In this document: positions 1-64,000 of the stretch, piece after piece | Position numbering within the stretch: position 1 is the first letter of the stretch | Layout: every line of letters starts with the position of its first letter | Assembly (NCBI RefSeq): GCF_000420325.1 | Contig: NZ_ATUS01000001.1 | Coordinates: 500,463 to 564,462, forward strand | DNA: 64,000 nt | Direction of reading: 5' to 3' | Source of the DNA: Spongiibacter tropicus DSM 19543 | Lineage (GTDB): Bacteria; Pseudomonadota; Gammaproteobacteria; Pseudomonadales; Spongiibacteraceae | Made by a program: the position numbers and the translations under genes | Notes under the pieces: generated by a model | The model's input: the letters and a program-made list of their open reading frames with translations, nothing else | The model's database searches: none | Told to the model about the DNA's origin: nothing

Positions 1-335
1 TCACAGGCCACGACCGAGGCCGCTCCGGCTTTGGCCGCCGCAATGGCCGCGACCGCAGAACCACAACCAAAATCCACCACCGACTTACCTCGGACTAACT
101 CGGGATGATCCAACAGATAGCGCGCCATGACCTGCCCGCTGCCCCAGCAAAAACACCAGTAGGCGGGGTAATTCATAATGCGCTGAATCTGCTCACTGTC
201 CAGCAGGTGCTGCGGATAGCATTCATCCAGCAGCCAAAGCTGCAATTCCGGCGCCAACGGCAAGGTTTGCGCACTCAGATCGGCGCCGGGAATAAAGTCG
301 CGCAGGCGCGACTGCAATTGCTCGAAACTGTTCAC
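1..335 (-). CDS. Class I SAM-dependent methyltransferase, 3' end cut off by window edge
   Basis: The visible N-terminal 111 residues read toward the left edge. They contain an aromatic segment YWCFCWGSGQ followed by LVRGKSVVDFGCGSAVAAIA, a glycine-rich SAM-binding motif I. The order W-GSGQ, then motif I, is typical of the ETF-beta lysine methyltransferase/nicotinamide N-methylase-like group, so a protein or small-molecule methyltransferase is likely. The start is taken as GTG at 335-333, because no ATG precedes the conserved part. It is divergent from the CULT gene with 58 bp between them. The substrate cannot be told from this fragment. Confidence 0.7.
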   Translation of the reverse strand, partial: MNSFEQLQSRLRDFIPGADLSAQTLPLAPELQLWLLDECYPQHLLDSEQIQRIMNYPAYWCFCWGSGQVMARYLLDHPELVRGKSVVDFGCGSAVAAIAAAKAGAASVVAC

Positions 336-393
336 AATAGCTGTTTACAATACCTCTATCCGGCAAGGTCGTTTTCAGGCAGGAATCCCTACT

Positions 394-765
394 ATGTCAG
401 ACACTCCCGTTGATCCCGCCCTGTCAAAATGGCTGGAAACCCTCGACGAGGGCGACGAGCATTACCTGTATTGCCAACAGTGCGCGGCCGCCATCACCCG
501 AGAAAATGCCAGACAGGAGATCAACGGTCAGCACCGCCACCGCTTCATCAATCCGGCGGCGGTAGTATACGAGGTCTGCTGCTTCGCGTCGGCCCCAGGT
601 GTGGATATCAGTGGCGAGGCCACCCGTGAACACAGTTGGTTTCCCACACACAGCTGGCAGTACGCCCACTGTATTGACTGCGCCAGCCACCTGGGCTGGT
701 ATTTTGAGCGCGATGGTCAGCAGGCATTTTTCGCGCTGATTGATGCCCGCATCACCAGCCACTGA
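394..765 (+). CDS. Bacterial cereblon-type CULT domain protein
   Basis: This 123-residue protein is essentially a single CULT domain, the ligand-binding domain of eukaryotic cereblon. Two zinc-knuckle pairs are visible, C27-x2-C30 and C93-x2-C96. Three pocket tryptophans, W82, W88 and W102, have the same 6- and 14-residue spacing as human cereblon W380, W386 and W400. Family hallmarks RHRFINP, EHSWFP and HLGWYF are present. Length matches single-domain bacterial homologues such as the Magnetospirillum protein used to study thalidomide binding. The natural ligand of bacterial CULT proteins is unsettled; in cereblon the pocket binds cyclic imides and uracil-like rings. An AGGA motif precedes the ATG. 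The next gene, rluA, starts 17 bp downstream, so the two may be co-transcribed. Confidence 0.88.
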   Translation: MSDTPVDPALSKWLETLDEGDEHYLYCQQCAAAITRENARQEINGQHRHRFINPAAVVYEVCCFASAPGVDISGEATREHSWFPTHSWQYAHCIDCASHLGWYFERDGQQAFFALIDARITSH

Positions 766-782
766 ACGATCACAGGTAACAC

Positions 783-1445
783 GTGCCCGAGTCCTCCGAA
801 TTTATCGTCCCGCCCTGCCATGACGCCGTCCGCCTGCTCTATGAAGACGAGCAGTTACTCGCCGTCGACAAGCCCGCCGGACTGCTGTCGGTGCCGGGTC
901 GCCACCCCGCCAACCGCGATTGTCTGATTACGCGCCTGCAGCAGGATTACCCCAGCGCGCGCATTGTCCATCGTCTCGATATGGCCACATCAGGGCTGAT
1001 GCTGATCGCCCTCAACCCCGATAGCCACCGAGCCTTGAGCCGCCTCTTTGAGCAACGGCAAATTCACAAGGAATACCACGCCGTAGTCGCCGGACAGGTC
1101 GCAGCCCACGAGGGCGTCATCGACCTGCCGCTCGCCTGTAACTGGCCGCGCCGCCCCCGGCAACACATCAACTTCGGGCACGGCAAACCTGCCCACACCC
1201 ACTATCGGCGACTGGACACCAGCACCACCCAAAGTCGTCTGTTGCTCACCCCCTATACCGGGCGCTCTCATCAATTGCGCGTGCACTGCGCCAGCCTCGG
1301 CCACCCGATTTTGGGCTGTGAATTCTATGCAGACGCCAGCACGCGAGATGCCTCTCCCCGCTTGCTGCTGCACGCCTCGGCACTACAGCTTCTGCACCCC
1401 GTGAGCGGAGAAGCGCTGTCGTTGCACTGCGAGCCACCGTTTTAA
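783..1445 (+). CDS. rluA: RluA-type pseudouridine synthase
   Basis: The product (220 residues, E. coli RluA 219) isomerises uridine to pseudouridine in 23S rRNA (U746) and in certain tRNAs (U32). The catalytic motif HRLDMATSG carries Asp66. AVDKPAGLLSVPGR near the N-terminus and TGRSHQLRVH near the C-terminus are classic RluA signatures. There is no S4 domain, which separates it from RluC and RluD. The start is GTG at 783, in line with the E. coli N-terminus. It lies 17 bp after the CULT gene. Confidence 0.93.
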   Translation: MPESSEFIVPPCHDAVRLLYEDEQLLAVDKPAGLLSVPGRHPANRDCLITRLQQDYPSARIVHRLDMATSGLMLIALNPDSHRALSRLFEQRQIHKEYHAVVAGQVAAHEGVIDLPLACNWPRRPRQHINFGHGKPAHTHYRRLDTSTTQSRLLLTPYTGRSHQLRVHCASLGHPILGCEFYADASTRDASPRLLLHASALQLLHPVSGEALSLHCEPPF

Positions 1446-1558
1446 CCACTCTCGCTCAGAACATCGCCCAAGGCCATCACCTGCGTATCACAACAGTCAG
1501 CCATTGCCTGCAAGGCAAGCGCTGAACTAGACTGATTTCAGCAAGAGAGAGTCTGCCC

Positions 1559-2065
1559 GTGGTCAGTACTGAAACGCTCAATCAGGTCTCGCGCATTATT
1601 CTGCGCCCCAATTGCTCTGCCAGCTGGGAGAGCAACCGGCGTATTATTTTAGGTATTGGACTGGCCAATCTCATCGCCGCGTCGGGCATGCTGTCCATCG
1701 GCGCCTGGCTGGTACTGCCCTTTATGGGGCTGGAGCTTTTTCTGCTGTGGTATTTGCTGCGGCGGGTATTCGGTAAATTACAAATCCAGCAAGTCGTCAG
1801 TATTGAAGGTAACGCGCTTACCGTCGAGATGGGTTACTTCTGCGCTGAACGCCGCTGGCTGTGGCCCCTTGCTGACAGCCGCGTGCTCGTCACCCAGCAC
1901 GACCCCCCCTGGACGCCGCTGGAAATCAGCCTCTGCCACCACGGCGAAGCCGTTCGTCTGGGCGCCTTCCTCAATAAAGAAGACTGTGAAAAACTGCTGG
2001 GCATCCTCCGCCAGCAAGGGCTGATGGTTCGCCAGTTCAGCGGCGAGGCGCTGCTGGAGGCCTGA
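1559..2065 (+). CDS. DUF2244 integral membrane protein
   Basis: The 168-residue product starts with a family-typical RIILRPNCSASW segment, then two adjacent membrane helices at about residues 31-65 (ILGIGLANLIAASG and IGAWLVLPFMGLELFLLW), followed by a soluble beta-rich tail. This layout fits the DUF2244 family of small proteobacterial membrane proteins, whose function is unknown. In other proteobacteria the family often sits near respiratory genes; no such neighbour is seen here. The start is GTG at 1559 after a GAGAGAG purine stretch. Confidence 0.7.
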   Translation: MVSTETLNQVSRIILRPNCSASWESNRRIILGIGLANLIAASGMLSIGAWLVLPFMGLELFLLWYLLRRVFGKLQIQQVVSIEGNALTVEMGYFCAERRWLWPLADSRVLVTQHDPPWTPLEISLCHHGEAVRLGAFLNKEDCEKLLGILRQQGLMVRQFSGEALLEA

Positions 2066-2074
2066 TCGCTTTGT

Positions 2075-2839
2075 CTAGGGATGAACGGTCAGCGACAACG
2101 GCGGCAAGCATTGCGCGCGTAACTGACAATGCGCCCGCAGCCGATAATGCCCCCGCTCCAGCGGCTGCATTCCCCCCAACGCCCCCGTCAGCAGCCACTG
2201 ATCCGGGCGAATTTCCCAGCCCAGCGCTATCCGCTGATTGATGAGTGCCAACAGCGTTTGCCATTGGCCCTCCGCCAATGCCTCGGCGGGCGCTTCAATC
2301 ACTGGCGCGCCGTCCTTCGTCAATTCAAGCTCAAGCCTGCCTATGTCAGCGGACAGCGGCACGCCTGCGGCGACAGCGAAGTAATGCGCAGCGACATTGC
2401 CGCGCACAATATTCAGGGCACTCAGCGGCGCAGGAATCCGGCTCAAATCCGGCAGTTCCAAGGCCAGCGCCACCCTCGACAGCTTGGATTTCAGCTCTGC
2501 CACCGAGGCCATCGGCTGGCGCTGCACGTCCCGCAGCTGAAAGGCCAACTCCATCTCGAGCATGCCCTTGCCGAAATCAGCCAGCGAGACCGCCCCACCG
2601 TCCAGCACGCCGCCTGAGGGCAAATTGCCAAACACCGCACGGTCACTGTGAAAACGCTGACGGGATAACAGACTCGTCAGCCCCGCCTTAAACCCGGCGG
2701 GCGATGCGACACCGGGAAGCGTTTGGGACAGGTTCTGATCAATATAGGCGCTCTGCCATTCGCGGTCTGTCGCCGCTTGCGCGAGCGGAGCGCTGAAAAC
2801 CACCACAGAGAGCAGACTGACAATCAGGGAACGACACAC
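2075..2839 (-). CDS. Exported protein of unknown function
   Basis: The 254-residue product has a signal peptide (hydrophobic LIVSLLSVVVF, probable cleavage after APLAQA, about residue 22). The rest is a soluble mixed alpha/beta protein without transmembrane helices. Four cysteines in the mature protein cluster at the C-terminus, two of them in AHCQLRAQC, so a disulfide is possible. I do not recognise a family. The start is a GTG preceded by AAGG. It converges on the DUF2244 gene with 9 bp between the stop codons, and shares a strand with the dehalogenase gene upstream, 36 bp away. Confidence 0.65.
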   Translation of the reverse strand: MCRSLIVSLLSVVVFSAPLAQAATDREWQSAYIDQNLSQTLPGVASPAGFKAGLTSLLSRQRFHSDRAVFGNLPSGGVLDGGAVSLADFGKGMLEMELAFQLRDVQRQPMASVAELKSKLSRVALALELPDLSRIPAPLSALNIVRGNVAAHYFAVAAGVPLSADIGRLELELTKDGAPVIEAPAEALAEGQWQTLLALINQRIALGWEIRPDQWLLTGALGGMQPLERGHYRLRAHCQLRAQCLPPLSLTVHP

Positions 2840-2875
2840 GGGCTCACTACCTTATTCGATAAAAAAACGGGGCGT

Positions 2876-3550
2876 TTACTGTCCGGCCAGCTCACCGGGC
2901 AGCGCGGCCAGCGTACTCACGGTCAGCGTCGGCGCCAGCTCCCAGGGATCCAGCAGCGCCGATGGCTCACGCTTCAGCCACACCGCCTGCAAACCCGCGC
3001 TACGGGCGCCGATCACATCAAAGCTGTTGGCGGAAATCAACCAGGCCTGCTCCTGCTCGGCATTCGCAGAACGCAAAAAATGGGCGTATACCGCCGGATT
3101 GGGTTTGTAACTGCGCAGTGGCTCAGCGCTGACAATGCCGTCGAACAGTGCTTCAAGCCCGGCATGTTCCAACAACGTCTGCACCGCCGATGCGGCGCCG
3201 TTGGAGAAAGCGTACAGGCGGCAACCCGCATCACGGAGTTCAGTCAGCGCCTGGGGTACATCATCGAAAGCGGGCAGTCGCCCATAGGCGGTCATCAGCA
3301 GTTTTCGCCGCCCCGCCGTAAGCGCCTGCCCCATGCTTTCACAGCAGTAATCCAGTGCCTGCTCAGTGCAGCGGCTGAAATCCACATAGTTCTGCATCAG
3401 TCCCCGGCGAAAGCTGTACTCCAACTGTTTTTCCCGCCAGCGCGCCGCAAACAGCGGCGCCAAGTCGCCCATCAGCTCATACAGAGGCTGCGCAATCGCT
3501 CCGGTATCGATCAGCGTGCCGTAAACATCAAAGCCCAAGACCTTGTTCAT
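2876..3550 (-). CDS. (S)-2-haloacid dehalogenase-type HAD hydrolase
   Basis: The 224-residue protein belongs to the L-2-haloacid dehalogenase branch of the HAD superfamily, which replaces halogen by hydroxyl in L-2-haloacids through an aspartyl-ester intermediate. Motif I is GFDVYGTLIDT with nucleophile Asp8 and Thr12. Motif II is FSNG, motif III the lysine of SYKPNPAVY, and motif IV SANSFDVIGARSAG with the Ser-Asn-Asp residues typical of true haloacid dehalogenases rather than phosphatases. The ATG follows a strong AGGAGG ribosome site. A different small substrate remains possible, because the family is broad. Confidence 0.85.
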   Translation of the reverse strand: MNKVLGFDVYGTLIDTGAIAQPLYELMGDLAPLFAARWREKQLEYSFRRGLMQNYVDFSRCTEQALDYCCESMGQALTAGRRKLLMTAYGRLPAFDDVPQALTELRDAGCRLYAFSNGAASAVQTLLEHAGLEALFDGIVSAEPLRSYKPNPAVYAHFLRSANAEQEQAWLISANSFDVIGARSAGLQAVWLKREPSALLDPWELAPTLTVSTLAALPGELAGQ

Positions 3551-3631
3551 CTGCCGCCTCCTGTGCCGCTACCTAGCGAAGTCTGGCAGCAATTCGGGTA
3601 AAATGCGCGCCGTTAACGCATCGAGGTAATC

Positions 3632-4987
3632 ATGACCACGTCAGACAAGGCCCCGCAAGCCCCTTCGCCCAAAGTTGGATTTGTCAGCCTGGGCTGCCCC
3701 AAAGCCCTGGTGGACTCCGAGCGCATCCTCACGCAACTGCGTATGGAGGGCTACGAGGTGGTGCCCAGCTACGACGACGCCGACGTGGTGGTGGTCAACA
3801 CCTGCGGCTTTATCGACAGCGCCAAGCAGGAATCGCTGGACGCCATCGGCGAGGCGATCAGCGAAAACGGCAAGGTCATCGTGACCGGCTGTATGGGCAA
3901 GGGCAACGATGCTGAGGTGATCAGGTCGGCCTTTCCCGAGGTATTGGGCGTCAGCGGACCAGCGGCCTATGACGAGGTAGTCAGCTCGGTCCACGAGTGG
4001 GCACCCCCGGTAGGCAAGCACGATCCCTTTGTCGATCTGGTGCCGCCGCAGGGCATCAAACTCACCCCGCGCCACTACGGTTACCTGAAAATTTCTGAAG
4101 GCTGCAACCACCGCTGCAGTTTCTGCATCATTCCCGCCATGCGTGGCGATCTGGTCAGCCGCCCGATCAGCGATGTGGTGGACGAAGCCAAGCGCATGGT
4201 GGCGGCCGGTACGCGCGAGCTGCTGATTATCTCGCAAGACACCAGCGCCTACGGGGTCGACACCAAATACAAGCTGGACTTTGTTGACGGTCGCGCACTG
4301 GAAACCCGCATGCAGGATCTGGCGGTCGCACTGGGCGAACTCGGCGTGTGGGTGCGCCTGCACTACGTGTATCCCTATCCCCATGTCGACAAGGTCATTC
4401 CGCTGATGGCCGAGGGCAAAATTCTGCCCTACCTCGACATTCCGTTTCAGCACGCCAGCCCGCGTATCCTCAAATTGATGAAGCGCCCCGGCAATCAGGA
4501 AAAAACCCTGGAGCGCATCAAGGCCTGGCGGGAAATCTGTCCCGATCTGGTTATTCGCTCCACCTTTATCGTCGGCTTCCCCGGTGAAACCGAGGAAGAC
4601 TTTCAAATGCTGCTGGACTGGCTGGAAGAAGCCCAGCTCGACCGCGTCGGCTGCTTCCAGTATTCGCCGGTGGAAGGCGCTACCGCCAATGAGCTGCCCG
4701 ATCCCGTGCCCGAGGACATCAAGCAGCAGCGCTGGGAACGCTTTATGGAAGTGCAGCAGCGCATCTCGGCGGCAAAACTCCAGCAGCGCATTGGTCAGCA
4801 ACTGGAAGTGTTGATCGACAGCGTCGACGAAGAAGGCGCCATTGGCCGCTGCTACGCCGATGCGCCCGAAATCGATGGCAAGGTGTATCTGGACGGCATT
4901 ACCGATCTGCAACCGGGCGATGCCTTGATTGCCACCATTGTTGATGCCGACGACTACGACCTCTGGGCCGTGCCCGTCGAGGAATAG
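3632..4987 (+). CDS. rimO: Ribosomal protein uS12 methylthiotransferase RimO
   Basis: RimO adds a methylthio group to Asp89 of ribosomal protein S12 using two 4Fe-4S clusters. The 451-residue protein has the N-terminal UPF0004 domain ([26 protein letters not shown] and VTGCMGKG supply its three cluster cysteines), a radical-SAM domain with CNHRCSFC, and a C-terminal TRAM domain (about residues 385-450). Its length and the GCPKA signature separate it from the tRNA enzyme MiaB. The start follows a GAGGT motif. RsmE begins 9 bp later. Confidence 0.97.
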
Positions 4988-4996
4988 ACACGCGCT

Positions 4997-5707
4997 GTGA
5001 ACCTGATTCTGCTCCGCCCCGACGACTATCTCGATCCGCAGCGGGTAAGCTTGAGCGATGCCCGCGCCGAGCAGATTCGTCAGGTGCATCGTGCCCAAGC
5101 CGGCGATTCGGTGCGCGTCGGCGACCTCGGCGGCCTGATGGGCAGCGCAATCATCGAACAGCTCGACGAGCATGCCGTTACCCTACGTGTAGCGCTCGAC
5201 CGCCAGCCACCGGCCAAACTGCCCGTCACGCTGGTGCTCGCCCTGCCCCGCCCCAAAATGGCCCGGCGCATTTGCCGTACAATTGCCGAGCTCGGCGTAC
5301 GCGAACTGATTCTGATCAACAGCTACCGGGTGGAAAAAAGCTACTGGTCCAGCCCGTTGCTGAGCGAGGACCGCATTCAGGACTATTTCATCGAAGGCTT
5401 GCAGCAATCGATGGACACCGTGTTGCCGACGTTGTGCATTGAAAAATACTTCAAACCCTTTGTGGAAGACCGCCTGCCCGCGCTGGCCAGCAACACGCGC
5501 GCACTGGTCGCCCACCCGCGCAGCGACGCGCCCTGCCCTCGCGATATCCGCGACGACAGCCTGCTCGCCATCGGTCCCGAAGGCGGCTTCATTCCCTACG
5601 AACTGGAAAAACTCGAAGAAGCTGGCTTACAAGCCGTCACCCTCGGCGAGCGGATTCTGAAAGTGGAAACGGCCGTGCCGGTGTTGTTGAGTCGATTGTT
5701 TTCCTGA
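4997..5707 (+). CDS. rsmE: 16S rRNA m3U1498 methyltransferase RsmE
   Basis: RsmE methylates N3 of U1498 in 16S rRNA. The 236-residue product has the N-terminal PUA-like part and a C-terminal SPOUT domain with the trefoil-knot signature IGPEGGFIPYELE and LGERILKVETAVPVLLS, which bind SAM. The start is a GTG at 4997, placed by the family N-terminus (NLILLRPDDY). It follows rimO by 9 bp and is probably co-transcribed with it as a ribosome-modification pair. Confidence 0.95.
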   Translation: MNLILLRPDDYLDPQRVSLSDARAEQIRQVHRAQAGDSVRVGDLGGLMGSAIIEQLDEHAVTLRVALDRQPPAKLPVTLVLALPRPKMARRICRTIAELGVRELILINSYRVEKSYWSSPLLSEDRIQDYFIEGLQQSMDTVLPTLCIEKYFKPFVEDRLPALASNTRALVAHPRSDAPCPRDIRDDSLLAIGPEGGFIPYELEKLEEAGLQAVTLGERILKVETAVPVLLSRLFS

Positions 5708-5742
5708 AGAGCGCTTATTCCTCGCTGAGGTTTCGCCAGCCT

Positions 5743-6354
5743 TCAGGGTTTCACCAGTAATCCGCCGCCTGCCGCCATCAGCCCCACACCAACCACCGCA
5801 CGTCCCTTTGCAGAAACGGATGATGAAAGCCGCGACTGTAGCTGAGGCGCCAGCGCCGCATAGGCCAGTTTGACGCCGCCAACACTCAATACGGTAATCA
5901 ACAGAACCAACCCTATATCGGCGGCAACCAGCGTCTGCATATCCATAAACAGCGGCAGCAGGCTGGCGTAAAACACGATGGCCTTGATATCCGCCAGGGT
6001 TAACAGCAATCCCGCAAGGACACTGCCCGGCAGCGATGTCGAGCGGCTAACACGGCTGTTAATGGGACGATGACGACCGCGCCAGAACTGCCAGCCCAAA
6101 AAAATCAGATACAGCCCTGCCGCCACTTTGATGACCGCAAAAACCGCCCCCAACTGCTGAGCAAGGGCGGCCATGCCCAGCACGGCCATCAGCACAAACA
6201 GGCAGTCGGCCAGCACAATCCCTAACGTGGCTGCGGCACCCTGCCGAAAGCCGCCGCGCAGGCTGCACACCGTCACCAGCAGCACACTGCTGCTGGGCAG
6301 CGCCGCCAGCGCCAGCATGGCGAGGCTCAACGCCACAATACTGGCCAGACTCAT
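5743..6354 (-). CDS. LysE/RhtB-family amino-acid exporter
   Basis: The 203-residue protein has about six hydrophobic segments and the LysE/RhtB pattern: an early LPSSSVLLVTVCSLRGGFRQG motif, then LGIVLADCLFVLMAVLGM and KVAAGLYLIFLGWQFW. Members export amino acids or related small molecules from the cytoplasm. The canonical GPxP motif of helix I is replaced by LPSS, so it may be a divergent member with a different substrate. An AGGAG site lies 8 bp before the ATG. A perfect 11-bp inverted repeat at 6376-6412 lies directly upstream. Confidence 0.8.
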   Translation of the reverse strand: MSLASIVALSLAMLALAALPSSSVLLVTVCSLRGGFRQGAAATLGIVLADCLFVLMAVLGMAALAQQLGAVFAVIKVAAGLYLIFLGWQFWRGRHRPINSRVSRSTSLPGSVLAGLLLTLADIKAIVFYASLLPLFMDMQTLVAADIGLVLLITVLSVGGVKLAYAALAPQLQSRLSSSVSAKGRAVVGVGLMAAGGGLLVKP

Positions 6355-6375
6355 GGCTAAACTCCTGTTAGCGCG

Positions 6376-6412
6376 AGGTGAATATCGGCAAGCTTACCTC
6401 AGATATTCACCT
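6376..6412 (-). promoter_or_regulatory. Perfect 11-bp inverted repeat in the LysE gene leader
   Basis: The arms AGGTGAATATC (6376-6386) and GATATTCACCT (6402-6412) are perfect complements with a 15-nt loop. The element sits between the TonB receptor stop and the exporter's ribosome site. No U-run follows on either strand, so it is more likely a protein operator or a 5'-leader hairpin than a terminator. Confidence 0.45.
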
Positions 6413-6462
6413 AATCCCCAGCACAGGGGAATAGCAACGCGATCCCACCGGCCACGCCTTGA

Positions 6463-8916
6463 TCAGGAATCCCAGCGATAAATCAGATCCGCACCGTAGC
6501 TGCGCGGCTCTCCAAACATGACTGAGCGCCCGGCCTGCGGCAGGTTGTGCACATTGCTGATGCTGTACTCCTCGTCCAGCAGGTTCTTGCTCCATAACGC
6601 CAGATCAAGCACCCCGCCCATCAGTGGAATGTCGTACCAACCCAGTCGCGCATTCAACACTGCAAAGTCATCCATGCGGTCGGCGTCAAAGGTCGCAAAT
6701 TCCCGTACACCGCCGCCATTGCGCTCATCAGTGAAGGCGTAAGTGGCATTCGCGACCACCTCTCCCCATTGCAGACTGCGCCACAGCGTCCACTCGGCCG
6801 CAGCGGTATAGGCGTGACGCGGTGCAGAATCAAACACAAAGCCGTCATCAAGCTCCCCCGACAAGGGGTTGCGGCTGGGCTCAATGCTGGCTGACAGGTA
6901 GGCGTAATTCAGGATCAGCAACAGTTGCTCAGACGCCAACCAGGTGGCATCCATCTCGAAGCCTTTCAGGGTCGATTCCCCGGCATTGGCCACAGTGGTG
7001 TCACTGGTGGTATTGGGCACGCTGAAGTTGAGTTGCTGGTCGACAAAGTCCTGCTGGAAGACGTCGGCATTGATTTGCAGGCGGTTGTCGAAGAAGCGCG
7101 ACTTGATACCCAGCTCGTAGGCCGTCACTTTCTCTTCGTCAAAGCCATTGGCAAAGCGCTGCGCGCCCTCGGGGGTTACCTGCTCGCGGGTATTAAAGCC
7201 GCCGCTTTTGTACGCCTCACTGACCTTGAAATACAGATTGATATCATCGGCGGCCTCGTACTCAGCGATAAAGGCGAAGGAATCGTCCTTAAAGTCTTTG
7301 TCGCCGGAGACATCGTAGAAGTCATCGGACAGCTGTGTGCCAATATCGCCATCGTCGCGATCGGTATTATCCAGGTCGCCCGGCACAACAAGGAAGGTAA
7401 TCTGCCTGCGCAGCGCATCAGCCTTGCGGTTGTCCTCCGAGTGTCGCGCCCCCAGAGTCAGGCTCAGCCGCTCGTCCAGAATCGGTGGGCGCCAGGTCAA
7501 CTGTGCAAACACTGCCGCCGCCGTATTTTCAATATCGAAACGAGCCTGCGTCAGCACTTCGATGCGATTGCCGGTGGAGTTCTGCTCGGCCATGCTGCCC
7601 AGCGGTGCGGATAACAAATGGCCGATCTGACCGCGCCCCTGCTGCGCCCGCTCTTCAAAGTAGTACAGACCGGTAATGTAGCTCAGCTGGCCGCCAAACA
7701 GGTCGCCCGACAATTGCAGCTCATGGGAGAACTGCTCCTGATCCACCACCGGATGAACTTCACCGTATTGCACACTACGACCGATACAGGGACTGCAGAC
7801 AGCCGAATCACCAGCGACTGCCGCCACAGGAAAACTGAATACTGGACTATTATCCAGCCGATAACCGTCAGTGCTTGCGCCGGTGGCAAGAATCGTCGGG
7901 GTTTTATCGTATAGCTCGCGCTCGGCATAGAGATATTTCAGGGTTGTCGTGTCATCAAGCTGCCAGGACAGGCTCAACTGGTGACCGGAGATACGGTTCT
8001 TCGCCTCTTCAAAGGGGGTCGCCGAAAAAATACGGTCAGGGCGGTTGCCCGAGGTATTGAAATCGAAGAACTGCCTCGCCCCGGCATTGATAAGGTTGGT
8101 AAAGAGAATTCCCTGATCCAGCCCCGGATTCGGGATCGGATCCGACGGACGGGTGTGTGAATACACCAGATTCGTATTCGTCACCTCGGCCCGGTCATAA
8201 GCGTAGTCCAGGCGGACCGTATCCGAAATATCCCAACCGATATCCAGTCGATACCCTTCGGTATCGGTGTCGCCAAAATCACCACCCTGCCCGGTATTCT
8301 CGATATACCCATCGACGCGCTTATTGAGATACGCCAGCTTGGCAGCCAAGCCCTCGACCACGGGGACATTGATCATTGTTTTACTACTGAACAGATCGCG
8401 ATCACCGACCGTAAAAGCCTGTTTCAACTGCACCCTATCAACATCCGGCTGCCGCGTAATGAGATTGACCGCCCCCGCCGTCGAGTTGCGTCCGTACAGG
8501 GTGCCCTGTGGCCCCCGCAAAACTTCAATACGCGTTAAATCCGCCAGCTCTGTCGTCAGCGCAGCAGAGCGCGCGATATAGGCGCCGTCGACATATACCC
8601 CCACCGGAGGGTCCTGCGTAATCTGCGCGTCAATCAGGCCAATGCCGCGAATATAAATACGCAGCGTCGTGGTATTAATGGGGAACGGCTGAATGGTCAT
8701 CGCCGGCACATTGTTGGCGAGATCGCCCACGTTGCCGATGCCCTCGCGCTCCAGTGCCTGTTCACCGAACGCATCCAGGGCGATCGGCGTATCCTGAAGG
8801 CTCTCCGTTTTCTTCTGCGCCGTTACCAGAACCTCCTCCAGTTGGCGAGGCTCCGCATATGCAGCGTAGTTTGTGCCGGCGGCGCCCAGCCACAGCCCGA
8901 TCAGTAGTCGTTTCAT
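6463..8916 (-). CDS. TonB-dependent outer-membrane receptor
   Basis: The 817-residue protein has a signal peptide ending near AAYA (about residue 21), then a TonB-box-like LEEVLVTAQKK. The plug domain spans about residues 40-155, with DTPIALDAFG, VYVDGAYIAR and RIEVLRGPQGTLYGRNSTAGAVN. A long beta-barrel with many aromatic strands follows. This is the subtype common in marine gammaproteobacteria and sphingomonads, where such receptors import siderophores, vitamins or hydrophobic and polycyclic compounds. There is no N-terminal signalling extension. The substrate is unknown; a sterol-desaturase-family gene next to it would fit, but does not prove, uptake of a lipid or steroid-like compound. 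Confidence 0.92.
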   Translation of the reverse strand: MKRLLIGLWLGAAGTNYAAYAEPRQLEEVLVTAQKKTESLQDTPIALDAFGEQALEREGIGNVGDLANNVPAMTIQPFPINTTTLRIYIRGIGLIDAQITQDPPVGVYVDGAYIARSAALTTELADLTRIEVLRGPQGTLYGRNSTAGAVNLITRQPDVDRVQLKQAFTVGDRDLFSSKTMINVPVVEGLAAKLAYLNKRVDGYIENTGQGGDFGDTDTEGYRLDIGWDISDTVRLDYAYDRAEVTNTNLVYSHTRPSDPIPNPGLDQGILFTNLINAGARQFFDFNTSGNRPDRIFSATPFEEAKNRISGHQLSLSWQLDDTTTLKYLYAERELYDKTPTILATGASTDGYRLDNSPVFSFPVAAVAGDSAVCSPCIGRSVQYGEVHPVVDQEQFSHELQLSGDLFGGQLSYITGLYYFEERAQQGRGQIGHLLSAPLGSMAEQNSTGNRIEVLTQARFDIENTAAAVFAQLTWRPPILDERLSLTLGARHSEDNRKADALRRQITFLVVPGDLDNTDRDDGDIGTQLSDDFYDVSGDKDFKDDSFAFIAEYEAADDINLYFKVSEAYKSGGFNTREQVTPEGAQRFANGFDEEKVTAYELGIKSRFFDNRLQINADVFQQDFVDQQLNFSVPNTTSDTTVANAGESTLKGFEMDATWLASEQLLLILNYAYLSASIEPSRNPLSGELDDGFVFDSAPRHAYTAAAEWTLWRSLQWGEVVANATYAFTDERNGGGVREFATFDADRMDDFAVLNARLGWYDIPLMGGVLDLALWSKNLLDEEYSISNVHNLPQAGRSVMFGEPRSYGADLIYRWDS

Positions 8917-9555
8917 AATCTCTGTCCGCAGTTTTATTGTTATTCATGAACGCCGATTAAGGCACTCGTCTTAACGATAGACTAAAACTCGAAGCCGAAA
9001 CACATCATTTCAGACCAGACTAATAAACAAAATCGGCCACAAGTGAATTAACAGTGGACGCTTTAATATTGTGACGCCCCACTCAAAGGGCCAGCGCAGG
9101 TACCGGGCGACACCGAGTATTGCGCGAATCGAATTGCATGCCGCCCCCGTTCCTCACGCGGTTAACGCTTTGAGACCGGGGGAGCCATCGCCATGGACAA
9201 GCCGCTAAGATGATGCCTTTGCATATCGGAAAGGCCTGCCGGCAACAAAGCAAAAAGTCACTTTTCGCGGCATTTTTGGGATACGCTTGATGGTGAAAAA
9301 AAATGAATTCCGCACTCTGTTAACCCGCCGCTTTCTCTATTTAGAGAAGCACCTTGAACAGCCCTATCCAATATCGCTGATGCGCGGTTTTTAAGCCTAA
9401 ATAGCCAAGAAAGCCGCGCTTCACGCTATTCGGCATACGGGGTATGAGGTTTTTTCCTACGAAGAATAACGCGGAAGTTCGGCTTTAGATCTAGATAAAT
9501 TAGGTGTGGATCTGAGGGCTATCAGACGCCCCAGATAGCCACCAAATAGCGCCGC
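8917..9555. other. Gene-poor 0.64-kb gap with inverted repeats and possible coding remnants
   Basis: No convincing intact gene is present. Next to the receptor start there is a short inverted repeat built on TTAAG and CTTAA (about 8956-8974), possibly part of its control region. On the minus strand an open frame of 47 codons (9153-9010) has no standard start codon and a membrane-like composition (RYLRWPFEWGV, LLIHLWPILF). Inverted repeats occur at 9382-9390/9411-9419 (GCGCGGTTT with AAGCCGCGC) and 9517-9523/9534-9540 (GGCTATC with GATAGCC). The latter, downstream of the hydroxylase stop, lacks a U-run, so termination there is doubtful. No tRNA or rRNA is seen. Confidence 0.5.
9290..9538 (+). 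pseudogene. Possible decayed gene with three in-frame stops
   Basis: From ATG 9290 a single frame reads protein-like for 82 codons but is broken by three stops. It gives a 34-residue start (MVKKNEFRTLLTRRFLYLEK and onward), then AKKAALHAIRHTGYEVFSYEE, then SALDLDKLGVDLRAIRRPR before a final TAG at 9536-9538. The amino-acid make-up looks coding rather than random, but I do not recognise the family and chance is a real alternative. Confidence 0.22.
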
Positions 9556-10464
9556 TCACTCGCCCCGCTGTTGCTCCCACTTAGGCGGCAACAGCAACAC
9601 TTTCAGCCCTTCCCAAGGATTTTTCGCCGCAAAGGCATCTCGCCACATGGCCAGAAACTCGTGAAAGTTCAAGGTAATGATATTGCGGGAGTGGATTTGA
9701 TCGACAATGCCGTAATCCACCGGGTTGTCGTCCTGTTCTTCGGTGTAGGTGCCGAACAGGCGGTCAAAAATAATCAGCACGCCGCCGTAGTTGCGGTCGA
9801 TGTATTCGGGGTTGCGACCGTGATGCACGCGGTGCGCACTGGGGGTGTTAAACCAGAATTCCACCCAGGGGTGCAGCTTGCCCACGGCTTCGGTGTGCAC
9901 AAAATACTGGTAGCACAGATTAAAGGCATAAAGACTGAACACTACCGCCGGGTGCACGCCCAGCAATACCATCGGCATAAAGAACAGCCACCAGCCGGTA
10001 AGCGAATACAGCAAGCTTTGGCGCATGGCGGTGGTCATATTCATGGTTTCGCTGGAGTGATGCACCACATGGGCACTCCAGAACCAGCGCATACGGTGGC
10101 TGGCGCGATGAAACCAGTAGTAACAAAACTCCATGGCGATGAATAAGGGCACGATCGTCCAGCCGTTGACCGGAATATCGAAGAAGCGGAACTGGTAAAT
10201 AGCGGTAATGAGTGCGCCGGTCACCAGCAGGTGGATCAGGGTTTCCAGTATCTGGTAGCTGCCGCCCAAGCCGAGGTTGACCAGAATCTCCGGCCACTCA
10301 AACTGCTTCCACATACGGTGCGACGGTCCACGGCGCTTGCGCAGCCAAAGCTCGGCGGCGAAGGCCAGCAGAAACATTGGCGTGGCGGCAAACAGAATGA
10401 CCTGCTTCCAGTCGATGTGCGGGCCGAGTATGCCCTGCAAGGTGTTGTTCAATTCACTGATCAC
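9556..10464 (-). CDS. Membrane fatty acid hydroxylase/sterol desaturase-family enzyme
   Basis: This di-iron membrane enzyme family (PF04116) hydroxylates or desaturates fatty acids, sterols or carotenoids. The histidine clusters are all present: HRASH (HX3H), HVVHH, HTEAVGKLH and HRVHH. Hydrophobic segments at roughly residues 20-40, 70-100 and 150-190 fit a multi-span membrane enzyme. The start is set at GTG 10464, eight bases after GGGAG, giving 302 residues; longer upstream frames are possible but lack conserved features. It is divergent from an AraC regulator, which may control it. The substrate is unknown. Confidence 0.82.
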   Translation of the reverse strand: MISELNNTLQGILGPHIDWKQVILFAATPMFLLAFAAELWLRKRRGPSHRMWKQFEWPEILVNLGLGGSYQILETLIHLLVTGALITAIYQFRFFDIPVNGWTIVPLFIAMEFCYYWFHRASHRMRWFWSAHVVHHSSETMNMTTAMRQSLLYSLTGWWLFFMPMVLLGVHPAVVFSLYAFNLCYQYFVHTEAVGKLHPWVEFWFNTPSAHRVHHGRNPEYIDRNYGGVLIIFDRLFGTYTEEQDDNPVDYGIVDQIHSRNIITLNFHEFLAMWRDAFAAKNPWEGLKVLLLPPKWEQQRGE

Positions 10465-10589
10465 GTTCACTCTCCCGCCGTCATCGTTATTGTTTTGCGC
10501 ACCGCGGTCGACGCGACGCGGCTTTAAACAGCCAGGCAATTATGCTGTAGTAAGCGCCAACGAGATTTGACATTTTCGGACATCACGCC

Positions 10590-11606
10590 ATGCCCTCCCC
10601 CCTGCGCGACGCCGTCGTTCCCAATACTTACGTGCACCTGCTCTACGAGCACTTGCAGGCGCAGGGACGCGATGCTGAAGCCTTGCTGGGCGAGGCCCCA
10701 CCACCGTCGCAGGGCCGTTTCCCGGTATTGCGATGGCGGCAGCAGTTGCGCCGGGCGGCCAGCGCGTTGAATGATCCCCTCCTGGGCTTACACCTCGGTC
10801 AACGCATTACGCCAAGGCATTTTGGCGTATTGGGTCACGTGCTGCTGAGTTGCGGGAATCTGGCAGGCGCACTGGCGCGGTTAGAGCGCTACCAGCGCCT
10901 GATTTACGATGTGAATCCGATGCGGGTCGAGCTGCGCGACGCAAAAGTGATATTGAGCTGGGGCGCCGAGCGCGGTCGCCCCGGCTCGTTGGTTGATGAA
11001 ACCGCCATCGCGGCGCTGATGCAGTTCTGCCGGGACATTACCGGCTTGCCCGACGCCTGCGCTGACAGCATTGCCTTTATCAATCCCGCGCCCGCCGCGC
11101 TTGGGCCCTATGAGCAGTGGTTCGGCTGCCCAGTGCAGTTCCGGTGTGATCGCACTGAGGTCATTTTTCATCAGCAGCTTTTGGAGGCGCCGCTTCGACA
11201 AGCTGACGCCGCGCTGTCCGCCGATCTCGACAAACAGGCAGCCTCTCTGCTCGGTCAATTGGAGCGGGGGGAAGAAGCGCCGCTGTCCGCACATATTCGC
11301 CAGATGATTGCCGCCCGGCTGCGCTATCAAACCGCTTCTGCCGAGCATTGCGCCACCGCACTGCATACCTCGCCGCGACATTTACACCGGCGACTGGCCA
11401 TTGAGGGCAGTCGCTTTCGCGAGTTGTTGGCGCAGACCCGTCAGCAGTTGGCCGAACATTATCTGCACGACCCCCGCCTGCAACTGGAAGAAATTGCCGC
11501 CCTGCTAGGTTACGCCGAGCACAGCGCGTTCAGCCGGGCGTTCAAACACTGGACGGGAGAGTCTCCCCGCCAGTTCCGCGAACGTCTGGAGAACGCGCCG
11601 TCATGA
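10590..11606 (+). CDS. AraC-family transcriptional regulator
   Basis: The 338-residue protein has an N-terminal arabinose-binding-type ligand domain of the PF12625 kind (about residues 20-200, including HFGVLGHVLLSCGNLAGAL) and a C-terminal double helix-turn-helix DNA-binding domain (about 240-335), ending in the AraC signature EEIAALLGYAEHSAFSRAFK followed by W and SPRQFR. Members of this subtype often activate lipid or amino-acid catabolic genes. The divergent hydroxylase gene is the obvious candidate target. A direct repeat GACAT-N5-GACAT lies at 10569-10583. The stop overlaps the convergent TRIC gene by 6 bp. Confidence 0.9.
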   Translation: MPSPLRDAVVPNTYVHLLYEHLQAQGRDAEALLGEAPPPSQGRFPVLRWRQQLRRAASALNDPLLGLHLGQRITPRHFGVLGHVLLSCGNLAGALARLERYQRLIYDVNPMRVELRDAKVILSWGAERGRPGSLVDETAIAALMQFCRDITGLPDACADSIAFINPAPAALGPYEQWFGCPVQFRCDRTEVIFHQQLLEAPLRQADAALSADLDKQAASLLGQLERGEEAPLSAHIRQMIAARLRYQTASAEHCATALHTSPRHLHRRLAIEGSRFRELLAQTRQQLAEHYLHDPRLQLEEIAALLGYAEHSAFSRAFKHWTGESPRQFRERLENAPS

Positions 11607-12227
11607 CTTCATCGGTCGGCCCAGCAGCCAACGGGGCAATGCCAGACCGAAGAAGATGCCCAACAGGCGCAGGCCGATAATGACCGCCATCCCGGCCAGC
11701 ATGGATAGGGTTTCCGGCTGCCCCAAATGAAGCAGCAGTGTGAACAGCAGTCCCCCGCTGATCGCGGCGGTGGCGTAGATTTCCCGGTGGAATATCAGCG
11801 GAATATCGTTACACAGCACATCGCGCATGATGCCGCCTGCAACGCCGGTCATCAGTCCCATCAACACCGCAATCTCCGGGTCCATCCCCAGCCCCAGTGC
11901 TTTCTGTACCCCTGCCAGTGTGAAGAACGCCAGCCCAATGCCATCGAACACATCGAGCAGCTTCAACGGCAGGCGCACAAAACGCTGAACGACAAACGTG
12001 CTTATCGCCGCCATCATCCCCAGCCACAGGTAGCGACTATCGGCAATCCAGATGGGATCGACACCCAGAATGACATCTCTGAGCGTACCGCCGCCCAGAC
12101 AGGTGATCAGTGCAATCACCAGCACCCCGAAGATATCCAGTCGCTTCTGGCAGGCCGTCAGCGTGCCCGAGGCAGCAAAGACCGCTATACCGAAGAAGTC
12201 GAGAAAGGCCGACAGGGATGCAATCAT
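11601..12227 (-). CDS. TRIC-type cation channel family protein (YicG/UPF0126)
   Basis: The protein contains two repeats of the UPF0126/TRIC unit, each three membrane helices long, with the paired glycine motifs CLGGGTLRDVILG and GVAGGIMRDVLCN. Bacterial TRIC homologues form trimeric potassium-permeable channels in the inner membrane. The start is the ATG at 12227, which follows GGAGGCGGTGCC; 208 residues result. The gene converges on the AraC gene, and the two stop codons sit in the six bases TCATGA. Confidence 0.88.
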   Translation of the reverse strand: MIASLSAFLDFFGIAVFAASGTLTACQKRLDIFGVLVIALITCLGGGTLRDVILGVDPIWIADSRYLWLGMMAAISTFVVQRFVRLPLKLLDVFDGIGLAFFTLAGVQKALGLGMDPEIAVLMGLMTGVAGGIMRDVLCNDIPLIFHREIYATAAISGGLLFTLLLHLGQPETLSMLAGMAVIIGLRLLGIFFGLALPRWLLGRPMKS

Positions 12228-12418
12228 GGCACCGCCTCCATCACGCGAAATAAGGGCCATCACGGCCCGGCTGTTGTAGGCCCGCTAGTGTACTGCGGCA
12301 GACGAAAGATAGCAGCGGCACCGTTGCGTCCCGGCTTTTTTTAACGGCTTGCCCTGCCAATAAAACCCTGCTGTGCTAGGGTAATTCTATTGCTACGCAA
12401 TATCGCTGAGGAGTCGTT

Positions 12419-15067
12419 ATGAAGTCTACAGAATCGCTATTGTCTGAACTGCAGTGCGAAGGCAAGCACTATCGCTATTACGACCTCACCAAGCTCAATG
12501 ATCCGCGCGTGGATCAGCTGCCCAAGTCACTGAAGATTCTGCTTGAGAACCAGCTCCGCCACTTTGACGGCGAGAACGTGGGACAGGAAATTATCGATGC
12601 CCTGCTCAACTGGGTTGATACGGGCACAGGCGGTGACGACATCAATTTCTCCCCCGCGCGGGTGTTAATGCAGGACTTTACCGGCGTACCCGCCATTGTC
12701 GATCTGGCCGCCATGCGCGATGCCGTCGCCAAGCGCGGCGGCGATGTCTCGGTGATCAACCCTCAGATTCCCGTCGACCTGGTTATCGACCACTCGGTGA
12801 CCGTTGACCAGTTCGGCTCTCCTCAGGCTTTTCAGGAGAACGTCGCCAAGGAAATGGAGCGCAATGTCGAGCGCTACCGCTTTCTCAAGTGGGGACAATC
12901 GGCCTTCGACAACTTCAATGTGGTGCCGCCGGGCACCGGCATCTGCCATCAGGTCAATCTGGAGTACCTGGCGCAGGTGGTCTTTCAAGGTGAAGACGCG
13001 CAAGGGCCGCTGGCCTACCCCGACACGGTACTGGGCACCGACAGCCATACGCCGATGGTGAATGGCCTCGGCGTGCTGGGCTGGGGCGTGGGCGGTATTG
13101 AGGCGGAGGCCGCACTGCTGGGCCAACCCTATTCCATGATGTTGCCCGACGTCGTCGGTTTTGAAATGCAGGGTGCCCTCAACGAGGGTGTGACCGCGAC
13201 CGATTTGGTACTGACCGTGGTGGAAATCCTGCGACGCGAGGGAGTGGTCGGCAAGTTCGTCGAATTCTTCGGTGATGGCCTCGCCGAGCTGAGCGTGGCC
13301 GACCGCGCCACCATTGCCAATATGGCGCCGGAATACGGCGCCACCTGCGGTTATTTCCCCGTGGATGAAGCCACGCTTGCCTACCTGAAACTCAGTGGTC
13401 GCAGCACCGATACCGTGGCGCTCACCGAAGCCTACTGCAAGGCGCAAGGCCTGTGGCGGCATCCCGGCGACGCGCCGCGTTTCTCTCAGACCATTCAGCT
13501 CGACCTCGGCAGCGTGGAACCCAGCCTTGCCGGGCCAAGCCGCCCGCAGGACCGGGTAGTACTGGGCCAGCTCGGCAAAACCATGGCCGACTACCTTGCC
13601 GAGAAAGGCAAAGACCGCGAAGAATTTTCTGCCATTCCCGATATGGGGGAAAAGCTGCACCACGGCGACGTAGTGATCGCGGCAATTACCAGTTGTACCA
13701 ACACCTCCAACCCCGACGTGATGATCGCCGCCGGGCTGGTGGCCCGCCGCGCCCGCGAACGTGGCCTGCGGGTCAAGCCTTGGGTGAAGACCTCGCTGGC
13801 ACCAGGCTCAAAGGTCGTCAGCCAGTATCTGGCGGACAGCGGTCTGCAGGAGGACCTGGATTCGCTGGGCTTTGATATTGTCGGCTACGGCTGTACCACC
13901 TGCATCGGCAACTCCGGGCCGCTGCCGGAGCCCATTTCCAAGGCCATTGACGACAAGGACATGCTGGTATCGGCGCTGCTGTCGGGCAACCGCAACTTTG
14001 ACGGCCGCATCCACCCCCAGGTCAAGGCCAGTTGGCTTGCGTCGCCCCCGTTGGTCGTGGCCTTTGCATTGGCGGGCACGACGCTGATTGACCTGCAGAA
14101 TGACCCTATCGGCAAAGACAAGCAGGGCAACAAGGTGTATCTGAAAGACCTGTGGCCCAGCAGCGACGACATTCAGGAAATTCGCAAAATCGTCAGTGGC
14201 AGCATGTACCGCGAGGCCTACAGCGATGTCTTCACCGGCACCGAGGAATGGCGCGAACTCGAAGTGGAGAAAAGCGACACCTACCAATGGCAGGACGACT
14301 CCACCTATATTCGTCTGCCGACCTTCTTTGAGAACCTAAAGGCGCCGGAAGACACACTGGACAGCGTGCACAATGCCCGCGTGATCGGCCTGTTCGGTGA
14401 CAGCATTACCACCGACCATATTTCTCCGGCGGGTAAAATTGCCGACGATAGTCCTGCCAGCCATTACCTGCAGAGTCTTGGTGTGGCGCCGACCGACTTC
14501 AATTCCTACGGTTCCCGCCGTGGTAACCACGAAGTGATGCTGCGTGGCACCTTCGCCAATGTGCGACTGAATAACCGCATGGTAGGAAAGGAAGGGGGCT
14601 ACACCCTTGGCCCCAATGGCACCGATATTCTCAGCATTTACGACGCCGCGATGAAATACCAGCAGCAGAACACGCCACTGGTAGTACTTGCCGGCAAACA
14701 GTACGGCACCGGCTCCAGCCGTGACTGGGCAGCCAAGGGCACGCTATTACTCGGTATTCGCGCGGTAATCGCCGAAAGCTTTGAGCGCATTCACCGCTCT
14801 AACCTGATCGGCATGGGTGTGTTGCCCATCGAGTTGGACCCCGAAGTCCGTATGACAATGCTGGAGCTGGACGGCAGCGAGGAAGTCGATATTGTTCCCT
14901 GCGATGACATACTGACGCCGAAACAGACCTTGCGCATTATCTTGTCCCGCCACGATGGCAGCCGCCACGAGGTACTGGGACGAAGCCGTATCGATACCCG
15001 ACAGGAAGCCGAGTACTACCGTCACGGAGGCATCCTGCAATATGTACTGGCTCAGCTGCAGAAATAG
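12419..15067 (+). CDS. acnA: Aconitate hydratase A
   Basis: AcnA interconverts citrate and isocitrate in the TCA and glyoxylate cycles with a 4Fe-4S cluster. At 882 residues it matches the AcnA/IRP1 type rather than AcnB. The cluster cysteines lie in TSCTNTSNP and GCTTCIGNSGP. Substrate-site motifs include DSHTPM, FGDSITTDHISPAG and YGTGSSRDWAAKG in the C-terminal swivelling domain. The ATG follows GAGGAG. The gene stands alone, with about 190 bp of non-coding DNA upstream; no clear consensus promoter was found there. Confidence 0.97.
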   Translation: MKSTESLLSELQCEGKHYRYYDLTKLNDPRVDQLPKSLKILLENQLRHFDGENVGQEIIDALLNWVDTGTGGDDINFSPARVLMQDFTGVPAIVDLAAMRDAVAKRGGDVSVINPQIPVDLVIDHSVTVDQFGSPQAFQENVAKEMERNVERYRFLKWGQSAFDNFNVVPPGTGICHQVNLEYLAQVVFQGEDAQGPLAYPDTVLGTDSHTPMVNGLGVLGWGVGGIEAEAALLGQPYSMMLPDVVGFEMQGALNEGVTATDLVLTVVEILRREGVVGKFVEFFGDGLAELSVADRATIANMAPEYGATCGYFPVDEATLAYLKLSGRSTDTVALTEAYCKAQGLWRHPGDAPRFSQTIQLDLGSVEPSLAGPSRPQDRVVLGQLGKTMADYLAEKGKDREEFSAIPDMGEKLHHGDVVIAAITSCTNTSNPDVMIAAGLVARRARERGLRVKPWVKTSLAPGSKVVSQYLADSGLQEDLDSLGFDIVGYGCTTCIGNSGPLPEPISKAIDDKDMLVSALLSGNRNFDGRIHPQVKASWLASPPLVVAFALAGTTLIDLQNDPIGKDKQGNKVYLKDLWPSSDDIQEIRKIVSGSMYREAYSDVFTGTEEWRELEVEKSDTYQWQDDSTYIRLPTFFENLKAPEDTLDSVHNARVIGLFGDSITTDHISPAGKIADDSPASHYLQSLGVAPTDFNSYGSRRGNHEVMLRGTFANVRLNNRMVGKEGGYTLGPNGTDILSIYDAAMKYQQQNTPLVVLAGKQYGTGSSRDWAAKGTLLLGIRAVIAESFERIHRSNLIGMGVLPIELDPEVRMTMLELDGSEEVDIVPCDDILTPKQTLRIILSRHDGSRHEVLGRSRIDTRQEAEYYRHGGILQYVLAQLQK

Positions 15068-15161
15068 CCCGATTATAAAATAGCCCTAAAGCGCGGTCGG
15101 CGGATTGACCGCTGCGCCGCCGCTGGCATACTCAGGGGAACAGGAGAGGGAGCACCCCACG

Positions 15162-15503
15162 ATGAAAGTCCATTTAGAACTGGAAATCGAACCGGAAGAA
15201 CTGCGCCGTCTGGTTGGCTTACCCGACATGCAGCCGATCTGGGATTCGGTACAGAAACGCGTTGCCGAAGGCGACAGCGAGATGATTCAGCAGGTGGCCA
15301 AAACCGCGTTTACGGAAGGTATGAAAACCCTCGACATGACCACCCGCTTACTGAAAACCCTCAGTGGTCTAGCGAGCCGCCGCGACAGCGAGGCCAAAAC
15401 CAAGGCCAGCACAACAAGCGCGGCCAAAAGCAGTACGCGCAAAACAGCAACGAGTAAAAGCCGCGCCCGCAGCAGCAGTAGCCGCAGCAAAAGCAGTGAG
15501 TAA
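15162..15503 (+). CDS. Small protein with DUF6489-like head and basic Ser/Lys/Arg-rich tail
   Basis: The 113-residue product has an N-terminal part (MKVHLELEIEPEELRRLVGL) resembling the DUF6489 family, a predicted helical middle, and from about residue 72 a low-complexity tail of Ser, Thr, Ala, Lys and Arg (KSRARSSSSRSKSS near the end). Such tails are common in nucleic-acid- or surface-binding proteins, but no function is known. The ATG at 15162 was preferred over an earlier frame start because GGAGAGGGAGCACCCCACG precedes it. It lies 36 bp before the GNAT-nitrilase gene, probably in the same transcript. Confidence 0.65.
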   Translation: MKVHLELEIEPEELRRLVGLPDMQPIWDSVQKRVAEGDSEMIQQVAKTAFTEGMKTLDMTTRLLKTLSGLASRRDSEAKTKASTTSAAKSSTRKTATSKSRARSSSSRSKSSE

Positions 15504-15539
15504 GCGCCGGGCCAGAACGCAATCAGCGAGACCATTATT

Positions 15540-17129
15540 ATGAGCAACAAAACGCAACGGGGCGGCGCCAAGCTGACCGCCTCGGGCAAGCGGCTGCGCA
15601 TGCGCACCGCGGAACGCAGTGATATTCCCGGTATTGTCGCGCTGTCAAAGCGTGTGTACCAGGGCACCGGCATCGATCCCTACTCCACGGCAGAACTGCG
15701 CGGTCAACTCAACCACTTTCCCGAAGGTAAATTTGTTGTCACGCTCGACGAAGACATCGTCGGCTACTGCGCCACCTTTCGGGTGAGCGGCGCCGTTTGC
15801 CTCAAGCCTCACACTTGGGAATCCATCACCGCCAACGGCTATGGCACTCGCCACGACCCCAATGGCGACTGGCTCTATGGAATGGAAGTCTGCGTCGATA
15901 AAAGTGTTCGCGGCTACCGTATCGGTCAGCGCCTGTATAACGCACGTAAAAAGCTCTGCGAGTCTCTGCACCTGAAAGGCATTGTGTTTGTTGGTCGCAT
16001 GCCCGGCCTCAGCAAGCGCCTGCGCCGTTTTGGCACAGCCGAACATTACCTCGAGGCGGTACTCAACAAGCAAGTGCGCGATCCGGTACTGTCCTTCCAG
16101 ATTGGCAACGGCTTTGAGGCGATCGGGGTGGTTGAGCACTACCTCGATACCGACCGGGACTCACTGGGCTACGGTGCCCATATGGTGTGGCACAACCCCA
16201 AGATCGATCGCGATGCCAAACCCGGCCACGACAAGCACTATGGCGGTCGCCAGCCCGACACGATTCGCGTGGGCACGGTGCAATATATGCAGCGTCGCGT
16301 GCAGTCCTTCTCCGAGTTCATGTCGCTGGTGGAATACTTTGTCGATGTGGTTGCCGACTACAAGGGCGACTTCGTGGTGTTTCCGGAGCTGATTACCCTG
16401 CAGCTGCTGTCGATTGAAGATCAGGAGCTGAACCCGCAGGAATCCATTGAAGCACTGACCAAGTACACTCCCCGCTACCGCGAGGCCATGCAGGATCTGG
16501 CGGTGCGCTACAACATCAATATCATCGGCGGCTCGCACCCTACGCGGGTTGCCAATGGCCGGGTGGAAAACATCTCCTACGTGTTCCATCGCGATGGCCG
16601 TATTGATGAGCAGCCCAAAATTCACCCCACGCCCAACGAGGTGTACTGGTGGAATATTGAAGGCGGCAGCAGCCTGAATGCCATCGATACCGACTGTGGG
16701 CCGATTGGCGTGCTGGTTTGCTACGACGCCGAATTCCCGGAGCTGTCGCGGCATCTGGTGAATCAGGGCGCACAGATTCTGTTCGTACCGTTCTGTACCG
16801 ACGAGCGTCAGGGCTATATGCGCGTGCGCTATTGCTGTCAGGCAAGAGCCGTAGAGAACCAGATCTACGTGGTCATGTCAGGCAACGTCGGCAATCTGCC
16901 CAATGTCGCCAACATGGACATTCAATATGCCCAAAGCTGTATTCTGACGCCCTGCGATTTCTCCTTTGCCCGTGACGGCATTGCAGCCGATACCACGCCC
17001 AATGTCGAAACGGTCGCGATTGCCGACCTGCGGCCGGAGAGCCTGCACATCGCCCGCAACAGCGGCACGGTACAAAACCTGCGGGACCGTCGTCACGACT
17101 TGTATCAAATGAAATGGCGGGGCCAATAG
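15540..17129 (+). CDS. GNAT acetyltransferase fused to a carbon-nitrogen hydrolase
   Basis: The 529-residue protein has a GNAT domain (about residues 15-215, with YGMEVCVDKSVRGYRIGQRL as the acetyl-CoA loop) followed by a nitrilase-superfamily domain (about 240-520). The nitrilase catalytic triad is intact: Glu283 in FPEL, Lys360 in QPKIHPTPNE and Cys394 in VCYDAEFPE. The same architecture is known from B. subtilis YhcX and many proteobacteria. It may act on an amide or N-acyl amine, but its reaction is not established. The downstream small membrane gene begins 21 bp later. Confidence 0.92.
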   Translation: MSNKTQRGGAKLTASGKRLRMRTAERSDIPGIVALSKRVYQGTGIDPYSTAELRGQLNHFPEGKFVVTLDEDIVGYCATFRVSGAVCLKPHTWESITANGYGTRHDPNGDWLYGMEVCVDKSVRGYRIGQRLYNARKKLCESLHLKGIVFVGRMPGLSKRLRRFGTAEHYLEAVLNKQVRDPVLSFQIGNGFEAIGVVEHYLDTDRDSLGYGAHMVWHNPKIDRDAKPGHDKHYGGRQPDTIRVGTVQYMQRRVQSFSEFMSLVEYFVDVVADYKGDFVVFPELITLQLLSIEDQELNPQESIEALTKYTPRYREAMQDLAVRYNINIIGGSHPTRVANGRVENISYVFHRDGRIDEQPKIHPTPNEVYWWNIEGGSSLNAIDTDCGPIGVLVCYDAEFPELSRHLVNQGAQILFVPFCTDERQGYMRVRYCCQARAVENQIYVVMSGNVGNLPNVANMDIQYAQSCILTPCDFSFARDGIAADTTPNVETVAIADLRPESLHIARNSGTVQNLRDRRHDLYQMKWRGQ

Positions 17130-17150
17130 GCCCCGCGGGAAGAAGGTTTT

Positions 17151-17330
17151 ATGTCTACGCTACTCAGCATTCTGGCGCTGCTGTTTCTGGCACTGTTTGT
17201 ACTCATCCCGCTGATTGAGCGATTCGCGCCCCGTGCCAGCCCGGAACAGCAGCAGCGTATCAGTCGCTGGATTCTGCCGCTGGTCGCGATCGGACTGGTC
17301 GCCGCACTGATTAAGCACCTAATGTCGTGA
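17151..17330 (+). CDS. Small two-helix membrane protein (59 residues)
   Basis: The frame opens with ATG at 17151, seven bases after an AGAAGG ribosome site, and encodes 59 residues. A first hydrophobic helix (LLSILALLFLALFVLIPLI), a short polar loop with RFAPRASPEQQQR, and a second helix (WILPLVAIGLVAALI) are clear. I do not recognise the family. It probably shares the GNAT-nitrilase transcript. Its last 20 bp overlap the 3' end of the convergent DUF2061 gene. Confidence 0.6.
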   Translation: MSTLLSILALLFLALFVLIPLIERFAPRASPEQQQRISRWILPLVAIGLVAALIKHLMS

Positions 17331-17538
17331 AACGCATCTCGGCAGCATTATCCTGGACCTGAGCCTGTTTGGCCCGCGCACGCTCCCAGAAACGCTCGTG
17401 GAAGTAGAAGGCCACCGTGTTGACAGCAGGCTCCACCAGCGCCATCAAGCCGCCAATGACAAAACTGCCCGTCAACAGGTACGCCACTGTGAACGCAACG
17501 GAAAAGTGCATAATGGCAAAGCTGATGGTCTTCTTCAT
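17311..17538 (-). CDS. DUF2061 membrane protein
   Basis: The 75-residue product has the DUF2061 pattern: KKTISFAIMHFSVAF, two helices with TVAYLLTGSFVIGGLMALVEP, then NTVAFYFHERFWER. The function is unknown, and the family is widespread in proteobacteria. The start is the ATG at 17538, preceded by GAGGT. An in-frame start six codons upstream is less likely. It overlaps the convergent 59-residue gene by 20 bp. Confidence 0.8.
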   Translation of the reverse strand: MKKTISFAIMHFSVAFTVAYLLTGSFVIGGLMALVEPAVNTVAFYFHERFWERARAKQAQVQDNAAEMRFTTLGA

Positions 17539-17672
17539 GGCCGGGACCTCAATCAATAATGATTCTCACTTGCAGCCTATCTTAACAGCTACCCCCCTCC
17601 CCGCAATAAGATTGTTTGTATGCTTTTGATTGGTTTCAGCTATCAATCAGGCCCTCTCTCGCTATTTTTTAG

Positions 17673-17688
17673 TGGCACAACAGTTGCT
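17673..17688 (+). promoter_or_regulatory. Sigma-54 (-24/-12) promoter of the ammonium transporter gene
   Basis: TGGCACAACAGTTGCT matches the RpoN consensus TGGCAC-N5-TTGCW, with the GG and GC elements at the required spacing. Transcription would start near 17700, about 36 bp before the amt start. Sigma-54 control of amtB by NtrC under nitrogen limitation is well known. I could not identify a clear NtrC palindrome upstream. Confidence 0.8.
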
Positions 17689-17735
17689 TCGCCCCAGACA
17701 GATACCGGACGCCCTCTGCGAATAAGGACTCTGTC

Positions 17736-19046
17736 ATGCGTTTTCCTCTCCCCCCCCTGCTCGCCTTACTGAGCCTGATAAGCCCCGCCGCCCTGGCCGA
17801 TGACGCTCTGTCGCAGGACGCGGGCAATATGGTCTGGCTGGTGTGTGCCAGCGCGCTGGTGTTCTTAATGCAGGCGGGGTTTGCGCTGCTTGAATCGGGC
17901 ATGTCTCGCAGCAAAAATGCCCTAAATGTGGTCATGAAAAACTACATGGATGTCTGTTTTGGTACGGTCGTGTTCTGGCTCATCGGCTACGGCCTGATGT
18001 TTGGCAGCAATCCCACCGGATGGCTGGGCACCGACCTGTTTGCACCCTCAGAAATGGACCCCATGGGTTACGGGGTGCTGCTGTTCCAAACAATGTTTGC
18101 CGCCACCGCCGTCACGATCGCCAGCGGCGCCATGGCTGAGCGTACCTGCTTCGATGGTTATCTGCTGGGCGCGCTGGTGGTCACGGCACTGATCTACCCG
18201 ATCTTTGGCAGTTGGGTCTGGAACAGCGGTGGCTGGCTGGCGGAACGCGGGTTTATCGATTTTGCGGGTTCAACAGTGGTGCACTCCGTCGGTGCCTGGG
18301 TGGCGTTGGCAGGGATCATCGTGATTGGGCCCCGACTGGGCCGCTTCGGACGCGATGGCCGCCCCCGCGAAATTCGCGGACACAACCTCACTCTGGTCGC
18401 ACTGGGCGGCTTTATTCTCTGGTTCGGCTGGTTTGGCTTCAATGGTGGCTCGACACTGGAAGCCTCAACCGATATCGGCCTGATCAACCTGAATACCCAG
18501 TTGGCCGCAGCTGCTGGTGCCACGGGCAGTATGTTGCTGGCGAGTCTGTTTCGCCGCCCCATTCTGCTGACCGAGACCGTCAACGGCAGCCTTGCCGGGC
18601 TGGTCGCCATCACGGCGGGTTGCGCGTCGATGACACCCACATTTGCCCTGCTCACCGGCTTGATTGGCGGCATTATCTGCACACTGGGCGGCCAGCTGCT
18701 GCTGCGACTGCAGTTGGATGACGTTGTCGGCGCGGTCAGCGTTCACGGCTTTGCCGGTGCCTGGGGCACCCTCGCGGCAGGTCTGTTCCTGAAAGACAAT
18801 ATGTTCGACGGCCAACAGGTGATGACGCAACTGGTTGGCATTGGCGCCTGTTTTATCTGGAGCTTCGGCACGGCGCTGATGATGTATTTCGCCATCGACA
18901 AATTGCTGGGGTTACGCGCTAACTCGCAGCATGAGCAACGCGGCCTGGATTTAAGCGAGCACGCAGAAATTGGCTACCCCGAATTCCCTTCGGGTCAACA
19001 TGCCTACACCGCTGATCGCGCCGCTGACCTGGAGTGGAAACCATGA
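17736..19046 (+). CDS. amt: Ammonium transporter, Amt family
   Basis: This 436-residue inner-membrane channel moves ammonium/ammonia into the cell. It starts with a signal-peptide-like segment ending near ALA (residue 21) and has about 11 further membrane helices. The twin pore histidines are His183 (VVHSVGAW) and His337 (VSVHGFAGAWGTLAAG). Signatures MQAGFALLESG and FNGGSTLEAS are intact. No glnK gene is adjacent, unlike the usual glnK-amtB pair; instead a gene of unknown function is coupled by an ATGA overlap. A sigma-54 promoter lies upstream. Confidence 0.94.
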   Translation: MRFPLPPLLALLSLISPAALADDALSQDAGNMVWLVCASALVFLMQAGFALLESGMSRSKNALNVVMKNYMDVCFGTVVFWLIGYGLMFGSNPTGWLGTDLFAPSEMDPMGYGVLLFQTMFAATAVTIASGAMAERTCFDGYLLGALVVTALIYPIFGSWVWNSGGWLAERGFIDFAGSTVVHSVGAWVALAGIIVIGPRLGRFGRDGRPREIRGHNLTLVALGGFILWFGWFGFNGGSTLEASTDIGLINLNTQLAAAAGATGSMLLASLFRRPILLTETVNGSLAGLVAITAGCASMTPTFALLTGLIGGIICTLGGQLLLRLQLDDVVGAVSVHGFAGAWGTLAAGLFLKDNMFDGQQVMTQLVGIGACFIWSFGTALMMYFAIDKLLGLRANSQHEQRGLDLSEHAEIGYPEFPSGQHAYTADRAADLEWKP

Positions 19047-19663
19047 GTCAGGCGGCCATTCCCCTGCACCGACAGGCGATCGAAGACGGCCTGCGCGAGT
19101 TTCTCGACGACGCCTCGCTGCAGCAGGCCATGGACCACTGGCAACGCCAGTATGCAGACCAGCCGAGTACGGCTCTGCAGCGTTTCGTCAGTGACATTTA
19201 CAGTGCATACGACATTTCCGCCAGCCGCGCGACGGTGCTGAGAAGCCTGCTGAAAGCCATCAATCTGAATGGAGATGCACTGCCCGGCGCCCCCAAATCG
19301 CGACGAACCGGCGCGCCCCTCAATCAGCGCTCAGAAGCGTTTTCACTGCTGATTGACGCGATCATGGTGCAACTGGAGGCCGAGGAACAGCGACGTCTGT
19401 TACTGGAGTATTTCGCGGCACTGCGCAAAAAACACCTGCCGCCGGGCCTGCTGATTACGCTGCAAAGCTGGCTGGCCAAACGCGATGCCAGCGCGGCACC
19501 CAATGCCGACAATGCGCAGCTGCGCTTTTTGCTGAATCAGTTATACATACTGCTCTGTGATCACCTGGGCCCGGTCAAAGCCGACCGCTGTCTGGCTCGA
19601 GCCGTTAACAATGTGAATCAGCAGTATCCGTTGATGGAGGAGTTGGTCAGCCAGTTTCTATAG
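19043..19663 (+). CDS. Unknown protein translationally coupled to amt
   Basis: The 206-residue product is soluble and mostly helical, with no signal peptide or membrane helix. I recognise no family. The start ATG at 19043 shares the bases ATGA with the amt stop, and GGAGTGG precedes it. It therefore probably follows the same nitrogen-controlled transcript. Helical segments such as FSLLIDAIMVQLEAEEQR and LRFLLNQLYILLCDHLGPVK are the most protein-like parts. By position it might modulate or sense through the transporter, but this is inference only. Confidence 0.7.
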   Translation: MSQAAIPLHRQAIEDGLREFLDDASLQQAMDHWQRQYADQPSTALQRFVSDIYSAYDISASRATVLRSLLKAINLNGDALPGAPKSRRTGAPLNQRSEAFSLLIDAIMVQLEAEEQRRLLLEYFAALRKKHLPPGLLITLQSWLAKRDASAAPNADNAQLRFLLNQLYILLCDHLGPVKADRCLARAVNNVNQQYPLMEELVSQFL

Positions 19664-19666
19664 CGT

Positions 19667-20791
19667 TCAGCGGCCGAGGTCCGCCAACGGGTGGCGGTCC
19701 CAGGGCGGAACAAACAGCGCATTGGTCTCCTCGTCCGGCACCTCGTCGACACAGCGGTAGCACCAATTGGGGCATTCATCGCGGTCCTTGAAGCGCGCCC
19801 GCACGCCTTCAGCAAATTCCGGGTCGCGAAGACGATTTGCCGCCAGTACCATTTCCAAGCGGAAAACATCGGCGAGTCCAAGGCCACGACTGTCGGCAAA
19901 CTGCCTGACAATCAACTTCAAGGCGCTGGCCGCGCCGCGATTTGCGCCATCCAACGCCAATGCCAGCCAGTCATTGCGACGGGCATCGCGTTCAAGCGCC
20001 GCCTTTAAGGCCCTCACACAACGACGCTCGCAGTGCTTATCTATCCACGGTCGATGCGCCTTCAACGGCGCGTCTTGCAAGCTGACCCCCTGCTCCACTT
20101 CCCAGTCAGTGAGGCAATCGGTGAGCAGTTCGCTGTTTGCTTCCGGGTCCTCTTCCCAGGACAGCTCAAGCAGGCTGTTGAGCAAGCTCTCCTTGCTCTG
20201 GGAATCCCAGCAGTAATCCGCCAAGCCGGAATACAAGGCATCAGCCGGACCCAGTTCAACGCCTGTCAGGGCGGCAAACAGGCCGGTGTGCCCCGGCATC
20301 TGCCCGAGATACCAACTGGCGCCCGCGGTAGGGATGAGTCCAATACTGGCTTCGGAGACCGACAACTGACTGCGCTCAGTGACAATGCGGTGACTGGCAC
20401 CGGCCATCAGCCCCAATCCGGCGCCGCGCACCCGACCGTCGGCCCAGCAGATCACCGGCTTGGGAAAGGTGTGGATGAGATAGGCTGCCATGTACTCGCA
20501 ACGCAGCAGAGCCTCAGCCTCAATGGCCGCACCGCCGGGATTTGCCAGAGCCGATTCCAGCATCCGCAATACATCGGCGCCGCCGCAAAACCCGCGGTCA
20601 CCGGCGCCGTCGATAAACACCGCCACCGCCTCAGCATCGTCGCGCAACACTATCAGTGTGTGCAGCAGACGCTCAGCCATTTCCGGGCCAATGGCATTCA
20701 GTTTCGCCGGGGCGTTGAGGGTCAGCCTGGCAAGATACCCGCCAGCAGGTAGCGCAAGGCGCTGCAAACAAAGGGAGTAATCAACCTGCAT
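19667..20791 (-). CDS. Crotonase-fold hydrolase/isomerase, 3-hydroxyisobutyryl-CoA hydrolase-like
   Basis: The 374-residue product has the enoyl-CoA hydratase/isomerase core (about residues 10-200) with oxyanion-hole motifs GDRGFCGGADV and GRVRGAGLGLMAG, and an extended helical C-terminal part. The length and two-part architecture are those of 3-hydroxyisobutyryl-CoA hydrolase of valine breakdown, which removes CoA from a branched intermediate. A simple isomerase/hydratase role remains possible. The start is set at ATG 20791, just before the first family beta-strand; the ribosome site is weak. It converges on the amt-coupled gene with only 3 bp between the stops. Confidence 0.78.
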   Translation of the reverse strand: MQVDYSLCLQRLALPAGGYLARLTLNAPAKLNAIGPEMAERLLHTLIVLRDDAEAVAVFIDGAGDRGFCGGADVLRMLESALANPGGAAIEAEALLRCEYMAAYLIHTFPKPVICWADGRVRGAGLGLMAGASHRIVTERSQLSVSEASIGLIPTAGASWYLGQMPGHTGLFAALTGVELGPADALYSGLADYCWDSQSKESLLNSLLELSWEEDPEANSELLTDCLTDWEVEQGVSLQDAPLKAHRPWIDKHCERRCVRALKAALERDARRNDWLALALDGANRGAASALKLIVRQFADSRGLGLADVFRLEMVLAANRLRDPEFAEGVRARFKDRDECPNWCYRCVDEVPDEETNALFVPPWDRHPLADLGR

Positions 20792-21038
20792 ACGCTGGTC
20801 CACCACTGAAAACGATGCTGCCAGTATCGCCACTGCGACGGCCAGACTCAAGCAGTCACAGTCCGATGCCCGCTCACCGTACCAATCGGCACCTGCGGCA
20901 ACTGCCGGCCCAGATTGACCCAACTGTCATTTTTTATTTCGTCGCACGGCCAATTTGTCACCGCAGTGCATTCGTTATGCTCCGCTTCCAATGTGGATAT
21001 CCGCATCCCACTACTGACTTTCACTGCACGAGGCCGCC

Positions 21039-22844
21039 ATGACGACTTACAAAGCCCCGGTACGCGATATCAATTTCGTTATCAATGAACTGCTGGACTA
21101 CCAGAAGCACTACACTCAGGTTCCCGGCGGCGAAGAAGCCACACCGGATATGGTTGACGCCATCATCGGCGAAGCGGCCAAGTTTGCCGAGGAAGTCTTA
21201 GCCCCGCTGAACCAGCCCGGCGATGAGCATGGCTGCAAATGGGAAGACGGCAACGTCACCACCCCGCCCGGCTTTAAAGAAGCTTACGATTTGTGGGTTG
21301 AAGGCGGATGGCAGGGCCTGTCTCACCCTGCCGAGTACGGCGGCCAGGGTCTGCCAATGTCTATGGGCCTGATTAAATCGGAGCTGGTGGGCACGGCAAA
21401 CTGGAGCTGGGGCATGTACCCCGGCCTCAGCCTCGGTGCCATGAACACACTGCTGGTACACGGTGATGAGCAGCAGAAAAATCTGTATCTGAGCAAACTA
21501 TGCGAGGCCACCTGGACCGGCACCATGTGTTTGACCGAGCCTCACTGCGGCTCTGACCTCGGGCAGATGAAATCGCGCGCCGAACCCCAGCAAGATGGCA
21601 GCTACAAACTGAACGGCACGAAAATTTTCATCTCTGCCGGCGAACACGATATGGCCGAAAACATCGTGCATATCGTCTTGGCTCGTACACCCGGCGCCCC
21701 CGAAGGCACCAAAGGTATTTCGCTGTTTATCGTGCCCAAGTTCCTCTCCGATAACGAGGGCAATATCACTGAGCGCAACGGCGTCAACTGCGGCAACATC
21801 GAGAAAAAGATGGGCATTCACGGCAATGCCACCTGTGTGATCAACTTTGATGACGCCACCGGCTATATGCTCGGCAAGGAAAACGAAGGCCTGGCCGCCA
21901 TGTTCACGTTTATGAATACCGCACGCATTGGTACGGCCATCCAGGGGCTGGCAGCGTCCGAGCTGGCTTACCAGAACGCCTGGCCCTACGCCATGGAGCG
22001 CTATTCCATGCGCGCGCTGTCTGGCTCGAAAAACCCCGACAAAGCCGGTGACGCGATCATTCACCACGGCGATGTTCGCCGTATGCTGCTGACCGCAAGG
22101 GCTTTCGCCGAGGGCGGCCGCGCGATGATTTACGATGCCGCGAAATATGCAGACATGATGGTCAGTGCCCCAACCGAAGAAGAGCGCGATGCCTATGAGA
22201 ACGAACTCGGCTTCCTGACGCCCATTCTGAAAGCCTTCCTGACAGAAACCGGCCTTGAATCAGCCAGCAACGCCATGCAGGTCTTCGGCGGTCACGGCTT
22301 CATCAAAGAGCACGGCATGGAGCAGATTTACCGCGACGCAAGGATTGCGACGATGTATGAAGGCACTACTGGCATTCAGGCCATGGACCTGATCGGTCGC
22401 AAGGTCGTGCTGGACGGTTTCAAACTCTATGCCGGTTTCAGCAAGAAACTCTACAAGTTTGGTTTCAGCTCACTGCTCAAAGGCAAGCGTCGCCGCTACA
22501 GCGCCAAGCTGATCGGCTATACGCTGAACCTGAACTGGAAGACCGTTAAGATGCTCGCCCGCGCCTCGCGCAATCGCGACGCGGTATCAGCGGCTTCTTA
22601 CGACTTCCTGATGTACAGCGGCTACCTGTCGATGGCGTATTACTGGGCGATGATGGCCGAAGTCGCAGCAGAAAAGCTGGACAGCGCCGACAGTGGTGAC
22701 CGTGAGTTCTACCAGGCCAAGCTGGAAACAGCGGAGTTTTACTTCAGCCGCCTGTTGCCTCGCGCCAAAGCTCACGCCGCTGCGATGGACAGCAGCACTG
22801 ACAGCGTAATGGGCATGGCACCGGAGCGCTTTACCCTGCGTTGA
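21039..22844 (+). CDS. Acyl-CoA dehydrogenase with extra C-terminal domain
   Basis: This flavoenzyme introduces the alpha-beta double bond in acyl-CoA. At 601 residues it belongs to the long subgroup with an additional C-terminal domain (PF12806), which includes the 3-methylmercaptopropionyl-CoA dehydrogenase DmdC and bulky-substrate beta-oxidation enzymes. The FAD-site motif LTEPHCGSDL and the MQVFGGHGF, YRDARIATMYEGTTGIQAMDL region with the expected catalytic glutamate are visible. The acyl substrate cannot be told. The gene is monocistronic, and a strong hairpin terminator follows. Confidence 0.92.
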   Translation: MTTYKAPVRDINFVINELLDYQKHYTQVPGGEEATPDMVDAIIGEAAKFAEEVLAPLNQPGDEHGCKWEDGNVTTPPGFKEAYDLWVEGGWQGLSHPAEYGGQGLPMSMGLIKSELVGTANWSWGMYPGLSLGAMNTLLVHGDEQQKNLYLSKLCEATWTGTMCLTEPHCGSDLGQMKSRAEPQQDGSYKLNGTKIFISAGEHDMAENIVHIVLARTPGAPEGTKGISLFIVPKFLSDNEGNITERNGVNCGNIEKKMGIHGNATCVINFDDATGYMLGKENEGLAAMFTFMNTARIGTAIQGLAASELAYQNAWPYAMERYSMRALSGSKNPDKAGDAIIHHGDVRRMLLTARAFAEGGRAMIYDAAKYADMMVSAPTEEERDAYENELGFLTPILKAFLTETGLESASNAMQVFGGHGFIKEHGMEQIYRDARIATMYEGTTGIQAMDLIGRKVVLDGFKLYAGFSKKLYKFGFSSLLKGKRRRYSAKLIGYTLNLNWKTVKMLARASRNRDAVSAASYDFLMYSGYLSMAYYWAMMAEVAAEKLDSADSGDREFYQAKLETAEFYFSRLLPRAKAHAAAMDSSTDSVMGMAPERFTLR

Positions 22845-22862
22845 TCTCTGACAGCCAGGCAC

Positions 22863-22901
22863 AAAAAAAGGCGTCTGGAGTTTCTCCACGACGCCTTTTT
22901 T
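22863..22901. terminator. Rho-independent terminator after the acyl-CoA dehydrogenase gene
   Basis: A-tract plus GGCGTC pairs with GACGCC plus T-tract, and an inner TGGAG/CTCCA stem extends the hairpin. It is symmetrical, with A-run and T-run on both sides, so it can also stop the convergent gene at 22921-23271. Confidence 0.9.
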
Positions 22902-22920
22902 ATTGCTCCGGCTGAGTGTC

Positions 22921-23271
22921 TTAGTAACTCAGCTGCGACACTTCAACCTTCCACTTCCCTTCCTTGTCACAGGGGTTTGCCACTTCTTCGGTCTGCCCTG
23001 GCTCCACATCAAAGGCCTGCACGCTCAGCGGCCGTATCGCATCTTCCCGGGTATAACTGAAGACACCGCTAACCCTGGCTGCGCAGTGGTTGACCACCAG
23101 AAAGCGGGTCGAGACCTTATCGCGCATGTAGTAAGCACAGCTCGAACGATTGGATGCGGAATCCAGTGTTTCAACCTTCCAGTCCAGACAGTCTTCCGGC
23201 TGCGCGGCAAACACCGCAGTGCTCCCAAGCACGCCGAAAACAAGACCTGCAGCAATCACCATGGTCTTCAT
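22921..23271 (-). CDS. Small secreted cysteine-containing protein
   Basis: The 116-residue product has a signal peptide with cleavage near VFAA-QPEDC (about residue 23). The mature part is about 93 residues with four cysteines (positions 28, 45, 63 and 101), which suggests two disulfides in the periplasm or outside the cell. No family is recognised. It ends 20 bp from the shared terminator and stands alone. About 225 bp without a gene follow upstream (23272-23497), in which I see only a short repeated ATATCACCCG at 23273 and 23366. Confidence 0.65.
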   Translation of the reverse strand: MKTMVIAAGLVFGVLGSTAVFAAQPEDCLDWKVETLDSASNRSSCAYYMRDKVSTRFLVVNHCAARVSGVFSYTREDAIRPLSVQAFDVEPGQTEEVANPCDKEGKWKVEVSQLSY

Positions 23272-23497
23272 ATATCACCCGTTCAGTGCGTCAACACTCA
23301 TGTTATTTGCGGGTTTGCAATGCGGCTCTCAAACCCAACATACCGTGTTTGCACCTTAGCGGAAGCGATATCACCCGACAGCAGGTATTTTCCCCCATGC
23401 GTACTGCCTAAGGCCCGTACATGCTCAAAAAAATACAATTAAAACAGCTTGTTAGCGACGCGGACAGTTAGGCAGTTTTGTGACGAAGTCATCAGAC

Positions 23498-25624
23498 TCA
23501 AGACGGCAGGCCGCAAATCAGTCGACGCAGTATCTTCTCGTGCAGATTTTCAGGCGAGTCCAGCGCCAGGCGCTGCAGTATCTCCTGCTGCCGCCCCGAC
23601 GCAGATGAACCACGCCACAGCAGCTGCACTTTTTCACGCCACGTCATGCGGGACAGCCTTATCAGCAACGCTCCCGCCTCCAACTCGAGATCGCTAAAGT
23701 CGCAACCTAATGGGAAACGAGGGCACAGTCCGGAGCGCTCCCCTTCAGCAATGCGATGCTGAATTTTTTCAGGGGTATTCTGTCGCCGGGCTTCGGGCAG
23801 ACTGAAATCCGCAGGCAGCTTACCCCGCTGCTGCGCTTCTCGGATTAACGCTGGCTGAAAGCGGCTGTCGGCGATGCCGATCAATGCCGCCGCCACCTCG
23901 GCATCGCGCTTTGAACGCAAATCAGCGATGCCGTATTCCGTAATCACCATATCCCGCAAATGCCGGGGAACCGTGCAACTGCCATACTGACTGAGAATAT
24001 TGGAAACGGCTTCACCGCTCTGCTGCCGACTGGCGCGGATCATCAACATCGAGCGCCCGGTTTGCAACTGATGCGCCATCGCCACAAAGTTATATTGCCC
24101 ACCCACACCTGAAATGACCTGCCCGCTTTCCAGTGTATCGGAGGCCACCGCGCCATTCAGACTGACATTCAGGCCGGTATTGATGAAGCGGGCATCTCGG
24201 CGCTGCAGTCGATAGAGCCTGGGATTCAGGTCAAGTTGATTAATCTTGTTCACGCCGCACATGGCCAATTGCCGACGGCGCTCTTCCGGCATTTCCCGTA
24301 GGCGCTGGTAGAAGTCATCGGAGCCGAGGAAGAAACCGCCGTGCAGCACTTTGCCGTGACGCAGAGTCTCACCCAGACAATGCGCCGCGAGAAACGCCTG
24401 ACTATCCGGGTTAGCCAAGTTAGCGGGGCAGCACTCTCCGCTCGCCGCCTGAATCTGTCCCTCGTGATAGTGACAGTCGTCCCGGAACAGACCGTGGTAT
24501 TGCAAGACAGCGAAGTCTTTGCCCCGCAGCTCGCGTACACCTTCATCAGCAAGCGCGGCAAACAGCCCGGCATCCAACTTGTCGGGATCGCAACGACCGC
24601 TGTTTACCAACGCTTGCAGCGCCCAGAAATCGTATACACGACGGCGCAAAATACCCGCTTCGTAGAGGTGCAGAAAGCCTTCCACGAACATTTCAGTGGC
24701 ACCATACAAGCCTTGCTCGAAGGGACTCAGGCCGCCGATCGACGCGGCCTCGGCTATGTCCAGCGGCCAGTTTGCGAGCATCTGGCGGTATTCACTGTTT
24801 CGCTGATCCCGCATCAGCAGCGACTGCACAATCGCGTCGCCCATGCTGCCAATTCCCAACTGCAGGGTGCCACCATCCTTCACCAGACTGCTGGCCAGCA
24901 GGCCAATGCTGTAATCGGCAGCCGGTATCGGCTGCAATCGCGGCATGGCAAACAGGCCGTGCTGGCGAGAGTCGGTGTCGAGCAGGTAATCCAGCTCGCC
25001 AATATCCAGCTCGGCATCATCAAACATGAAAGGAAGATCCGGGTGCACCACCCCGATCGTGATGAAGTCGCGCCCCTCATCGCGCAACCTTGCCAGCAGT
25101 TCGGCAGACATATCCGGGTTACAGCTTGCACTCAGGCGACCATCCGGGTGCCGAGCCAGTAACTGCATCACTACATTTGCGCCACGCGCCGCCACATCCC
25201 TTGCGGCGTGGGTGTAGTTGCTGCTGATGTAATCCTGCTGTGCTGCGGCATTGCCCGTGCGCGACCCCGCTTTGAAATAAAACTCGCTGACCGACACATT
25301 GTTCGGCAAGCGCTGCTGCCTGACTGCCGAGGCGTAAAGCGGCTCGCTGTAATGCGCAAATACACGGTCGAAAACCGGACTCAGCAGACGCCCGCGAACC
25401 GGGTCAGATTCAACGGGCCGCTCAAGTGTCAGGGCGGTTAGTATCTGCAGTGTCAGCGTCGGATCATCGCAGGCCTCCCGGTAGAAGGCGTCGACTAGAC
25501 TTACCGGCTTACCCAGCCCCAGTGGCAGCGCCAGGCACAGATCATCGCCCAAGCGTTGACGCACCCGCGCCACACATTCTGCTTCGCTATCCAAGTGCTC
25601 TGCCACTTTCGCATTATTCCGCAC
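23498..25624 (-). CDS. Long acetyl-CoA hydrolase/CoA-transferase family protein
   Basis: The C-terminal third (about residues 480-640) matches the acetyl-CoA hydrolase/transferase C-terminal domain: SGQVISGVGGQYNFVAMAHQ, RSMLMIRASRQ, VPRHLRDMVITEYGIADLR. Such enzymes move CoA between acids, for example acetate, 4-hydroxybutyrate or succinate, through a glutamyl-CoA intermediate. The earlier part contains IGSMGDAIVQSL, also typical of the family. With 708 residues it is longer than the usual 430-520. The start is set at GTG 25624 behind GGAGTTGGCT. The substrate is unknown; a role in fatty-acid or carboxylic-acid catabolism fits its surroundings. Confidence 0.8.
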   Translation of the reverse strand: MRNNAKVAEHLDSEAECVARVRQRLGDDLCLALPLGLGKPVSLVDAFYREACDDPTLTLQILTALTLERPVESDPVRGRLLSPVFDRVFAHYSEPLYASAVRQQRLPNNVSVSEFYFKAGSRTGNAAAQQDYISSNYTHAARDVAARGANVVMQLLARHPDGRLSASCNPDMSAELLARLRDEGRDFITIGVVHPDLPFMFDDAELDIGELDYLLDTDSRQHGLFAMPRLQPIPAADYSIGLLASSLVKDGGTLQLGIGSMGDAIVQSLLMRDQRNSEYRQMLANWPLDIAEAASIGGLSPFEQGLYGATEMFVEGFLHLYEAGILRRRVYDFWALQALVNSGRCDPDKLDAGLFAALADEGVRELRGKDFAVLQYHGLFRDDCHYHEGQIQAASGECCPANLANPDSQAFLAAHCLGETLRHGKVLHGGFFLGSDDFYQRLREMPEERRRQLAMCGVNKINQLDLNPRLYRLQRRDARFINTGLNVSLNGAVASDTLESGQVISGVGGQYNFVAMAHQLQTGRSMLMIRASRQQSGEAVSNILSQYGSCTVPRHLRDMVITEYGIADLRSKRDAEVAAALIGIADSRFQPALIREAQQRGKLPADFSLPEARRQNTPEKIQHRIAEGERSGLCPRFPLGCDFSDLELEAGALLIRLSRMTWREKVQLLWRGSSASGRQQEILQRLALDSPENLHEKILRRLICGLPS

Positions 25625-25741
25625 AGCCAACTCCTGCAGGCAAAAGAAAGGGTAAGGAACGGTGACACCGACAGCGGTCCTGAGCAAGCCTGCCAGACCG
25701 CCCACGCATTACAACAAATGGGCCGGTGATCCGGTCACCGC

Positions 25742-27022
25742 TCAGTGCAGCTTCAGGCGCGGCCGCCACAGACGATTAAAACGCCCGGCAAGCAACAACA
25801 TGCCTGTACGCAGCCAGCCATACAGCGCGACCTGATGCATACGGTATAAACTGATATACATCATGCGTGCCAGCCAGCCCTCGACAAATACCGAGCCGCT
25901 GCGCAGATTCCCCATCAGACTCCCCACCGCCGTGTAGTTGGAAAGCGAAACCAGGGAGCCGTGATCGCGGTAACGGAAATCCAGCAAGGGCTTGCCATCG
26001 ATCAGGCGGCACAGATTCTTGGCCGTATGCTTGGCCATCTGCTGCGCCGACTGCGCTCGCGGAGGAATAAATTTATTCTCGCCCATTTCGCAGGCGCAGC
26101 AGTCGCCGATCACAAAGACCGAAGGGTCGTCACTGAGCAAGGTGGGCGCCACGTTAATCTGGTTAATGCGATTGTGACTGAGACCAAGGTCAGCCAGCAT
26201 TTCCGGCGCTTTAATACCGGCCGCCCATACCAGAATATCGGCGTCGATACGCTGTTCATCAGCGGTGACAAAGCCCTTGTCATCGGCACTTTTCACCCGG
26301 GTGTCCAGGTGCACCGTCACGCCCATTTTTTCCAGCTCTTTCTTCACCGTGGCGGCCAGCTCCGGTTTCAGGGCTGGCAGCAGGCTGGGGCCCGCCTCAA
26401 TCACGTCGACTTTCAGCCGACTTCTGTCGAGCTGTTCGTGACCGTAGAGTTTCAACAGGGCAACGGCGTGGTGAATTTCCGCCGCCAACTCCACCCCCGT
26501 CGCACCGCCGCCGACGATGGCAATCGACATCTGCTCAGCCAGATGATTGGCCCGAAGGCACAGGGCAAGAAAACGCTCATGAAAGCGGTCAGCCTGCTGG
26601 CGGCTATCCAGGAACATACAGTGATCACGAACACCGGGAGTGTTGAAATCGTTGCCGCGACTGCCGATGGCAATAACCACATAGTCATAGTCGAGCCGCC
26701 GCTCAGGCAGAACTTCCTCACCATCGGCATCTACGTGGGGAGCCAGAATGACCTGCTGCTTCTCGCGATCCAGGCCCTGCATTCGGCCCAGCTCAAAATG
26801 GTAGTGATTGCGGCGCGCGTGGGCGCGGTAATCCACTGCGTCAAGATCAGCGTCGATGGCACCCGTTGCAACCTCGTGAAATCGCGGCTTCCAGATGTGG
26901 CTGGCACAGCTGTCCACCAGGGTAATTTCGGCCTTTTTGCGGCGACCCAGTCGCTTGCCCAGCGCACTGGCCAGTGGCAAACCACCGGCACCCCCGCCAA
27001 CAATCACGATTCGTTGAGTCAT
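25742..27022 (-). CDS. ndh: Type II NADH:quinone oxidoreductase
   Basis: This single-subunit flavoprotein passes electrons from NADH to quinone without pumping protons. The 426-residue product has the N-terminal FAD dinucleotide fold IVIVGGGAGGLPLASALG, a second fold for NADH (AIVGGGATGVELAAEI), and VFVIGDCCA. The C-terminus has a basic and hydrophobic amphipathic stretch (LARMMYISLYRMHQVALYGW and onward), the usual membrane anchor of NDH-2. The start at ATG 27022 follows GGAGCGAAACC. Related sulfide:quinone reductases differ in key cysteines and are less likely. Confidence 0.9.
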   Translation of the reverse strand: MTQRIVIVGGGAGGLPLASALGKRLGRRKKAEITLVDSCASHIWKPRFHEVATGAIDADLDAVDYRAHARRNHYHFELGRMQGLDREKQQVILAPHVDADGEEVLPERRLDYDYVVIAIGSRGNDFNTPGVRDHCMFLDSRQQADRFHERFLALCLRANHLAEQMSIAIVGGGATGVELAAEIHHAVALLKLYGHEQLDRSRLKVDVIEAGPSLLPALKPELAATVKKELEKMGVTVHLDTRVKSADDKGFVTADEQRIDADILVWAAGIKAPEMLADLGLSHNRINQINVAPTLLSDDPSVFVIGDCCACEMGENKFIPPRAQSAQQMAKHTAKNLCRLIDGKPLLDFRYRDHGSLVSLSNYTAVGSLMGNLRSGSVFVEGWLARMMYISLYRMHQVALYGWLRTGMLLLAGRFNRLWRPRLKLH

Positions 27023-27167
27023 GGTTTCGCTCCTATTTTTGAAAAAATTCGCGGACACCACACACTCGGAAGCGAGGAGAAAGAGACAAGTGGCGGTGGC
27101 TCCCCACACCTGAAGGGGAGCGATCTGGAACTATGATAGCAGGCGCCTGTGCCCCACTGGCGGCCCG

Positions 27168-27605
27168 TCAGGGGCCGTTGAGGATGACGCGGGTTCCCAG
27201 CTGAATCTCCCTCAGGAAGCTACACAGGGAAATGATCAGGCAGAGCATCGCCATGATGAACAGACCAGCGACCAGATAAGCCCCCTTCCACTCTGCGAGT
27301 GCGCTCATAAACAGCGTGGCAATCACGGTGCAGACTAACAGTGCGCTGATGGTGCTGAAACCGATCGCGCGGTTAACGATACGGGCGCGCTGGGAAAGCA
27401 CGCCCAGCTCATCGTGTACTGTTGCAGAACGCTCTTCACCGAGCATCTCTATACGCGCATGAAGATTGCGCGATCGATCAATGATCCGCGCAAGTCGATT
27501 GGTCAGTACGTTGAGCAAGGCACCAATGCCTGCAAGTAAAAATACCGGCGCAACGGCCTGTTGAATAGCGTGAGTAATGGTGACTACCGCGATGTCGGCT
27601 GCCAT
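27168..27605 (-). CDS. DUF2721 membrane protein
   Basis: The 145-residue product has the DUF2721 layout: an N-terminal helix with ITHAIQQAVAPVFLLAGIGALLNVLTNRLARIIDRSR in short overlapping motifs, a charged middle, then two membrane helices (about 78-98 and 105-130). The function is unknown. It stands alone between ndh and the Lrp-type regulator. Confidence 0.8.
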   Translation of the reverse strand: MAADIAVVTITHAIQQAVAPVFLLAGIGALLNVLTNRLARIIDRSRNLHARIEMLGEERSATVHDELGVLSQRARIVNRAIGFSTISALLVCTVIATLFMSALAEWKGAYLVAGLFIMAMLCLIISLCSFLREIQLGTRVILNGP

Positions 27606-27755
27606 AGTTTCCGAATGCCCTTATTGTATCACTAACATGGTAAAGGAGCCGCTTTATTGCGCGACCTTTTATTGGCAGCACTGCGCAAGCACAGTGCTCA
27701 ATGCCTTCCGCTGAAGCACGGCAAAATCCATCTGCGAAGCCCGATTCCAAAGTAC

Positions 27756-28220
27756 CTATGCCAGCGGGAGCGCTGTTTTGCGCACCGGCGACTTCATCAC
27801 AAAACTGGAGTGCACGCCACTAACACCTTCGATGCGCGTAATCCTCTCCAGCAGCAAGGCCTGAAAACCATCCATATCTTCCACAATCACCTTCAGCAGG
27901 TAGTCGGCATCCTGCCCGGTAATGAGGTGGCACTCCAGCACCTCAGGACACTCCGCCACCTTTTTTTCGAAGTTTTCGAAACGCTCCGGAGTATGACGGT
28001 CCATGCTGATGTGAATAAAGGCCATCAGCTTCATATTCAGCTCGCGCGCATTCAGTAGCGCGCGATACCCCTCAATCAACCCACTTTCTTCCAGACGGCG
28101 CACCCGCCGAAGACAGGGCGACGGCGACAAACCGATGCGCTCCGCCAGATCCTGATTCGTCAGGCGCGCATCGTGTTGCAGGGCATCCAGTATTGCGCGA
28201 TCATAGCGATCGAGTTCCAT
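27756..28220 (-). CDS. Lrp/AsnC-family transcriptional regulator
   Basis: The 154-residue protein has an N-terminal winged helix-turn-helix (LDRYDRAILDALQHDARLTN, then LAERIGLSPSPCLRRVRRLEE) and a C-terminal RAM/AsnC ligand domain (about 70-145, with LECHLITGQDADYLLKVIV). Family members form octamers or hexadecamers, bind amino acids and wrap AT-rich DNA. It is divergent from leuA with a very AT-rich space between, so leucine-responsive control of leuA and of itself is a reasonable guess. It is shorter than E. coli Lrp (164), so the exact subgroup is open. Confidence 0.92.
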   Translation of the reverse strand: MELDRYDRAILDALQHDARLTNQDLAERIGLSPSPCLRRVRRLEESGLIEGYRALLNARELNMKLMAFIHISMDRHTPERFENFEKKVAECPEVLECHLITGQDADYLLKVIVEDMDGFQALLLERITRIEGVSGVHSSFVMKSPVRKTALPLA

Positions 28221-28295
28221 AATATAGCCACCAAAAATATTTAACAGAAATAATATTCTAATAAAAAAGATTTTTTAGCAATTTTTTAAAACTTC
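28221..28295. promoter_or_regulatory. AT-rich probable operator region between the Lrp-type regulator and leuA
   Basis: This stretch is strikingly A+T rich within a GC-rich window, with A-tracts and T-tracts about one helical turn apart (CAAAAATATTTAAC, AATAATATT, AAAAAAGATTTTTTAG, AATTTTTTAAAA). This is the sort of bendable DNA that Lrp/AsnC proteins bind. No single consensus site can be fixed by eye. The rest of the gap up to leuA (28296-28531) contains a small hairpin at 28434-28454 (GGTTTCC/GGAAGCC) but no recognisable leader peptide. Confidence 0.45.
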
Positions 28296-28531
28296 ACCCT
28301 GATTTTCACCCCAACTTCGCAAGCACCTGCCGACAACAATTCCTTAGACTATCTCCGTGCTTGAGAAACAGGGAGACACCCTTTCCAAGCCAGGCCGGAA
28401 GCGCAGGCACTACCCCGCCGCGACAACGCGCCCGGTTTCCTCAAGAGGGAAGCCAAGAAGCCAGACTCGCTACCCAGAGCCTGAATCGATCACAACAGAT
28501 GATGAGGCCAAGCCTCACGACAGGAAAAACA

Positions 28532-30208
28532 ATGAGCTTCGACCATAGCAAGTACCGCGCCACACCTCGTATTGACCTCAGCGACCGCCAGTGGCCCAAC
28601 CGCGCCATTGAGCAGGCACCGGACTGGTGTTCGGTGGACCTGCGCGATGGCAACCAGGCGCTAGTGGAACCAATGACGGTTCAGCAAAAGCTGCGGATGT
28701 GGGATTTGCTGGTCAAGCTCGGCTTTAAAGAAATTGAGGTCGGATTTCCCTCCGCCTCACAACCCGATTACGATTTTGTACGGGCACTGATTGACGGTAA
28801 TCGCATCCCCGAAGATGTGACGGTCCAGGTGCTGGTTCAAGCGCGGGAAGAATTGATCGCACGCAGCTTTGAAGCACTCAAGGGGGCCAAGCAGGCCATC
28901 GTGCACGTCTACAACTCTACCAGCCCGGTACAGCGCGAGCGCGTATTTGGTCTGGACAAGGACGGCATCACCGCCATCGCAGTGCAGGGCGCCAAGTGGG
29001 TGCGTGACTACGCAGCTCAGAACCCGGACACCGCCTGGTCATTCCAGTACTCACCGGAAAGCTTCAGCAGCACCGAAGTGGACTACGCCGTTGAGGTCTG
29101 CGACGCCGTGATTGAGCAATGGCGCGACACCGGCAACCCGCTGATTATTAATCTGCCCGCGACGGTTGAGTGTGCCATGCCCAATGTCTTTGCGGATCAG
29201 GTTGAGTACTTCTGTCGGCACAGCCGCTACCGCGACGACTACCGGGTGTCGATTCACACCCATAACGACCGCGGCTGTGGCGTAGCGGCGGCCGAAATGG
29301 CCATGCTGGCTGGCGCGGACCGTATTGAAGGCACGCTGCTCGGCAATGGTGAGCGCACCGGCAACATGGACATCGTGACCATGGCGATGAACCTTTACAG
29401 CCAGGGTGTCGATCCGCAGCTCGATCTGTCGGAAATGGACGAAATCATTTCCGTGGTAGAGCACTGCACAACGATCCCGCTGCACCCGCGTCACCCCTAC
29501 GCTGGCGAGCTGGTGTTTACCGCCTTCTCGGGCAGCCATCAGGACGCCATCAAGAAGTGCCTGAGCAAACAGCGTGACGATGAACACTGGCAGGTGGCGT
29601 ATCTGCCCATCGACCCGGCGGACCTGGGCCGTAACTATGAGGCGGTGATCCGTATCAACAGCCAATCCGGCAAAGGCGGTGTCGCCTGGGTATTGGAGAA
29701 CGACTACGGCCTGAACATGCCGCGCTGGCTGCAGATTGATGCCAGCCGCAAAGTCCAGGCTCGCGCTGAAGAAACCGCTGGCGAGCTGACGCCATCGCAA
29801 ATCTGGTCGGTATTTGAAGACGCCTACCTGCGTGCAGGCGGCCCGGATATTCAGGACTTTTCTCTGAGCCAGAGCAATAGCGAGCACGATGGCCAGGATC
29901 AGCTCAGCCTGCATTTTGCGTTGCACGGTCAGGCCGTGGCATTGCATGGCAGTGGCGACGGCGCTATCAGCGCGCTGCTTAATGGCTGGCGCCAGCACTT
30001 TGGTGACAATGTGGAAGTACTGGACTACAGCGAGCACGCGCTGAACACCGGCACCGCCTCACAGGCCGTAGCCTATGTGCTGCTGAGCATCAACAACCAG
30101 CGCCATGTGGGCGTTGCGATGCACCGCGACGTTGTCAGCGCCTCACTGCAGGCCGTGATCAATGCGGCAGCACAATCCCAAGCAACGGCGCAGCGCAAAG
30201 CCAGCTGA
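28532..30208 (+). CDS. leuA: 2-isopropylmalate synthase
   Basis: LeuA condenses acetyl-CoA with 2-ketoisovalerate, the first step of leucine synthesis. The 558-residue product is of the longer type found in Pseudomonas and Mycobacterium. The catalytic HMGL-like TIM barrel carries SVDLRDGNQALVEPM and the metal site HTHNDRGC. A C-terminal LeuA dimer/allosteric domain (about 430-555) mediates leucine feedback. The start is ATG 28532, seven bases after AGGAA, which restores the family N-terminus (FDHSKYRATPRIDLSDRQWP); the frame stays open upstream but without conserved sequence. Confidence 0.96.
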   Translation: MSFDHSKYRATPRIDLSDRQWPNRAIEQAPDWCSVDLRDGNQALVEPMTVQQKLRMWDLLVKLGFKEIEVGFPSASQPDYDFVRALIDGNRIPEDVTVQVLVQAREELIARSFEALKGAKQAIVHVYNSTSPVQRERVFGLDKDGITAIAVQGAKWVRDYAAQNPDTAWSFQYSPESFSSTEVDYAVEVCDAVIEQWRDTGNPLIINLPATVECAMPNVFADQVEYFCRHSRYRDDYRVSIHTHNDRGCGVAAAEMAMLAGADRIEGTLLGNGERTGNMDIVTMAMNLYSQGVDPQLDLSEMDEIISVVEHCTTIPLHPRHPYAGELVFTAFSGSHQDAIKKCLSKQRDDEHWQVAYLPIDPADLGRNYEAVIRINSQSGKGGVAWVLENDYGLNMPRWLQIDASRKVQARAEETAGELTPSQIWSVFEDAYLRAGGPDIQDFSLSQSNSEHDGQDQLSLHFALHGQAVALHGSGDGAISALLNGWRQHFGDNVEVLDYSEHALNTGTASQAVAYVLLSINNQRHVGVAMHRDVVSASLQAVINAAAQSQATAQRKAS

Positions 30209-30223
30209 GCACCACCCAGCCCT

Positions 30224-30259
30224 AAAAAAGGCGGCCCTCATTGAGAGCCGCCTTTTTTG
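30224..30259. terminator. Bidirectional rho-independent terminator between leuA and the MoxR-type gene
   Basis: A-tract and GGCGGC pair with GCCGCC and a T-tract around a small loop, with an inner CTC/GAG pair. It has runs of A and T on both sides and lies between two convergent stop codons, so it probably serves both. Confidence 0.92.
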
Positions 30260-30277
30260 TTTCTCTGGCTGAGCCGC

Positions 30278-31369
30278 TTAATCCTTCAACAGGTCTCGCT
30301 GAGCATAGAGTTGCTGCCAGTGCTCGCCGTCTTTATTCACCACCTCGGTATCAAAGTAGTGCCGCACCCGCCGGCGGTCTCTCGGGTTATCTTTGAGCGC
30401 CGTGCCCAGCAGGAAGTGGATCAGGTCAGCGGGCAGCATTCGGCCTTCTCGGTAATAGAAGGCGTAGACCGCCATAGCATGCGCCACATTAACGGCTTCC
30501 GCCGTCGACATGACGGCCGCCGCAAGCCGATCGGTACTGCGACCGCTCAGTGTCTGGCCATTGCGCAACTCGTGGAAGACGATGACCAGCATCTCGATAA
30601 TCATCGGATCCAGTGCCACGTCTACCCCGGAGTGCGTCAGCAATTTTGACGCCTCGCGATTCACCACATCCATTTCATCACTGATGTTGTTAATCGGCTC
30701 AATGGTCTCAAAGTTCATCCGCCGCTTCAGCGCGGCACTCATATCAAACAGGCCACGATCCAAGGAGTTGGACGTCGCGATGATATTAAATCCCTCCCGC
30801 GCATAGAGCGTGGCATCATCGCCACTCAGCTCGGGAATCTGCAACTGCCGCTCCGACAGCACCGACAGAATTGCGTCCTGCACTGCCTGCGGACAGCGCG
30901 CCAGTTCTTCAAAGCGCACCAGCTGCCCCGCTGCCATCCCACGAAAGATCGGGCCTGGAATCAGCGCGTCGCGCGTCGGCCCGTCGCGTTGCAGCAGCGC
31001 CTGATTCCAGTCATACAGCAACTGCCGGTAATGGGAAATCGCGCCGCCCTGAATGGTCAGCTTTGAGTGCCCGGATACCGCACAGGCCAACAACTCTGAC
31101 AACCAGGACTTCGCGGTGCCCGGCTCACCGATCAACATGGCACCGCGACCGGTGGCCAATGAAATGATCACCCGGCTGAGCAATTCCCGCGGCGCCACAA
31201 ATTTGCGGTCTATTCCCAACTCGTCATTGCCCAGAATGAAATGTTCAACGGCAAAGGGTGATAGCTGCCAGCCCGGCGGCACCGGACCGGGATCCCACTC
31301 GCGGAGCCTGTCCAGTTCTTCGCGAAACAATTCTTCGGCGGCGGGTCGTTGTACAGCCTTGTCAGCCAT
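30278..31369 (-). CDS. MoxR-type AAA+ ATPase
   Basis: The 363-residue protein has the MoxR/AAA_5 core: Walker A GEPGTAKS (81-88), Walker B VRFEELARCP (151-160), sensor 1 IIATSNS (196-202) and an arginine-finger region ALKRRM (213-218). MoxR ATPases act as chaperone-like machines for assembly or metal insertion, usually with von Willebrand factor A proteins. No such partner is nearby. Instead it lies 17 bp downstream of the methyltransferase-GspE fusion gene and seems to form a two-gene operon with it. GGGAG precedes the ATG. Its target is unknown; assembly or regulation linked to the secretion ATPase is a guess from context. Confidence 0.88.
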   Translation of the reverse strand: MADKAVQRPAAEELFREELDRLREWDPGPVPPGWQLSPFAVEHFILGNDELGIDRKFVAPRELLSRVIISLATGRGAMLIGEPGTAKSWLSELLACAVSGHSKLTIQGGAISHYRQLLYDWNQALLQRDGPTRDALIPGPIFRGMAAGQLVRFEELARCPQAVQDAILSVLSERQLQIPELSGDDATLYAREGFNIIATSNSLDRGLFDMSAALKRRMNFETIEPINNISDEMDVVNREASKLLTHSGVDVALDPMIIEMLVIVFHELRNGQTLSGRSTDRLAAAVMSTAEAVNVAHAMAVYAFYYREGRMLPADLIHFLLGTALKDNPRDRRRVRHYFDTEVVNKDGEHWQQLYAQRDLLKD

Positions 31370-31386
31370 GATGTCTTATCTCCCTG

Positions 31387-33645
31387 TCAGGCCTGCCACT
31401 GCCCGCGTTTTTCCGGCGCCATGCGCTCTTCCGGCAAAATTCTTGGCAACTCGGTCAGCGGAATATTGCCCTGAATCACATGGTCGAGCGCGCTGTCGCG
31501 CATGGTCACTAAGCCGGAATCCAGCGCCTGAGCTCGCAGCTCACCCATGGGAATACGGCGGGAAATACTGTCGCGCAGCTCACCGTTCAGTTGCAGGTAT
31601 TCAATGACCGCCACCCGTCCTTTAGTGCCGGTACCGTGGCACTGGTCACAGCCCTTGCCATAGAAGGTCTGAAAATGTCGCGGGGCGTCTTTGGGAAACA
31701 GCTCGTGGAGAATCTCCGGATCCGGCTCTGCAGGGGTTTTGCAATGCGGGCAAATGCGCTTGGCCAGCCGCTGGGCAATCACGGCCAACAGCTCGCTGGA
31801 AAGTGAGTTGGGGTGAACATTCAAATCGAAGAGGCGTTGCACCGCGTCAATCGCATCGTTGCAATGCAGGGTCGACAGGACGATATGCCCGGTCTGAGAG
31901 GCGCGAATCGCCTCCAGCGCCGTTTCGTGGTCACGAATCTCCCCCACCAGAATCACGTCCGGATCCTGCCGCACGAAGGATCGCATGGCATCGGCAAAAC
32001 TGAAACCAATCTCCGGCCGCACGCGGGTTTGTTGAATATCGTCTATCGAGTATTCGATGGGGTCTTCAACGGTAATCACCTTGCGACTGGTGTCCTTCGC
32101 CAGCAATTGCAAACCGGCATTCAAAGTGGTGCTTTTGCCCGACCCGGTTGGCCCGACGACCAGTACCAGCCCCGCCGGGTTATTCAACAGTCGACGGTAG
32201 TGGGCGGCGATACTCGGCGCCATACCCAAACCATCGATACTGATCAGCGGCGAGTTCTGCGGCAGCAGACGAATCACCACATCCTCGCCATGCAACGATG
32301 GCTGCACCTGCACCCGCAGGTCAAAACGGTCGTTGCCTACCCGTACCTGTGAACGCCCGCCCTGCGGCAAACGCCGCTCGGCAATATTCATGTCGGCGCG
32401 CAGCTTTACCACATTCACCAGTCCGCGATACTCAGCCGCACTGATCTGGTAATGATGCAGGTCGCGGAGTTCACCATCCACCCGCAGGCGCACCCGCGCA
32501 CGGTCGCGGTATTTTTCCAGATGAATATCGCTGGCCCGATCGGCTACCGCGTCCAACAGCAGCGCTTCATAAACAGCCACCATCCGCGCATCGGGTTCCT
32601 GAGTATCGAGCAACAGGTCTTTGTCTTCATCCGGCGATTTCACGTCGGTTTTGTCGGGTCTCAGCGGCGTTGATTTACCGCCGCGATTCAGCGAGCTCCA
32701 CAAGCGTCGAAAGTCCACCGGCGTCACCAGTACTTTCTCGATATTCAGCTCCGGGAATACCAGCTGAATTTCCTGCATGGAGGTACCTGGGCTGGTGCAG
32801 GCCACCAGCAGACGGCTGCCATCGACACAGATGGGGATGGCCTGCAAATGATCGAGAAACGCCTTGGAAAATCGGGAAAACACCTTGGTGTCGATACGCG
32901 CCAGCAGCTCGTCAATATCGCCCAACTCCAAACCGTATTGCTTGGCCAGCGAGCGGTACAGTTTCAGTTCGTCCATGTGCTGCAACTTGCTGATTTCATC
33001 GACGATCAGGCTGTGATTCGCCTTGGCATGTTTGCGCGCCTGACTAAGCACCTCAGGTGTGACCAGGCCCAACTCCACAAAAATCTGGTCCTGGTCTTCA
33101 AAGAAGTCGATATAACCATGTTCTGTCCGGGCGATTTTATGGTTGCCACGGTTCTGGTATTTCACCAACACTTGCCTGGATGCATCGCCTGCCTCCAGAC
33201 AAACAAACTGCCCGCCAACCGCCAACTGCTCCCAAAGGCTTTCCCGCTCGCCAATGCTCGGCGTCGAAACCAGTATGAGATCAAAGGGGCCGTCATCCGC
33301 CGCACCGGCGTCACCATCGCCAGTACGCAATTCGACATTGTTAAGCCCCAGTCCCTCCAGCTTTTCCCTGGCAACATCCGCCAACAAAGGGTTCTTTTCA
33401 ATGGCGATAACCTGCCCGGCGAGTTGCGCCAGCACTGCGGTGACATATCCTACGCCAGCGCCCAGGTGCAACACGTTTGCACCATCGGGAAAATCGCAGA
33501 TACTGAGGATGCGCTCCAGTACCGAGCTGGGTGGAATGCTTCGGCCAGCAACAAGATCCTGTTGCGGGTTGGCGATAAAATATTGACGATCAATCTCGCT
33601 GATCGCCGCTTCGTAATCATGACTTGCAGATGAAGGCGTCGACAT
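31387..33645 (-). CDS. Fusion of isoaspartyl-methyltransferase-like domain with GspE/PilB secretion ATPase
   Basis: This 752-residue protein has an unusual order of domains. Residues about 15-180 resemble protein-L-isoaspartate methyltransferase, with SAM motif I VLHLGAGVGYV (58-68) and a following AIEKNPLLAD. The family active-site TIS(Q/A)P is here RSIPP (35-39). Residues about 185-320 look like a diverged MshEN/GspE N-terminal domain. Residues about 350-735 are a full GspE/PilB ATPase: Walker A GPTGSGKST (498-506), Asp box ITVEDPIEY (524-532), Walker B DPDVILVGEIRD (561-572), His box TGHIVLSTLH (585-594), and a zinc tetracysteine (C632, C635, C666, C669). Such ATPases power type II secretion or type IV pili, yet no pilus or secretion gene adjoins it. 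The methyltransferase part may bind SAM, or may have become a sensory or structural module. Confidence 0.85.
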   Translation of the reverse strand: MSTPSSASHDYEAAISEIDRQYFIANPQQDLVAGRSIPPSSVLERILSICDFPDGANVLHLGAGVGYVTAVLAQLAGQVIAIEKNPLLADVAREKLEGLGLNNVELRTGDGDAGAADDGPFDLILVSTPSIGERESLWEQLAVGGQFVCLEAGDASRQVLVKYQNRGNHKIARTEHGYIDFFEDQDQIFVELGLVTPEVLSQARKHAKANHSLIVDEISKLQHMDELKLYRSLAKQYGLELGDIDELLARIDTKVFSRFSKAFLDHLQAIPICVDGSRLLVACTSPGTSMQEIQLVFPELNIEKVLVTPVDFRRLWSSLNRGGKSTPLRPDKTDVKSPDEDKDLLLDTQEPDARMVAVYEALLLDAVADRASDIHLEKYRDRARVRLRVDGELRDLHHYQISAAEYRGLVNVVKLRADMNIAERRLPQGGRSQVRVGNDRFDLRVQVQPSLHGEDVVIRLLPQNSPLISIDGLGMAPSIAAHYRRLLNNPAGLVLVVGPTGSGKSTTLNAGLQLLAKDTSRKVITVEDPIEYSIDDIQQTRVRPEIGFSFADAMRSFVRQDPDVILVGEIRDHETALEAIRASQTGHIVLSTLHCNDAIDAVQRLFDLNVHPNSLSSELLAVIAQRLAKRICPHCKTPAEPDPEILHELFPKDAPRHFQTFYGKGCDQCHGTGTKGRVAVIEYLQLNGELRDSISRRIPMGELRAQALDSGLVTMRDSALDHVIQGNIPLTELPRILPEERMAPEKRGQWQA

Positions 33646-33729
33646 ATCCCGGTTTCTTTATTGGCGAAGCGTATAAATTCCACTAATAACAGAAACGCGC
33701 AGCCCCTGCCATTCAAACGCCGCCGATGT

Positions 33730-34347
33730 TTAGGGATACGCTGCAGTAAACCCCGCCGCAATAAAGCGGCGCAGCTCCGCAACCAGCGTCTCCAGTTCTT
33801 CGCCCGGCCCTGGGTCACTCAAATGGCTGGGGAAATTCACACACGCCAAGGTGTTCACCATTGTCTCCAGCGCAAAGCCATAGCGCAGGCGCAGCACCGA
33901 CGGTGGCAGTGCGGGCAGTACCTTGGCGAAGGCCGCCATCAATTCAGCCACCGGTTCGCGAAACTCCGCTATCAGCGCGTAGTCGGCCATGTCCCCCTGC
34001 TCAGCGTACAGGCGAGCCACCACCCGCACATAGTCCCGCCCGCCTTCCGGGTCTTCGAGCAATATTTCGCTTAGCGGCGCCGTCAAGACCCCGACCAAAG
34101 CAGGCACATCCGGCGCCGACGATGCCATTGCGGCGTTCAGACGCTGTTGCTGTGATTCGCGCGAGCGCAGACGGCTGCGCAACACTGCATCAAGCAGCGC
34201 ATTTTTGTTTTTGAAATGGTAGTGCACCGCTGCGGCACTGAGCCCTGCCGCTTCATTGATTTCCCGCAGCGACACCGACAGCCCCCGTCGAGCGAACAAC
34301 GCCGTAGCGACGGCAACAATATGCTCCCGCGAGGATTTCTTCGCCAT
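33730..34347 (-). CDS. TetR-family regulator
   Basis: The 205-residue protein has the N-terminal TetR helix-turn-helix (about 8-55: AVATALFARRGLSVSLREIN, AGLSAAAVHYHFKNKNALLD) and a helical ligand-binding C-terminal domain. The start is ATG 34347, preceded by GGGAGTGGAAC. It is divergent from the flavin dehydrogenase gene, and a perfect palindrome lies in the 110-bp space. It probably represses itself and that gene until a ligand, perhaps the substrate or a CoA ester, is bound. Confidence 0.92.
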   Translation of the reverse strand: MAKKSSREHIVAVATALFARRGLSVSLREINEAAGLSAAAVHYHFKNKNALLDAVLRSRLRSRESQQQRLNAAMASSAPDVPALVGVLTAPLSEILLEDPEGGRDYVRVVARLYAEQGDMADYALIAEFREPVAELMAAFAKVLPALPPSVLRLRYGFALETMVNTLACVNFPSHLSDPGPGEELETLVAELRRFIAAGFTAAYP

Positions 34348-34398
34348 GTTCCACTCCCAGAGGACAGGCAACCATTACCTGCCCATATCGACACCCAT

Positions 34399-34416
34399 AC
34401 TTATCAAGTGATAAGT
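34399..34416. promoter_or_regulatory. Perfect palindrome, probable TetR operator
   Basis: ACTTATCA-AG-TGATAAGT consists of two perfect 8-base arms with a 2-base centre. It lies between the divergent TetR gene (starts 34347) and the flavin dehydrogenase gene (starts 34458). Size and symmetry fit a TetR dimer site, and no other gene in the area seems to carry it. Confidence 0.7.
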
Positions 34417-34457
34417 TAAGAGCAATCCACCAACAATAGCAATAATGAGGACACCGC

Positions 34458-35960
34458 ATGCAGCCCCCATCCAGCTTTACTGCACCCATTCGCTCCGTTG
34501 ACAGCGTAAAGCACTTCACCGCCACCACCGACGTTCTGATTTGCGGCTACGGTGGCGCCGGAGCCGCCGCCGCCCTAGAGGCAGCCCGTGCCGGCGCCCG
34601 CGTGACCGTTCTGGAGAGAGCCAGCGCAGGTGGCGGTTCCACGGCCATGTCGAGCTGTGAAATGTACCTGGGCGGCAGCGGCGGCACCGCACTGCAGCGC
34701 GAGCTCGGGCTGGAGGACAGCACCGAGAATATGCTCGCCTACTTACACGAAGCACTTGGCCCCTTCGGCGACGAGGAGAAAATTCGTTGCTACGCCGAGG
34801 GAGCCGCCGCCCACTTTGACTGGGTGGAGTCACTGGGCGTGAGCTACAAGCGGGCCGTCTTCACCGAACGCACGGTTGTCCCGCTGAGTGATGAGTCGCT
34901 GCTGTATACCGGCAATGAAAAATCTCACCCTTTCAACCGCGTAGCCCAGCCCGTTCCGAGGGGCCATGTACCCTCAAAAGAAGGTGACGAAGGCGGCAAG
35001 ATTTTCATGGATGCCATTATGCAACGGGTTGCCGAAGCCGGGGTGACAGTGATGAACGACACCCGAGTAGTGGCCTTGCTGGCCAACGACCACGGCGCCA
35101 TTTGCGGCGTGATCGCCAAGCAGAATAACCAGGAAATCGCGCTGCGCGCTGAACGCGGGGTTATTTTGACAACGGGTGGCTTTGTGATGAACGAGGCCAT
35201 GACCCGACAATACCTGCCGGAGATACACCAGTATGCGGTGCCTTACGGTAATACCTACGACATGGGCGACGGCATTGTGCTGGGGCTGGCCGCAGGCGGA
35301 CAGGCCATTAACATGGATCAGGCTTTTATGTCGTTTCCACTGTACCCGCCCGCCAAAATGACCTTCGGTATTTTGCTGAATCAACAGGGTCAGCGCTATA
35401 TCAACGAGGATGCTTACCTTGCGCGACTGGCGTATTACTCCTGCCAGCAACCAGAGCAGAAGTTTTATCTGCTGGTGCAGGATGAAGATTACGAGCCCTC
35501 ACATTACCTCGAGCGCGCTCCGATCATCGCCAGTGGCGACAGCATTGCCGAGCTGGCCGCCGAGGCACCTTTCCCAGCCGGGGTCCTTGAGCAGACGGTC
35601 AGCTATTTCAACGAGCACGCGGGCAATGGCCGAGATCCACTGTTCCATAAAACAGCAGAGTGGCTGAAGCCGTTGAGTAAACCGCCGTTTGCCCTGCTTG
35701 AGTACTCCGCCGATGCGATGAAGGCGATTATCATGCCCGGCACTACCGGGCCGTTGATTTTTACGCTCGGCGGCCTTCACACCAATGTCGATGGTGAGGT
35801 ACTCAACATGAATAATCAGGCGATTCCCGGCCTCTTTGCCGCCGGGCGGGCGACGGCCGGCTTACCCCGCACCGCCAAAGGCTACGCCAGCGGAATGTCG
35901 GTGGGCGATGCGACTTTCTTTGGCCGTCGAGCCGGACGCCGCGCGGCGACTCAAGCCTGA
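34458..35960 (+). CDS. FAD-dependent oxidoreductase of the 3-ketosteroid dehydrogenase/fumarate reductase type
   Basis: The 500-residue protein starts with an FAD dinucleotide fold (DVLICGYGGAGAAAALEAAR, ending in a VTVLER strand) and ends with a second FAD-contact region (IPGLFAAGRATAGLPRTAKG followed by YASGMSVGDATFFGRRAG). This is the layout of the fumarate reductase flavoprotein/3-ketosteroid delta-1-dehydrogenase superfamily. It may desaturate a ring ketone or reduce an enone. The tyrosines and final GxG needed for true KstD activity cannot be assigned with certainty, so the substrate is open. Position beside a TetR gene and a P450/acyl-CoA cluster supports a role in steroid- or terpenoid-like compound breakdown. 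Confidence 0.82.
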   Translation: MQPPSSFTAPIRSVDSVKHFTATTDVLICGYGGAGAAAALEAARAGARVTVLERASAGGGSTAMSSCEMYLGGSGGTALQRELGLEDSTENMLAYLHEALGPFGDEEKIRCYAEGAAAHFDWVESLGVSYKRAVFTERTVVPLSDESLLYTGNEKSHPFNRVAQPVPRGHVPSKEGDEGGKIFMDAIMQRVAEAGVTVMNDTRVVALLANDHGAICGVIAKQNNQEIALRAERGVILTTGGFVMNEAMTRQYLPEIHQYAVPYGNTYDMGDGIVLGLAAGGQAINMDQAFMSFPLYPPAKMTFGILLNQQGQRYINEDAYLARLAYYSCQQPEQKFYLLVQDEDYEPSHYLERAPIIASGDSIAELAAEAPFPAGVLEQTVSYFNEHAGNGRDPLFHKTAEWLKPLSKPPFALLEYSADAMKAIIMPGTTGPLIFTLGGLHTNVDGEVLNMNNQAIPGLFAAGRATAGLPRTAKGYASGMSVGDATFFGRRAGRRAATQA

Positions 35961-36599
35961 TTAACCGGCAGCAGGTAACTGCTGTCGAAATCCATCAATC
36001 AGGTAAGCCAAACTGATATCGATGGGCTCTTCACGCACCACCGCTTCCAGCACCGGCGCCACATACAGGCGCTGGCTGCTGGGGTCCTGAAGATAGGAAT
36101 GGGTAACGGGCGACAGGGATTCCTCTGCGCTCTCGGCAGTCTCAACGTAGAGCGTCGCGCGCAGGCAGACCGCCCCCACCACCAGTTGAATCATCGCCAT
36201 GTAGCAGCGCACGGCCTGATCGGCACTGAACCCGGCATCCTGCATTTTGCCAATCACCCGGTCCGTGACTTTCAGCGCATTGCTGCCCAGGGGCATGGTA
36301 CCCAGCAGCGGCACCCACCGCATTTCGCCGCTCAGCGCGCGATACATATTGCGGGCTAATTGCTCCAGCCAGCCATCCCAGGCCAGCGATTCATCGGGCA
36401 GCACCTCCGCGCGCTCGATAAAGGTATCGAACGCCGCCGCCAACAGCGCATCTTTATTATTAAAATGCTTGTACATGGCCATAGCCGACACGCCCAACTG
36501 CGCAGCCACTTTGCGCATGGACAGCCGCTCCACCCCCACCTCGGCAATGACGCTCAGGGCAGCATCTACAAAGCGTTGCCGGTTAAGACTGACTGTCAT
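35961..36599 (-). CDS. TetR-family regulator
   Basis: The 212-residue protein has the TetR helix-turn-helix (FVDAALSVIAEVGVERLSMR, QLGVSAMAMYKHFNNKDALL) and a helical C-terminal domain. The start ATG 36599 follows AGGATCACGCA; the frame extends 12 codons further without conserved sequence. Its stop abuts the stop of the convergent flavin dehydrogenase gene with no spacer. It lies 119 bp downstream of the P450 gene on the same strand, and may bind the palindrome in front of that gene (38134-38148). Confidence 0.9.
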   Translation of the reverse strand: MTVSLNRQRFVDAALSVIAEVGVERLSMRKVAAQLGVSAMAMYKHFNNKDALLAAAFDTFIERAEVLPDESLAWDGWLEQLARNMYRALSGEMRWVPLLGTMPLGSNALKVTDRVIGKMQDAGFSADQAVRCYMAMIQLVVGAVCLRATLYVETAESAEESLSPVTHSYLQDPSSQRLYVAPVLEAVVREEPIDISLAYLIDGFRQQLPAAG

Positions 36600-36718
36600 T
36601 GCGTGATCCTGATTGGCGCAGGTACATCGGGGCAACTGCAGTAAAAAAATCGCCGTGCGGCGGGCACGTCTGTGCGGCTATTAAATCAGTCCGGACAGGT
36701 CTGCCGCAATGACGTCAC

Positions 36719-38089
36719 TCATCGGGCCGCAAAGCGGATGGGCAAACATTGCAGCGTACGGGCAAACATCGAGGCCACAAACGGGGCTGGGCCATCCAAC
36801 GACAGTTCTCGCGTTCGCAGCAGAAATTCACGCAGCACGATACGGATCTCCGTGCGCGCCAGCTCTCGGCCGATACAGGCGTGGATACCGTGCCCGAAGG
36901 TCAGGTGCTTTTTACCATTGTGGCGGTCAAGGCGAATCTCATCGGGCTGCTCAAACACGCGCTCATCGCGGTTGCCGGACGCCCACATCAGGAAGAGACG
37001 GCTGTCAGCGGGCAGCGTCTGTCCATGCAGGGTGACGGGCTCCTTCGTCCAGCGGAAGTGGCCCTGAAAAGCCGATTCAAGACGAAAGACTTCTTCGATA
37101 AACGCGGGCAACAAACCATCGATATCATCGCGAATTTGCGCTTGCAGGGCGGGATTTTCAATCAGCAGTTTGAGGGCATTGCCCATGCTGGTGGCGGAAG
37201 AATCGCTGCCCGCCAAGAGCAACTGCATAATCCCCGACACCGCGGTATTGGCATCCATGTGGCCCTCATTCACGCCGCGCACAAATACGCCGCTCAAATC
37301 ATCGCGGGGGGCACGTCTGGCACGTATAAACTGCTGCCAGCAGTAGCGATAGAAAACCAGCATTTCGGCGCGGCTGCGCGCCAGTTCGCGGCGACTGGCA
37401 ATACCACTCTGGGTGGCGATGCCGTGAACGCACCAGGTTTTGATTTTCTCATAATCCGCTTCCGGGAAGCCGAGCATGCGAATAATCAGCCGCATCGGTA
37501 ATGCCCAGGCAAATTCGCGCATGAACTCCACGCGGCCGCTGGGCAGAAAACGCGCCATCAGTTCGCGGCAAAGCTGCTCCACCTCCGACTCCATCGCCTT
37601 GACGATCCGCGAGTTGAGCCCCTTGTGCGCGACTTTGCGTTCAGCGGTATGCACCGGCGGATCAGACAGCGCCAGTACGTCACCCGGCGCGATGCCCATG
37701 CGCTCCAGAGGAGCCAGTTTCTGCGCTTCACGAATCACACTGTGGCCGAGCTTCAGACCGGCAACAACACCCTGGTGGGTCGATGAAAACCGTTCCGTAT
37801 CGCGACTGACAGCGACAATATCCTCGTAGCGGGAAATGCAGTAAATCCCGTTTTTCAACAGGTATACCGGATAGTCATCCCGAAGCATCCGGTAGAAGGC
37901 ATAGGGGTTCTGAAAACAGCGATTCTGCAACGGCGCAAAATCTTCTGGGTGCCGTGGCACACTCAGCTTTGCAGCCACCTCCGTGTCCTCCTGAAGATCA
38001 TCGGGCTCGCGGCGCGCTGACAATCGCAATAGCTGCTCAATACCGTGGGACATCGCCACACGACGGCTGTGGTAAACAAGATCTCGCAT
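36719..38089 (-). CDS. Cytochrome P450
   Basis: The 456-residue soluble P450 uses reductant and oxygen to hydroxylate or epoxidise a hydrophobic substrate. The I-helix oxygen motif is AGSDSSAT (293-300), with Ser in place of the usual Thr at 297. The ExxR motif is E333-V-F-R336, and the heme loop FGHGIHACIG (398-407) places the ligand at Cys405. The start ATG 38089 follows GGGAGGCCGAT. No ferredoxin or reductase gene adjoins it. Divergence from an epoxide hydrolase gene suggests an epoxidation-hydrolysis pair; steroid or terpenoid oxidation like CYP125/CYP142 is an alternative. Confidence 0.95.
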   Translation of the reverse strand: MRDLVYHSRRVAMSHGIEQLLRLSARREPDDLQEDTEVAAKLSVPRHPEDFAPLQNRCFQNPYAFYRMLRDDYPVYLLKNGIYCISRYEDIVAVSRDTERFSSTHQGVVAGLKLGHSVIREAQKLAPLERMGIAPGDVLALSDPPVHTAERKVAHKGLNSRIVKAMESEVEQLCRELMARFLPSGRVEFMREFAWALPMRLIIRMLGFPEADYEKIKTWCVHGIATQSGIASRRELARSRAEMLVFYRYCWQQFIRARRAPRDDLSGVFVRGVNEGHMDANTAVSGIMQLLLAGSDSSATSMGNALKLLIENPALQAQIRDDIDGLLPAFIEEVFRLESAFQGHFRWTKEPVTLHGQTLPADSRLFLMWASGNRDERVFEQPDEIRLDRHNGKKHLTFGHGIHACIGRELARTEIRIVLREFLLRTRELSLDGPAPFVASMFARTLQCLPIRFAAR

Positions 38090-38133
38090 ATCGGCCTCCC
38101 GACGTTTCGATGCTTGAGAACTTACGCCAACTG

Positions 38134-38148
38134 GTTTACATTGTAAAC
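38134..38148. promoter_or_regulatory. Perfect palindrome between P450 and epoxide hydrolase genes, probable operator
   Basis: GTTTACA-T-TGTAAAC is a perfect 7-base palindrome with a single-base centre. It lies in the 120-bp divergent space between the P450 and epoxide hydrolase genes, and overlaps the -35 element proposed for the latter, as a repressor site would. A nearby TetR protein (35961-36599) is the likely binder. Confidence 0.68.
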
Positions 38149-38169
38149 TCATTTGAATGACACTGTAAT
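38141..38169 (+). promoter_or_regulatory. Sigma-70-type promoter for the epoxide hydrolase gene
   Basis: TTGTAA (38141-38146) and TGTAAT (38164-38169) are separated by exactly 17 bp, and both match four to five of six consensus positions. The start of transcription would be near 38176, about 34 bp before the ATG at 38210. Confidence 0.5.
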
Positions 38170-38209
38170 CTTCCAAGCTGCCAGCGGCCACCTGTACGGA
38201 GTTTCTTCG

Positions 38210-38575
38210 ATGCCAGATAACGATCACCTAATCCGCCGCTTCATGCTGGCCTGGAGCGATCGAGACGTCGACCGCATCATGGCGTTTTTCAGCGCCGACG
38301 CGGAGTACTGCAATATTCCCCTGGGGCCGGCGCACAGAGGAAAGGCCGACATCCGCGCGTTTATTGACGGGTTTATCGCTGCCGCGACGCATATCGACTT
38401 TCAAATAAAACAGCAGCTCAGTGACGGAGAGCTGGTAATGAACGAGCGCGTGGACGTGCTGCATATCAGCGGCAGTGAAGTGAACTTGCCGGTAATGGGC
38501 GTCTTCAGGCTTCGCGAGGGGAAAATCTGCGAGTGGCGGGACTACTTCGACATGGCCGCCTTTTCGGCGGCCTGA
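38210..38575 (+). CDS. Limonene-1,2-epoxide hydrolase-family protein
   Basis: The 121-residue cone-shaped-fold enzyme adds water to an epoxide in one step. The family active site is complete: Tyr33 and Asn35 in AEYCNIP position the water, and Arg80, Asp82 (NERVDVL) with Asp111 (EWRDYFD) form the Asp-Arg-Asp set. Its length is slightly less than the Rhodococcus enzyme (149). A mycobacterial homologue of this fold accepts bulky, sterol-like epoxides. The ATG 38210 is chosen from the family N-terminus; an earlier frame start has no support. It is divergent from the P450. A GGCCGCC/GGCGGCC hairpin sits at its 3' end (38554-38572). Confidence 0.9.
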   Translation: MPDNDHLIRRFMLAWSDRDVDRIMAFFSADAEYCNIPLGPAHRGKADIRAFIDGFIAAATHIDFQIKQQLSDGELVMNERVDVLHISGSEVNLPVMGVFRLREGKICEWRDYFDMAAFSAA

Positions 38576-38595
38576 ATGTCGGCGTTACGGCAGCG

Positions 38596-39456
38596 TCATT
38601 GAATAAAACGTGCCGCCACATCGTCCATATACGCTTTTTTCTGCGCCAGAGAAGCGTCTGGGCCGATGCCAAACAGAAAGGGATAGGAAACCGTGGCCGT
38701 CACCCCCAATGCCGACATTTCAGTGACGGCATCAGGCGTCAGCGGCTCAGTGAGCGGTGCGATCACCTCGTAGCCCTCGGTGGGCAAACCCGCCTCACGA
38801 CGTGCTTGCAATAGCGCAGGAACCTGAGTCCACAGCTCAGCCAAGGTATTCCCCGGTCCATACCAGCCGTCGCAGGAACGCACCGCGCGCCGCAGCGCCG
38901 CGCCCGAGTGCCCCCCGCCAATCAAGGGGACCGGCTTGCTCGGGTAGGGGCGAATATTCACGTCATCTAATTGAAAATGCTCACCGTGGAACGAGACCTC
39001 CTCGCCACGCCAAAGCGCTTGCATAATCGTCAACATTTCGTCCAGCCGACCACCACGGCGATGAAAGTCCACCCCAAACTGCTCGAACTCTTCCTGTAGC
39101 CAGCCCGCGCCAAAACCCAGCATAAATCGATTGTCACTGAGCACCGCCAGTGTCGCCATATTCTTGGCGGCCTCAATCGGGTGGCGCAGTGGCAGTACAT
39201 AGATACCGGTGAGCATTTTCAGACGCTGGGTGACGGATGCCATCGCGGCAAAACTGATCAGTGGATCGGGAAACGCCATATCGGCATTTTGAATGGAGCG
39301 ACCGTCTTCCGAGTAAAAATAATGGGAACGACTGTGCTTGGGATAATAGATATGCTCGGCGAGGATCACGCCCTCGAAGCCGAGCTTTTCGGCGTGGCGC
39401 GCTACCTCAACCAGATGTTCGGTTTCGCACCAGCTGATGACCTGCCAGAATTTCAT
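38596..39456 (-). CDS. Luciferase-like (LLM class) F420-type oxidoreductase
   Basis: The 286-residue protein folds as a bacterial-luciferase-like TIM barrel, with VARHAEKLGFEGVILAEH near the N-terminus, LPLRHPIEAAKNMATLAVLS, and GFGAGWLQEEFEQFGVDF. The pattern is that of the group annotated as F420-dependent, which includes mycobacterial Rv3520c of the cholesterol region. Whether it uses F420 or FMN in this organism is not shown. AGGGAGGGCAG lies before the ATG. It converges on the epoxide hydrolase gene, 20 bp away. Confidence 0.85.
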   Translation of the reverse strand: MKFWQVISWCETEHLVEVARHAEKLGFEGVILAEHIYYPKHSRSHYFYSEDGRSIQNADMAFPDPLISFAAMASVTQRLKMLTGIYVLPLRHPIEAAKNMATLAVLSDNRFMLGFGAGWLQEEFEQFGVDFHRRGGRLDEMLTIMQALWRGEEVSFHGEHFQLDDVNIRPYPSKPVPLIGGGHSGAALRRAVRSCDGWYGPGNTLAELWTQVPALLQARREAGLPTEGYEVIAPLTEPLTPDAVTEMSALGVTATVSYPFLFGIGPDASLAQKKAYMDDVAARFIQ

Positions 39457-39551
39457 GTACTGCCCTCCCTGTCACGGAGCCATCATTGTCGATGGCCCCG
39501 GCAGCAGCCGCTATCGGCTGAACGGAGGTCGCCTGAACAGACGAGGCGGGA

Positions 39552-40319
39552 TTATTTGCGGAACTGGGAAAAGTCCGGGGCACGTTTTTCGAGAATCGCC
39601 ATCACCGCTTCAATGTTCTCTGGCTTACCCGCCAGTTTTTCCATCCCCGCCTGCTCGGCATCCATCGCGGCGTGAATTGCCTTGCGATGAACGTCGCGCA
39701 TCAGGCGCTTGGTTTCCACCAGCGAGCTGACCGGCCACTGGGCAATTTCCCGCGCCTTTGCCATCGCCTTGTCCAGCAACTCCTCATCGCTGAATACGCC
39801 GGTGGCAATACCAACGCTGAGTGCTTTGCCGGCATCTAACCACTCCGAGGTATACATCAGCTCCGCGGCACGGCGCGCGCCAATAACGGCCTGCAGTTGG
39901 TAGCTGCTGCCCCACTCCGGCACCAGACCCAAGGAGGTGAAAGGGAAGCGCATGCGCAGGGATTCACCTACGTAAACCACATCGGTATGCAGTAGCAGCG
40001 TTGCACCACCGCCGACAGCAACACCTTTTGCTGCTGACACCACGGGCTTATCAAAATTCACCAACTTCCGCGCGCAGGCATTAAAGGGGTGCTCGCCCTC
40101 TGACTCGCCAAAATCAGCAAGGTCCACACCGCTGGAGAAATCCTTGCCTGCACCGGTCACCACCACACACGCCACAGCGGGATTCTCACCGGCAGCCTCA
40201 ATGGCATCGCCAAAGGCCTGCCACTGTTCATTACTGAAAGCGTTTTTGCGCTGGGGGCGGTTCAGCGTCAGCAGCAGAACCCCGTGGTCATCCAGCTCCT
40301 GCAGTACAGTTTCGCTCAT
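39552..40319 (-). CDS. Enoyl-CoA hydratase/isomerase
   Basis: The 255-residue crotonase has the N-terminal LTLNRPQRKNAFS motif and oxyanion-hole segments ACVVVTGAGKDFSSGVDLAD and KGVAVGGGATLLLH. The usual first catalytic glutamate position shows EWGSSYQL (E in LVPEWG). It is likely to hydrate or isomerise an enoyl-CoA in side-chain beta-oxidation. It is on the same strand as, and close to, the nitroreductase and CaiB genes. Confidence 0.88.
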   Translation of the reverse strand: MSETVLQELDDHGVLLLTLNRPQRKNAFSNEQWQAFGDAIEAAGENPAVACVVVTGAGKDFSSGVDLADFGESEGEHPFNACARKLVNFDKPVVSAAKGVAVGGGATLLLHTDVVYVGESLRMRFPFTSLGLVPEWGSSYQLQAVIGARRAAELMYTSEWLDAGKALSVGIATGVFSDEELLDKAMAKAREIAQWPVSSLVETKRLMRDVHRKAIHAAMDAEQAGMEKLAGKPENIEAVMAILEKRAPDFSQFRK

Positions 40320-40358
40320 TATTTTTCTCGCTAAATAAATTGGCCGTAGGCTTGCGGA

Positions 40359-41027
40359 TTAATCGTAAAAACGGATGCACTCGCCCAGCGGAGCGCGCTG
40401 GGTGCGACAACGATTGGCGGGATCTTCGGCATCTTCGTAACCGAAGGAAATACCAAACAGCAGTTTGTTCTCTGACGGAATATCCAACACTTCACGCACC
40501 AGATCGGCATTGAAGCTCAGCGCAGTCTGGGGACAACTTGCCAAGCCCTCGGCGGTAAGGCTGAGCATCAGATTCTGGGCGAACATGCCGCAATCGGCGG
40601 CTTCTCGCAGCCCGAAGGGTTCCGGCAAAAAGATAAAAGCCACATGCGGCGCGCCGAAGAATTCAAAGTTACGCATGAACTGGGCATTGCGACCGACCTT
40701 GTCTTCCCGGGCAATACCCATTGCGGCGTAGAGGTCGGCGGCGGCCTGGTACTGCCGCTCCTTGTACACCCCGGCATACTTGCCGTCATAGGGAAAATCC
40801 ATCGTCCACTGACCGGATGCGAAGGCGTCTGGGATACGCTGACGCAAGGTTTCCAGCTTATCACCGCTGACCACTGCACATTCCCAAGGCTGGGTATTAC
40901 AGTTCGACGGCGCCGTTGAGGCGGTCTCAAAAACGCGATTGAGCAGGGTTTGCTCAACCGGCTTGGAGATAAAACCGCGAACAGATCGGCGCTGTCTGGC
41001 AATGTCGGCAAAAGCGGTAGAGGTCAT
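40359..41027 (-). CDS. Nitroreductase-family FMN oxidoreductase
   Basis: The 222-residue protein has the nitroreductase pattern: RRSVRGFISKPVEQTLLNR at the start, ASTAPSNCNTQPWECAVVSG for FMN, and late LPEPFGLREAADCGMFAQNL and LASCPQTALSF. Members reduce nitro groups, quinones, enones or flavin with NAD(P)H. The ATG follows AGGAGAACTTC. In this island it may reduce a ring or enone intermediate or supply flavin reduction; none is proven. Confidence 0.88.
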   Translation of the reverse strand: MTSTAFADIARQRRSVRGFISKPVEQTLLNRVFETASTAPSNCNTQPWECAVVSGDKLETLRQRIPDAFASGQWTMDFPYDGKYAGVYKERQYQAAADLYAAMGIAREDKVGRNAQFMRNFEFFGAPHVAFIFLPEPFGLREAADCGMFAQNLMLSLTAEGLASCPQTALSFNADLVREVLDIPSENKLLFGISFGYEDAEDPANRCRTQRAPLGECIRFYD

Positions 41028-41043
41028 GAAGTTCTCCTGAAGA

Positions 41044-42192
41044 TCATTCTGATGCGGTTACGGCGCCGCTGCCCAGCAGCGATTCGCACTGCTGGGCACT
41101 GTAACCCAGCTCAGACAACAGGGCGAGGCTGTCTTTGCCCTCCACTACCGGCGGGTTCTGAATAGCCCCCGGGGTGCGCGAGAAGCGCGGCGCCACTGCG
41201 GTCTGCACACGTCCCTCGTCCGTCAGCAGATTGCGACGATGCTGATTGTGGGGATGGTTGGCGGCCTCGCGCATCGCTAGCACGGGAGCCGCGCAGGCAT
41301 CACTGCCGTCGAAGATGCTCATCCACTCATCCAGTGTTTTCTCGCTCACCCGCTCGGCAATCCGCTCACGTTGCGCCGGCCACTCGGCCTTATTGAGCTG
41401 CACGCTGTAGTCCGTGCCGCCAAAGTCCAAGCCCAGCTTTTCGAGCAACTCCGCATAGAACTGCGGTTCAATTGCGCCGAAGGAAATATAGCGGCCATCT
41501 TTGCAAGCGTAGTTGCGGTAGAACGGCGCGCCGCCATCCAGAATATTCTGTTCGCGGGCATCGTCCCAAAAACCGACGTTCAACAAGCCGTGTACCGTGC
41601 TCAACAGCGACGCCGCACCGTCGCAAATCGCGGCGTCGATCACTTGCCCTTTGCCGGACTGGGTGCGCTCGTGCAGCGCCGCCAGAATGCCCATAATCAG
41701 AAACAGCGAGCCACCACCCAAGTCGCCAATGACGTTCAGCGGTGTAGGTGGCGGCTGATCCGCCTCCCCCATAGCCCCGAGCATGCCGGTGATGGCAATA
41801 TAGTTAATGTCGTGACCGGCGGTTTTCGCCAGCGGACCGTCCTGCCCCCAACCGGTCATGCGACCGTAGATCAAGCCGGGGTTGCTCTCCAGACAATGAT
41901 CCGGCCCCAGCCCCAGTTTCTCCATGACGCCGGGGCGGAAGCCCTCAACCAGAATATCAGCGCGATCAATCAGCTTCTTCGCCACAGTCAGACCGTCATC
42001 CGATTTCAGGTTGAGCACAATCGAGCGGCGACCACGCACCGTGGCATCACCGGCCTGGCCGCCCATACCGCTGACACCGCGTTCAATGCGAATCACTTCC
42101 GCACCGAGATCGGACAACAGCATGCAAGCATAGGGACCGGGGCCGATACCGGCCATCTCCACAACGCGCAAACCGCTTAGAGGACCAGACAT
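41044..42192 (-). CDS. CaiB/BaiF family, alpha-methylacyl-CoA racemase-like
   Basis: The 382-residue class III CoA-transferase-fold protein starts with PLSGLRVVEMAGIGPGPYAC and contains VLNLKSDDGL. The catalytic aspartate is in TAGHDINYIA. The GPGPYACMLLSDLGAEVIRIE pattern and the length are those of alpha-methylacyl-CoA racemase, which inverts the 2-methyl branch so beta-oxidation of steroid or isoprenoid side chains can proceed. CoA transfer is the alternative. The start ATG 42192 follows CGGAGAAACGCT. It is 16 bp upstream of the nitroreductase gene. Confidence 0.9.
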   Translation of the reverse strand: MSGPLSGLRVVEMAGIGPGPYACMLLSDLGAEVIRIERGVSGMGGQAGDATVRGRRSIVLNLKSDDGLTVAKKLIDRADILVEGFRPGVMEKLGLGPDHCLESNPGLIYGRMTGWGQDGPLAKTAGHDINYIAITGMLGAMGEADQPPPTPLNVIGDLGGGSLFLIMGILAALHERTQSGKGQVIDAAICDGAASLLSTVHGLLNVGFWDDAREQNILDGGAPFYRNYACKDGRYISFGAIEPQFYAELLEKLGLDFGGTDYSVQLNKAEWPAQRERIAERVSEKTLDEWMSIFDGSDACAAPVLAMREAANHPHNQHRRNLLTDEGRVQTAVAPRFSRTPGAIQNPPVVEGKDSLALLSELGYSAQQCESLLGSGAVTASE

Positions 42193-42267
42193 AGCGTTTC
42201 TCCGTGGACGGGAACAGATGACGCGGACACCGGAACCCGGTGCCAACGCCTGGGAGGGGATCGGCGT

Positions 42268-43089
42268 TTATTCGCCGGTGAACTGCGCGGGGCGTTTTTC
42301 TTTGAAAGCACGCATGCCTTCTTTGGCATCCTTGGAGGCAAACACCGGGCCGGCCAGCTCGTCAGATTTGAGCATGGCTTCATCTTCTGACAGGTGCTCG
42401 GTGTGCTCACGCAGAGAGCGGGTTACCGCTTTCACCGCCAAGGGGCCATTGGCACAGATTTTCTCGGCAATTTTCTTGGCTTCGTTCAGGGTTTCGCCCT
42501 TGGGCACAATGCGGTTGATCAGACCAAAATCCAGTGCCTGCTGTGCCGTCACGTGCTCACCCAGCAACAGAATTTCAGCGGCGATGCAGTAGGGAATCTG
42601 TTTACGCAGACGAATGGTAGAACCCGACATGGGATACAGGCCGCGAGCCACCTCGGTAACACCAAAGATGGCATCTTCAGCCGCGACGCGGATGTCAGTG
42701 CCTTGCAGAATTTCTGTCCCACCGGCCAGCGCGTAGCCCTCAACGGCCAGAATCAGCGGCTTGCAGGGGCGGTTGTCGCGGAGCAGAGCCTGCCAGTGAA
42801 TGTTTGGCACCTGACCCATCAGCTCCATGAATTCCTCGGTGCTGCGCTGCTCGCCATCGGCGCCTGCTTTCAGGTCCATACCGGCGCAGAAGGTGTCACC
42901 ATTTGCGGTGAGGATGGCACAGCGCAAATCATCGTCTTCGTCCAGCAAACGCCAGGCTTTATACAGACCCAGCAGCATTTCCGGGCTGAAGGCATTCTTT
43001 GCCTCGGGGCGGTTCAGGGTCACGATCAGCACGTGGCCGTCTTTTTCAACGATACAGTTCTTAGTGCTGATAGGCAGTTCAGTCGCCAT
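42268..43089 (-). CDS. Enoyl-CoA hydratase (crotonase family)
   Basis: The 273-residue protein has LIVTLNRPEAKNAFSPEML, an oxyanion-hole loop NGDTFCAGMDLKAG, and VEGYALAGGTEILQGTDI; VARGLYPMSGSTIRL follows at the active-site position. Length and the GMDLK motif resemble the EchA19 type of mycobacterial steroid side-chain degradation, but many crotonases look alike. The start ATG 43089 follows GGAGCATCCC. A CCGCT/AGCGG inverted repeat (43131-43148) lies in its upstream region. Confidence 0.9.
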   Translation of the reverse strand: MATELPISTKNCIVEKDGHVLIVTLNRPEAKNAFSPEMLLGLYKAWRLLDEDDDLRCAILTANGDTFCAGMDLKAGADGEQRSTEEFMELMGQVPNIHWQALLRDNRPCKPLILAVEGYALAGGTEILQGTDIRVAAEDAIFGVTEVARGLYPMSGSTIRLRKQIPYCIAAEILLLGEHVTAQQALDFGLINRIVPKGETLNEAKKIAEKICANGPLAVKAVTRSLREHTEHLSEDEAMLKSDELAGPVFASKDAKEGMRAFKEKRPAQFTGE

Positions 43090-43233
43090 GGGATGCTCCA
43101 TTTCTTGCTAATGGCCGTTTAATGAAATAACCGCTTATGACATAGCGGCGTTGCGAATATCGATGTTCTTAACTTGCCGTGTGTTGCTGGCAGACGGCTA
43201 GCAGCGCGACGCCGCTACTCCGCCATGACTACG

Positions 43234-43258
43234 AAAACGGGGCGGCATTGCCGCCCCG
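43234..43258 (-). terminator. Rho-independent terminator after the acyl-CoA synthetase gene
   Basis: On the minus strand CGGGGCGGCA and TGCCGCCCCG form a 10-bp GC-rich hairpin followed at once by TTTT. It sits six bases beyond the synthetase stop codon. Confidence 0.9.
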
Positions 43259-43263
43259 GAGAA

Positions 43264-44895
43264 TCAGGAAACCTGTCCCTCACCACTCAGCGCAAAGGCT
43301 TTAGCCGTTTTGTAGTCAGGCTTGCCACTCGGCGCACGGGGAATTTCCGCAATCAGATGCACTTCACGAGGGACCTTGTAGCCCGCCACATGCTGACGGC
43401 AGTGCTCCTGAACATTCTTCAGGTCCAGCGCTACGCCATCACGCGCTTGGATAACCGCGCTCACACGGCTGCCCCAACGCTCGTCGGGCACACCGACGAC
43501 GAGGGCATCAAAAATGCCGTCGTGAGCCTTCAGTGCATCTTCGACTTCTTCCGGGAAGATTTTCTCACCACCACTGTTGATACAGTTCGAGCCGCGACCG
43601 AACACCGTGATAGAGCCATCTTCTTCCAGTTTGGCCGCGTCACCGGTCAGCAACCAGGTTTTGCCATCCACTTCCACGAAGGTCTTGGCAGTTTTCTCAG
43701 GGTCGTTGTAATAGCCCATGGGAATGTAGCCAGCGCGAGCAAAAATACCGGTCTCACCCAGCTCTGCGTGACGACGCGGTTGGTCGTCTTCGTCAATGAT
43801 CACGTCCATATAGTCTGTACGCGAAACATTGCCGAGGCCGGTCTGGTTCTTGCGGCTGCCGTTATCCATCCCCATCTGACCGCCCTCGGATGAACCGAAG
43901 GCATTGGTGACAAAACAGTTGGGGAAGTGTTTCTTAAACGCGTCCTGCTTGGCGTCAGAGAAAATCGCGCCACCGGAGCCTACGTTGAAGACAGCTGACA
44001 GATCCCAGCGGTCGGGATTGGCGTCCAGAGCGTCCAGCAGCGGAATCGCCATGGCATCACCGACAATCTGAATCGCGTTGACCTTCTCGTCAGCAACGAT
44101 TTGCCATACCTGCTCACCGTCAAAAGAACGGTTATGGTTCAGGACCAGCTTGTTGCCCGCAAGCAATTGAATACAGGCGTACCACCATGATGCACCGTGC
44201 ATCAGCGGCGCCAGCGCAATCCCGGTCAGCGGGTGCTCAGTGACGCGGCTGCTGATGTCTTCAGGCTTTTCACAGGGGCCGTCGGGAGAGAAGTGGCCGC
44301 CGCCACCCATCGCCGCAAAGAAAACATTTTTGTGCGGCCACATAACGCCCTTGGGCATACCCGTAGTGCCGCCGGTGTACAAGATGAAGTAGTCGTCGTC
44401 TGCTCGCTCACCGAAATCGCGACTGTCATCCTGCGTTTGCTGAGCCTCTTTGTAATCTACCGAGCCAATGGCGCCGAGATCAGCACCACTGCCATCATCA
44501 ACCGATACAAAGACTTTCAGCTTTTTCGCCGCTTCGCGCACTTCAGCAATATGGGGTGCGAATTCACGGTGGTGAATACAGGCCACCATGTCGGCATTGT
44601 CGAAGATATAGAGCAGTTCGTCTTTAACGTAACGGTAGTTAACGTTGATGGGCACTGCGCGAACTTTGAAGCAGGCCAACATGGCCTCCAGATATTCGCT
44701 GCAGTTGTACATGTACAGGCCAACGTGATCGCCCGCCTTGACGCCTTGACTGGCAAGGTAGTGGGCCATGCGATTTGCGCCTTTCTCCAGATCGGCATAA
44801 GTGGAGCGGCTATCGCCACAGATCAACGCTTCGCGGCTCGGTACTTTGTCAGCGACGGCTTCAAACAAATCCGCAAGATTAAAATGCATGCTCAT
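43264..44895 (-). CDS. Acyl-CoA synthetase, FadD19/FadD17-like AMP-forming ligase
   Basis: The 543-residue enzyme activates a carboxylic acid to its CoA ester through an acyl-adenylate. The AMP-binding P-loop YTGGTTGMPKGVMWPH, motif SSEGGQMG, the hinge region LTGDAAKLEEDGSITVFGR and the C-terminal lysine motif SGKPDYK are all present. Start (LADLFEAVADKVPSREALIC) and length are close to mycobacterial FadD19 (548), which activates the C8 steroid side chain. It has its own 206-bp upstream region and a strong terminator, so it is probably a single-gene unit. The substrate is inferred only from context. Confidence 0.92.
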   Translation of the reverse strand: MSMHFNLADLFEAVADKVPSREALICGDSRSTYADLEKGANRMAHYLASQGVKAGDHVGLYMYNCSEYLEAMLACFKVRAVPINVNYRYVKDELLYIFDNADMVACIHHREFAPHIAEVREAAKKLKVFVSVDDGSGADLGAIGSVDYKEAQQTQDDSRDFGERADDDYFILYTGGTTGMPKGVMWPHKNVFFAAMGGGGHFSPDGPCEKPEDISSRVTEHPLTGIALAPLMHGASWWYACIQLLAGNKLVLNHNRSFDGEQVWQIVADEKVNAIQIVGDAMAIPLLDALDANPDRWDLSAVFNVGSGGAIFSDAKQDAFKKHFPNCFVTNAFGSSEGGQMGMDNGSRKNQTGLGNVSRTDYMDVIIDEDDQPRRHAELGETGIFARAGYIPMGYYNDPEKTAKTFVEVDGKTWLLTGDAAKLEEDGSITVFGRGSNCINSGGEKIFPEEVEDALKAHDGIFDALVVGVPDERWGSRVSAVIQARDGVALDLKNVQEHCRQHVAGYKVPREVHLIAEIPRAPSGKPDYKTAKAFALSGEGQVS

Positions 44896-44997
44896 AGTGG
44901 GTCCCTGTTAGATCGATACCGCCCTGTCGCGGCATCTAAAATTGAATTCTTATCACTTCTTGTATTGCGACATTTCTTGTCATTATTACTGCGCAAA

Positions 44998-45026
44998 GGG
45001 CTGTCCGCTGATCCAGCGAACAGCCC
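44998..45026 (-). terminator. Hairpin terminator after the DUF35-thiolase operon
   Basis: GGGCTGTTCGCTG and CAGCGGACAGCCC on the minus strand form a 13-bp stem (one G-U pair) around GAT, followed by a short TTT. It lies about 75 bp beyond the last thiolase stop. The short T-run makes termination likely but not certain. Confidence 0.65.
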
Positions 45027-45101
45027 AGAACATTAACATGCGGCCGAAATGCGGCCATCCTCCCAAGGGACGAGAATGGGAGAATGGCGCATGACGATTT
45101 G

Positions 45102-46265
45102 TTAATGCTTCTCGCTGCTGACCACCCACATTGAGTAGAACTGGGCACCACCACCGTAGGCGTGACCCAGGGCGGTTTTAGCGCCGTCTACCTGATGGTC
45201 GCCAGCCGCGCCGCGTACCTGCTGCGCCGCCTCGGCAAAACGAATCATGCCGGAAGCCCCAATGGGGTTGGAGCACAGTACACCACCGGAACAGTTCCAG
45301 GGGATGTCACCGCCTTCTATCAGGGACGTAGCACCGCTCATGGTCAGCTCCCAGCCCTTGCCTTCTTCAGCAAAGCCGAGATTTTCCAGCCACATGGGCT
45401 CGTACCAGGAGAACGGCACATAGACTTCGGCACAGTCGAGGTCTTTGCGCGGATTGCTGATACCGGCCTGCTTGTACACATCTTTGGCACAGTCGCGGCC
45501 AGCTTGAGGGTTAACCTGCTCGCGACCCGCATACATGGTGGGCTCTGAGCGCATCGCTGCACCGCGAATCCACGCCGGTTTGCCGGGTGACTGAGCCGCC
45601 AACTCTTCGTTGGCAATGACCATGGCACAGGCACCATCAGACGATGGGCAAGCTTCCAGGAAGCGCAGCGGCTCCCACAGCATGGGGCTGTCTTCAACTT
45701 CTTTCATGTTGATTTCGGGAAGCTGCAAATGCGCCAGCGGATTCTTCGCACCGTGCAGGCGGTCTTTCACTGCCACCTTGATCCCCGCGTCATAGGGCGC
45801 TTTGGAACGGCGCATATACTCGCGAATGATCGGCGCGAAGTAACCACCCGCACCGGCATTGAGGTGTGGGGAAAATGGCTGAGGGTTAGACAGCGCCCAC
45901 ATGGCGTTGGATTCTGACTGCTTCTCGAAAGAGACGGTCAAAATGCGCTTGAACACACCACTCTGAACATAGGAGGCCGCCACGATCGCGGTTGAGCCAC
46001 CCACCGAGCCGGCCGTGTGAACACGCAGCATGGGTTTGCCGTTACAGCCCAGTGCATCGGTCAGATACAGCTCGGGCATGATCACGCCTTCAAACATATC
46101 GGGGGCTTTACCCAGGATGACCGCATCGATTTCATCCCAGCCCAAACCGGCATCATTCAGGGCATTTTGCGCAGCTTCGCGCACCAGGCCGGCGATAGAT
46201 ACGTCGGCACGCTTGGTTTTGTATTTGGTCTGACCGACGCCGACCACAGCAGCTAATTGAGCCAT
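45102..46265 (-). CDS. Thiolase-fold protein, Ltp3-like, lacking the canonical catalytic residues
   Basis: The 387-residue protein has the thiolase fold (AAVVGVGQTKY at the start, PIGASG near the end) and matches lipid-transfer/SCP-x thiolase homologues such as mycobacterial Ltp3 (about 394). At the place of the nucleophilic cysteine it reads RVHTAGSVGGST (81-92) without cysteine. The GHP histidine is replaced in CSNPIGASG, and the CxGGG cysteine in LGHAYGGG. It is therefore more likely a retro-aldolase or partner subunit, as in the Ltp2-DUF35 complex, than a thiolase. The ATG 46265 overlaps the preceding stop in TAATG. Confidence 0.85.
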   Translation of the reverse strand: MAQLAAVVGVGQTKYKTKRADVSIAGLVREAAQNALNDAGLGWDEIDAVILGKAPDMFEGVIMPELYLTDALGCNGKPMLRVHTAGSVGGSTAIVAASYVQSGVFKRILTVSFEKQSESNAMWALSNPQPFSPHLNAGAGGYFAPIIREYMRRSKAPYDAGIKVAVKDRLHGAKNPLAHLQLPEINMKEVEDSPMLWEPLRFLEACPSSDGACAMVIANEELAAQSPGKPAWIRGAAMRSEPTMYAGREQVNPQAGRDCAKDVYKQAGISNPRKDLDCAEVYVPFSWYEPMWLENLGFAEEGKGWELTMSGATSLIEGGDIPWNCSGGVLCSNPIGASGMIRFAEAAQQVRGAAGDHQVDGAKTALGHAYGGGAQFYSMWVVSSEKH

Positions 46266-47323
46266 TATTGGGCCTCCAGTACAGTTACCAGGTTCTGTTG
46301 CAGACACGGACCAGAAGTCGCATGCGCCACACCGCGCTTGCCTTCGCCGTTGATCAAACGCATGGCGACTTCGCCGATGCGAGACAGACCAGAGGCCATC
46401 ATCAGATTTCCGGCCAACACACCACCAGACTGGTTGACTTTAGTGCTGTCGCCTAGGCCAAGTGCCCGACGCAGAATAATTTCCTGATGGCTGAACGGCG
46501 CATAGATTTCAGCGATATCCACATCACCATTGCCCAGGCCAGCGGCCTCAGCAGCTTGCTTGGTAGATACCGATTGAGTCAGGTCGCGCGAACCAATGTG
46601 ATGAGTCTCGATACGGTGGTCGATACCCTTGATTACCGCGTAGGGCTTGCCCCACTCTTTCGCCTTCTCGACAGTACAGATCACCATGGCGCAGGCACCG
46701 TCGGAAATCGGGCAGCAGTCGTGGCGACGCAGGGGCGCCTCGTAAACCGGCTCTTCCAGCAGTTGCTCGGCAGAGACATCGCCCTTCAACTGTGCGTGGG
46801 GATTGTTCATGGCGTTGCGACGGGAGTTGGCAACCACCTCGGCCATGTCTTTCTCAGTGATCAGCCCCTGATCCAGCATGGTCCGCGCTTGCATCGCTGC
46901 AAAAGCGATGGTGTCTACCCACAATGGCGCCAGGTAGTAGGGATCCAGTTGCTGAGACAGAACGATAGGGAGTTCACCGGGAGACGATTTACCGAAACCG
47001 TAAATCAGTGCCGATTCGGCCTGTCCCATCTGGATTTTCAGCCAGGATTCGTACAGCGCCCAGGCAGCATCCATTTCAACGTGAGATTCTTTGATCGGCG
47101 GTACGGCACCCAGAGCATCGACACCTGCCACAAAGGCAAACGCGGCGCCCTGCTGGTAGTCGCAGCTACCCGAGCAAGTGAAATCTACATCCTGTGCACT
47201 CTGCAAACCGGCCTGTTTATAGACTTCGGTGAGCACGGGCATGATCAGCTCAACTTCGTTGCGCGCACCGGCGTCACGCATACAGTCGGACTGGGCAAAA
47301 GCTACAATCGCTACATCGCGCAT
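46265..47323 (-). CDS. Thiolase-fold protein, Ltp4-like, lacking the canonical catalytic residues
   Basis: The 352-residue protein corresponds in length and order to mycobacterial Ltp4 (about 354). It has VAIVAFAQSDC, a TCSGSCDYQQG segment in the early core (49-59), and a late NQSGGVLAGNLMMASG segment. By alignment in the head, the cysteine-loop region reads SHVEMDAAWAL and the GHPxGxSG histidine is absent (AGNLMMASG). It probably pairs with the downstream thiolase-like protein and the upstream DUF35 protein to cleave a side chain by retro-aldol chemistry. It is one base from the DUF35 gene, so tight coupling is clear. Confidence 0.83.
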   Translation of the reverse strand: MRDVAIVAFAQSDCMRDAGARNEVELIMPVLTEVYKQAGLQSAQDVDFTCSGSCDYQQGAAFAFVAGVDALGAVPPIKESHVEMDAAWALYESWLKIQMGQAESALIYGFGKSSPGELPIVLSQQLDPYYLAPLWVDTIAFAAMQARTMLDQGLITEKDMAEVVANSRRNAMNNPHAQLKGDVSAEQLLEEPVYEAPLRRHDCCPISDGACAMVICTVEKAKEWGKPYAVIKGIDHRIETHHIGSRDLTQSVSTKQAAEAAGLGNGDVDIAEIYAPFSHQEIILRRALGLGDSTKVNQSGGVLAGNLMMASGLSRIGEVAMRLINGEGKRGVAHATSGPCLQQNLVTVLEAQ

Positions 47324-47324
47324 C

Positions 47325-48302
47325 TTAACGGCCCTCTTTTTTCAGTTTGCCAATTTCTTCCACCGGAACATCGGGCTCGTCGATGGGCTTGAAGTACTGG
47401 ATATTCTCCATGGCGTGCGTCCACTCCTCTTCGGGCTTCCACACTGCCTCAACACGCATACCAATGCGTACGTCTTCGTTCTTACACTCGCTCAGCAGGT
47501 GCAGGAAGCTGATGTTGGCACCATCGAGAACCAGGTTCGCAATCACGTATGGCGGCTTGATCGGGTTGTTCGGAATCGGAATGTAAACGATGGTGAACGA
47601 CTCAACGGTCGCCTTGTTACCCAACTCAACTTCGTCAGTCGTTGCCACACCGCAGGCCGCACAGCTTCCGCGGGGCGGAATGTAAACGTTGGAGCAAGAA
47701 GGACAGCGCTGACCTACCAGCTTGCCTTGCTTCAGCTTGACCAGGTAGCGCGCTGTCGCTGCACCGGCGGTGAAGTTATAAGTGAGGTAGCTGGGAGCAT
47801 CGATACCAGTAACCGGCTCGTCACTTTCATTGGGCTGATAGTCTTCCACCAAGGTGGTCGCTTCGGGAACGAAGCCGTTGATGTCGCTAATCTGGCCTTG
47901 CGTCTGCGCAGCCCAGCGAACTTTAACGCGCATACCCGTGCTCATGGCGTCGATGCTTTCTGCATCCACCCAGTGCAGCATGGGCGTATCGGCACCATCC
48001 AGTTGAATCAGTGCCCAGGCGAAAGGCCGGTCTGAGGGGTGTGCTTTGCGGGGTTCAGTAACCCAGGCCCAGGTTTTAACAACACCGGTATCCGCGACAT
48101 CGACAAACTCGCTCAGTGCTTCCGCACTGACGGGGTCGAACTCAACGGGCGGCATCAGCACCTTGCCATCGCTGCCCTTGATGCCGACCATTTTGCGGTC
48201 GCGCAGGGCGGTGAAAAACTTCCCGACAACGGGACCTGTCGAACGGGTATAGGTATACCCTAAGGTAAAGGCCTGACTTAGAATTTCAGCCGATGAAGAC
48301 AT
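47325..48302 (-). CDS. Double DUF35 (zinc ribbon-OB fold) protein, Rv3521-like
   Basis: The 325-residue product contains two DUF35 units. The second (about 180-310) keeps a zinc ribbon with C200, C203, C214 and C217 followed by an OB fold (PPYVIANLVLDG, VRIGMRVEAVW). The first (about 20-150) has the OB fold (FAWALIQLDG, MRVKVRWA) but has lost the ribbon cysteines. DUF35 proteins bind thiolase-fold enzymes and deliver or hold CoA substrates, as in ChsH2-Ltp2. The order DUF35, Ltp4-like, Ltp3-like equals mycobacterial Rv3521-Rv3522-Rv3523. AAGGAGAG precedes the ATG. Upstream, 48303-48501 holds no gene; a promoter was not identified. Confidence 0.88.
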   Translation of the reverse strand: MSSSAEILSQAFTLGYTYTRSTGPVVGKFFTALRDRKMVGIKGSDGKVLMPPVEFDPVSAEALSEFVDVADTGVVKTWAWVTEPRKAHPSDRPFAWALIQLDGADTPMLHWVDAESIDAMSTGMRVKVRWAAQTQGQISDINGFVPEATTLVEDYQPNESDEPVTGIDAPSYLTYNFTAGAATARYLVKLKQGKLVGQRCPSCSNVYIPPRGSCAACGVATTDEVELGNKATVESFTIVYIPIPNNPIKPPYVIANLVLDGANISFLHLLSECKNEDVRIGMRVEAVWKPEEEWTHAMENIQYFKPIDEPDVPVEEIGKLKKEGR

Positions 48303-48501
48303 CTCGTCTCTCCTTGGTAATGTGCCCTGCCCCGAACCCCCCGGCCAACTCGGTGGTCACAGCAGCAGAAACAGGTGCAGATTTGGCTTGCCGAGCGAGT
48401 ATCCCCGTGGGGCTAAAATCAGACAATGTCGCTGCTGATCAAGGCGCTGACAAAAACGATCAGCTTGCAAACTGCCGGAGAGAGGATATTCTCACTGCCC
48501 C

Positions 48502-48933
48502 ATGAAACCGCCTTTTGAACACCGCAACCCGGTCATTCGCTACAGCCTGATTTTTATCGGTTGGCTGTCTTTTGTACTGGGCATGATCGGCTTGCTGCTG
48601 CCGGTGGTGCCCACTTCGCCCTTCCTGATACTCAGCGCGGCCTGCTTTTTGCGCAGCTCACCACGGTTTTACTATTGGCTGACAGAGCACCGCTGGTTCG
48701 GTCGATACATCCGCTACTACATTGAGGGCGAGGGAATTCCCCGGCGCATTAAATGGATCATTCTGCTGGTGCTTTGGACCACAATATTGACCAGCGCCCT
48801 CCTGATCGTGCGAATACAGTGGGTATCGATAGCCATGATCGGCATTGCAGTGGGCGTCTCCATCTACATCATTCGCCACCCCGAACCCCGGGAAACGCCG
48901 CCGGAAGAGCCACCGGCCGACCCAACGGACTGA
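48502..48933 (+). CDS. DUF454/YbaN-family membrane protein
   Basis: The 143-residue protein has the YbaN pattern: GWLSFVLGMIGLLLPVVPTS, then FLILSAACFLRSSPRF, LTEHRWFGRYIRYY and a C-terminal pair of helices (IILLVLWTTILTSALLIV). The tail is proline- and acid-rich. The family is a small inner-membrane group of unknown function. The ribosome site is weak. The ZIP gene begins 12 bp after its stop, so the two form an operon. Confidence 0.87.
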   Translation: MKPPFEHRNPVIRYSLIFIGWLSFVLGMIGLLLPVVPTSPFLILSAACFLRSSPRFYYWLTEHRWFGRYIRYYIEGEGIPRRIKWIILLVLWTTILTSALLIVRIQWVSIAMIGIAVGVSIYIIRHPEPRETPPEEPPADPTD

Positions 48934-48945
48934 GAGCCCTAATCC

Positions 48946-49662
48946 ATGGATGAGATTTACCAGATTATTCTTCTTGCCGGGCTCTCTGGCGCGGCCATTC
49001 CGCTGGGCGGCCTGCTGGCCCAGATCAGCCGCCTGCGGCCGCAGTGGCTGGAAAAGGAGTTTCGCCATTTCGTCATCGCGTTTGGCGGAGGCATTCTGCT
49101 GGGCGCGGTTGCGCTGGTACTGGTGCCGGAAGGGGTCGACGCCAGCCCCCACCCGGCCCTGTCCATTCTGCTGATCGTCGCGGGGGGTGTCTGTTTCTTT
49201 TTCCTTGAACGGGCGCTGGGACTGCGCCGTCATGAGTCACCACAGTTAATGGGCATGTTGTTGGACTATGTTCCCGAAGCGATTGCCCTGGGCGGCCTCA
49301 TCGCCAGCGGCTCGAGTACCGCCGGACTGATGGCGCTGCTGATTGGCCTTCAGAATCTACCGGAGGGATTCAACGCCTACCGTGAATTGATCCGCGTACA
49401 GCGAAGTTACGGACGTACCATGATACTCATGTTGGCGCTGGTGCCTATCGGCCCCATCGCAGGCCTGCTGGGCTACAGTTTATTAGGCGATTATCCCGCC
49501 GCACTCGCCGCAATTATGCTGTTTGCCTCCGGGGGCATCCTGTATCTGATCTTTCAGGATATCGCGCCGCAATCGCGACTGGAGCGCCACTGGGCACCGC
49601 CATTGGGCGCGGTAATGGGGTTCTGCCTGGCCTTGGCAGGCACCCTCGCTCATCAGGGCTGA
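48946..49662 (+). CDS. ZIP-family metal transporter
   Basis: The 238-residue membrane protein has seven to eight hydrophobic helices. The ZIP metal-site motifs are recognisable in helix IV/V: DYVPEAIALGGLIASG (the HSxxE variant region) and GLQNLPEGFNAYREL. ZIP carriers import Zn, Fe or Mn into the cytoplasm; the histidine usual in the first motif is replaced by Tyr/Val, so metal preference or direction is uncertain. It follows the DUF454 gene closely. Confidence 0.82.
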   Translation: MDEIYQIILLAGLSGAAIPLGGLLAQISRLRPQWLEKEFRHFVIAFGGGILLGAVALVLVPEGVDASPHPALSILLIVAGGVCFFFLERALGLRRHESPQLMGMLLDYVPEAIALGGLIASGSSTAGLMALLIGLQNLPEGFNAYRELIRVQRSYGRTMILMLALVPIGPIAGLLGYSLLGDYPAALAAIMLFASGGILYLIFQDIAPQSRLERHWAPPLGAVMGFCLALAGTLAHQG

Positions 49663-49676
49663 GCGCTCTGGCTCGG

Positions 49677-49776
49677 CAACTGGAAGGCTCAACAACTGAA
49701 AGGGTTAGCGACTGAAAGCGTCAGCAACTCAAGAGGCCAGCAACTCAAGGGGGAGGCAACTCAGGAGTTCAGCGAC
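49677..49776. repeat. 16-bp tandem repeat, six units, running into the haemoglobin gene
   Basis: Six imperfect 16-base units follow each other: starts at 49677, 49693, 49709, 49725, 49741 and 49757, with CGAC of a partial seventh at 49773. The shared pattern is CAACT(G/C)AA(R)G followed by a variable part and often CAG. The last complete unit contains the stop codon and final codons of the haemoglobin gene. The period is not a multiple of three, so this is not coding expansion. It fills nearly the whole space between two convergent genes. Confidence 0.85.
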
Positions 49777-50147
49777 TTTTCCATGTTTGCGGCAATGCGA
49801 CTGGCAATCAATTTAGCGCGCTCTGTTTTCGGGCCCTGAAAGTAGCGATCTGCCGTGTCGTGGAAATACTGCAGCCAGCGCGTGAAATCCTCATGCGTCA
49901 GTTGCTGTTTGTCGTTCAGTACGCGGTGGATATTCATCGTATGCCGATGATAGTCATCCCTGCCCAACAGCAGTTTCTCCCAGTACGCCTGTATACGGGG
50001 GAAGTGCTCACGGATATCGATGGCGGCCACATCGATAAAAAGCGGGGCCAGCTGCTTATCGGCCAGCAACTGCTCATAGAAGTGTTCAACGAACAGCCGG
50101 ATCTGCTCCGGACTGTCCATATCGGGCTTGGCAGGTGAATCCATCAT
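49761..50147 (-). CDS. Truncated haemoglobin, group III type
   Basis: The 128-residue heme protein has the short 2-on-2 globin pattern: LFVEHFYEQLLADKQLAPLF, then HFPRIQAYWEKLLLG, HRHTMNIHRVL and HEDFTRWLQYFHDTAD. The HF-RWL-F motifs and the length point to group III. Proposed roles are oxygen or nitric oxide handling. Of two nearby ATGs the first is used. The C-terminal codons lie in the 16-bp repeat. It converges on the ZIP gene and lies 26 bp from the 3' end of der. Confidence 0.87.
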   Translation of the reverse strand: MMDSPAKPDMDSPEQIRLFVEHFYEQLLADKQLAPLFIDVAAIDIREHFPRIQAYWEKLLLGRDDYHRHTMNIHRVLNDKQQLTHEDFTRWLQYFHDTADRYFQGPKTERAKLIASRIAANMEKSLNS

Positions 50148-50173
50148 AGTAAAACAAGGCTCGGGCGCCGCAA

Positions 50174-51589
50174 TCAGCGCCCGCGCTTTTTCTTGTTCTC
50201 TTTCTTCTTCACAAAGCTGACCAGGCGACGTTTGCGGTCAATCTGACGCTTGCTGAGCTGATTCTTTCGCCCCTCATAGGGGTTGTCAGAGGTTTTGTAT
50301 TCTATGCGGATCGGCGTACCGACCATGTTCAGCTCACGACGGAAGACTTTTTCAAGATATCGGGTATAGCTCTGCGGAACCTTATCGGTCTGATTTCCGT
50401 GAATCACCACGATGGGAGGATTGTGTCCACCGGGGTGGGCGTAGCGCAGTTTGATTCGGCGACCGTTGATCATCGGTGGCGCATGGTCGTATACCGCGCC
50501 TTCAAGAATCATGGTCAGGCGGCGAGTCTGCAGGTCCTGGGTCGCCGATCGGTAGGCCTTTTCGATAGATTCGTAAAGATGCCCGACGCCCGTGCCATGC
50601 AAAGCAGAAATAAAATGTACTTCGGCAAAATCGATAAACTGCAGTCGGCGATCCAGCTCGGTCTTGATGCGATTCTTCTGGTCGGCAGTGAGGCCATCCC
50701 ATTTATTGATAGCCACCACCACGGCCCGGCCGGCATCCACAACCTGACCCAGCAAATGCAGGTCCTGCTCAACGATATTCTCGCGGCCATCCATCACCAG
50801 AATCACAACGTTGGCATCGTCGATGGCTTTCAGGGTTTTAACAATAGAAAACTTTTCGACCGCCTCGTTGATATGGCGGCGCTTGCGTACCCCGGCAGTA
50901 TCTATCAGCGTGTAGGCTTCGCCGTCGCGCTCGTAGTTGATATAAACGCTGTCGCGAGTGGTTCCCGGCTGGTCATACACCACCACGCGGTCTTCTCCCA
51001 GCATGCGGTTGACCAGCGTCGACTTGCCCACATTTGGACGTCCCACCACGGCAATCTTTTTACCCGTTGCTTTCTCCTGCTCCCCTGCCTCATCGGCTTC
51101 CGGGAAGAGTTCAAGCACATCTTCAACCAGCTTGCGCACGCCTTTGCCGTGGGTGGCTGTCAGCGGATAGATATCGGCAGCACCCGTCTGGTAAAACTCA
51201 GCCATGGCGACATTGGGGTCGGCGCCATCAATTTTATTGGCAACCATGAACACGGGCTTGGAACAGCCGCGCAAGTGCTCAATTAGACCCTGGTCCGCAG
51301 GCATAAGACCTGCGCGAGCATCCAGCATCAGCAACACGGCATCAGCTTCGTCAATGGCCTGCAGAGACTGCTGTGCCATCGCCTCATCAATACCCTCTTC
51401 ATCGCCATTGATACCCCCTGTATCAATTACGATAAAGCGGCGATCCCCAAGCACCGCATCCCCATACTTGCGGTCACGCGTCAGGCCGGGAAAGTTGGCG
51501 ACCAGCGCGTCACGGCTCTTGGTGAGGCGGTTGAACAGGGTCGATTTGCCCACGTTGGGGCGTCCAACCAGGGCGATTACGGGAACCAT
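50174..51589 (-). CDS. der: Ribosome-assembly GTPase Der (EngA)
   Basis: Der is an essential GTPase with two G domains in tandem that helps 50S subunit maturation. Both P-loops read GRPNVGKST, with matching DTGG and DTAGVRKR switch motifs and NKxD motifs (ANKIDG, INKWDG). A C-terminal KH-like domain (about 355-440, [14 protein letters not shown]) and a basic lysine/arginine tail follow. The start ATG 51589 restores the family N-terminus [11 protein letters not shown] and follows AGGT; 471 residues. A longer frame extends upstream into bamB and is not supported. Confidence 0.97.
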
Positions 51590-51626
51590 AGTGTGTTTAC
51601 CTGAGTGCGCTGGCGCCGGGTGGCGC

Positions 51627-52784
51627 TCAGCGATCCTGAATCTTGTAAGCGACCAGTTTGCCACTGTTGCCATAGACATACAGCAGTCGGCCGTCGACCA
51701 GCATGGGTGAGCGCAGGCCATCACTGTCGACACGGCTGCGACCGACCAACTGACCATCCAGCTGTCCCAGCAGGTGGAGATAACCGTCAAAGTCGCCGAC
51801 CGCAACGACACCGCTCAACACTGCGGGTTCGGTGAGACGACGGCGTGCCAGCACGGTCTGCGTCCAGGCAATACTTTGTCCGCCTTCCGCGATAGCACTG
51901 ACACCGCCCTCGGCATCCACTACATACACATTGCCAAGCGCCTCGGCAGCACCGACATAGCTGGAGTTATCTTTGGCCCACAATGGACGGCCGCTATTGA
52001 TATCAATAGCCATCACCTGCCCCTGGTAGCCGTTCACCACCACGATGCGCTCGTTCTCAATCAGTAGCAGGCGGCCATCAATATCGACCAGACGGTCAAT
52101 TTCCGTGCTGCCTTGGGGAACCGAAATACGCTGATCCCAAAGGATGCTGCCGTTTTCAGCATTGAAGGCCATCAGCCGGCCACTGGCGAAACCGACCAGT
52201 GCAACGCCGCGGACAATCAACGGGCTGCTGGTACCGCGCATGGTCAACCGTGGCACCTGTGAGGTGTAGGTCCACAGGCGTTTGCCATCCTCGGCATTAA
52301 AGCCGTGCACAAGACCGCTGTAAGTCTGAACAATCACCACCCGACCATCGCCTGCCGGGGCGCCCAGCACTTCGCCATTGACTTCGGCACGCCAGAGAAT
52401 GTCGCCATTCTCGCGATTCAAGGTCACGAGTTCGCCATCGGCGGTACCGACGTAAAGTTGATCACCGGCCACGCCGATGCCACCGGAAATGTTCAGCTCA
52501 TGGAACACCTTCCAGCGTTTCTTTCCCGTCTTTTTGTTCAGCGCCGCAACGCCGCCGTCCATAGACAGGGTATAAATTTCATCGCCATCGATAGCCGGCG
52601 TAAAACGGTAGTAAGCCTCTTCCTGACCATCACCCAGCGAATACGACCAGACTTTTTTCAGGCGTTTGCTTTCCTGGAAATCCGTCAGCGGCGCCGGATC
52701 ATTGCTCTTTGGTGTCGATGAACAGGCCACCAGAAACAGGCCGATCACCACCACCGCGAGGGTGCGAAACACAGACATGGGCAT
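51627..52784 (-). CDS. bamB: Outer-membrane assembly lipoprotein BamB
   Basis: BamB is part of the BAM complex that inserts beta-barrel proteins. The 385-residue product has a lipoprotein signal peptide with lipobox LVAC and lipid-carrying Cys21, followed by an eight-bladed PQQ-type beta-propeller with repeated units such as [31 protein letters not shown] and [15 protein letters not shown]. It is the usual neighbour of der and the YfgM gene, which starts three bases upstream. Confidence 0.95.
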
Positions 52785-52787
52785 CCC

Positions 52788-53459
52788 CTATTCCTCAGCA
52801 GCGGCGTGGATCGCCGACAGACTGTTGATTTTCATTTCCAGCAACGGGCTGTTCAGCGGGCTTTGCTGCTGCGCATTCACGGCCTTGGCCTGTTGATATG
52901 CGGCCAACGCCTCAGGGAAATCGCCCTGTTTCTGCAATACATCGCCACGCAGCTCCAGTGCCTGCACCGCAGCCGCACCATCGAGCAAAGGCTGTAAAGC
53001 GGTCAGCGCGGCATCGTAATTTTGCTGAGCATATTCCAGACGTGCCAGACGCAGTTGGGTCTGGGCTTTCACAGCGGGTTCCGGCTGCTGATCCAACACC
53101 CATTGCAGCTCGGTTTCTGCGGCCGCATAGTCACCGTCCTTGACCGCATACTTGGCCAGTATCAGCGCGGCATAGTGCGCGTAACTGTGGGCACTGAAGC
53201 CATCTTTCAATGTTGTCGCCAGGTGCTCGGCCGTCGCCCGTTTTGTCGGATCACGTTCAATCAACTGATCAGTTTGCAGAAGATTGTCATAAATCAGCGA
53301 GGCATCGCCGGCACGCTCGACTTGATGAGCATTCCAGCCACGCCAGCCAAATACGGCGGCCAGCGCCAGCGCCACGCCGATGACGGTGAACTTGCCATTC
53401 TCCTGCCACCAGCGCTTGATGGCTTCGAGTTGTTCTTCTTCTGTACGGTAGGTATCCAC
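52788..53459 (-). CDS. YfgM-family membrane-anchored TPR protein
   Basis: The protein has an N-terminal EEEQLEAIKRWWQENGK segment, one membrane helix (VIGVALALAAVFGWRGW, about residues 24-40) and a periplasmic tetratricopeptide-like part. E. coli YfgM binds the PpiD chaperone at the Sec translocon and hands over outer-membrane and periplasmic proteins. The start is set at GTG 53459, giving the family start VDTYRTEEEQ and 223 residues; an ATG eight codons upstream is possible. It is placed between hisS and bamB as in most relatives. Confidence 0.9.
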   Translation of the reverse strand: MDTYRTEEEQLEAIKRWWQENGKFTVIGVALALAAVFGWRGWNAHQVERAGDASLIYDNLLQTDQLIERDPTKRATAEHLATTLKDGFSAHSYAHYAALILAKYAVKDGDYAAAETELQWVLDQQPEPAVKAQTQLRLARLEYAQQNYDAALTALQPLLDGAAAVQALELRGDVLQKQGDFPEALAAYQQAKAVNAQQQSPLNSPLLEMKINSLSAIHAAAEE

Positions 53460-53486
53460 AGCTATCCCCAAACGAGTCTGCACTGA

Positions 53487-54761
53487 TCAGTGCAGCGCAT
53501 TTTCAATGTAATTGGCCAATTCTTCCAGCGCGACGCTCTGTTGTTCGCCGTCACCGCGCAGCGGTTTTACTGCAACGCGCCCCGCTGCCAGCTCATCTTC
53601 GCCGAGCACTATAGCCAGTGCAGCACCGCTCTTGTCGGCCTTTTTAAACTGGCTTTTAAAGCTGCCGCCACCGCAGTTAAGCAGCACTTTTATACCCGGT
53701 TGCGCATCGCGAAGCTGCTCGGCAATACTCAGCGCACGCACTTCACAATCCTCGCCAGTCGCCACGATGTAGACGTCCGCGAGCGGCGCAGGTTCCGGCA
53801 AGGCATCGAGGGTTTCCAACAGCAGACAAAGGCGTTCAAGCCCCATTGCGAAGCCCACCGCCGGGGTCGGCTTGCCGCCGAGCTGCTCGACCAGCCCATC
53901 GTAGCGACCGCCCGCACATACTGTGCCCTGGGCGCCCAGTGCAGTGGTGGTCCATTCAAACACCGTCAGGCCATAGTAATCCAGCCCCCTGACCAGTTTG
54001 GGGTTCAGCGTATAGGCAAGTCCGGCGGCATCGAGACGGGCACAAAGGCCATCGAAATGGGCTTTGGACTGTTCGTCCAGATAATCATTTAACACCGGCG
54101 CGTCGGCCAGCAGCGCCTGAGTTTCAGGCACTTTACTGTCGAGAATACGCAGCGGGTTGCTGTCCAGACGGCGCAGGCTGTCGGCGTCCAGTTGGTCCTT
54201 GAATTGACCAAGATAGTCCACCAGCGCCTGGCGATAGGTCGCGCGGGATTCACTGCTACCGATGCTGTTCAGCTCCAGGGTCAGCGCCTCGCTGATACCC
54301 AGCTCCTTCCATAGACGCGCGCTCAGCAGAATCAGCTCGGCATCGATATCCGGACCTGACATGCCAAAGGTTTCGACACCGATCTGGTGGAACTGACGCA
54401 GGCGACCCTTTTGCGGGCGCTCGTGGCGAAACATGGGGCCGGCATACCACAGGCGCTGCAGCTGATTGTGCAGCAGACCGTTTTGGTCACAGGCGCGTAC
54501 ACAGCTCGCCGTTCCCTCAGGGCGCAGTGTCAGGCTATCGCCATTGCGGTCCTCAAAGGTGTACATCTCTTTTTCGACAATATCGGTGACCTCACCGATA
54601 GAACGCTTAAATAACTCGGTCTGTTCGAGAATGGGAAAGCGAATTTCACGGTAACCGTAGCGTCCCAGCAGGCGCGCCACAGTGGACTCCAGATACTGCC
54701 AAAGCGGTGAATCGTCGGGAAGAATATCATTCATCCCGCGGATGGATTGAATACGTGCCAA
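53487..54761 (-). CDS. hisS: Histidyl-tRNA synthetase
   Basis: HisRS charges tRNA-His. The 424-residue class II synthetase has the N-terminal RGMNDILP, motif 2 ([38 protein letters not shown] in parts), the histidine-specific LVRGLDYYG and AGGRYDGL loops, motif 3 GFAMGLERL, and a C-terminal anticodon-binding domain. The start is TTG at 54761 after AAGG, the only start that fits the family N-terminus ARIQSIRGM. Confidence 0.97.
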
Positions 54762-54787
54762 TTGGATACCTTGCTAAATCCTTGCGC

Positions 54788-55900
54788 CTAACTGCGGGCG
54801 ATCAGATCCTTGTCCTGTTGTTCTTTAAGGGCGACTTTTTCTCGAATCAGTTTTTCGAGATGGTCGATCAGCTCGGGGTTCTGCACCTTGTGATCTTTCT
54901 GGCCATTCACATACACCAGGTTGTTCGGGGTGCCACCCGTCAAGCCGATATCGGCTTCTTTGGCTTCGCCCGGACCGTTAACGATGCAGCCGATAACTGC
55001 CACATCCAAGGGTGTCGTGACATCCTCAAGTCGAGACTCCAATTCGTTCATGGTGCCGATCACATCGAAGTTCTGTCGCGAGCAGCTCGGGCAGGCAATG
55101 AAATTAATCCCTTTGCTGCGCAGCTTGAGACTTTTCAGAATTTCGTAGCCAACCTTGATCTCTTCAACCGGATCGGCGGCCAGCGAAATCCGAATCGTGT
55201 CGCCGATGCCATCCATCAGCAGCATCCCCAGCCCCACCGCTGACTTGACGGTGCCGCCACGCAAACCCCCTGCTTCGGTAATGCCCAGATGCAGCGGTTG
55301 CTCAATCTGGGAGGCCAGTTGCCGATAGGCCGCTACCGCCATGAAGACATCAGAGGCTTTCACACTGACCTTGAAGTCCTGAAAGTCCAGGCGATCGAGA
55401 ATATCGATGTGCCGCATGGCCGATTCTACGAGTGCTTCTGGCGTCGGCTCACCGTATTTGCGTTGCAGCTCTTTTTCCAGCGACCCGGCATTCACACCGA
55501 TACGGATAGGAATATTGCGTTCTTTCGCCGCATCAATCACCGCCTTCACCCGATCTTCCCGGCCGATATTGCCAGGATTGATGCGCAGGCAGTCCACGCC
55601 GTATTCCGCCACTTTAAGTGCAATCTTGTAATCAAAGTGAATATCCGCCACCAGTGGGACGGTCACTTGTTCGCGAATCTGCTTAAAGGCCTCGGCGGCC
55701 TCCATGCTGGGAACCGACACCCGCACGATGTCGGCGCAAGCGTCTTCCAGACGCCGAATCTGTGCGACCGTCGCCGCCACATCGCAGGTATTGGTATTGG
55801 TCATGCTCTGCACCGAAATCGGCGCATCGCCACCCACTGCCACATTGCCAATATGAATCTGGCGAGATTTGCGGCGTTTTATGGGTGATTCCATCTTCAT
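54788..55900 (-). CDS. ispG: 4-hydroxy-3-methylbut-2-enyl diphosphate synthase IspG
   Basis: IspG carries out the sixth step of the MEP isoprenoid pathway with a 4Fe-4S cluster. The 370-residue protein shows [20 protein letters not shown] in parts near the start, a TIM barrel ([22 protein letters not shown]) and the cluster cysteines in ACPSC and [16 protein letters not shown]. The start overlaps the rodZ stop by ATGA, so translation is coupled. Confidence 0.97.
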
Positions 55901-56676
55901 AATTCACCTATCTGTACGCGTACCGCGTTACTTTCGGCAAGCCCGTCCAAGGCGACGTCTTGCTGGTTGTACTGAATACGAACGGCAGGCCAGTAAGCCA
56001 CGGCCAGCTGCACCGGGCCCTTCACGTCCAGGCTCTGCGACTGCCCCGCCTCCAACTGGCCACGAAACTGTACCGTGCCATCGGCATCGCGAAGCTCAAG
56101 CCACACGGTTTGCACAGCGTCCAGACGCACACTGGCCGGGTGCGAGAGCAGTTCCGGGGAGAGCTCAGCGTCGCTGACCGTGGTGGGCACCTGCAACAGC
56201 GATTCGCCCAACAGCGAGCGACTGCGCAGTTCCTGCAGGGGAACGTAACGCTCTTCCATCAGGCTGACATCAAGTCTGGGCTTGGGCTCACCGCCGAACA
56301 GCAGGTAACTCACTCCCCAAATAATCAAGGCGACCAGCGCGGCCACTGAGAGACGTGCCTGTATAGGGGCCTGTGTACTGCCTTTGGGACGGCGCTGCTG
56401 CGCCTGCTCTTCATCGCGACGACATATCCGCTCGCTGTCTTTGAGCAGCGGTGCCTCATCCAGACCAAAATGGCGGGCATAGCTGCGGATGTAACCACGC
56501 GCAAACATCGGCGAGTTAAATCGTGAGTAATCATTACACTCAAGCGCTTCAACGTGGGTGGTGAGCAAATTCAATGCTTCCGCCACCTGCTCCACCGATT
56601 TTCCTGCGCTAAGCCGGGCGTCTCTCAGTACAGACCCCGGTGGCGCAATATAGTTATCGCTGTGCGCCTGATTCAT
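55897..56676 (-). CDS. rodZ: Cell-shape protein RodZ
   Basis: RodZ anchors the MreB cytoskeleton to the membrane. The 259-residue product has an N-terminal helix-turn-helix domain ([35 protein letters not shown]), a basic linker, a single membrane helix (about 113-131, [17 protein letters not shown]) and a periplasmic DUF4115-type domain (about 175-259, [20 protein letters not shown]). It is shorter than E. coli RodZ (337), mainly in the linker. It sits between pilW and ispG in the standard order. Confidence 0.92.
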
Positions 56677-56678
56677 GC

Positions 56679-57479
56679 TTACTCAACTCCGCTGTTGGTC
56701 AGAGAGGCCTTGTACAGCAGATATTCTTCCGATTTGGGAAAAAGATTCTTCAGCGCCAGTGCGTAACTGGCATAGGCATCTTCATCATCAAACACGTCTG
56801 CCAGGCGAATACCCAGCCACAGCGAAGCCGCCGACTGGCGGGGATTCATTTCACGGAATGCGTCGTAGTAGCGCTGCGATTGGGGGTAATCCTGTTTGCG
56901 AAAACTCACTTCCGCCATCGACAACACAACGGTGGGATCATCGCGTTCCATCAGCAACGCGCGCTTGAATGCACCTTCGGCACGATCCAGTTCATTTAAT
57001 TTCAAATAGCAGCGCCCGAGATTAACAAAGGCATCGACGCGACGCTCATACAGCAATTCGCCGACCACAACCTCAAGCTGCGCAGCCGCCTCTCGATACC
57101 GCTCCTGCTCGTAGAGATAGGCAGCGTAATTATTGCGGATACGCATGGCTTTCGGGTCTTGCTCGATAGCGCGGCGATAGTAGTTCTCCGCCATCTCCAG
57201 CTCCCCGGTATTCTGGTAGACCAGCGCAAGGGCTTCCAAGGTTTCGGGGTTGTGCTTGTCGACCGTTTCCACATACTTCAAATGGCGCTTGGCCTGCTGC
57301 CAATTGCCGTTGGAAATGTAGGTTTTGGCCAACTGCAGGGAGGTTTCGTAGGCTTTTTTCTCATCGGCCTTTTCGGCAAAGCCGCCGGTCTCGGTGGTGA
57401 CGCAGGCGCAAAGCAGAAGCGCCAGCACACTCAGAAGCAAAACCCGGCCATGACGGCTTAATCGCGGTACTCTCGACAT
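56679..57479 (-). CDS. pilW: Type IV pilus biogenesis lipoprotein PilW/PilF
   Basis: PilW/PilF is an outer-membrane lipoprotein that helps the PilQ secretin multimerise. The product has a lipoprotein signal with lipobox LCAC (Cys26) and six tetratricopeptide repeats (for example LQLAKTYISNGNWQQAKRHL and VNLGRCYLKLNELDRAEGAF). The start is the ATG at 57479, giving 266 residues; upstream in-frame sequence has no signal-peptide character. It lies between rlmN and rodZ as in Pseudomonas. Confidence 0.93.
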   Translation of the reverse strand: MSRVPRLSRHGRVLLLSVLALLLCACVTTETGGFAEKADEKKAYETSLQLAKTYISNGNWQQAKRHLKYVETVDKHNPETLEALALVYQNTGELEMAENYYRRAIEQDPKAMRIRNNYAAYLYEQERYREAAAQLEVVVGELLYERRVDAFVNLGRCYLKLNELDRAEGAFKRALLMERDDPTVVLSMAEVSFRKQDYPQSQRYYDAFREMNPRQSAASLWLGIRLADVFDDEDAYASYALALKNLFPKSEEYLLYKASLTNSGVE

Positions 57480-57495
57480 CACTGGCCTGTGCTCC

Positions 57496-58644
57496 TCACG
57501 TAATACGAATGGCTTGAAGTTCTTCCGATTTTCGGCGGTGACGCTCCGCGCGGCGCGTACGGTCCTGCACCTGCCCGGCAAGCTGACCGCAGGCGGCGTC
57601 AATGTCGTCGCCGCGAGTGGTGCGAACGGTTGTTACGTAACCGGCATCGGTCATCACTTGCCAGAATCTCGATACGGCATTTTTTGACGGACGACGATAG
57701 TCTGACAAGGAGAACGGATTAAAGGGAATCAGATTCACTTTGCACGGCAATTCGCGGAGAACGTCCGCCAGCTCTCTCGCCTGCTCGACGCTGTCGTTGA
57801 CGCCGGCAATCAGGGTGTACTCAACAGTAACCACACGGTGTTTATCAGGCTGTTTATCGAGATAACGACGACAGGCAGCAAGAAGTTCGGCAATGGGGTA
57901 ACGGCGATTGATCGGTACCAGCTCGTTGCGCAGCGCATCGTTAGGCGCATGCAAGGAGACAGCCAGGGACACTTCTGACACATCGCCCAGCTTGTCCAGC
58001 ATCGGCACAACACCGGAGGTACTGAGGGTAACCCGACGCTTGGACAAGCCGTAACCGAAATCGTCCATCATCAGGCCGGTGGCATCCACCACATTGTCGA
58101 AATTGAGCAGCGGCTCACCCATGCCCATCATCACCACATTGGTGACTACCCGTGAGCTGCCTGCTTGAAAAGCGTCGAACGACTGAATCGCCAGCCAAAC
58201 CTGACCGATAATTTCTGCGGCTGTCAGGTCGCGCTGGAAACCCTGTTTGCCGGTAGAGCAAAAACTGCAATCCAGACTGCAACCTACCTGCGACGAGACA
58301 CAGAGAGTGCCCCGCTGCCCGTCGGGAATAAAGACGGTTTCAACCAGATTGTTGCCACCGACTTCGATGGCCCACTTGCGCGTGCCATCCTTGGAATCCA
58401 GTTGGCGCACCACTCGCGGGGGCCGAATCTCGGCAATCTCGGCCAGCTTGGCACGCAAGCCTTTGCCGAGGTTACTCATCTGTTCGAAATCATCGATACC
58501 CGAGTGGTGAATCCATTTAAGAATCTGTTGGGCACGGAACGGCTTTTCACCAATAGAAACCAGCCAGGCCTCCATTTTCTGGCGTGTCATGCCAAGCAGG
58601 TTTACACGCTCAGGCTGTTGAATCACCGCCTCTTGCACGTCCAT
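57496..58644 (-). CDS. rlmN: Dual-specificity RNA methyltransferase RlmN
   Basis: RlmN makes m2A2503 in 23S rRNA and m2A37 in tRNA by a radical-SAM mechanism with a methyl-cysteine intermediate. The 382-residue protein has the CxxxCxxC cluster motif in [16 protein letters not shown], and the late reactive cysteine in [13 protein letters not shown]. The start ATG 58644 follows GAGGAGGCACCGGGC; the open frame reaches further upstream into ndk but without conserved sequence. Confidence 0.97.
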
Positions 58645-58657
58645 GCCCGGTGCCTCC

Positions 58658-59086
58658 TCAGGCGCGCTCGCAGAGCTCGCTGGTAGCGAAGAAGAAGGCG
58701 ATTTCGCGAGCAGCAGAGGCTTCGGAGTCAGAACCGTGAACGGCGTTGGCGTCGATAGACTCGGCAAAGTCCGCGCGAATAGTGCCCGCCTCAGCTTCTT
58801 TGGGGTTAGTGGCACCCATCAGTTCGCGGTTTTTCGCAATAGCGCCTTCGCCTTCCAGCACCTGGACGGTAACCGGACCGGAGGTCATGAAATCAACCAG
58901 CGCGGGGAAGAACGGACGACCTTTGTGCTCGGCGTAAAAACCTTCTGCCTGCTCGCGGCTCAGACGCAGCATTTTCGCTGCAATAATCTGCAGGCCAGCT
59001 TTCTCAAAACGGCTGTAGATTTCGCCTACAACGTTTTTGGCAACCGCATCGGGTTTAACAATGGAAAGGGTGCGTTCTACGCCCAT
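58658..59086 (-). CDS. ndk: Nucleoside diphosphate kinase
   Basis: Ndk transfers the terminal phosphate between nucleoside triphosphates and diphosphates through a phosphohistidine. The 142-residue protein has [15 protein letters not shown], the [11 protein letters not shown] region and the active-site NAVHGSDS. Length equals E. coli Ndk (143). It is separated from iscX by 109 bp and from rlmN by 13 bp, so it may also have its own promoter; a GGGGC-GGT-GCCCC hairpin lies in the gap (59117-59129). Confidence 0.97.
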
Positions 59087-59195
59087 GTAAGTATCTCCGG
59101 CTTAAAGTTCAAACGGTGGGGCGGTGCCCCGAAAAAATAGGAGGGAATTATACGCGCATTCGCGGCAAATAGGTACGCAACCGCCCCTGGCTGTG

Positions 59196-59396
59196 TCAGT
59201 CGCGCTCGTCGAGCCAGGCCGCTTGAATTGCCTCCAGAATTTTCTCGCCACTGCGCTTGGGGTCGTCGTCAAAATCATCCAGCGATACAACCATTTTATG
59301 CAGGTCGACAAAGTTGATATACGTCGGGTCAACATCCGGGTGCGACTCCGCCAGCTCAATGCCAATATCCAGCACATCAGTCCATTTCAGTCCCAT
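59196..59396 (-). CDS. iscX: Fe-S assembly protein IscX
   Basis: IscX is a 66-residue acidic protein that binds IscS and iron and tunes the speed of cluster assembly. The product has the family pattern KWTDVLDIGIELAESHPDVD, FVDLHKMVVSLDDF and EKILEAIQAAWLDE. It follows fdx by 24 bp, the normal end of the isc operon. Confidence 0.95.
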   Translation of the reverse strand: MGLKWTDVLDIGIELAESHPDVDPTYINFVDLHKMVVSLDDFDDDPKRSGEKILEAIQAAWLDERD

Positions 59397-59420
59397 GACA
59401 GTCTCCTCTCAAGGCAGCGA

Positions 59421-59759
59421 TCAGTGGCGCTCAGACACCATATTGATGGTATAGCGGGGAATTTCCACAACCAGATCTTCATCCGCGACCACAGCCTGAC
59501 AACTCAGGCGCGACTCCGGCTCCAGCCCCCAGGCTTTGTCGAGCATATCCTCTTCCAGCTCGTCGGCCTCGTTCAGCGAATCAAAGCCTTCGCGCACCAC
59601 AACGTGGCAAGTCGTGCAGGCACAGGATTTTTCACAGGCATGCTCGATGTCGATACCATTGGCCAGCATGGCATCGCAGATGGTTTCACCACTGGCCACT
59701 TCCAACACTTCACCCTCCGGGCAAAGCTCTTCATTTGGCAGTACAACTATGCGTGGCAT
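59421..59759 (-). CDS. fdx: ISC-type 2Fe-2S ferredoxin
   Basis: This 112-residue ferredoxin supplies electrons for cluster assembly. The cluster cysteines are at 42, 48, 51 and 87, identical in position to E. coli Fdx (HACEKSCACTTCH, then SRLSCQAV). The start ATG 59759 gives the family start PRIVVLPNEELCPEG; the longer open frame upstream overlaps hscA in another frame and is rejected. Confidence 0.96.
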   Translation of the reverse strand: MPRIVVLPNEELCPEGEVLEVASGETICDAMLANGIDIEHACEKSCACTTCHVVVREGFDSLNEADELEEDMLDKAWGLEPESRLSCQAVVADEDLVVEIPRYTINMVSERH

Positions 59760-59769
59760 CGGGAACTCC

Positions 59770-61623
59770 TCAAAGGTCGTCCACTCGCCGACCGGCGAGG
59801 GCTTTCTTGATACTGGCGTCCATACGACGCTCAGCAAAAGTTTCACTGGCGGCACCGACAATTTCAATCTGCCGGGCGATACTGGCCGCCGTGCCGCTAT
59901 CTTTTTCGCGGTGCAGCGCTTCCATTTTGTCCAGCAGCTCGCGCTGTTCGGATTCGCTGAGCAGCGCCTCACCGTCAGCTAGCAGCGCCGCAGACAGTGA
60001 CTGCAATAGCGCTTCGGCATCTACCTGTTGCTCGCGCAAGGCACGGGCTTCTTTATCCTGGCCCGCCGCCTCAAATGACGAGGTCAGCATATCGGCGATA
60101 TCGTTGTCGCTGAGGCCGTAGGACGGCTTCACCTGTACCTGGCTCTCTGCGCCGGTGGTCTCCTCCCGGGCAGATACTTGCAACAGACCATCGGCATCAA
60201 CCTGGAAGGTAACGAGAATGCGCGCCGCCCCCGCCACCATGGGTGGAATACCACGCAATTCAAAGCGCGCCAGTGAGCGACAATCGTCTACCAGCTCACG
60301 CTCGCCCTGCACCACGTGAATCGCCATGGCCGTCTGACCGTCTTTGAAGGTGGTAAATTCCTGCGCCATCGCGACCGGGATGGTGGTGTTGCGATGAATG
60401 ACTTTTTCCGTCAGCCCCCCCATGGTCTCCACACCCAGCGACAGCGGAATGACATCCAGCAACAGCGTTTCCTCGCCACTGCGATTGCCGATCAACTGTT
60501 CGGCTTGCGACGCCGCGCCCAGCGCAACCACTTTATCCGGATCGATATCCACCAGGGGCTCGCGGCCGAACCACTCAGCCACCCGCTCCCGCACACGCGG
60601 CACGCGAGTCGAACCGCCGACCATCACCACATTGAGAATCTCATCACTGCGCAGACGGGCATCTCGCATCGCTCTTTTGCAGGCGCGGATCGCGCGATCA
60701 ATCAAGGGATCCACCAGCGTATTGAACTCTTCTCGGCTCAACACCAATTGCTGCGAATCCAGACTGACGTCCACCTGCTCAGCGCCCGTCAGCGCTTCTT
60801 TCGCAGCGCGACTGGCATCCAGCAAACGACGGCGCTGCTTGCCGTCCAGTGAATCGAGGCCGGTTTTTTCGATGAACCAGGCCGCTATCGCCTGATCGAA
60901 GTCGTCGCCACCCAGCGCCGAATCACCGCCTGTCGACAGAACCTCAAATACGCCCTTACTCATCTGAAGTACCGAGATATCGAAGGTGCCGCCACCGAGA
61001 TCAAAAACGGCAATAGCCCCCTCTTCTTTCTCGTCCAGACCGTAAGCCACGGCGGCTGCAGTCGGCTCGTTCAGCAGACGTAAGACATTGAGCCCTGCCA
61101 GTCGCGCCGCATCTTTGGTCGCCTGACGCTGACCGTCATCGAAATATGCGGGAACGGTAATCACAACGCCTTGCAGTTCATCACCCAGACTACGCTGCGC
61201 ACGATCAGCCACGCTGCGCAAAATATCTGCAGAAACCTGCACCGGCGACAAGTCGCCCGCCTGGGTCCGCAGCTTCACCATATCGTCGCCGCAATCCACC
61301 AGCGTATAGGTCGACAGCACTTCCGCGGCACTGGCATCGGCATAGCTGCGCCCCATCAGGCGCTTTATCGACGCCAGCGTGTTTTCGGGATCGTCAGCCG
61401 CCATGGCCTGAGCCGCAGCACCCACTGCATCGGCGCCCTGCGCGCCGTAGTGCACAACCGATGGCAACAGGTGTCTTCCCTGCTCGTCCGGCAGTGTTTG
61501 CAGGTGGCCGTTGCGGAATGCCGCAACCAGCGAATTGGTGGTGCCGAGGTCTATCCCCGCCGCCAGCTTGCGCTGGTGGGGTTCGGGACTCTGCCCCGGC
61601 TCTGAAATTTGCATTAATGCCAT
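59770..61623 (-). CDS. hscA: Fe-S chaperone HscA (Hsp70 family)
   Basis: HscA is the specialised Hsp70 that, with HscB, helps transfer clusters from IscU. The 617-residue product has the ATPase signatures [31 protein letters not shown] and [15 protein letters not shown], and a substrate domain that binds the LPPVK motif of IscU. It ends 10 bp before fdx. Confidence 0.96.
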
Positions 61624-61657
61624 AAGATAAATTCGGTCCGTTTACGGGCTCTGCCGT

Positions 61658-62188
61658 TCAGTAGTCCAGCAGTTCACTCTCTTTCTGCTCCGCTTCGCTA
61701 CGCAGCTTTTCCAGAAACTGCAGCTTGGCGTAGGCCGCCTTCGCCTGCTCGATATCGGCATCCAGCCCTGTGACAAAGACGGCCTTTTGCTCAGCCATGG
61801 CGTTATCCACGTCGCAGTAGAAGGCATCGAGCGCCGCCTCGGGGTCCGTCGCATCATGCAGGTCTGACAATTCTTCGCGAAGCTGCAACTGCTGCATCAG
61901 AAACTCTGGGTCGCTGAAAGTAGTATTACTGGTATCCACTGGATGACCAGCCAGCTTGAGCAGGTAGGCCGCGCGGCGCGTTACCGAGCGCAGTGTTTCG
62001 TAGGCTTCATTGATCTGCGAGGATTTTTGCACCGCCAGACGTCGCTCTCGGTCGCTGCCACCAGCGAAGCGATCAGGGTGCACACTGCGCTGCAGCTCTC
62101 GGTAGGCGCGGGTCAGTGACGCTTCGTCCACGTCAAACTGACGCGGCACACCCAGCATACTGAAATAGTCTGCTGCCTGTTCGCTCAT
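61658..62188 (-). CDS. hscB: Fe-S co-chaperone HscB (J protein)
   Basis: HscB brings IscU to HscA and stimulates its ATPase. The 176-residue protein has an N-terminal J domain with HPD at 37-39 (LQRSVHPDRFAGG) and a C-terminal helical IscU-binding domain. The start is ATG 62188, preceded by GAGAAGGGTG. A 118-bp spacer with a terminator-like hairpin separates it from iscA. Confidence 0.95.
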   Translation of the reverse strand: MSEQAADYFSMLGVPRQFDVDEASLTRAYRELQRSVHPDRFAGGSDRERRLAVQKSSQINEAYETLRSVTRRAAYLLKLAGHPVDTSNTTFSDPEFLMQQLQLREELSDLHDATDPEAALDAFYCDVDNAMAEQKAVFVTGLDADIEQAKAAYAKLQFLEKLRSEAEQKESELLDY

Positions 62189-62252
62189 AACACCCTTCTC
62201 CGCAACTGAGGGTTCACACCAGAGAGGCTGAAAATCACCTCCGCAAATATGC

Positions 62253-62286
62253 AAAAGGCGCGATCGGCCATCCACCGAAACGCGCC
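62253..62286 (-). terminator. Terminator-like hairpin (possible attenuator) between iscA and hscB
   Basis: On the minus strand GGCGCG pairs with CGCGCC and an inner TCGG with CCGA around a small loop, with short bulges; TTTT follows directly. It lies in the 118-bp gap of an otherwise tightly packed isc operon. The inner mismatches suggest a partial terminator or an RNA-processing site. Confidence 0.55.
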
Positions 62287-62306
62287 AGCACTCGCTCACA
62301 CAGCCG

Positions 62307-62645
62307 TTAAACCGTGAAGCTCTCTCCGCAACCGCACTCCGCAGAGACATTGGGGTTGTTAAATTTCAGCCCTTCGTTCAAGCCCTCTTTGACAAAATCC
62401 AACTCCGTGCCATCGAGGTAAACCAGGCTTTTGGGATCGACATAAATCGACGCCCCAAAGGCTTGAAACACTTTATCTTCGGGCTGCGGCTCGTCGACAA
62501 ACTCAAGGACGTATGCCATACCGGAACAGCCCGAGGTACGAACGCCCAGGCGAATACCCAGGCCACGCCCACGACCTTCCAACTGGCGTTTGATATGACC
62601 AGCCGCAGATTCCGTCAGGCTGACTTTCATATCTACTTCAGCCAT
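62307..62645 (-). CDS. iscA: Iron-sulfur assembly protein IscA
   Basis: IscA is an A-type carrier that receives clusters and passes them to target proteins. The 112-residue product has the three conserved cysteines C40, C104 and C106 (TSGCSGMAY and ECGCGESF). A second in-frame ATG at codon 6 would give the more usual 107 residues. It begins 5 bp after the iscU stop. Confidence 0.96.
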
Positions 62646-62650
62646 CAGAC

Positions 62651-63031
62651 TCAGGCGCCTTTCTTCTTGCGATAATCGGAAACAGCGGCCTTGATCGCAT
62701 CTTCAGCCAACACAGAGCAGTGAATCTTCACCGGAGGCAGAGCCAGCTCCTGCGCAATTTCCGTGTTTTTGATGTGTTCAGCTTCTTCCAGCGTTTTGCC
62801 TTTAACCCACTCTGTGAGCAGTGAGCTGGAAGCAATCGCACTGCCGCAGCCGTACGTTTTGAACTTGGCGTCTTCGATGACACCCTCGTCGTTCACTTTG
62901 ATCTGCAGACGCATCACGTCACCGCAGGCCGGCGCGCCGACCATGCCAGTACCGATTTCATCACTGTCATCGAATTTACCGACATTACGGGGGTTCTCGT
63001 AATGGTCCAGTACTTTTTCACTATATGCCAT
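62651..63031 (-). CDS. iscU: Fe-S scaffold IscU
   Basis: IscU is the scaffold on which new clusters form. The 126-residue product has ligands Cys36, Asp38, Cys62, His104 and Cys105 (APACGD, YGCGSA, KIHCSV) and the HscA-binding LPPVK (98-102). The start ATG 63031 follows GAGGAGGGATTAACC; an upstream in-frame ATG at 63076 would overlap iscS and is rejected. Confidence 0.97.
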
Positions 63032-63056
63032 GGTTAATCCCTCCTCTTGAGTCGGC

Positions 63057-64000
63057 TCAGTGAGCCGCCCATTCAATGCTGTCCAGGTCGATACCGTCTT
63101 TGTACATATCCCACAGCGGCGACAATTCTCTCAGCTTGTCGACCGCCTTGCGAACCTGGGCAGCGGCGTAATCTACTTCCTCTTCAGTGGTAAAGCGACC
63201 GAAGGAAAAACGCAGCGAGCTGTGGGCGAGTTCATCGTTCAAACCCAGCGCACGCAGCACGTAAGAAGGCTCCAGACTGGCCGACGTACAGGCCGAACCG
63301 GATGATACCGCCAGATCTTTCAGCGACATGATCAGCGATTCGCCCTCAACAAACGCCAAGCTGATATTCAGGTTACCCGGCAAACGGTGCTCCAGCGAAC
63401 CGTTCACGTGCACCTGTTCGATATCCTTCAGTGCTTCCCAGAAACGGTTGCGCAAGGCCAGCGAGTGCGCCGCGTCTTTTTCCATCTCCAGGCGCGCCAG
63501 CTCACAGGCTTCGCCCATGCCCACAATCTGGTGGGTGGCCAGCGTGCCGGAGCGCATACCGCGCTCATGACCGCCGCCATGCATCTGCGCCTCCAGCCGA
63601 ACCCGTGGCTTGCGGCGTACATACAGCACACCAATGCCCTTCGGTCCGTAGAGTTTGTGCGCCGAAATGGACAGCAGGTCCACTTTCATCGCTTCCATAT
63701 CCACCGGAATCTTGCCGACACTCTGTGCGGCATCGACATGGAAAACGACTTTGCGTTCGCGGCACAACTCGCCGATGGCAGCGATATCACTGATCGTGCC
63801 GATCTCGTTGTTGGCGTGCATGATGCTGACCAACACCGTGTCATCGCGCATTGCCTGCTCGACGGCTTCAGGCGTGATAATACCGTCGGCATTGGGATCC
63901 AGGTAGGTCACGTCGAAACCTTCCCGCTCCAGCTGGCGGCAGGGGTCCAGCACAGCTTTGTGCTCAATTTTCGAGGTGATTATGTGTTTGCCCTTCTTGC
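63057..64000 (-). CDS. iscS: Cysteine desulfurase IscS, 5' end beyond window
   Basis: IscS takes sulfur from cysteine with PLP for clusters and for tRNA thiolation. About 314 C-terminal residues of the usual 404 are visible. The PLP lysine lies in [13 protein letters not shown], and the mobile active-site cysteine in [10 protein letters not shown]. The frame continues to the right edge ([18 protein letters not shown]), so the start and any iscR lie outside. It is the first visible gene of the isc-to-der run. Confidence 0.96.

Follow-up and report, generated by a model that had tools for sequence, protein, structure and literature searches.

Plants and most algae make branched sterols, and marine degraders of these compounds are poorly known. 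A stretch of 64,000 nucleotides of the Spongiibacter tropicus DSM 19543 genome, here called the window, carries an island of catabolic genes at positions 34458–48302, and the question is what these genes degrade. The available text of Bergstrand et al. (2016; PMC4810484) reports no evidence of cholesterol catabolism via the 9,10-seco route in Proteobacteria, and no CYP125 or CYP142 orthologues there. Holert et al. later isolated Spongiibacteraceae and Halieaceae on cholesterol, side-chain genes not being given in the accessible part of that report (PMC5790920). Our search of the openly licensed PMC literature gave no report of a module like the present one from Gammaproteobacteria.

A preliminary description of this DNA had grouped here a P450, an F420-type oxidoreductase, enoyl-CoA hydratases, an AMACR-like CaiB protein, a FadD19-like ligase and a DUF35-Ltp4-Ltp3 trio. 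The island is confirmed as genuine, every one of these gene types being present (Table 1). Its core (48302–39552, minus strand) runs from the double DUF35 gene through Ltp4, Ltp3, the FadD19-type ligase, the EchA19-like hydratase, AMACR and a nitroreductase to EchB, and recurs, complete or partial, in marine Gammaproteobacteria; the P450, the LLM protein, the TetR regulator and the Kst4D-like flavoprotein flank it as local additions. We propose that the core is probably a side-chain module for C24-branched (plant or algal) sterols that works alongside a steroid pathway of the aerobic 9,10-seco type. The proposal is based on gene content, synteny, co-occurrence, the loss of the thiolase Cys and the Glu pattern of both crotonases, all shown here, and on actinobacterial experiments of others, in which FadD19, Ltp3 and Ltp4 were needed for branched sterols.

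Table 1. Genes of the island and its border (positions in the window).
Feature	Position	Strand	Evidence
Double DUF35, Rv3521-type partner subunit of thiolase-like pair	47325..48302	-	PF01796 (two stretches), PF12172
Ltp4-type thiolase-superfamily protein, 352 aa	46265..47323	-	NF005924/PRK07937 494 bits, cut-off 419
Ltp3-type thiolase-superfamily protein, 401 aa	45102..46307	-	NF006180/PRK08313 660 bits, cut-off 514
FadD19-type acyl-CoA ligase	43264..44895	-	NF005863/PRK07798 694 bits, cut-off 543
EchA19-like enoyl-CoA hydratase	42268..43101	-	PRK07799 341 bits, cut-off 316
Alpha-methylacyl-CoA racemase (MCR/AMACR, CaiB)	41044..42246	-	400 bits to MCR 1x74
Nitroreductase-family flavoprotein, conserved EchB partner	40359..41027	-	PF00881; NfnB 2wzv 171 bits; synteny
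EchB crotonase, isomerase-like	39552..40319	-	Reaches no NCBIfam cut-off listed
LLM-class F420-type oxidoreductase, local addition	38596..39456	-	TIGR03619
Cytochrome P450, local addition	36719..38227	-	CYP144 is nearest solved structure
TetR regulator	35961..36635	-	Family profile matches
Kst4D-like 3-ketosteroid delta4-(5alpha)-dehydrogenase, FAD protein	34458..35960	+	357 bits to 4at0
Second TetR regulator, divergent from Kst4D-like gene	33730..34371	-	Profile match

Of 534 confirmed loci the best 80 are compared below, a set from which distant taxa including mycobacteria are left out. Judged by their titles, 49 belong to Pseudomonadota and 31 to other groups; the identity thresholds applied were our own. 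Under these thresholds 3 of the 80 lack one trio member. All loci having the three genes (47/47 Pseudomonadota and 30/30 others among the best 80 of 534) show the order DUF35-Ltp4-Ltp3, and the grouping is therefore not due to chance. Sterolibacterium MAGs have the trio, again among these best 80 of 534. The thiolase Cys nucleophile is lost in both Ltp proteins, as mapped against Cys-bearing relatives: Glu83 replaces it in the Ltp4-type protein (81/81 alignment rows), and Gly100, at the catalytic Cys position of the Ltp3-type protein, is found together with Tyr296 and Asn347 in 74/74 rows. The DUF35 protein combines two OB_ChsH2_C domains with one rubredoxin-like zinc ribbon (two genome matches in one frame) and is represented by two smaller ORFs in several relatives.

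DUF35 proteins also adjoin thiolase-superfamily proteins without Cys in ChsH1-ChsH2-Ltp2 and Shy-Sal, and Ltp2 likewise lacks the thiolase Cys. The trio differs from these systems by having two dissimilar thiolase-like subunits, 352 and 401 aa long, and by a double DUF35 protein in which a profile search (E<=0.001) found no MaoC hydratase domain; in contrast to them, hydration in this module is probably carried out by a crotonase. The missing MaoC domain also argues against a Shy-Sal-like module for bile-acid (cholate) side chains, a reading that we regard as very improbable even though the accessible text on Shy-Sal describes the same chemistry of DUF35 with a thiolase-like aldolase (PMC11321319).

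The actinobacterial Rv3515c–Rv3523 region and the island have homologous ligase, hydratase, DUF35, Ltp4 and Ltp3 genes, so that the parallel drawn in the preliminary description with Rv3521, ltp4 and ltp3, and more broadly with the fadD19 to ltp3 region as a sterol side-chain island, is supported by gene families and trio order. The two regions differ in the position of ligase and hydratase, which come after the trio and in one direction in the island but lie upstream in actinobacteria, and in that the island has no CYP142 or Rv3520c-type protein and carries AMACR, nitroreductase and EchB in addition; the reading as a sterol side-chain island is supported without its cyp142 and Rv3520c parts. 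In the Ltp4 tree Pseudomonadota fall on one side and Actinomycetota on the other, which, with one trio order in both phyla, argues against recent mycobacterial transfer. Given a homologous trio, phyla apart on this tree and a different placing of ligase and hydratase, neither transfer nor independent assembly, the two origins suggested earlier, applies in a simple sense.

The ligase passes the PRK07798 model, a subfamily that we take to include FadD19, in keeping with the fadD19 parallel. The echA19 parallel holds in part, the hydratase reaching PRK07799 and missing the EchA19 equivalog NF051848 (334 bits, cut-off 400); its two catalytic Glu positions are each kept in 47/48 rows. AMACR follows the trio in just 7 of the 28 loci with long downstream flanks (from the best 80 of 534). 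A FadD19 tree was not used as evidence, since four of its rows are long or misplaced (L178, L177, L137, L128); two Sterolibacterium rows on a branch of length 10 are probably not orthologues.

C24-branched sterols are preferred to cholesterol in general as substrates because of what has been published on how FadD19, Ltp3 and Ltp4 function, as given in the available portions of PMC6273163 and PMC6678751. FadD19 mutants lost the use of beta-sitosterol and kept that of cholesterol, the same being cited there for Ltp3/Ltp4 (PMC6273163, in its accessible text), and Sterolibacterium denitrificans is described as using beta-sitosterol and stigmasterol (PMC11061730, likewise). We infer each reaction in this organism as follows. 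A CYP125-like P450 encoded elsewhere would oxidise C26, FadD19 would make the CoA thioester, AMACR would set the 25-methyl stereochemistry, an acyl-CoA dehydrogenase encoded elsewhere would give the enoyl-CoA, and EchA19 would hydrate it to a tertiary 24-alcohol. Such an alcohol is not oxidisable to a ketone, ordinary thiolysis would therefore be blocked, and the Ltp3-Ltp4-DUF35 complex would cleave the C-C bond by a retro-aldol reaction, the remaining chain and the rings passing to KshA/HsaA/HsaC/HsaD-like enzymes. The published scheme, as far as its text is accessible, includes a carboxylase (PMC6678751); none was found within the module, nor beside the core in relatives among the flanking proteins scanned (10 + 9). 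These proteins included one acyl-CoA dehydrogenase (in locus L067), and the window encodes another of 601 aa at 21039–22844. Among four carboxyltransferase matches in the genome, the closest, about 19 kb from the core, is probably AccD.

In M. tuberculosis cholesterol is the usual sterol, yet the genes are kept, so that the set could serve unbranched sterols. FadD19, EchA19 and Ltp3/Ltp4 would then act on the unbranched C27 chain, branch specificity having been lost or never present. Growth of Spongiibacteraceae and Halieaceae isolates on cholesterol (PMC5790920, available part) agrees with such a general module, and the co-occurrence with CYP125-like and HsaC-like genes described below suits any alkyl sterol. 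We nevertheless consider it unlikely: according to the accessible text of PMC6273163, cholesterol is used without fadD19 in Mycobacterium smegmatis and, as cited there, without ltp3/ltp4 in Rhodococcus, and unbranched chains can be served by thiolase, for which the genome has 20 Thiolase_C matches, the Ltp4-type protein being one.

Co-occurrence was surveyed across genomes with thresholds of our choosing (Ltp4 E<=1e-20, HsaC 1e-50, CYP125-like 1e-90), using for the last the gene at C1:2346342–2347586 only. Of the 244 genomes of the order, 41 carried Ltp4-type genes, 59 carried HsaC-like genes and 37 had the two together (by genome, Fisher p 7e-24, in a test that treats kin genomes as independent). 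By genus, HsaC occurred in 17/19 Ltp4 genera and in 13/93 others (p 3e-10, shared ancestry ignored). The CYP125-like gene was present in 38/244 genomes, 34 of them among the 41 with Ltp4. Within the 59 HsaC genomes it accompanied Ltp4 in 31/37 and was found in 2/22 without Ltp4, a pattern that links the module with alkyl side chains and not with steroids as a whole. The same figures speak against a bile-acid module, as the CYP125-like gene is absent from 20 of these 22 genomes; bile acids should not require such a P450. As exceptions, 7 of the 41 Ltp4 genomes had no CYP125-like gene that passed the threshold, and 4 had no HsaC. Two genomes of the same genus (G023 and G212) fit the association, having neither Ltp4 nor HsaC. 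A class-wide survey gave Ltp4 in 2/369 genomes, the present one included, and HsaC in 5/369, too few to test alone; the other Ltp4 genome (G403) has HsaC. In the best 80 of 534 loci, an HsaC-like gene lies at most 2.5 kb upstream of DUF35 in 15/45 Pseudomonadota loci. Together with a CYP125-like gene, the proposed C24-branched sterol module would mark the use of alkyl sterols among marine Gammaproteobacteria at the gene level.

The CYP125-like gene was reached via the P450s of loci L113 and L122, the latter from Halieaceae. Its product scores 358.6 bits with ancestral CYP125, 264 with CYP125, its closest solved P450 type, and 235 with CYP124. A second CYP125-like P450, at C1:1151 kb, scores 386, 256 and 254 bits, respectively, with CYP124, CYP268 and many others close behind (63 sequences at E<=1e-50 vs 21 for the first); judged by sequence, it is a real second candidate for the sterol C26 hydroxylase. 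CYP125 is reported in one alphaproteobacterium in the accessible text of PMC8197338. The P450 at C1:1297k, beside a DUF35 gene and a lipid-transfer-like gene, was rejected for this role, being CYP101-like. CYP124, a methyl-branched lipid hydroxylase, ranks next after CYP125 for both CYP125-like P450s, and AMACR, ligase and crotonases are generic for methyl-branched acids; both points would suit a pathway for branched isoprenoids other than steroids, such as phytol, pristane or monoterpenoid acids. That reading is improbable because HsaC-like ring-cleavage genes are linked to the module and co-occur with it, and the accessible text of the literature found gives Ltp3/Ltp4 roles in sterol use only.

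The genome was also searched for ring-degradation genes, as the preliminary description had proposed, and the result favoured its reading: KshA-, HsaA-, HsaC-, HsaD- and HsaE/F/G-like genes were found on the same contig, those for KshA, HsaA, HsaC and HsaD lying 43–75 kb beyond the window. Two KshA candidates match PF19298 at 244.8 and 237.9 bits (cut-off 23.3), a model that admits other oxygenases too (7 genome matches, all above cut-off). The equivalog cut-offs were missed for HsaC (235.8 and 274.9 bits, cut-off 450), HsaA (380.6 and 373.6 bits, cut-off 450) and HsaD (167.1 bits, cut-off 400), these being the best or second-best family for each candidate. An HsaF/HsaG-type aldolase (TIGR03217, 562 bits) and acetaldehyde dehydrogenase (TIGR03215, 469 bits) are above cut-offs and an HsaE-like hydratase just below (TIGR03220, 395 bits, cut-off 408.8), in families general to meta-cleavage pathways.

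The nitroreductase-EchB pair is new, and was found only in proteobacterial loci among the best 80 of 534. The nitroreductase is an island gene that the preliminary description had not listed. In EchB both hydratase Glu residues are absent; T107, F127 and E135 are invariant in 22 rows. Pro134-Glu135, presumably at the position of the ECI2 catalytic site, and Ser138-Ser139 are invariant too. The EchB structure model (pLDDT 91) best matches 5ve2, titled hydratase/isomerase (Z 36.8, 36% identity). Its fold is like that of BoECI 6lvo, titled enoyl-CoA isomerase (Z 34.7, rmsd 1.3 over 237), and ECI2 (Z about 32), whereas sequence identity to these isomerases is 35% and about 28%, respectively. VIA-align/Foldseek was rejected as a test of hydratase versus isomerase, all 1000 aligned chains reaching Z 8 and hydratase-titled chains falling between BoECI and ECI2. 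The pair might reduce and isomerise unsaturated side-chain thioesters (delta22 or delta24(28)), and we tentatively suggest, as a rather doubtful possibility, an auxiliary couple of dienoyl/enoyl-CoA reductase and enoyl-CoA isomerase for unsaturated C24-branched side chains such as those of brassicasterol, stigmasterol, fucosterol and 24-methylenecholesterol. If so, the proteobacterial module would be dedicated to algal sterols, and the nitroreductases would include a member that acts on sterol acyl-CoAs.

The island P450, put forward as cyp142, is not CYP142, as it scores 207.5 bits with CYP144 vs 123.5 bits with CYP142 (solved structures); its true start is probably downstream of the GTG, and an orthologue is in place in 2/20 relatives. 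Ranking it against the P450s of the named loci was abandoned, four having been found there by motif (best 80 of 534 loci). The Rv3520c parallel likewise fails: the LLM protein scores 47.8 bits with the Rv3520c-type model TIGR03559 (cut-off 335) and passes the Rv2161c-type model TIGR03619 (221.5 bits, cut-off 166.9). None of the 20 relatives gave a homologue in its stretch (E<=1e-10); of the best 80 of 534 loci, 5 (four from Saccharopolyspora and one from Rhodococcus) do have LLM-class homologues of 34–36% identity directly downstream of the trio. A flavin dehydrogenase thought to be of KstD type and to lie elsewhere in the window is in fact inside the island and closest, by overall similarity only, to Kst4D (357 bits, vs 101 bits to KstD 4c3x). 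The TonB receptor noted elsewhere in the window is located at 6463–8916.

Family searches in the 3.95-Mb genome G000 (7 contigs, completeness figure 100%; window at C1:500463-564462) recovered in the island all the gene types named in the preliminary description, which had likened the region to the mycobacterial cholesterol side-chain cluster, together with an additional nitroreductase gene between AMACR and the second crotonase, EchB. The ligase, AMACR and both Ltp proteins gave scores well above family models or against a solved relative. The 352-aa and 401-aa proteins are of the Ltp4 and Ltp3 type, respectively, because of their order after the DUF35 gene; the mycobacterial order is Rv3521, ltp4 (Rv3522), ltp3 (Rv3523) in the available part of PMC6429209. 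The flavoprotein is closest to delta4-(5alpha)-3-ketosteroid dehydrogenase (357 bits versus 101 for a KstD). The central idea stands in a more specific form, with the ring genes now located, but two of the gene parallels fail: the P450 compared to cyp142 is closest to CYP144, and the LLM protein compared to Rv3520c is of the TIGR03619 type.

The constant part across the stretches of 20 relatives and 80 named loci (the best 80 of 534) is DUF35-Ltp4-Ltp3. Among these 80, the order of the trio was kept in 47/47 Pseudomonadota and 30/30 other loci with all three members. In Pseudomonadota, FadD19, EchA19, nitroreductase and EchB commonly come after it; in some relatives the neighbourhood holds the trio alone, or the order differs. 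In the 28 Pseudomonadota loci of this set with at least 6 kb downstream, FadD19 was found in 23, EchA19 in 22, nitroreductase in 20, EchB in 19 (directly after the nitroreductase in 18) and AMACR in 7. None of these five was found downstream of the trio in 27 other loci, mostly from Actinomycetota; FadD19 (22/31, mostly on the opposite strand) and EchA19 (20/31) lie upstream in the non-Pseudomonadota loci. AMACR is upstream of the trio in an Oceanospirillales relative (L127) and in Endozoicomonas sp. OPT23 (L128), where FadD19, EchA19 and EchB are downstream. This places a probable sterol module in a genus with known animal association.

The LLM protein had no match at E<=1e-10 in the stretches of the 20 relatives, and kst4D, TetR and P450 orthologues were in place in only two (G148 and G063, the latter of the same genus); these four flanking genes are therefore taken as local additions. 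Among the best 80 of 534 loci, LLM-class homologues (34-36% identical) lie directly downstream of the trio in five, all actinobacterial (L156, L163, L165, L174, L177), a point in favour of the proposed mycobacterial parallel. CofC, CofE and an F420-dependent NADP oxidoreductase-like gene were observed between two HsaC/KshA sets, and CofE was found in 11 of 12 relatives searched, G212 being the exception. F420 is probably made by this genome, and therefore may be the true cofactor of the LLM protein.

In the alignments, the thiolase nucleophile position is occupied by Glu83 in Ltp4 (81/81 rows) and by Gly100 in Ltp3 (74/74 rows); Ltp3 also has Tyr296 and Asn347 in 74/74 rows, at positions of His in SCP2-type thiolases. 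Since both proteins have lost the nucleophile, ordinary thiolysis appears unlikely. By analogy with Ltp2 and Sal, precedents described in the available text of PMC11321319, the pair would catalyse retro-aldol cleavage. In EchA19, each of the two hydratase Glu positions is conserved in 47/48 rows. EchB has Thr107 and Phe127 at these positions and an invariant Pro134-Glu135, whose position we take to resemble that of the catalytic Glu of ECI2-type isomerases. The closest structure to its model (pLDDT 91) is a chain whose title reads hydratase/isomerase; joint second place goes to BoECI (title: enoyl-CoA isomerase), and human ECI2 ranks 11, with hydratase-titled chains in between, so that structure alone does not settle hydratase versus isomerase. 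Algal sterols often carry delta22 or delta24(28) double bonds, and unsaturated acyl-CoAs require a reductase-isomerase pair; nitroreductase and EchB are possibly such a pair for their side chains.

The accessible passages of the literature connect these genes with branched sterols. In M. smegmatis, fadD19 is required for beta-sitosterol and dispensable for cholesterol, use of beta-sitosterol is slower when echA19 is lost, and a requirement for Ltp3/Ltp4 is cited only for branched side chains (PMC6273163); according to a review, Ltp3 and Ltp4 together form a heteromeric aldol-lyase that acts on campesterol and sitosterol (PMC6678751). Among the M. neoaurum deletions described, atf1 was required for the C22-23 aldol step and ltp3 and ltp4 were not (PMC10398937), which fits a different role for the latter two. 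Use of sitosterol and stigmasterol is documented for one Sterolibacterium species (PMC11061730), and three Sterolibacterium MAGs carry the trio (best 80 of 534 loci).

No ring-degradation gene was found inside the 64-kb window. The genome search suggested in the preliminary description located KshA-, HsaA- (two), HsaC-, HsaD-, HsaE-, HsaF- and HsaG-like genes outside it, the main sets 43-75 kb beyond its end; HsaA, HsaC and HsaD fall below NCBI equivalog cut-offs, hence only '-like' assignments are supported. Pfam identified 15 P450 genes (17 matches, two genes matched twice), one of them CYP125-like, its top matches being either CYP125 chains or chains that carry the name steroid C26-monooxygenase; ancestral CYP125 likewise ranked first for a second.

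Genes and gene groups located in the genome and the window
Feature	Location
KshA-type genes	C1:609970; C1:632338
HsaC-like genes	C1:608990; C1:631284; C1:819866
CYP125-like P450	C1:2346342-2347586
Second P450	C1:1151 kb
CofC, CofE (F420 ligase), F420-dependent NADP oxidoreductase-like gene	C1:622397-625613 (L040:17935-18651, C1:624145-624804, L041:390-1151)
TonB receptor group	window 6463-11606
Methyltransferase-ATPase fusion ORF	window 31387-33645
Candidate further side-chain locus	C3:146473-150771 (L095:6473-10771)

In 15 of 45 Pseudomonadota loci among the best 80 of 534, the DUF35 gene has an HsaC-like gene at most 2.5 kb upstream, a direct linkage of the trio to ring cleavage. The actinobacterial trio is also linked to ring genes: in 6 of the 31 non-Pseudomonadota loci of this set (L146, L152, L158, L163, L165, L174) an HsaC-like gene lies 6-10 kb away, accompanied by HsaA-like genes in at least three.

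Across 244 genomes of the order, Ltp4 was found in 41, HsaC-like genes in 59 (both in 37), and the CYP125-like gene, with the tabulated P450 as query, in 38 (34 with Ltp4); co-occurrence p-values for these counts are inflated by shared ancestry. Within the 59 HsaC genomes, the CYP125-like gene was present in 31/37 with Ltp4 versus 2/22 without, a contrast that sets likely alkyl-sterol users apart from other steroid degraders. Counting against the co-occurrence are four Ltp4 genomes without HsaC (G031, G051, G092, G120), seven without the CYP125-like P450 (G007, G055, G088, G092, G116, G166, G192), and four with this P450 and without Ltp4 (G023, G045, G059, G115). In the same-genus genomes G023 and G212 neither Ltp4 nor HsaC was found.

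The closest named relatives of the Ltp4-type protein are from Spongiibacter marinus DSM 17750 (91%) and Zhongshania (84-85%), and its presence within the order is patchy (41/244). In an unrooted, quick-method tree of 81 rows, covering the most similar loci (best 80 of 534) without mycobacteria, one branch (SH-aLRT 95) divides Pseudomonadota from Actinomycetota, except for one Myxococcota-titled row on the former side and L145 and L170 (doubtful titles or parsing) on the latter. This division by phylum argues against recent acquisition from actinobacteria of the kind sampled; an old exchange is possible. One trio-bearing MAG of this set titled Klebsiella pneumoniae (L142) groups with Pseudomonadales and Gammaproteobacteria MAGs, and its title is very likely wrong.

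Elsewhere in the window, an AraC regulator gene is grouped with genes for a TonB receptor with a plug domain and a protein of the PF04116 fatty acid hydroxylase superfamily, possibly as another lipid uptake and oxidation locus. In a single 752-aa ORF, a PCMT-type methyltransferase domain precedes a type II/IV secretion ATPase (MshEN + T2SSE), an unusual fusion. On contig C3, two adjacent acyl-CoA dehydrogenase genes are followed by one for a DUF35 protein and one for a lipid-transfer protein of the PRK06059 type, in which the thiolase Cys is retained.
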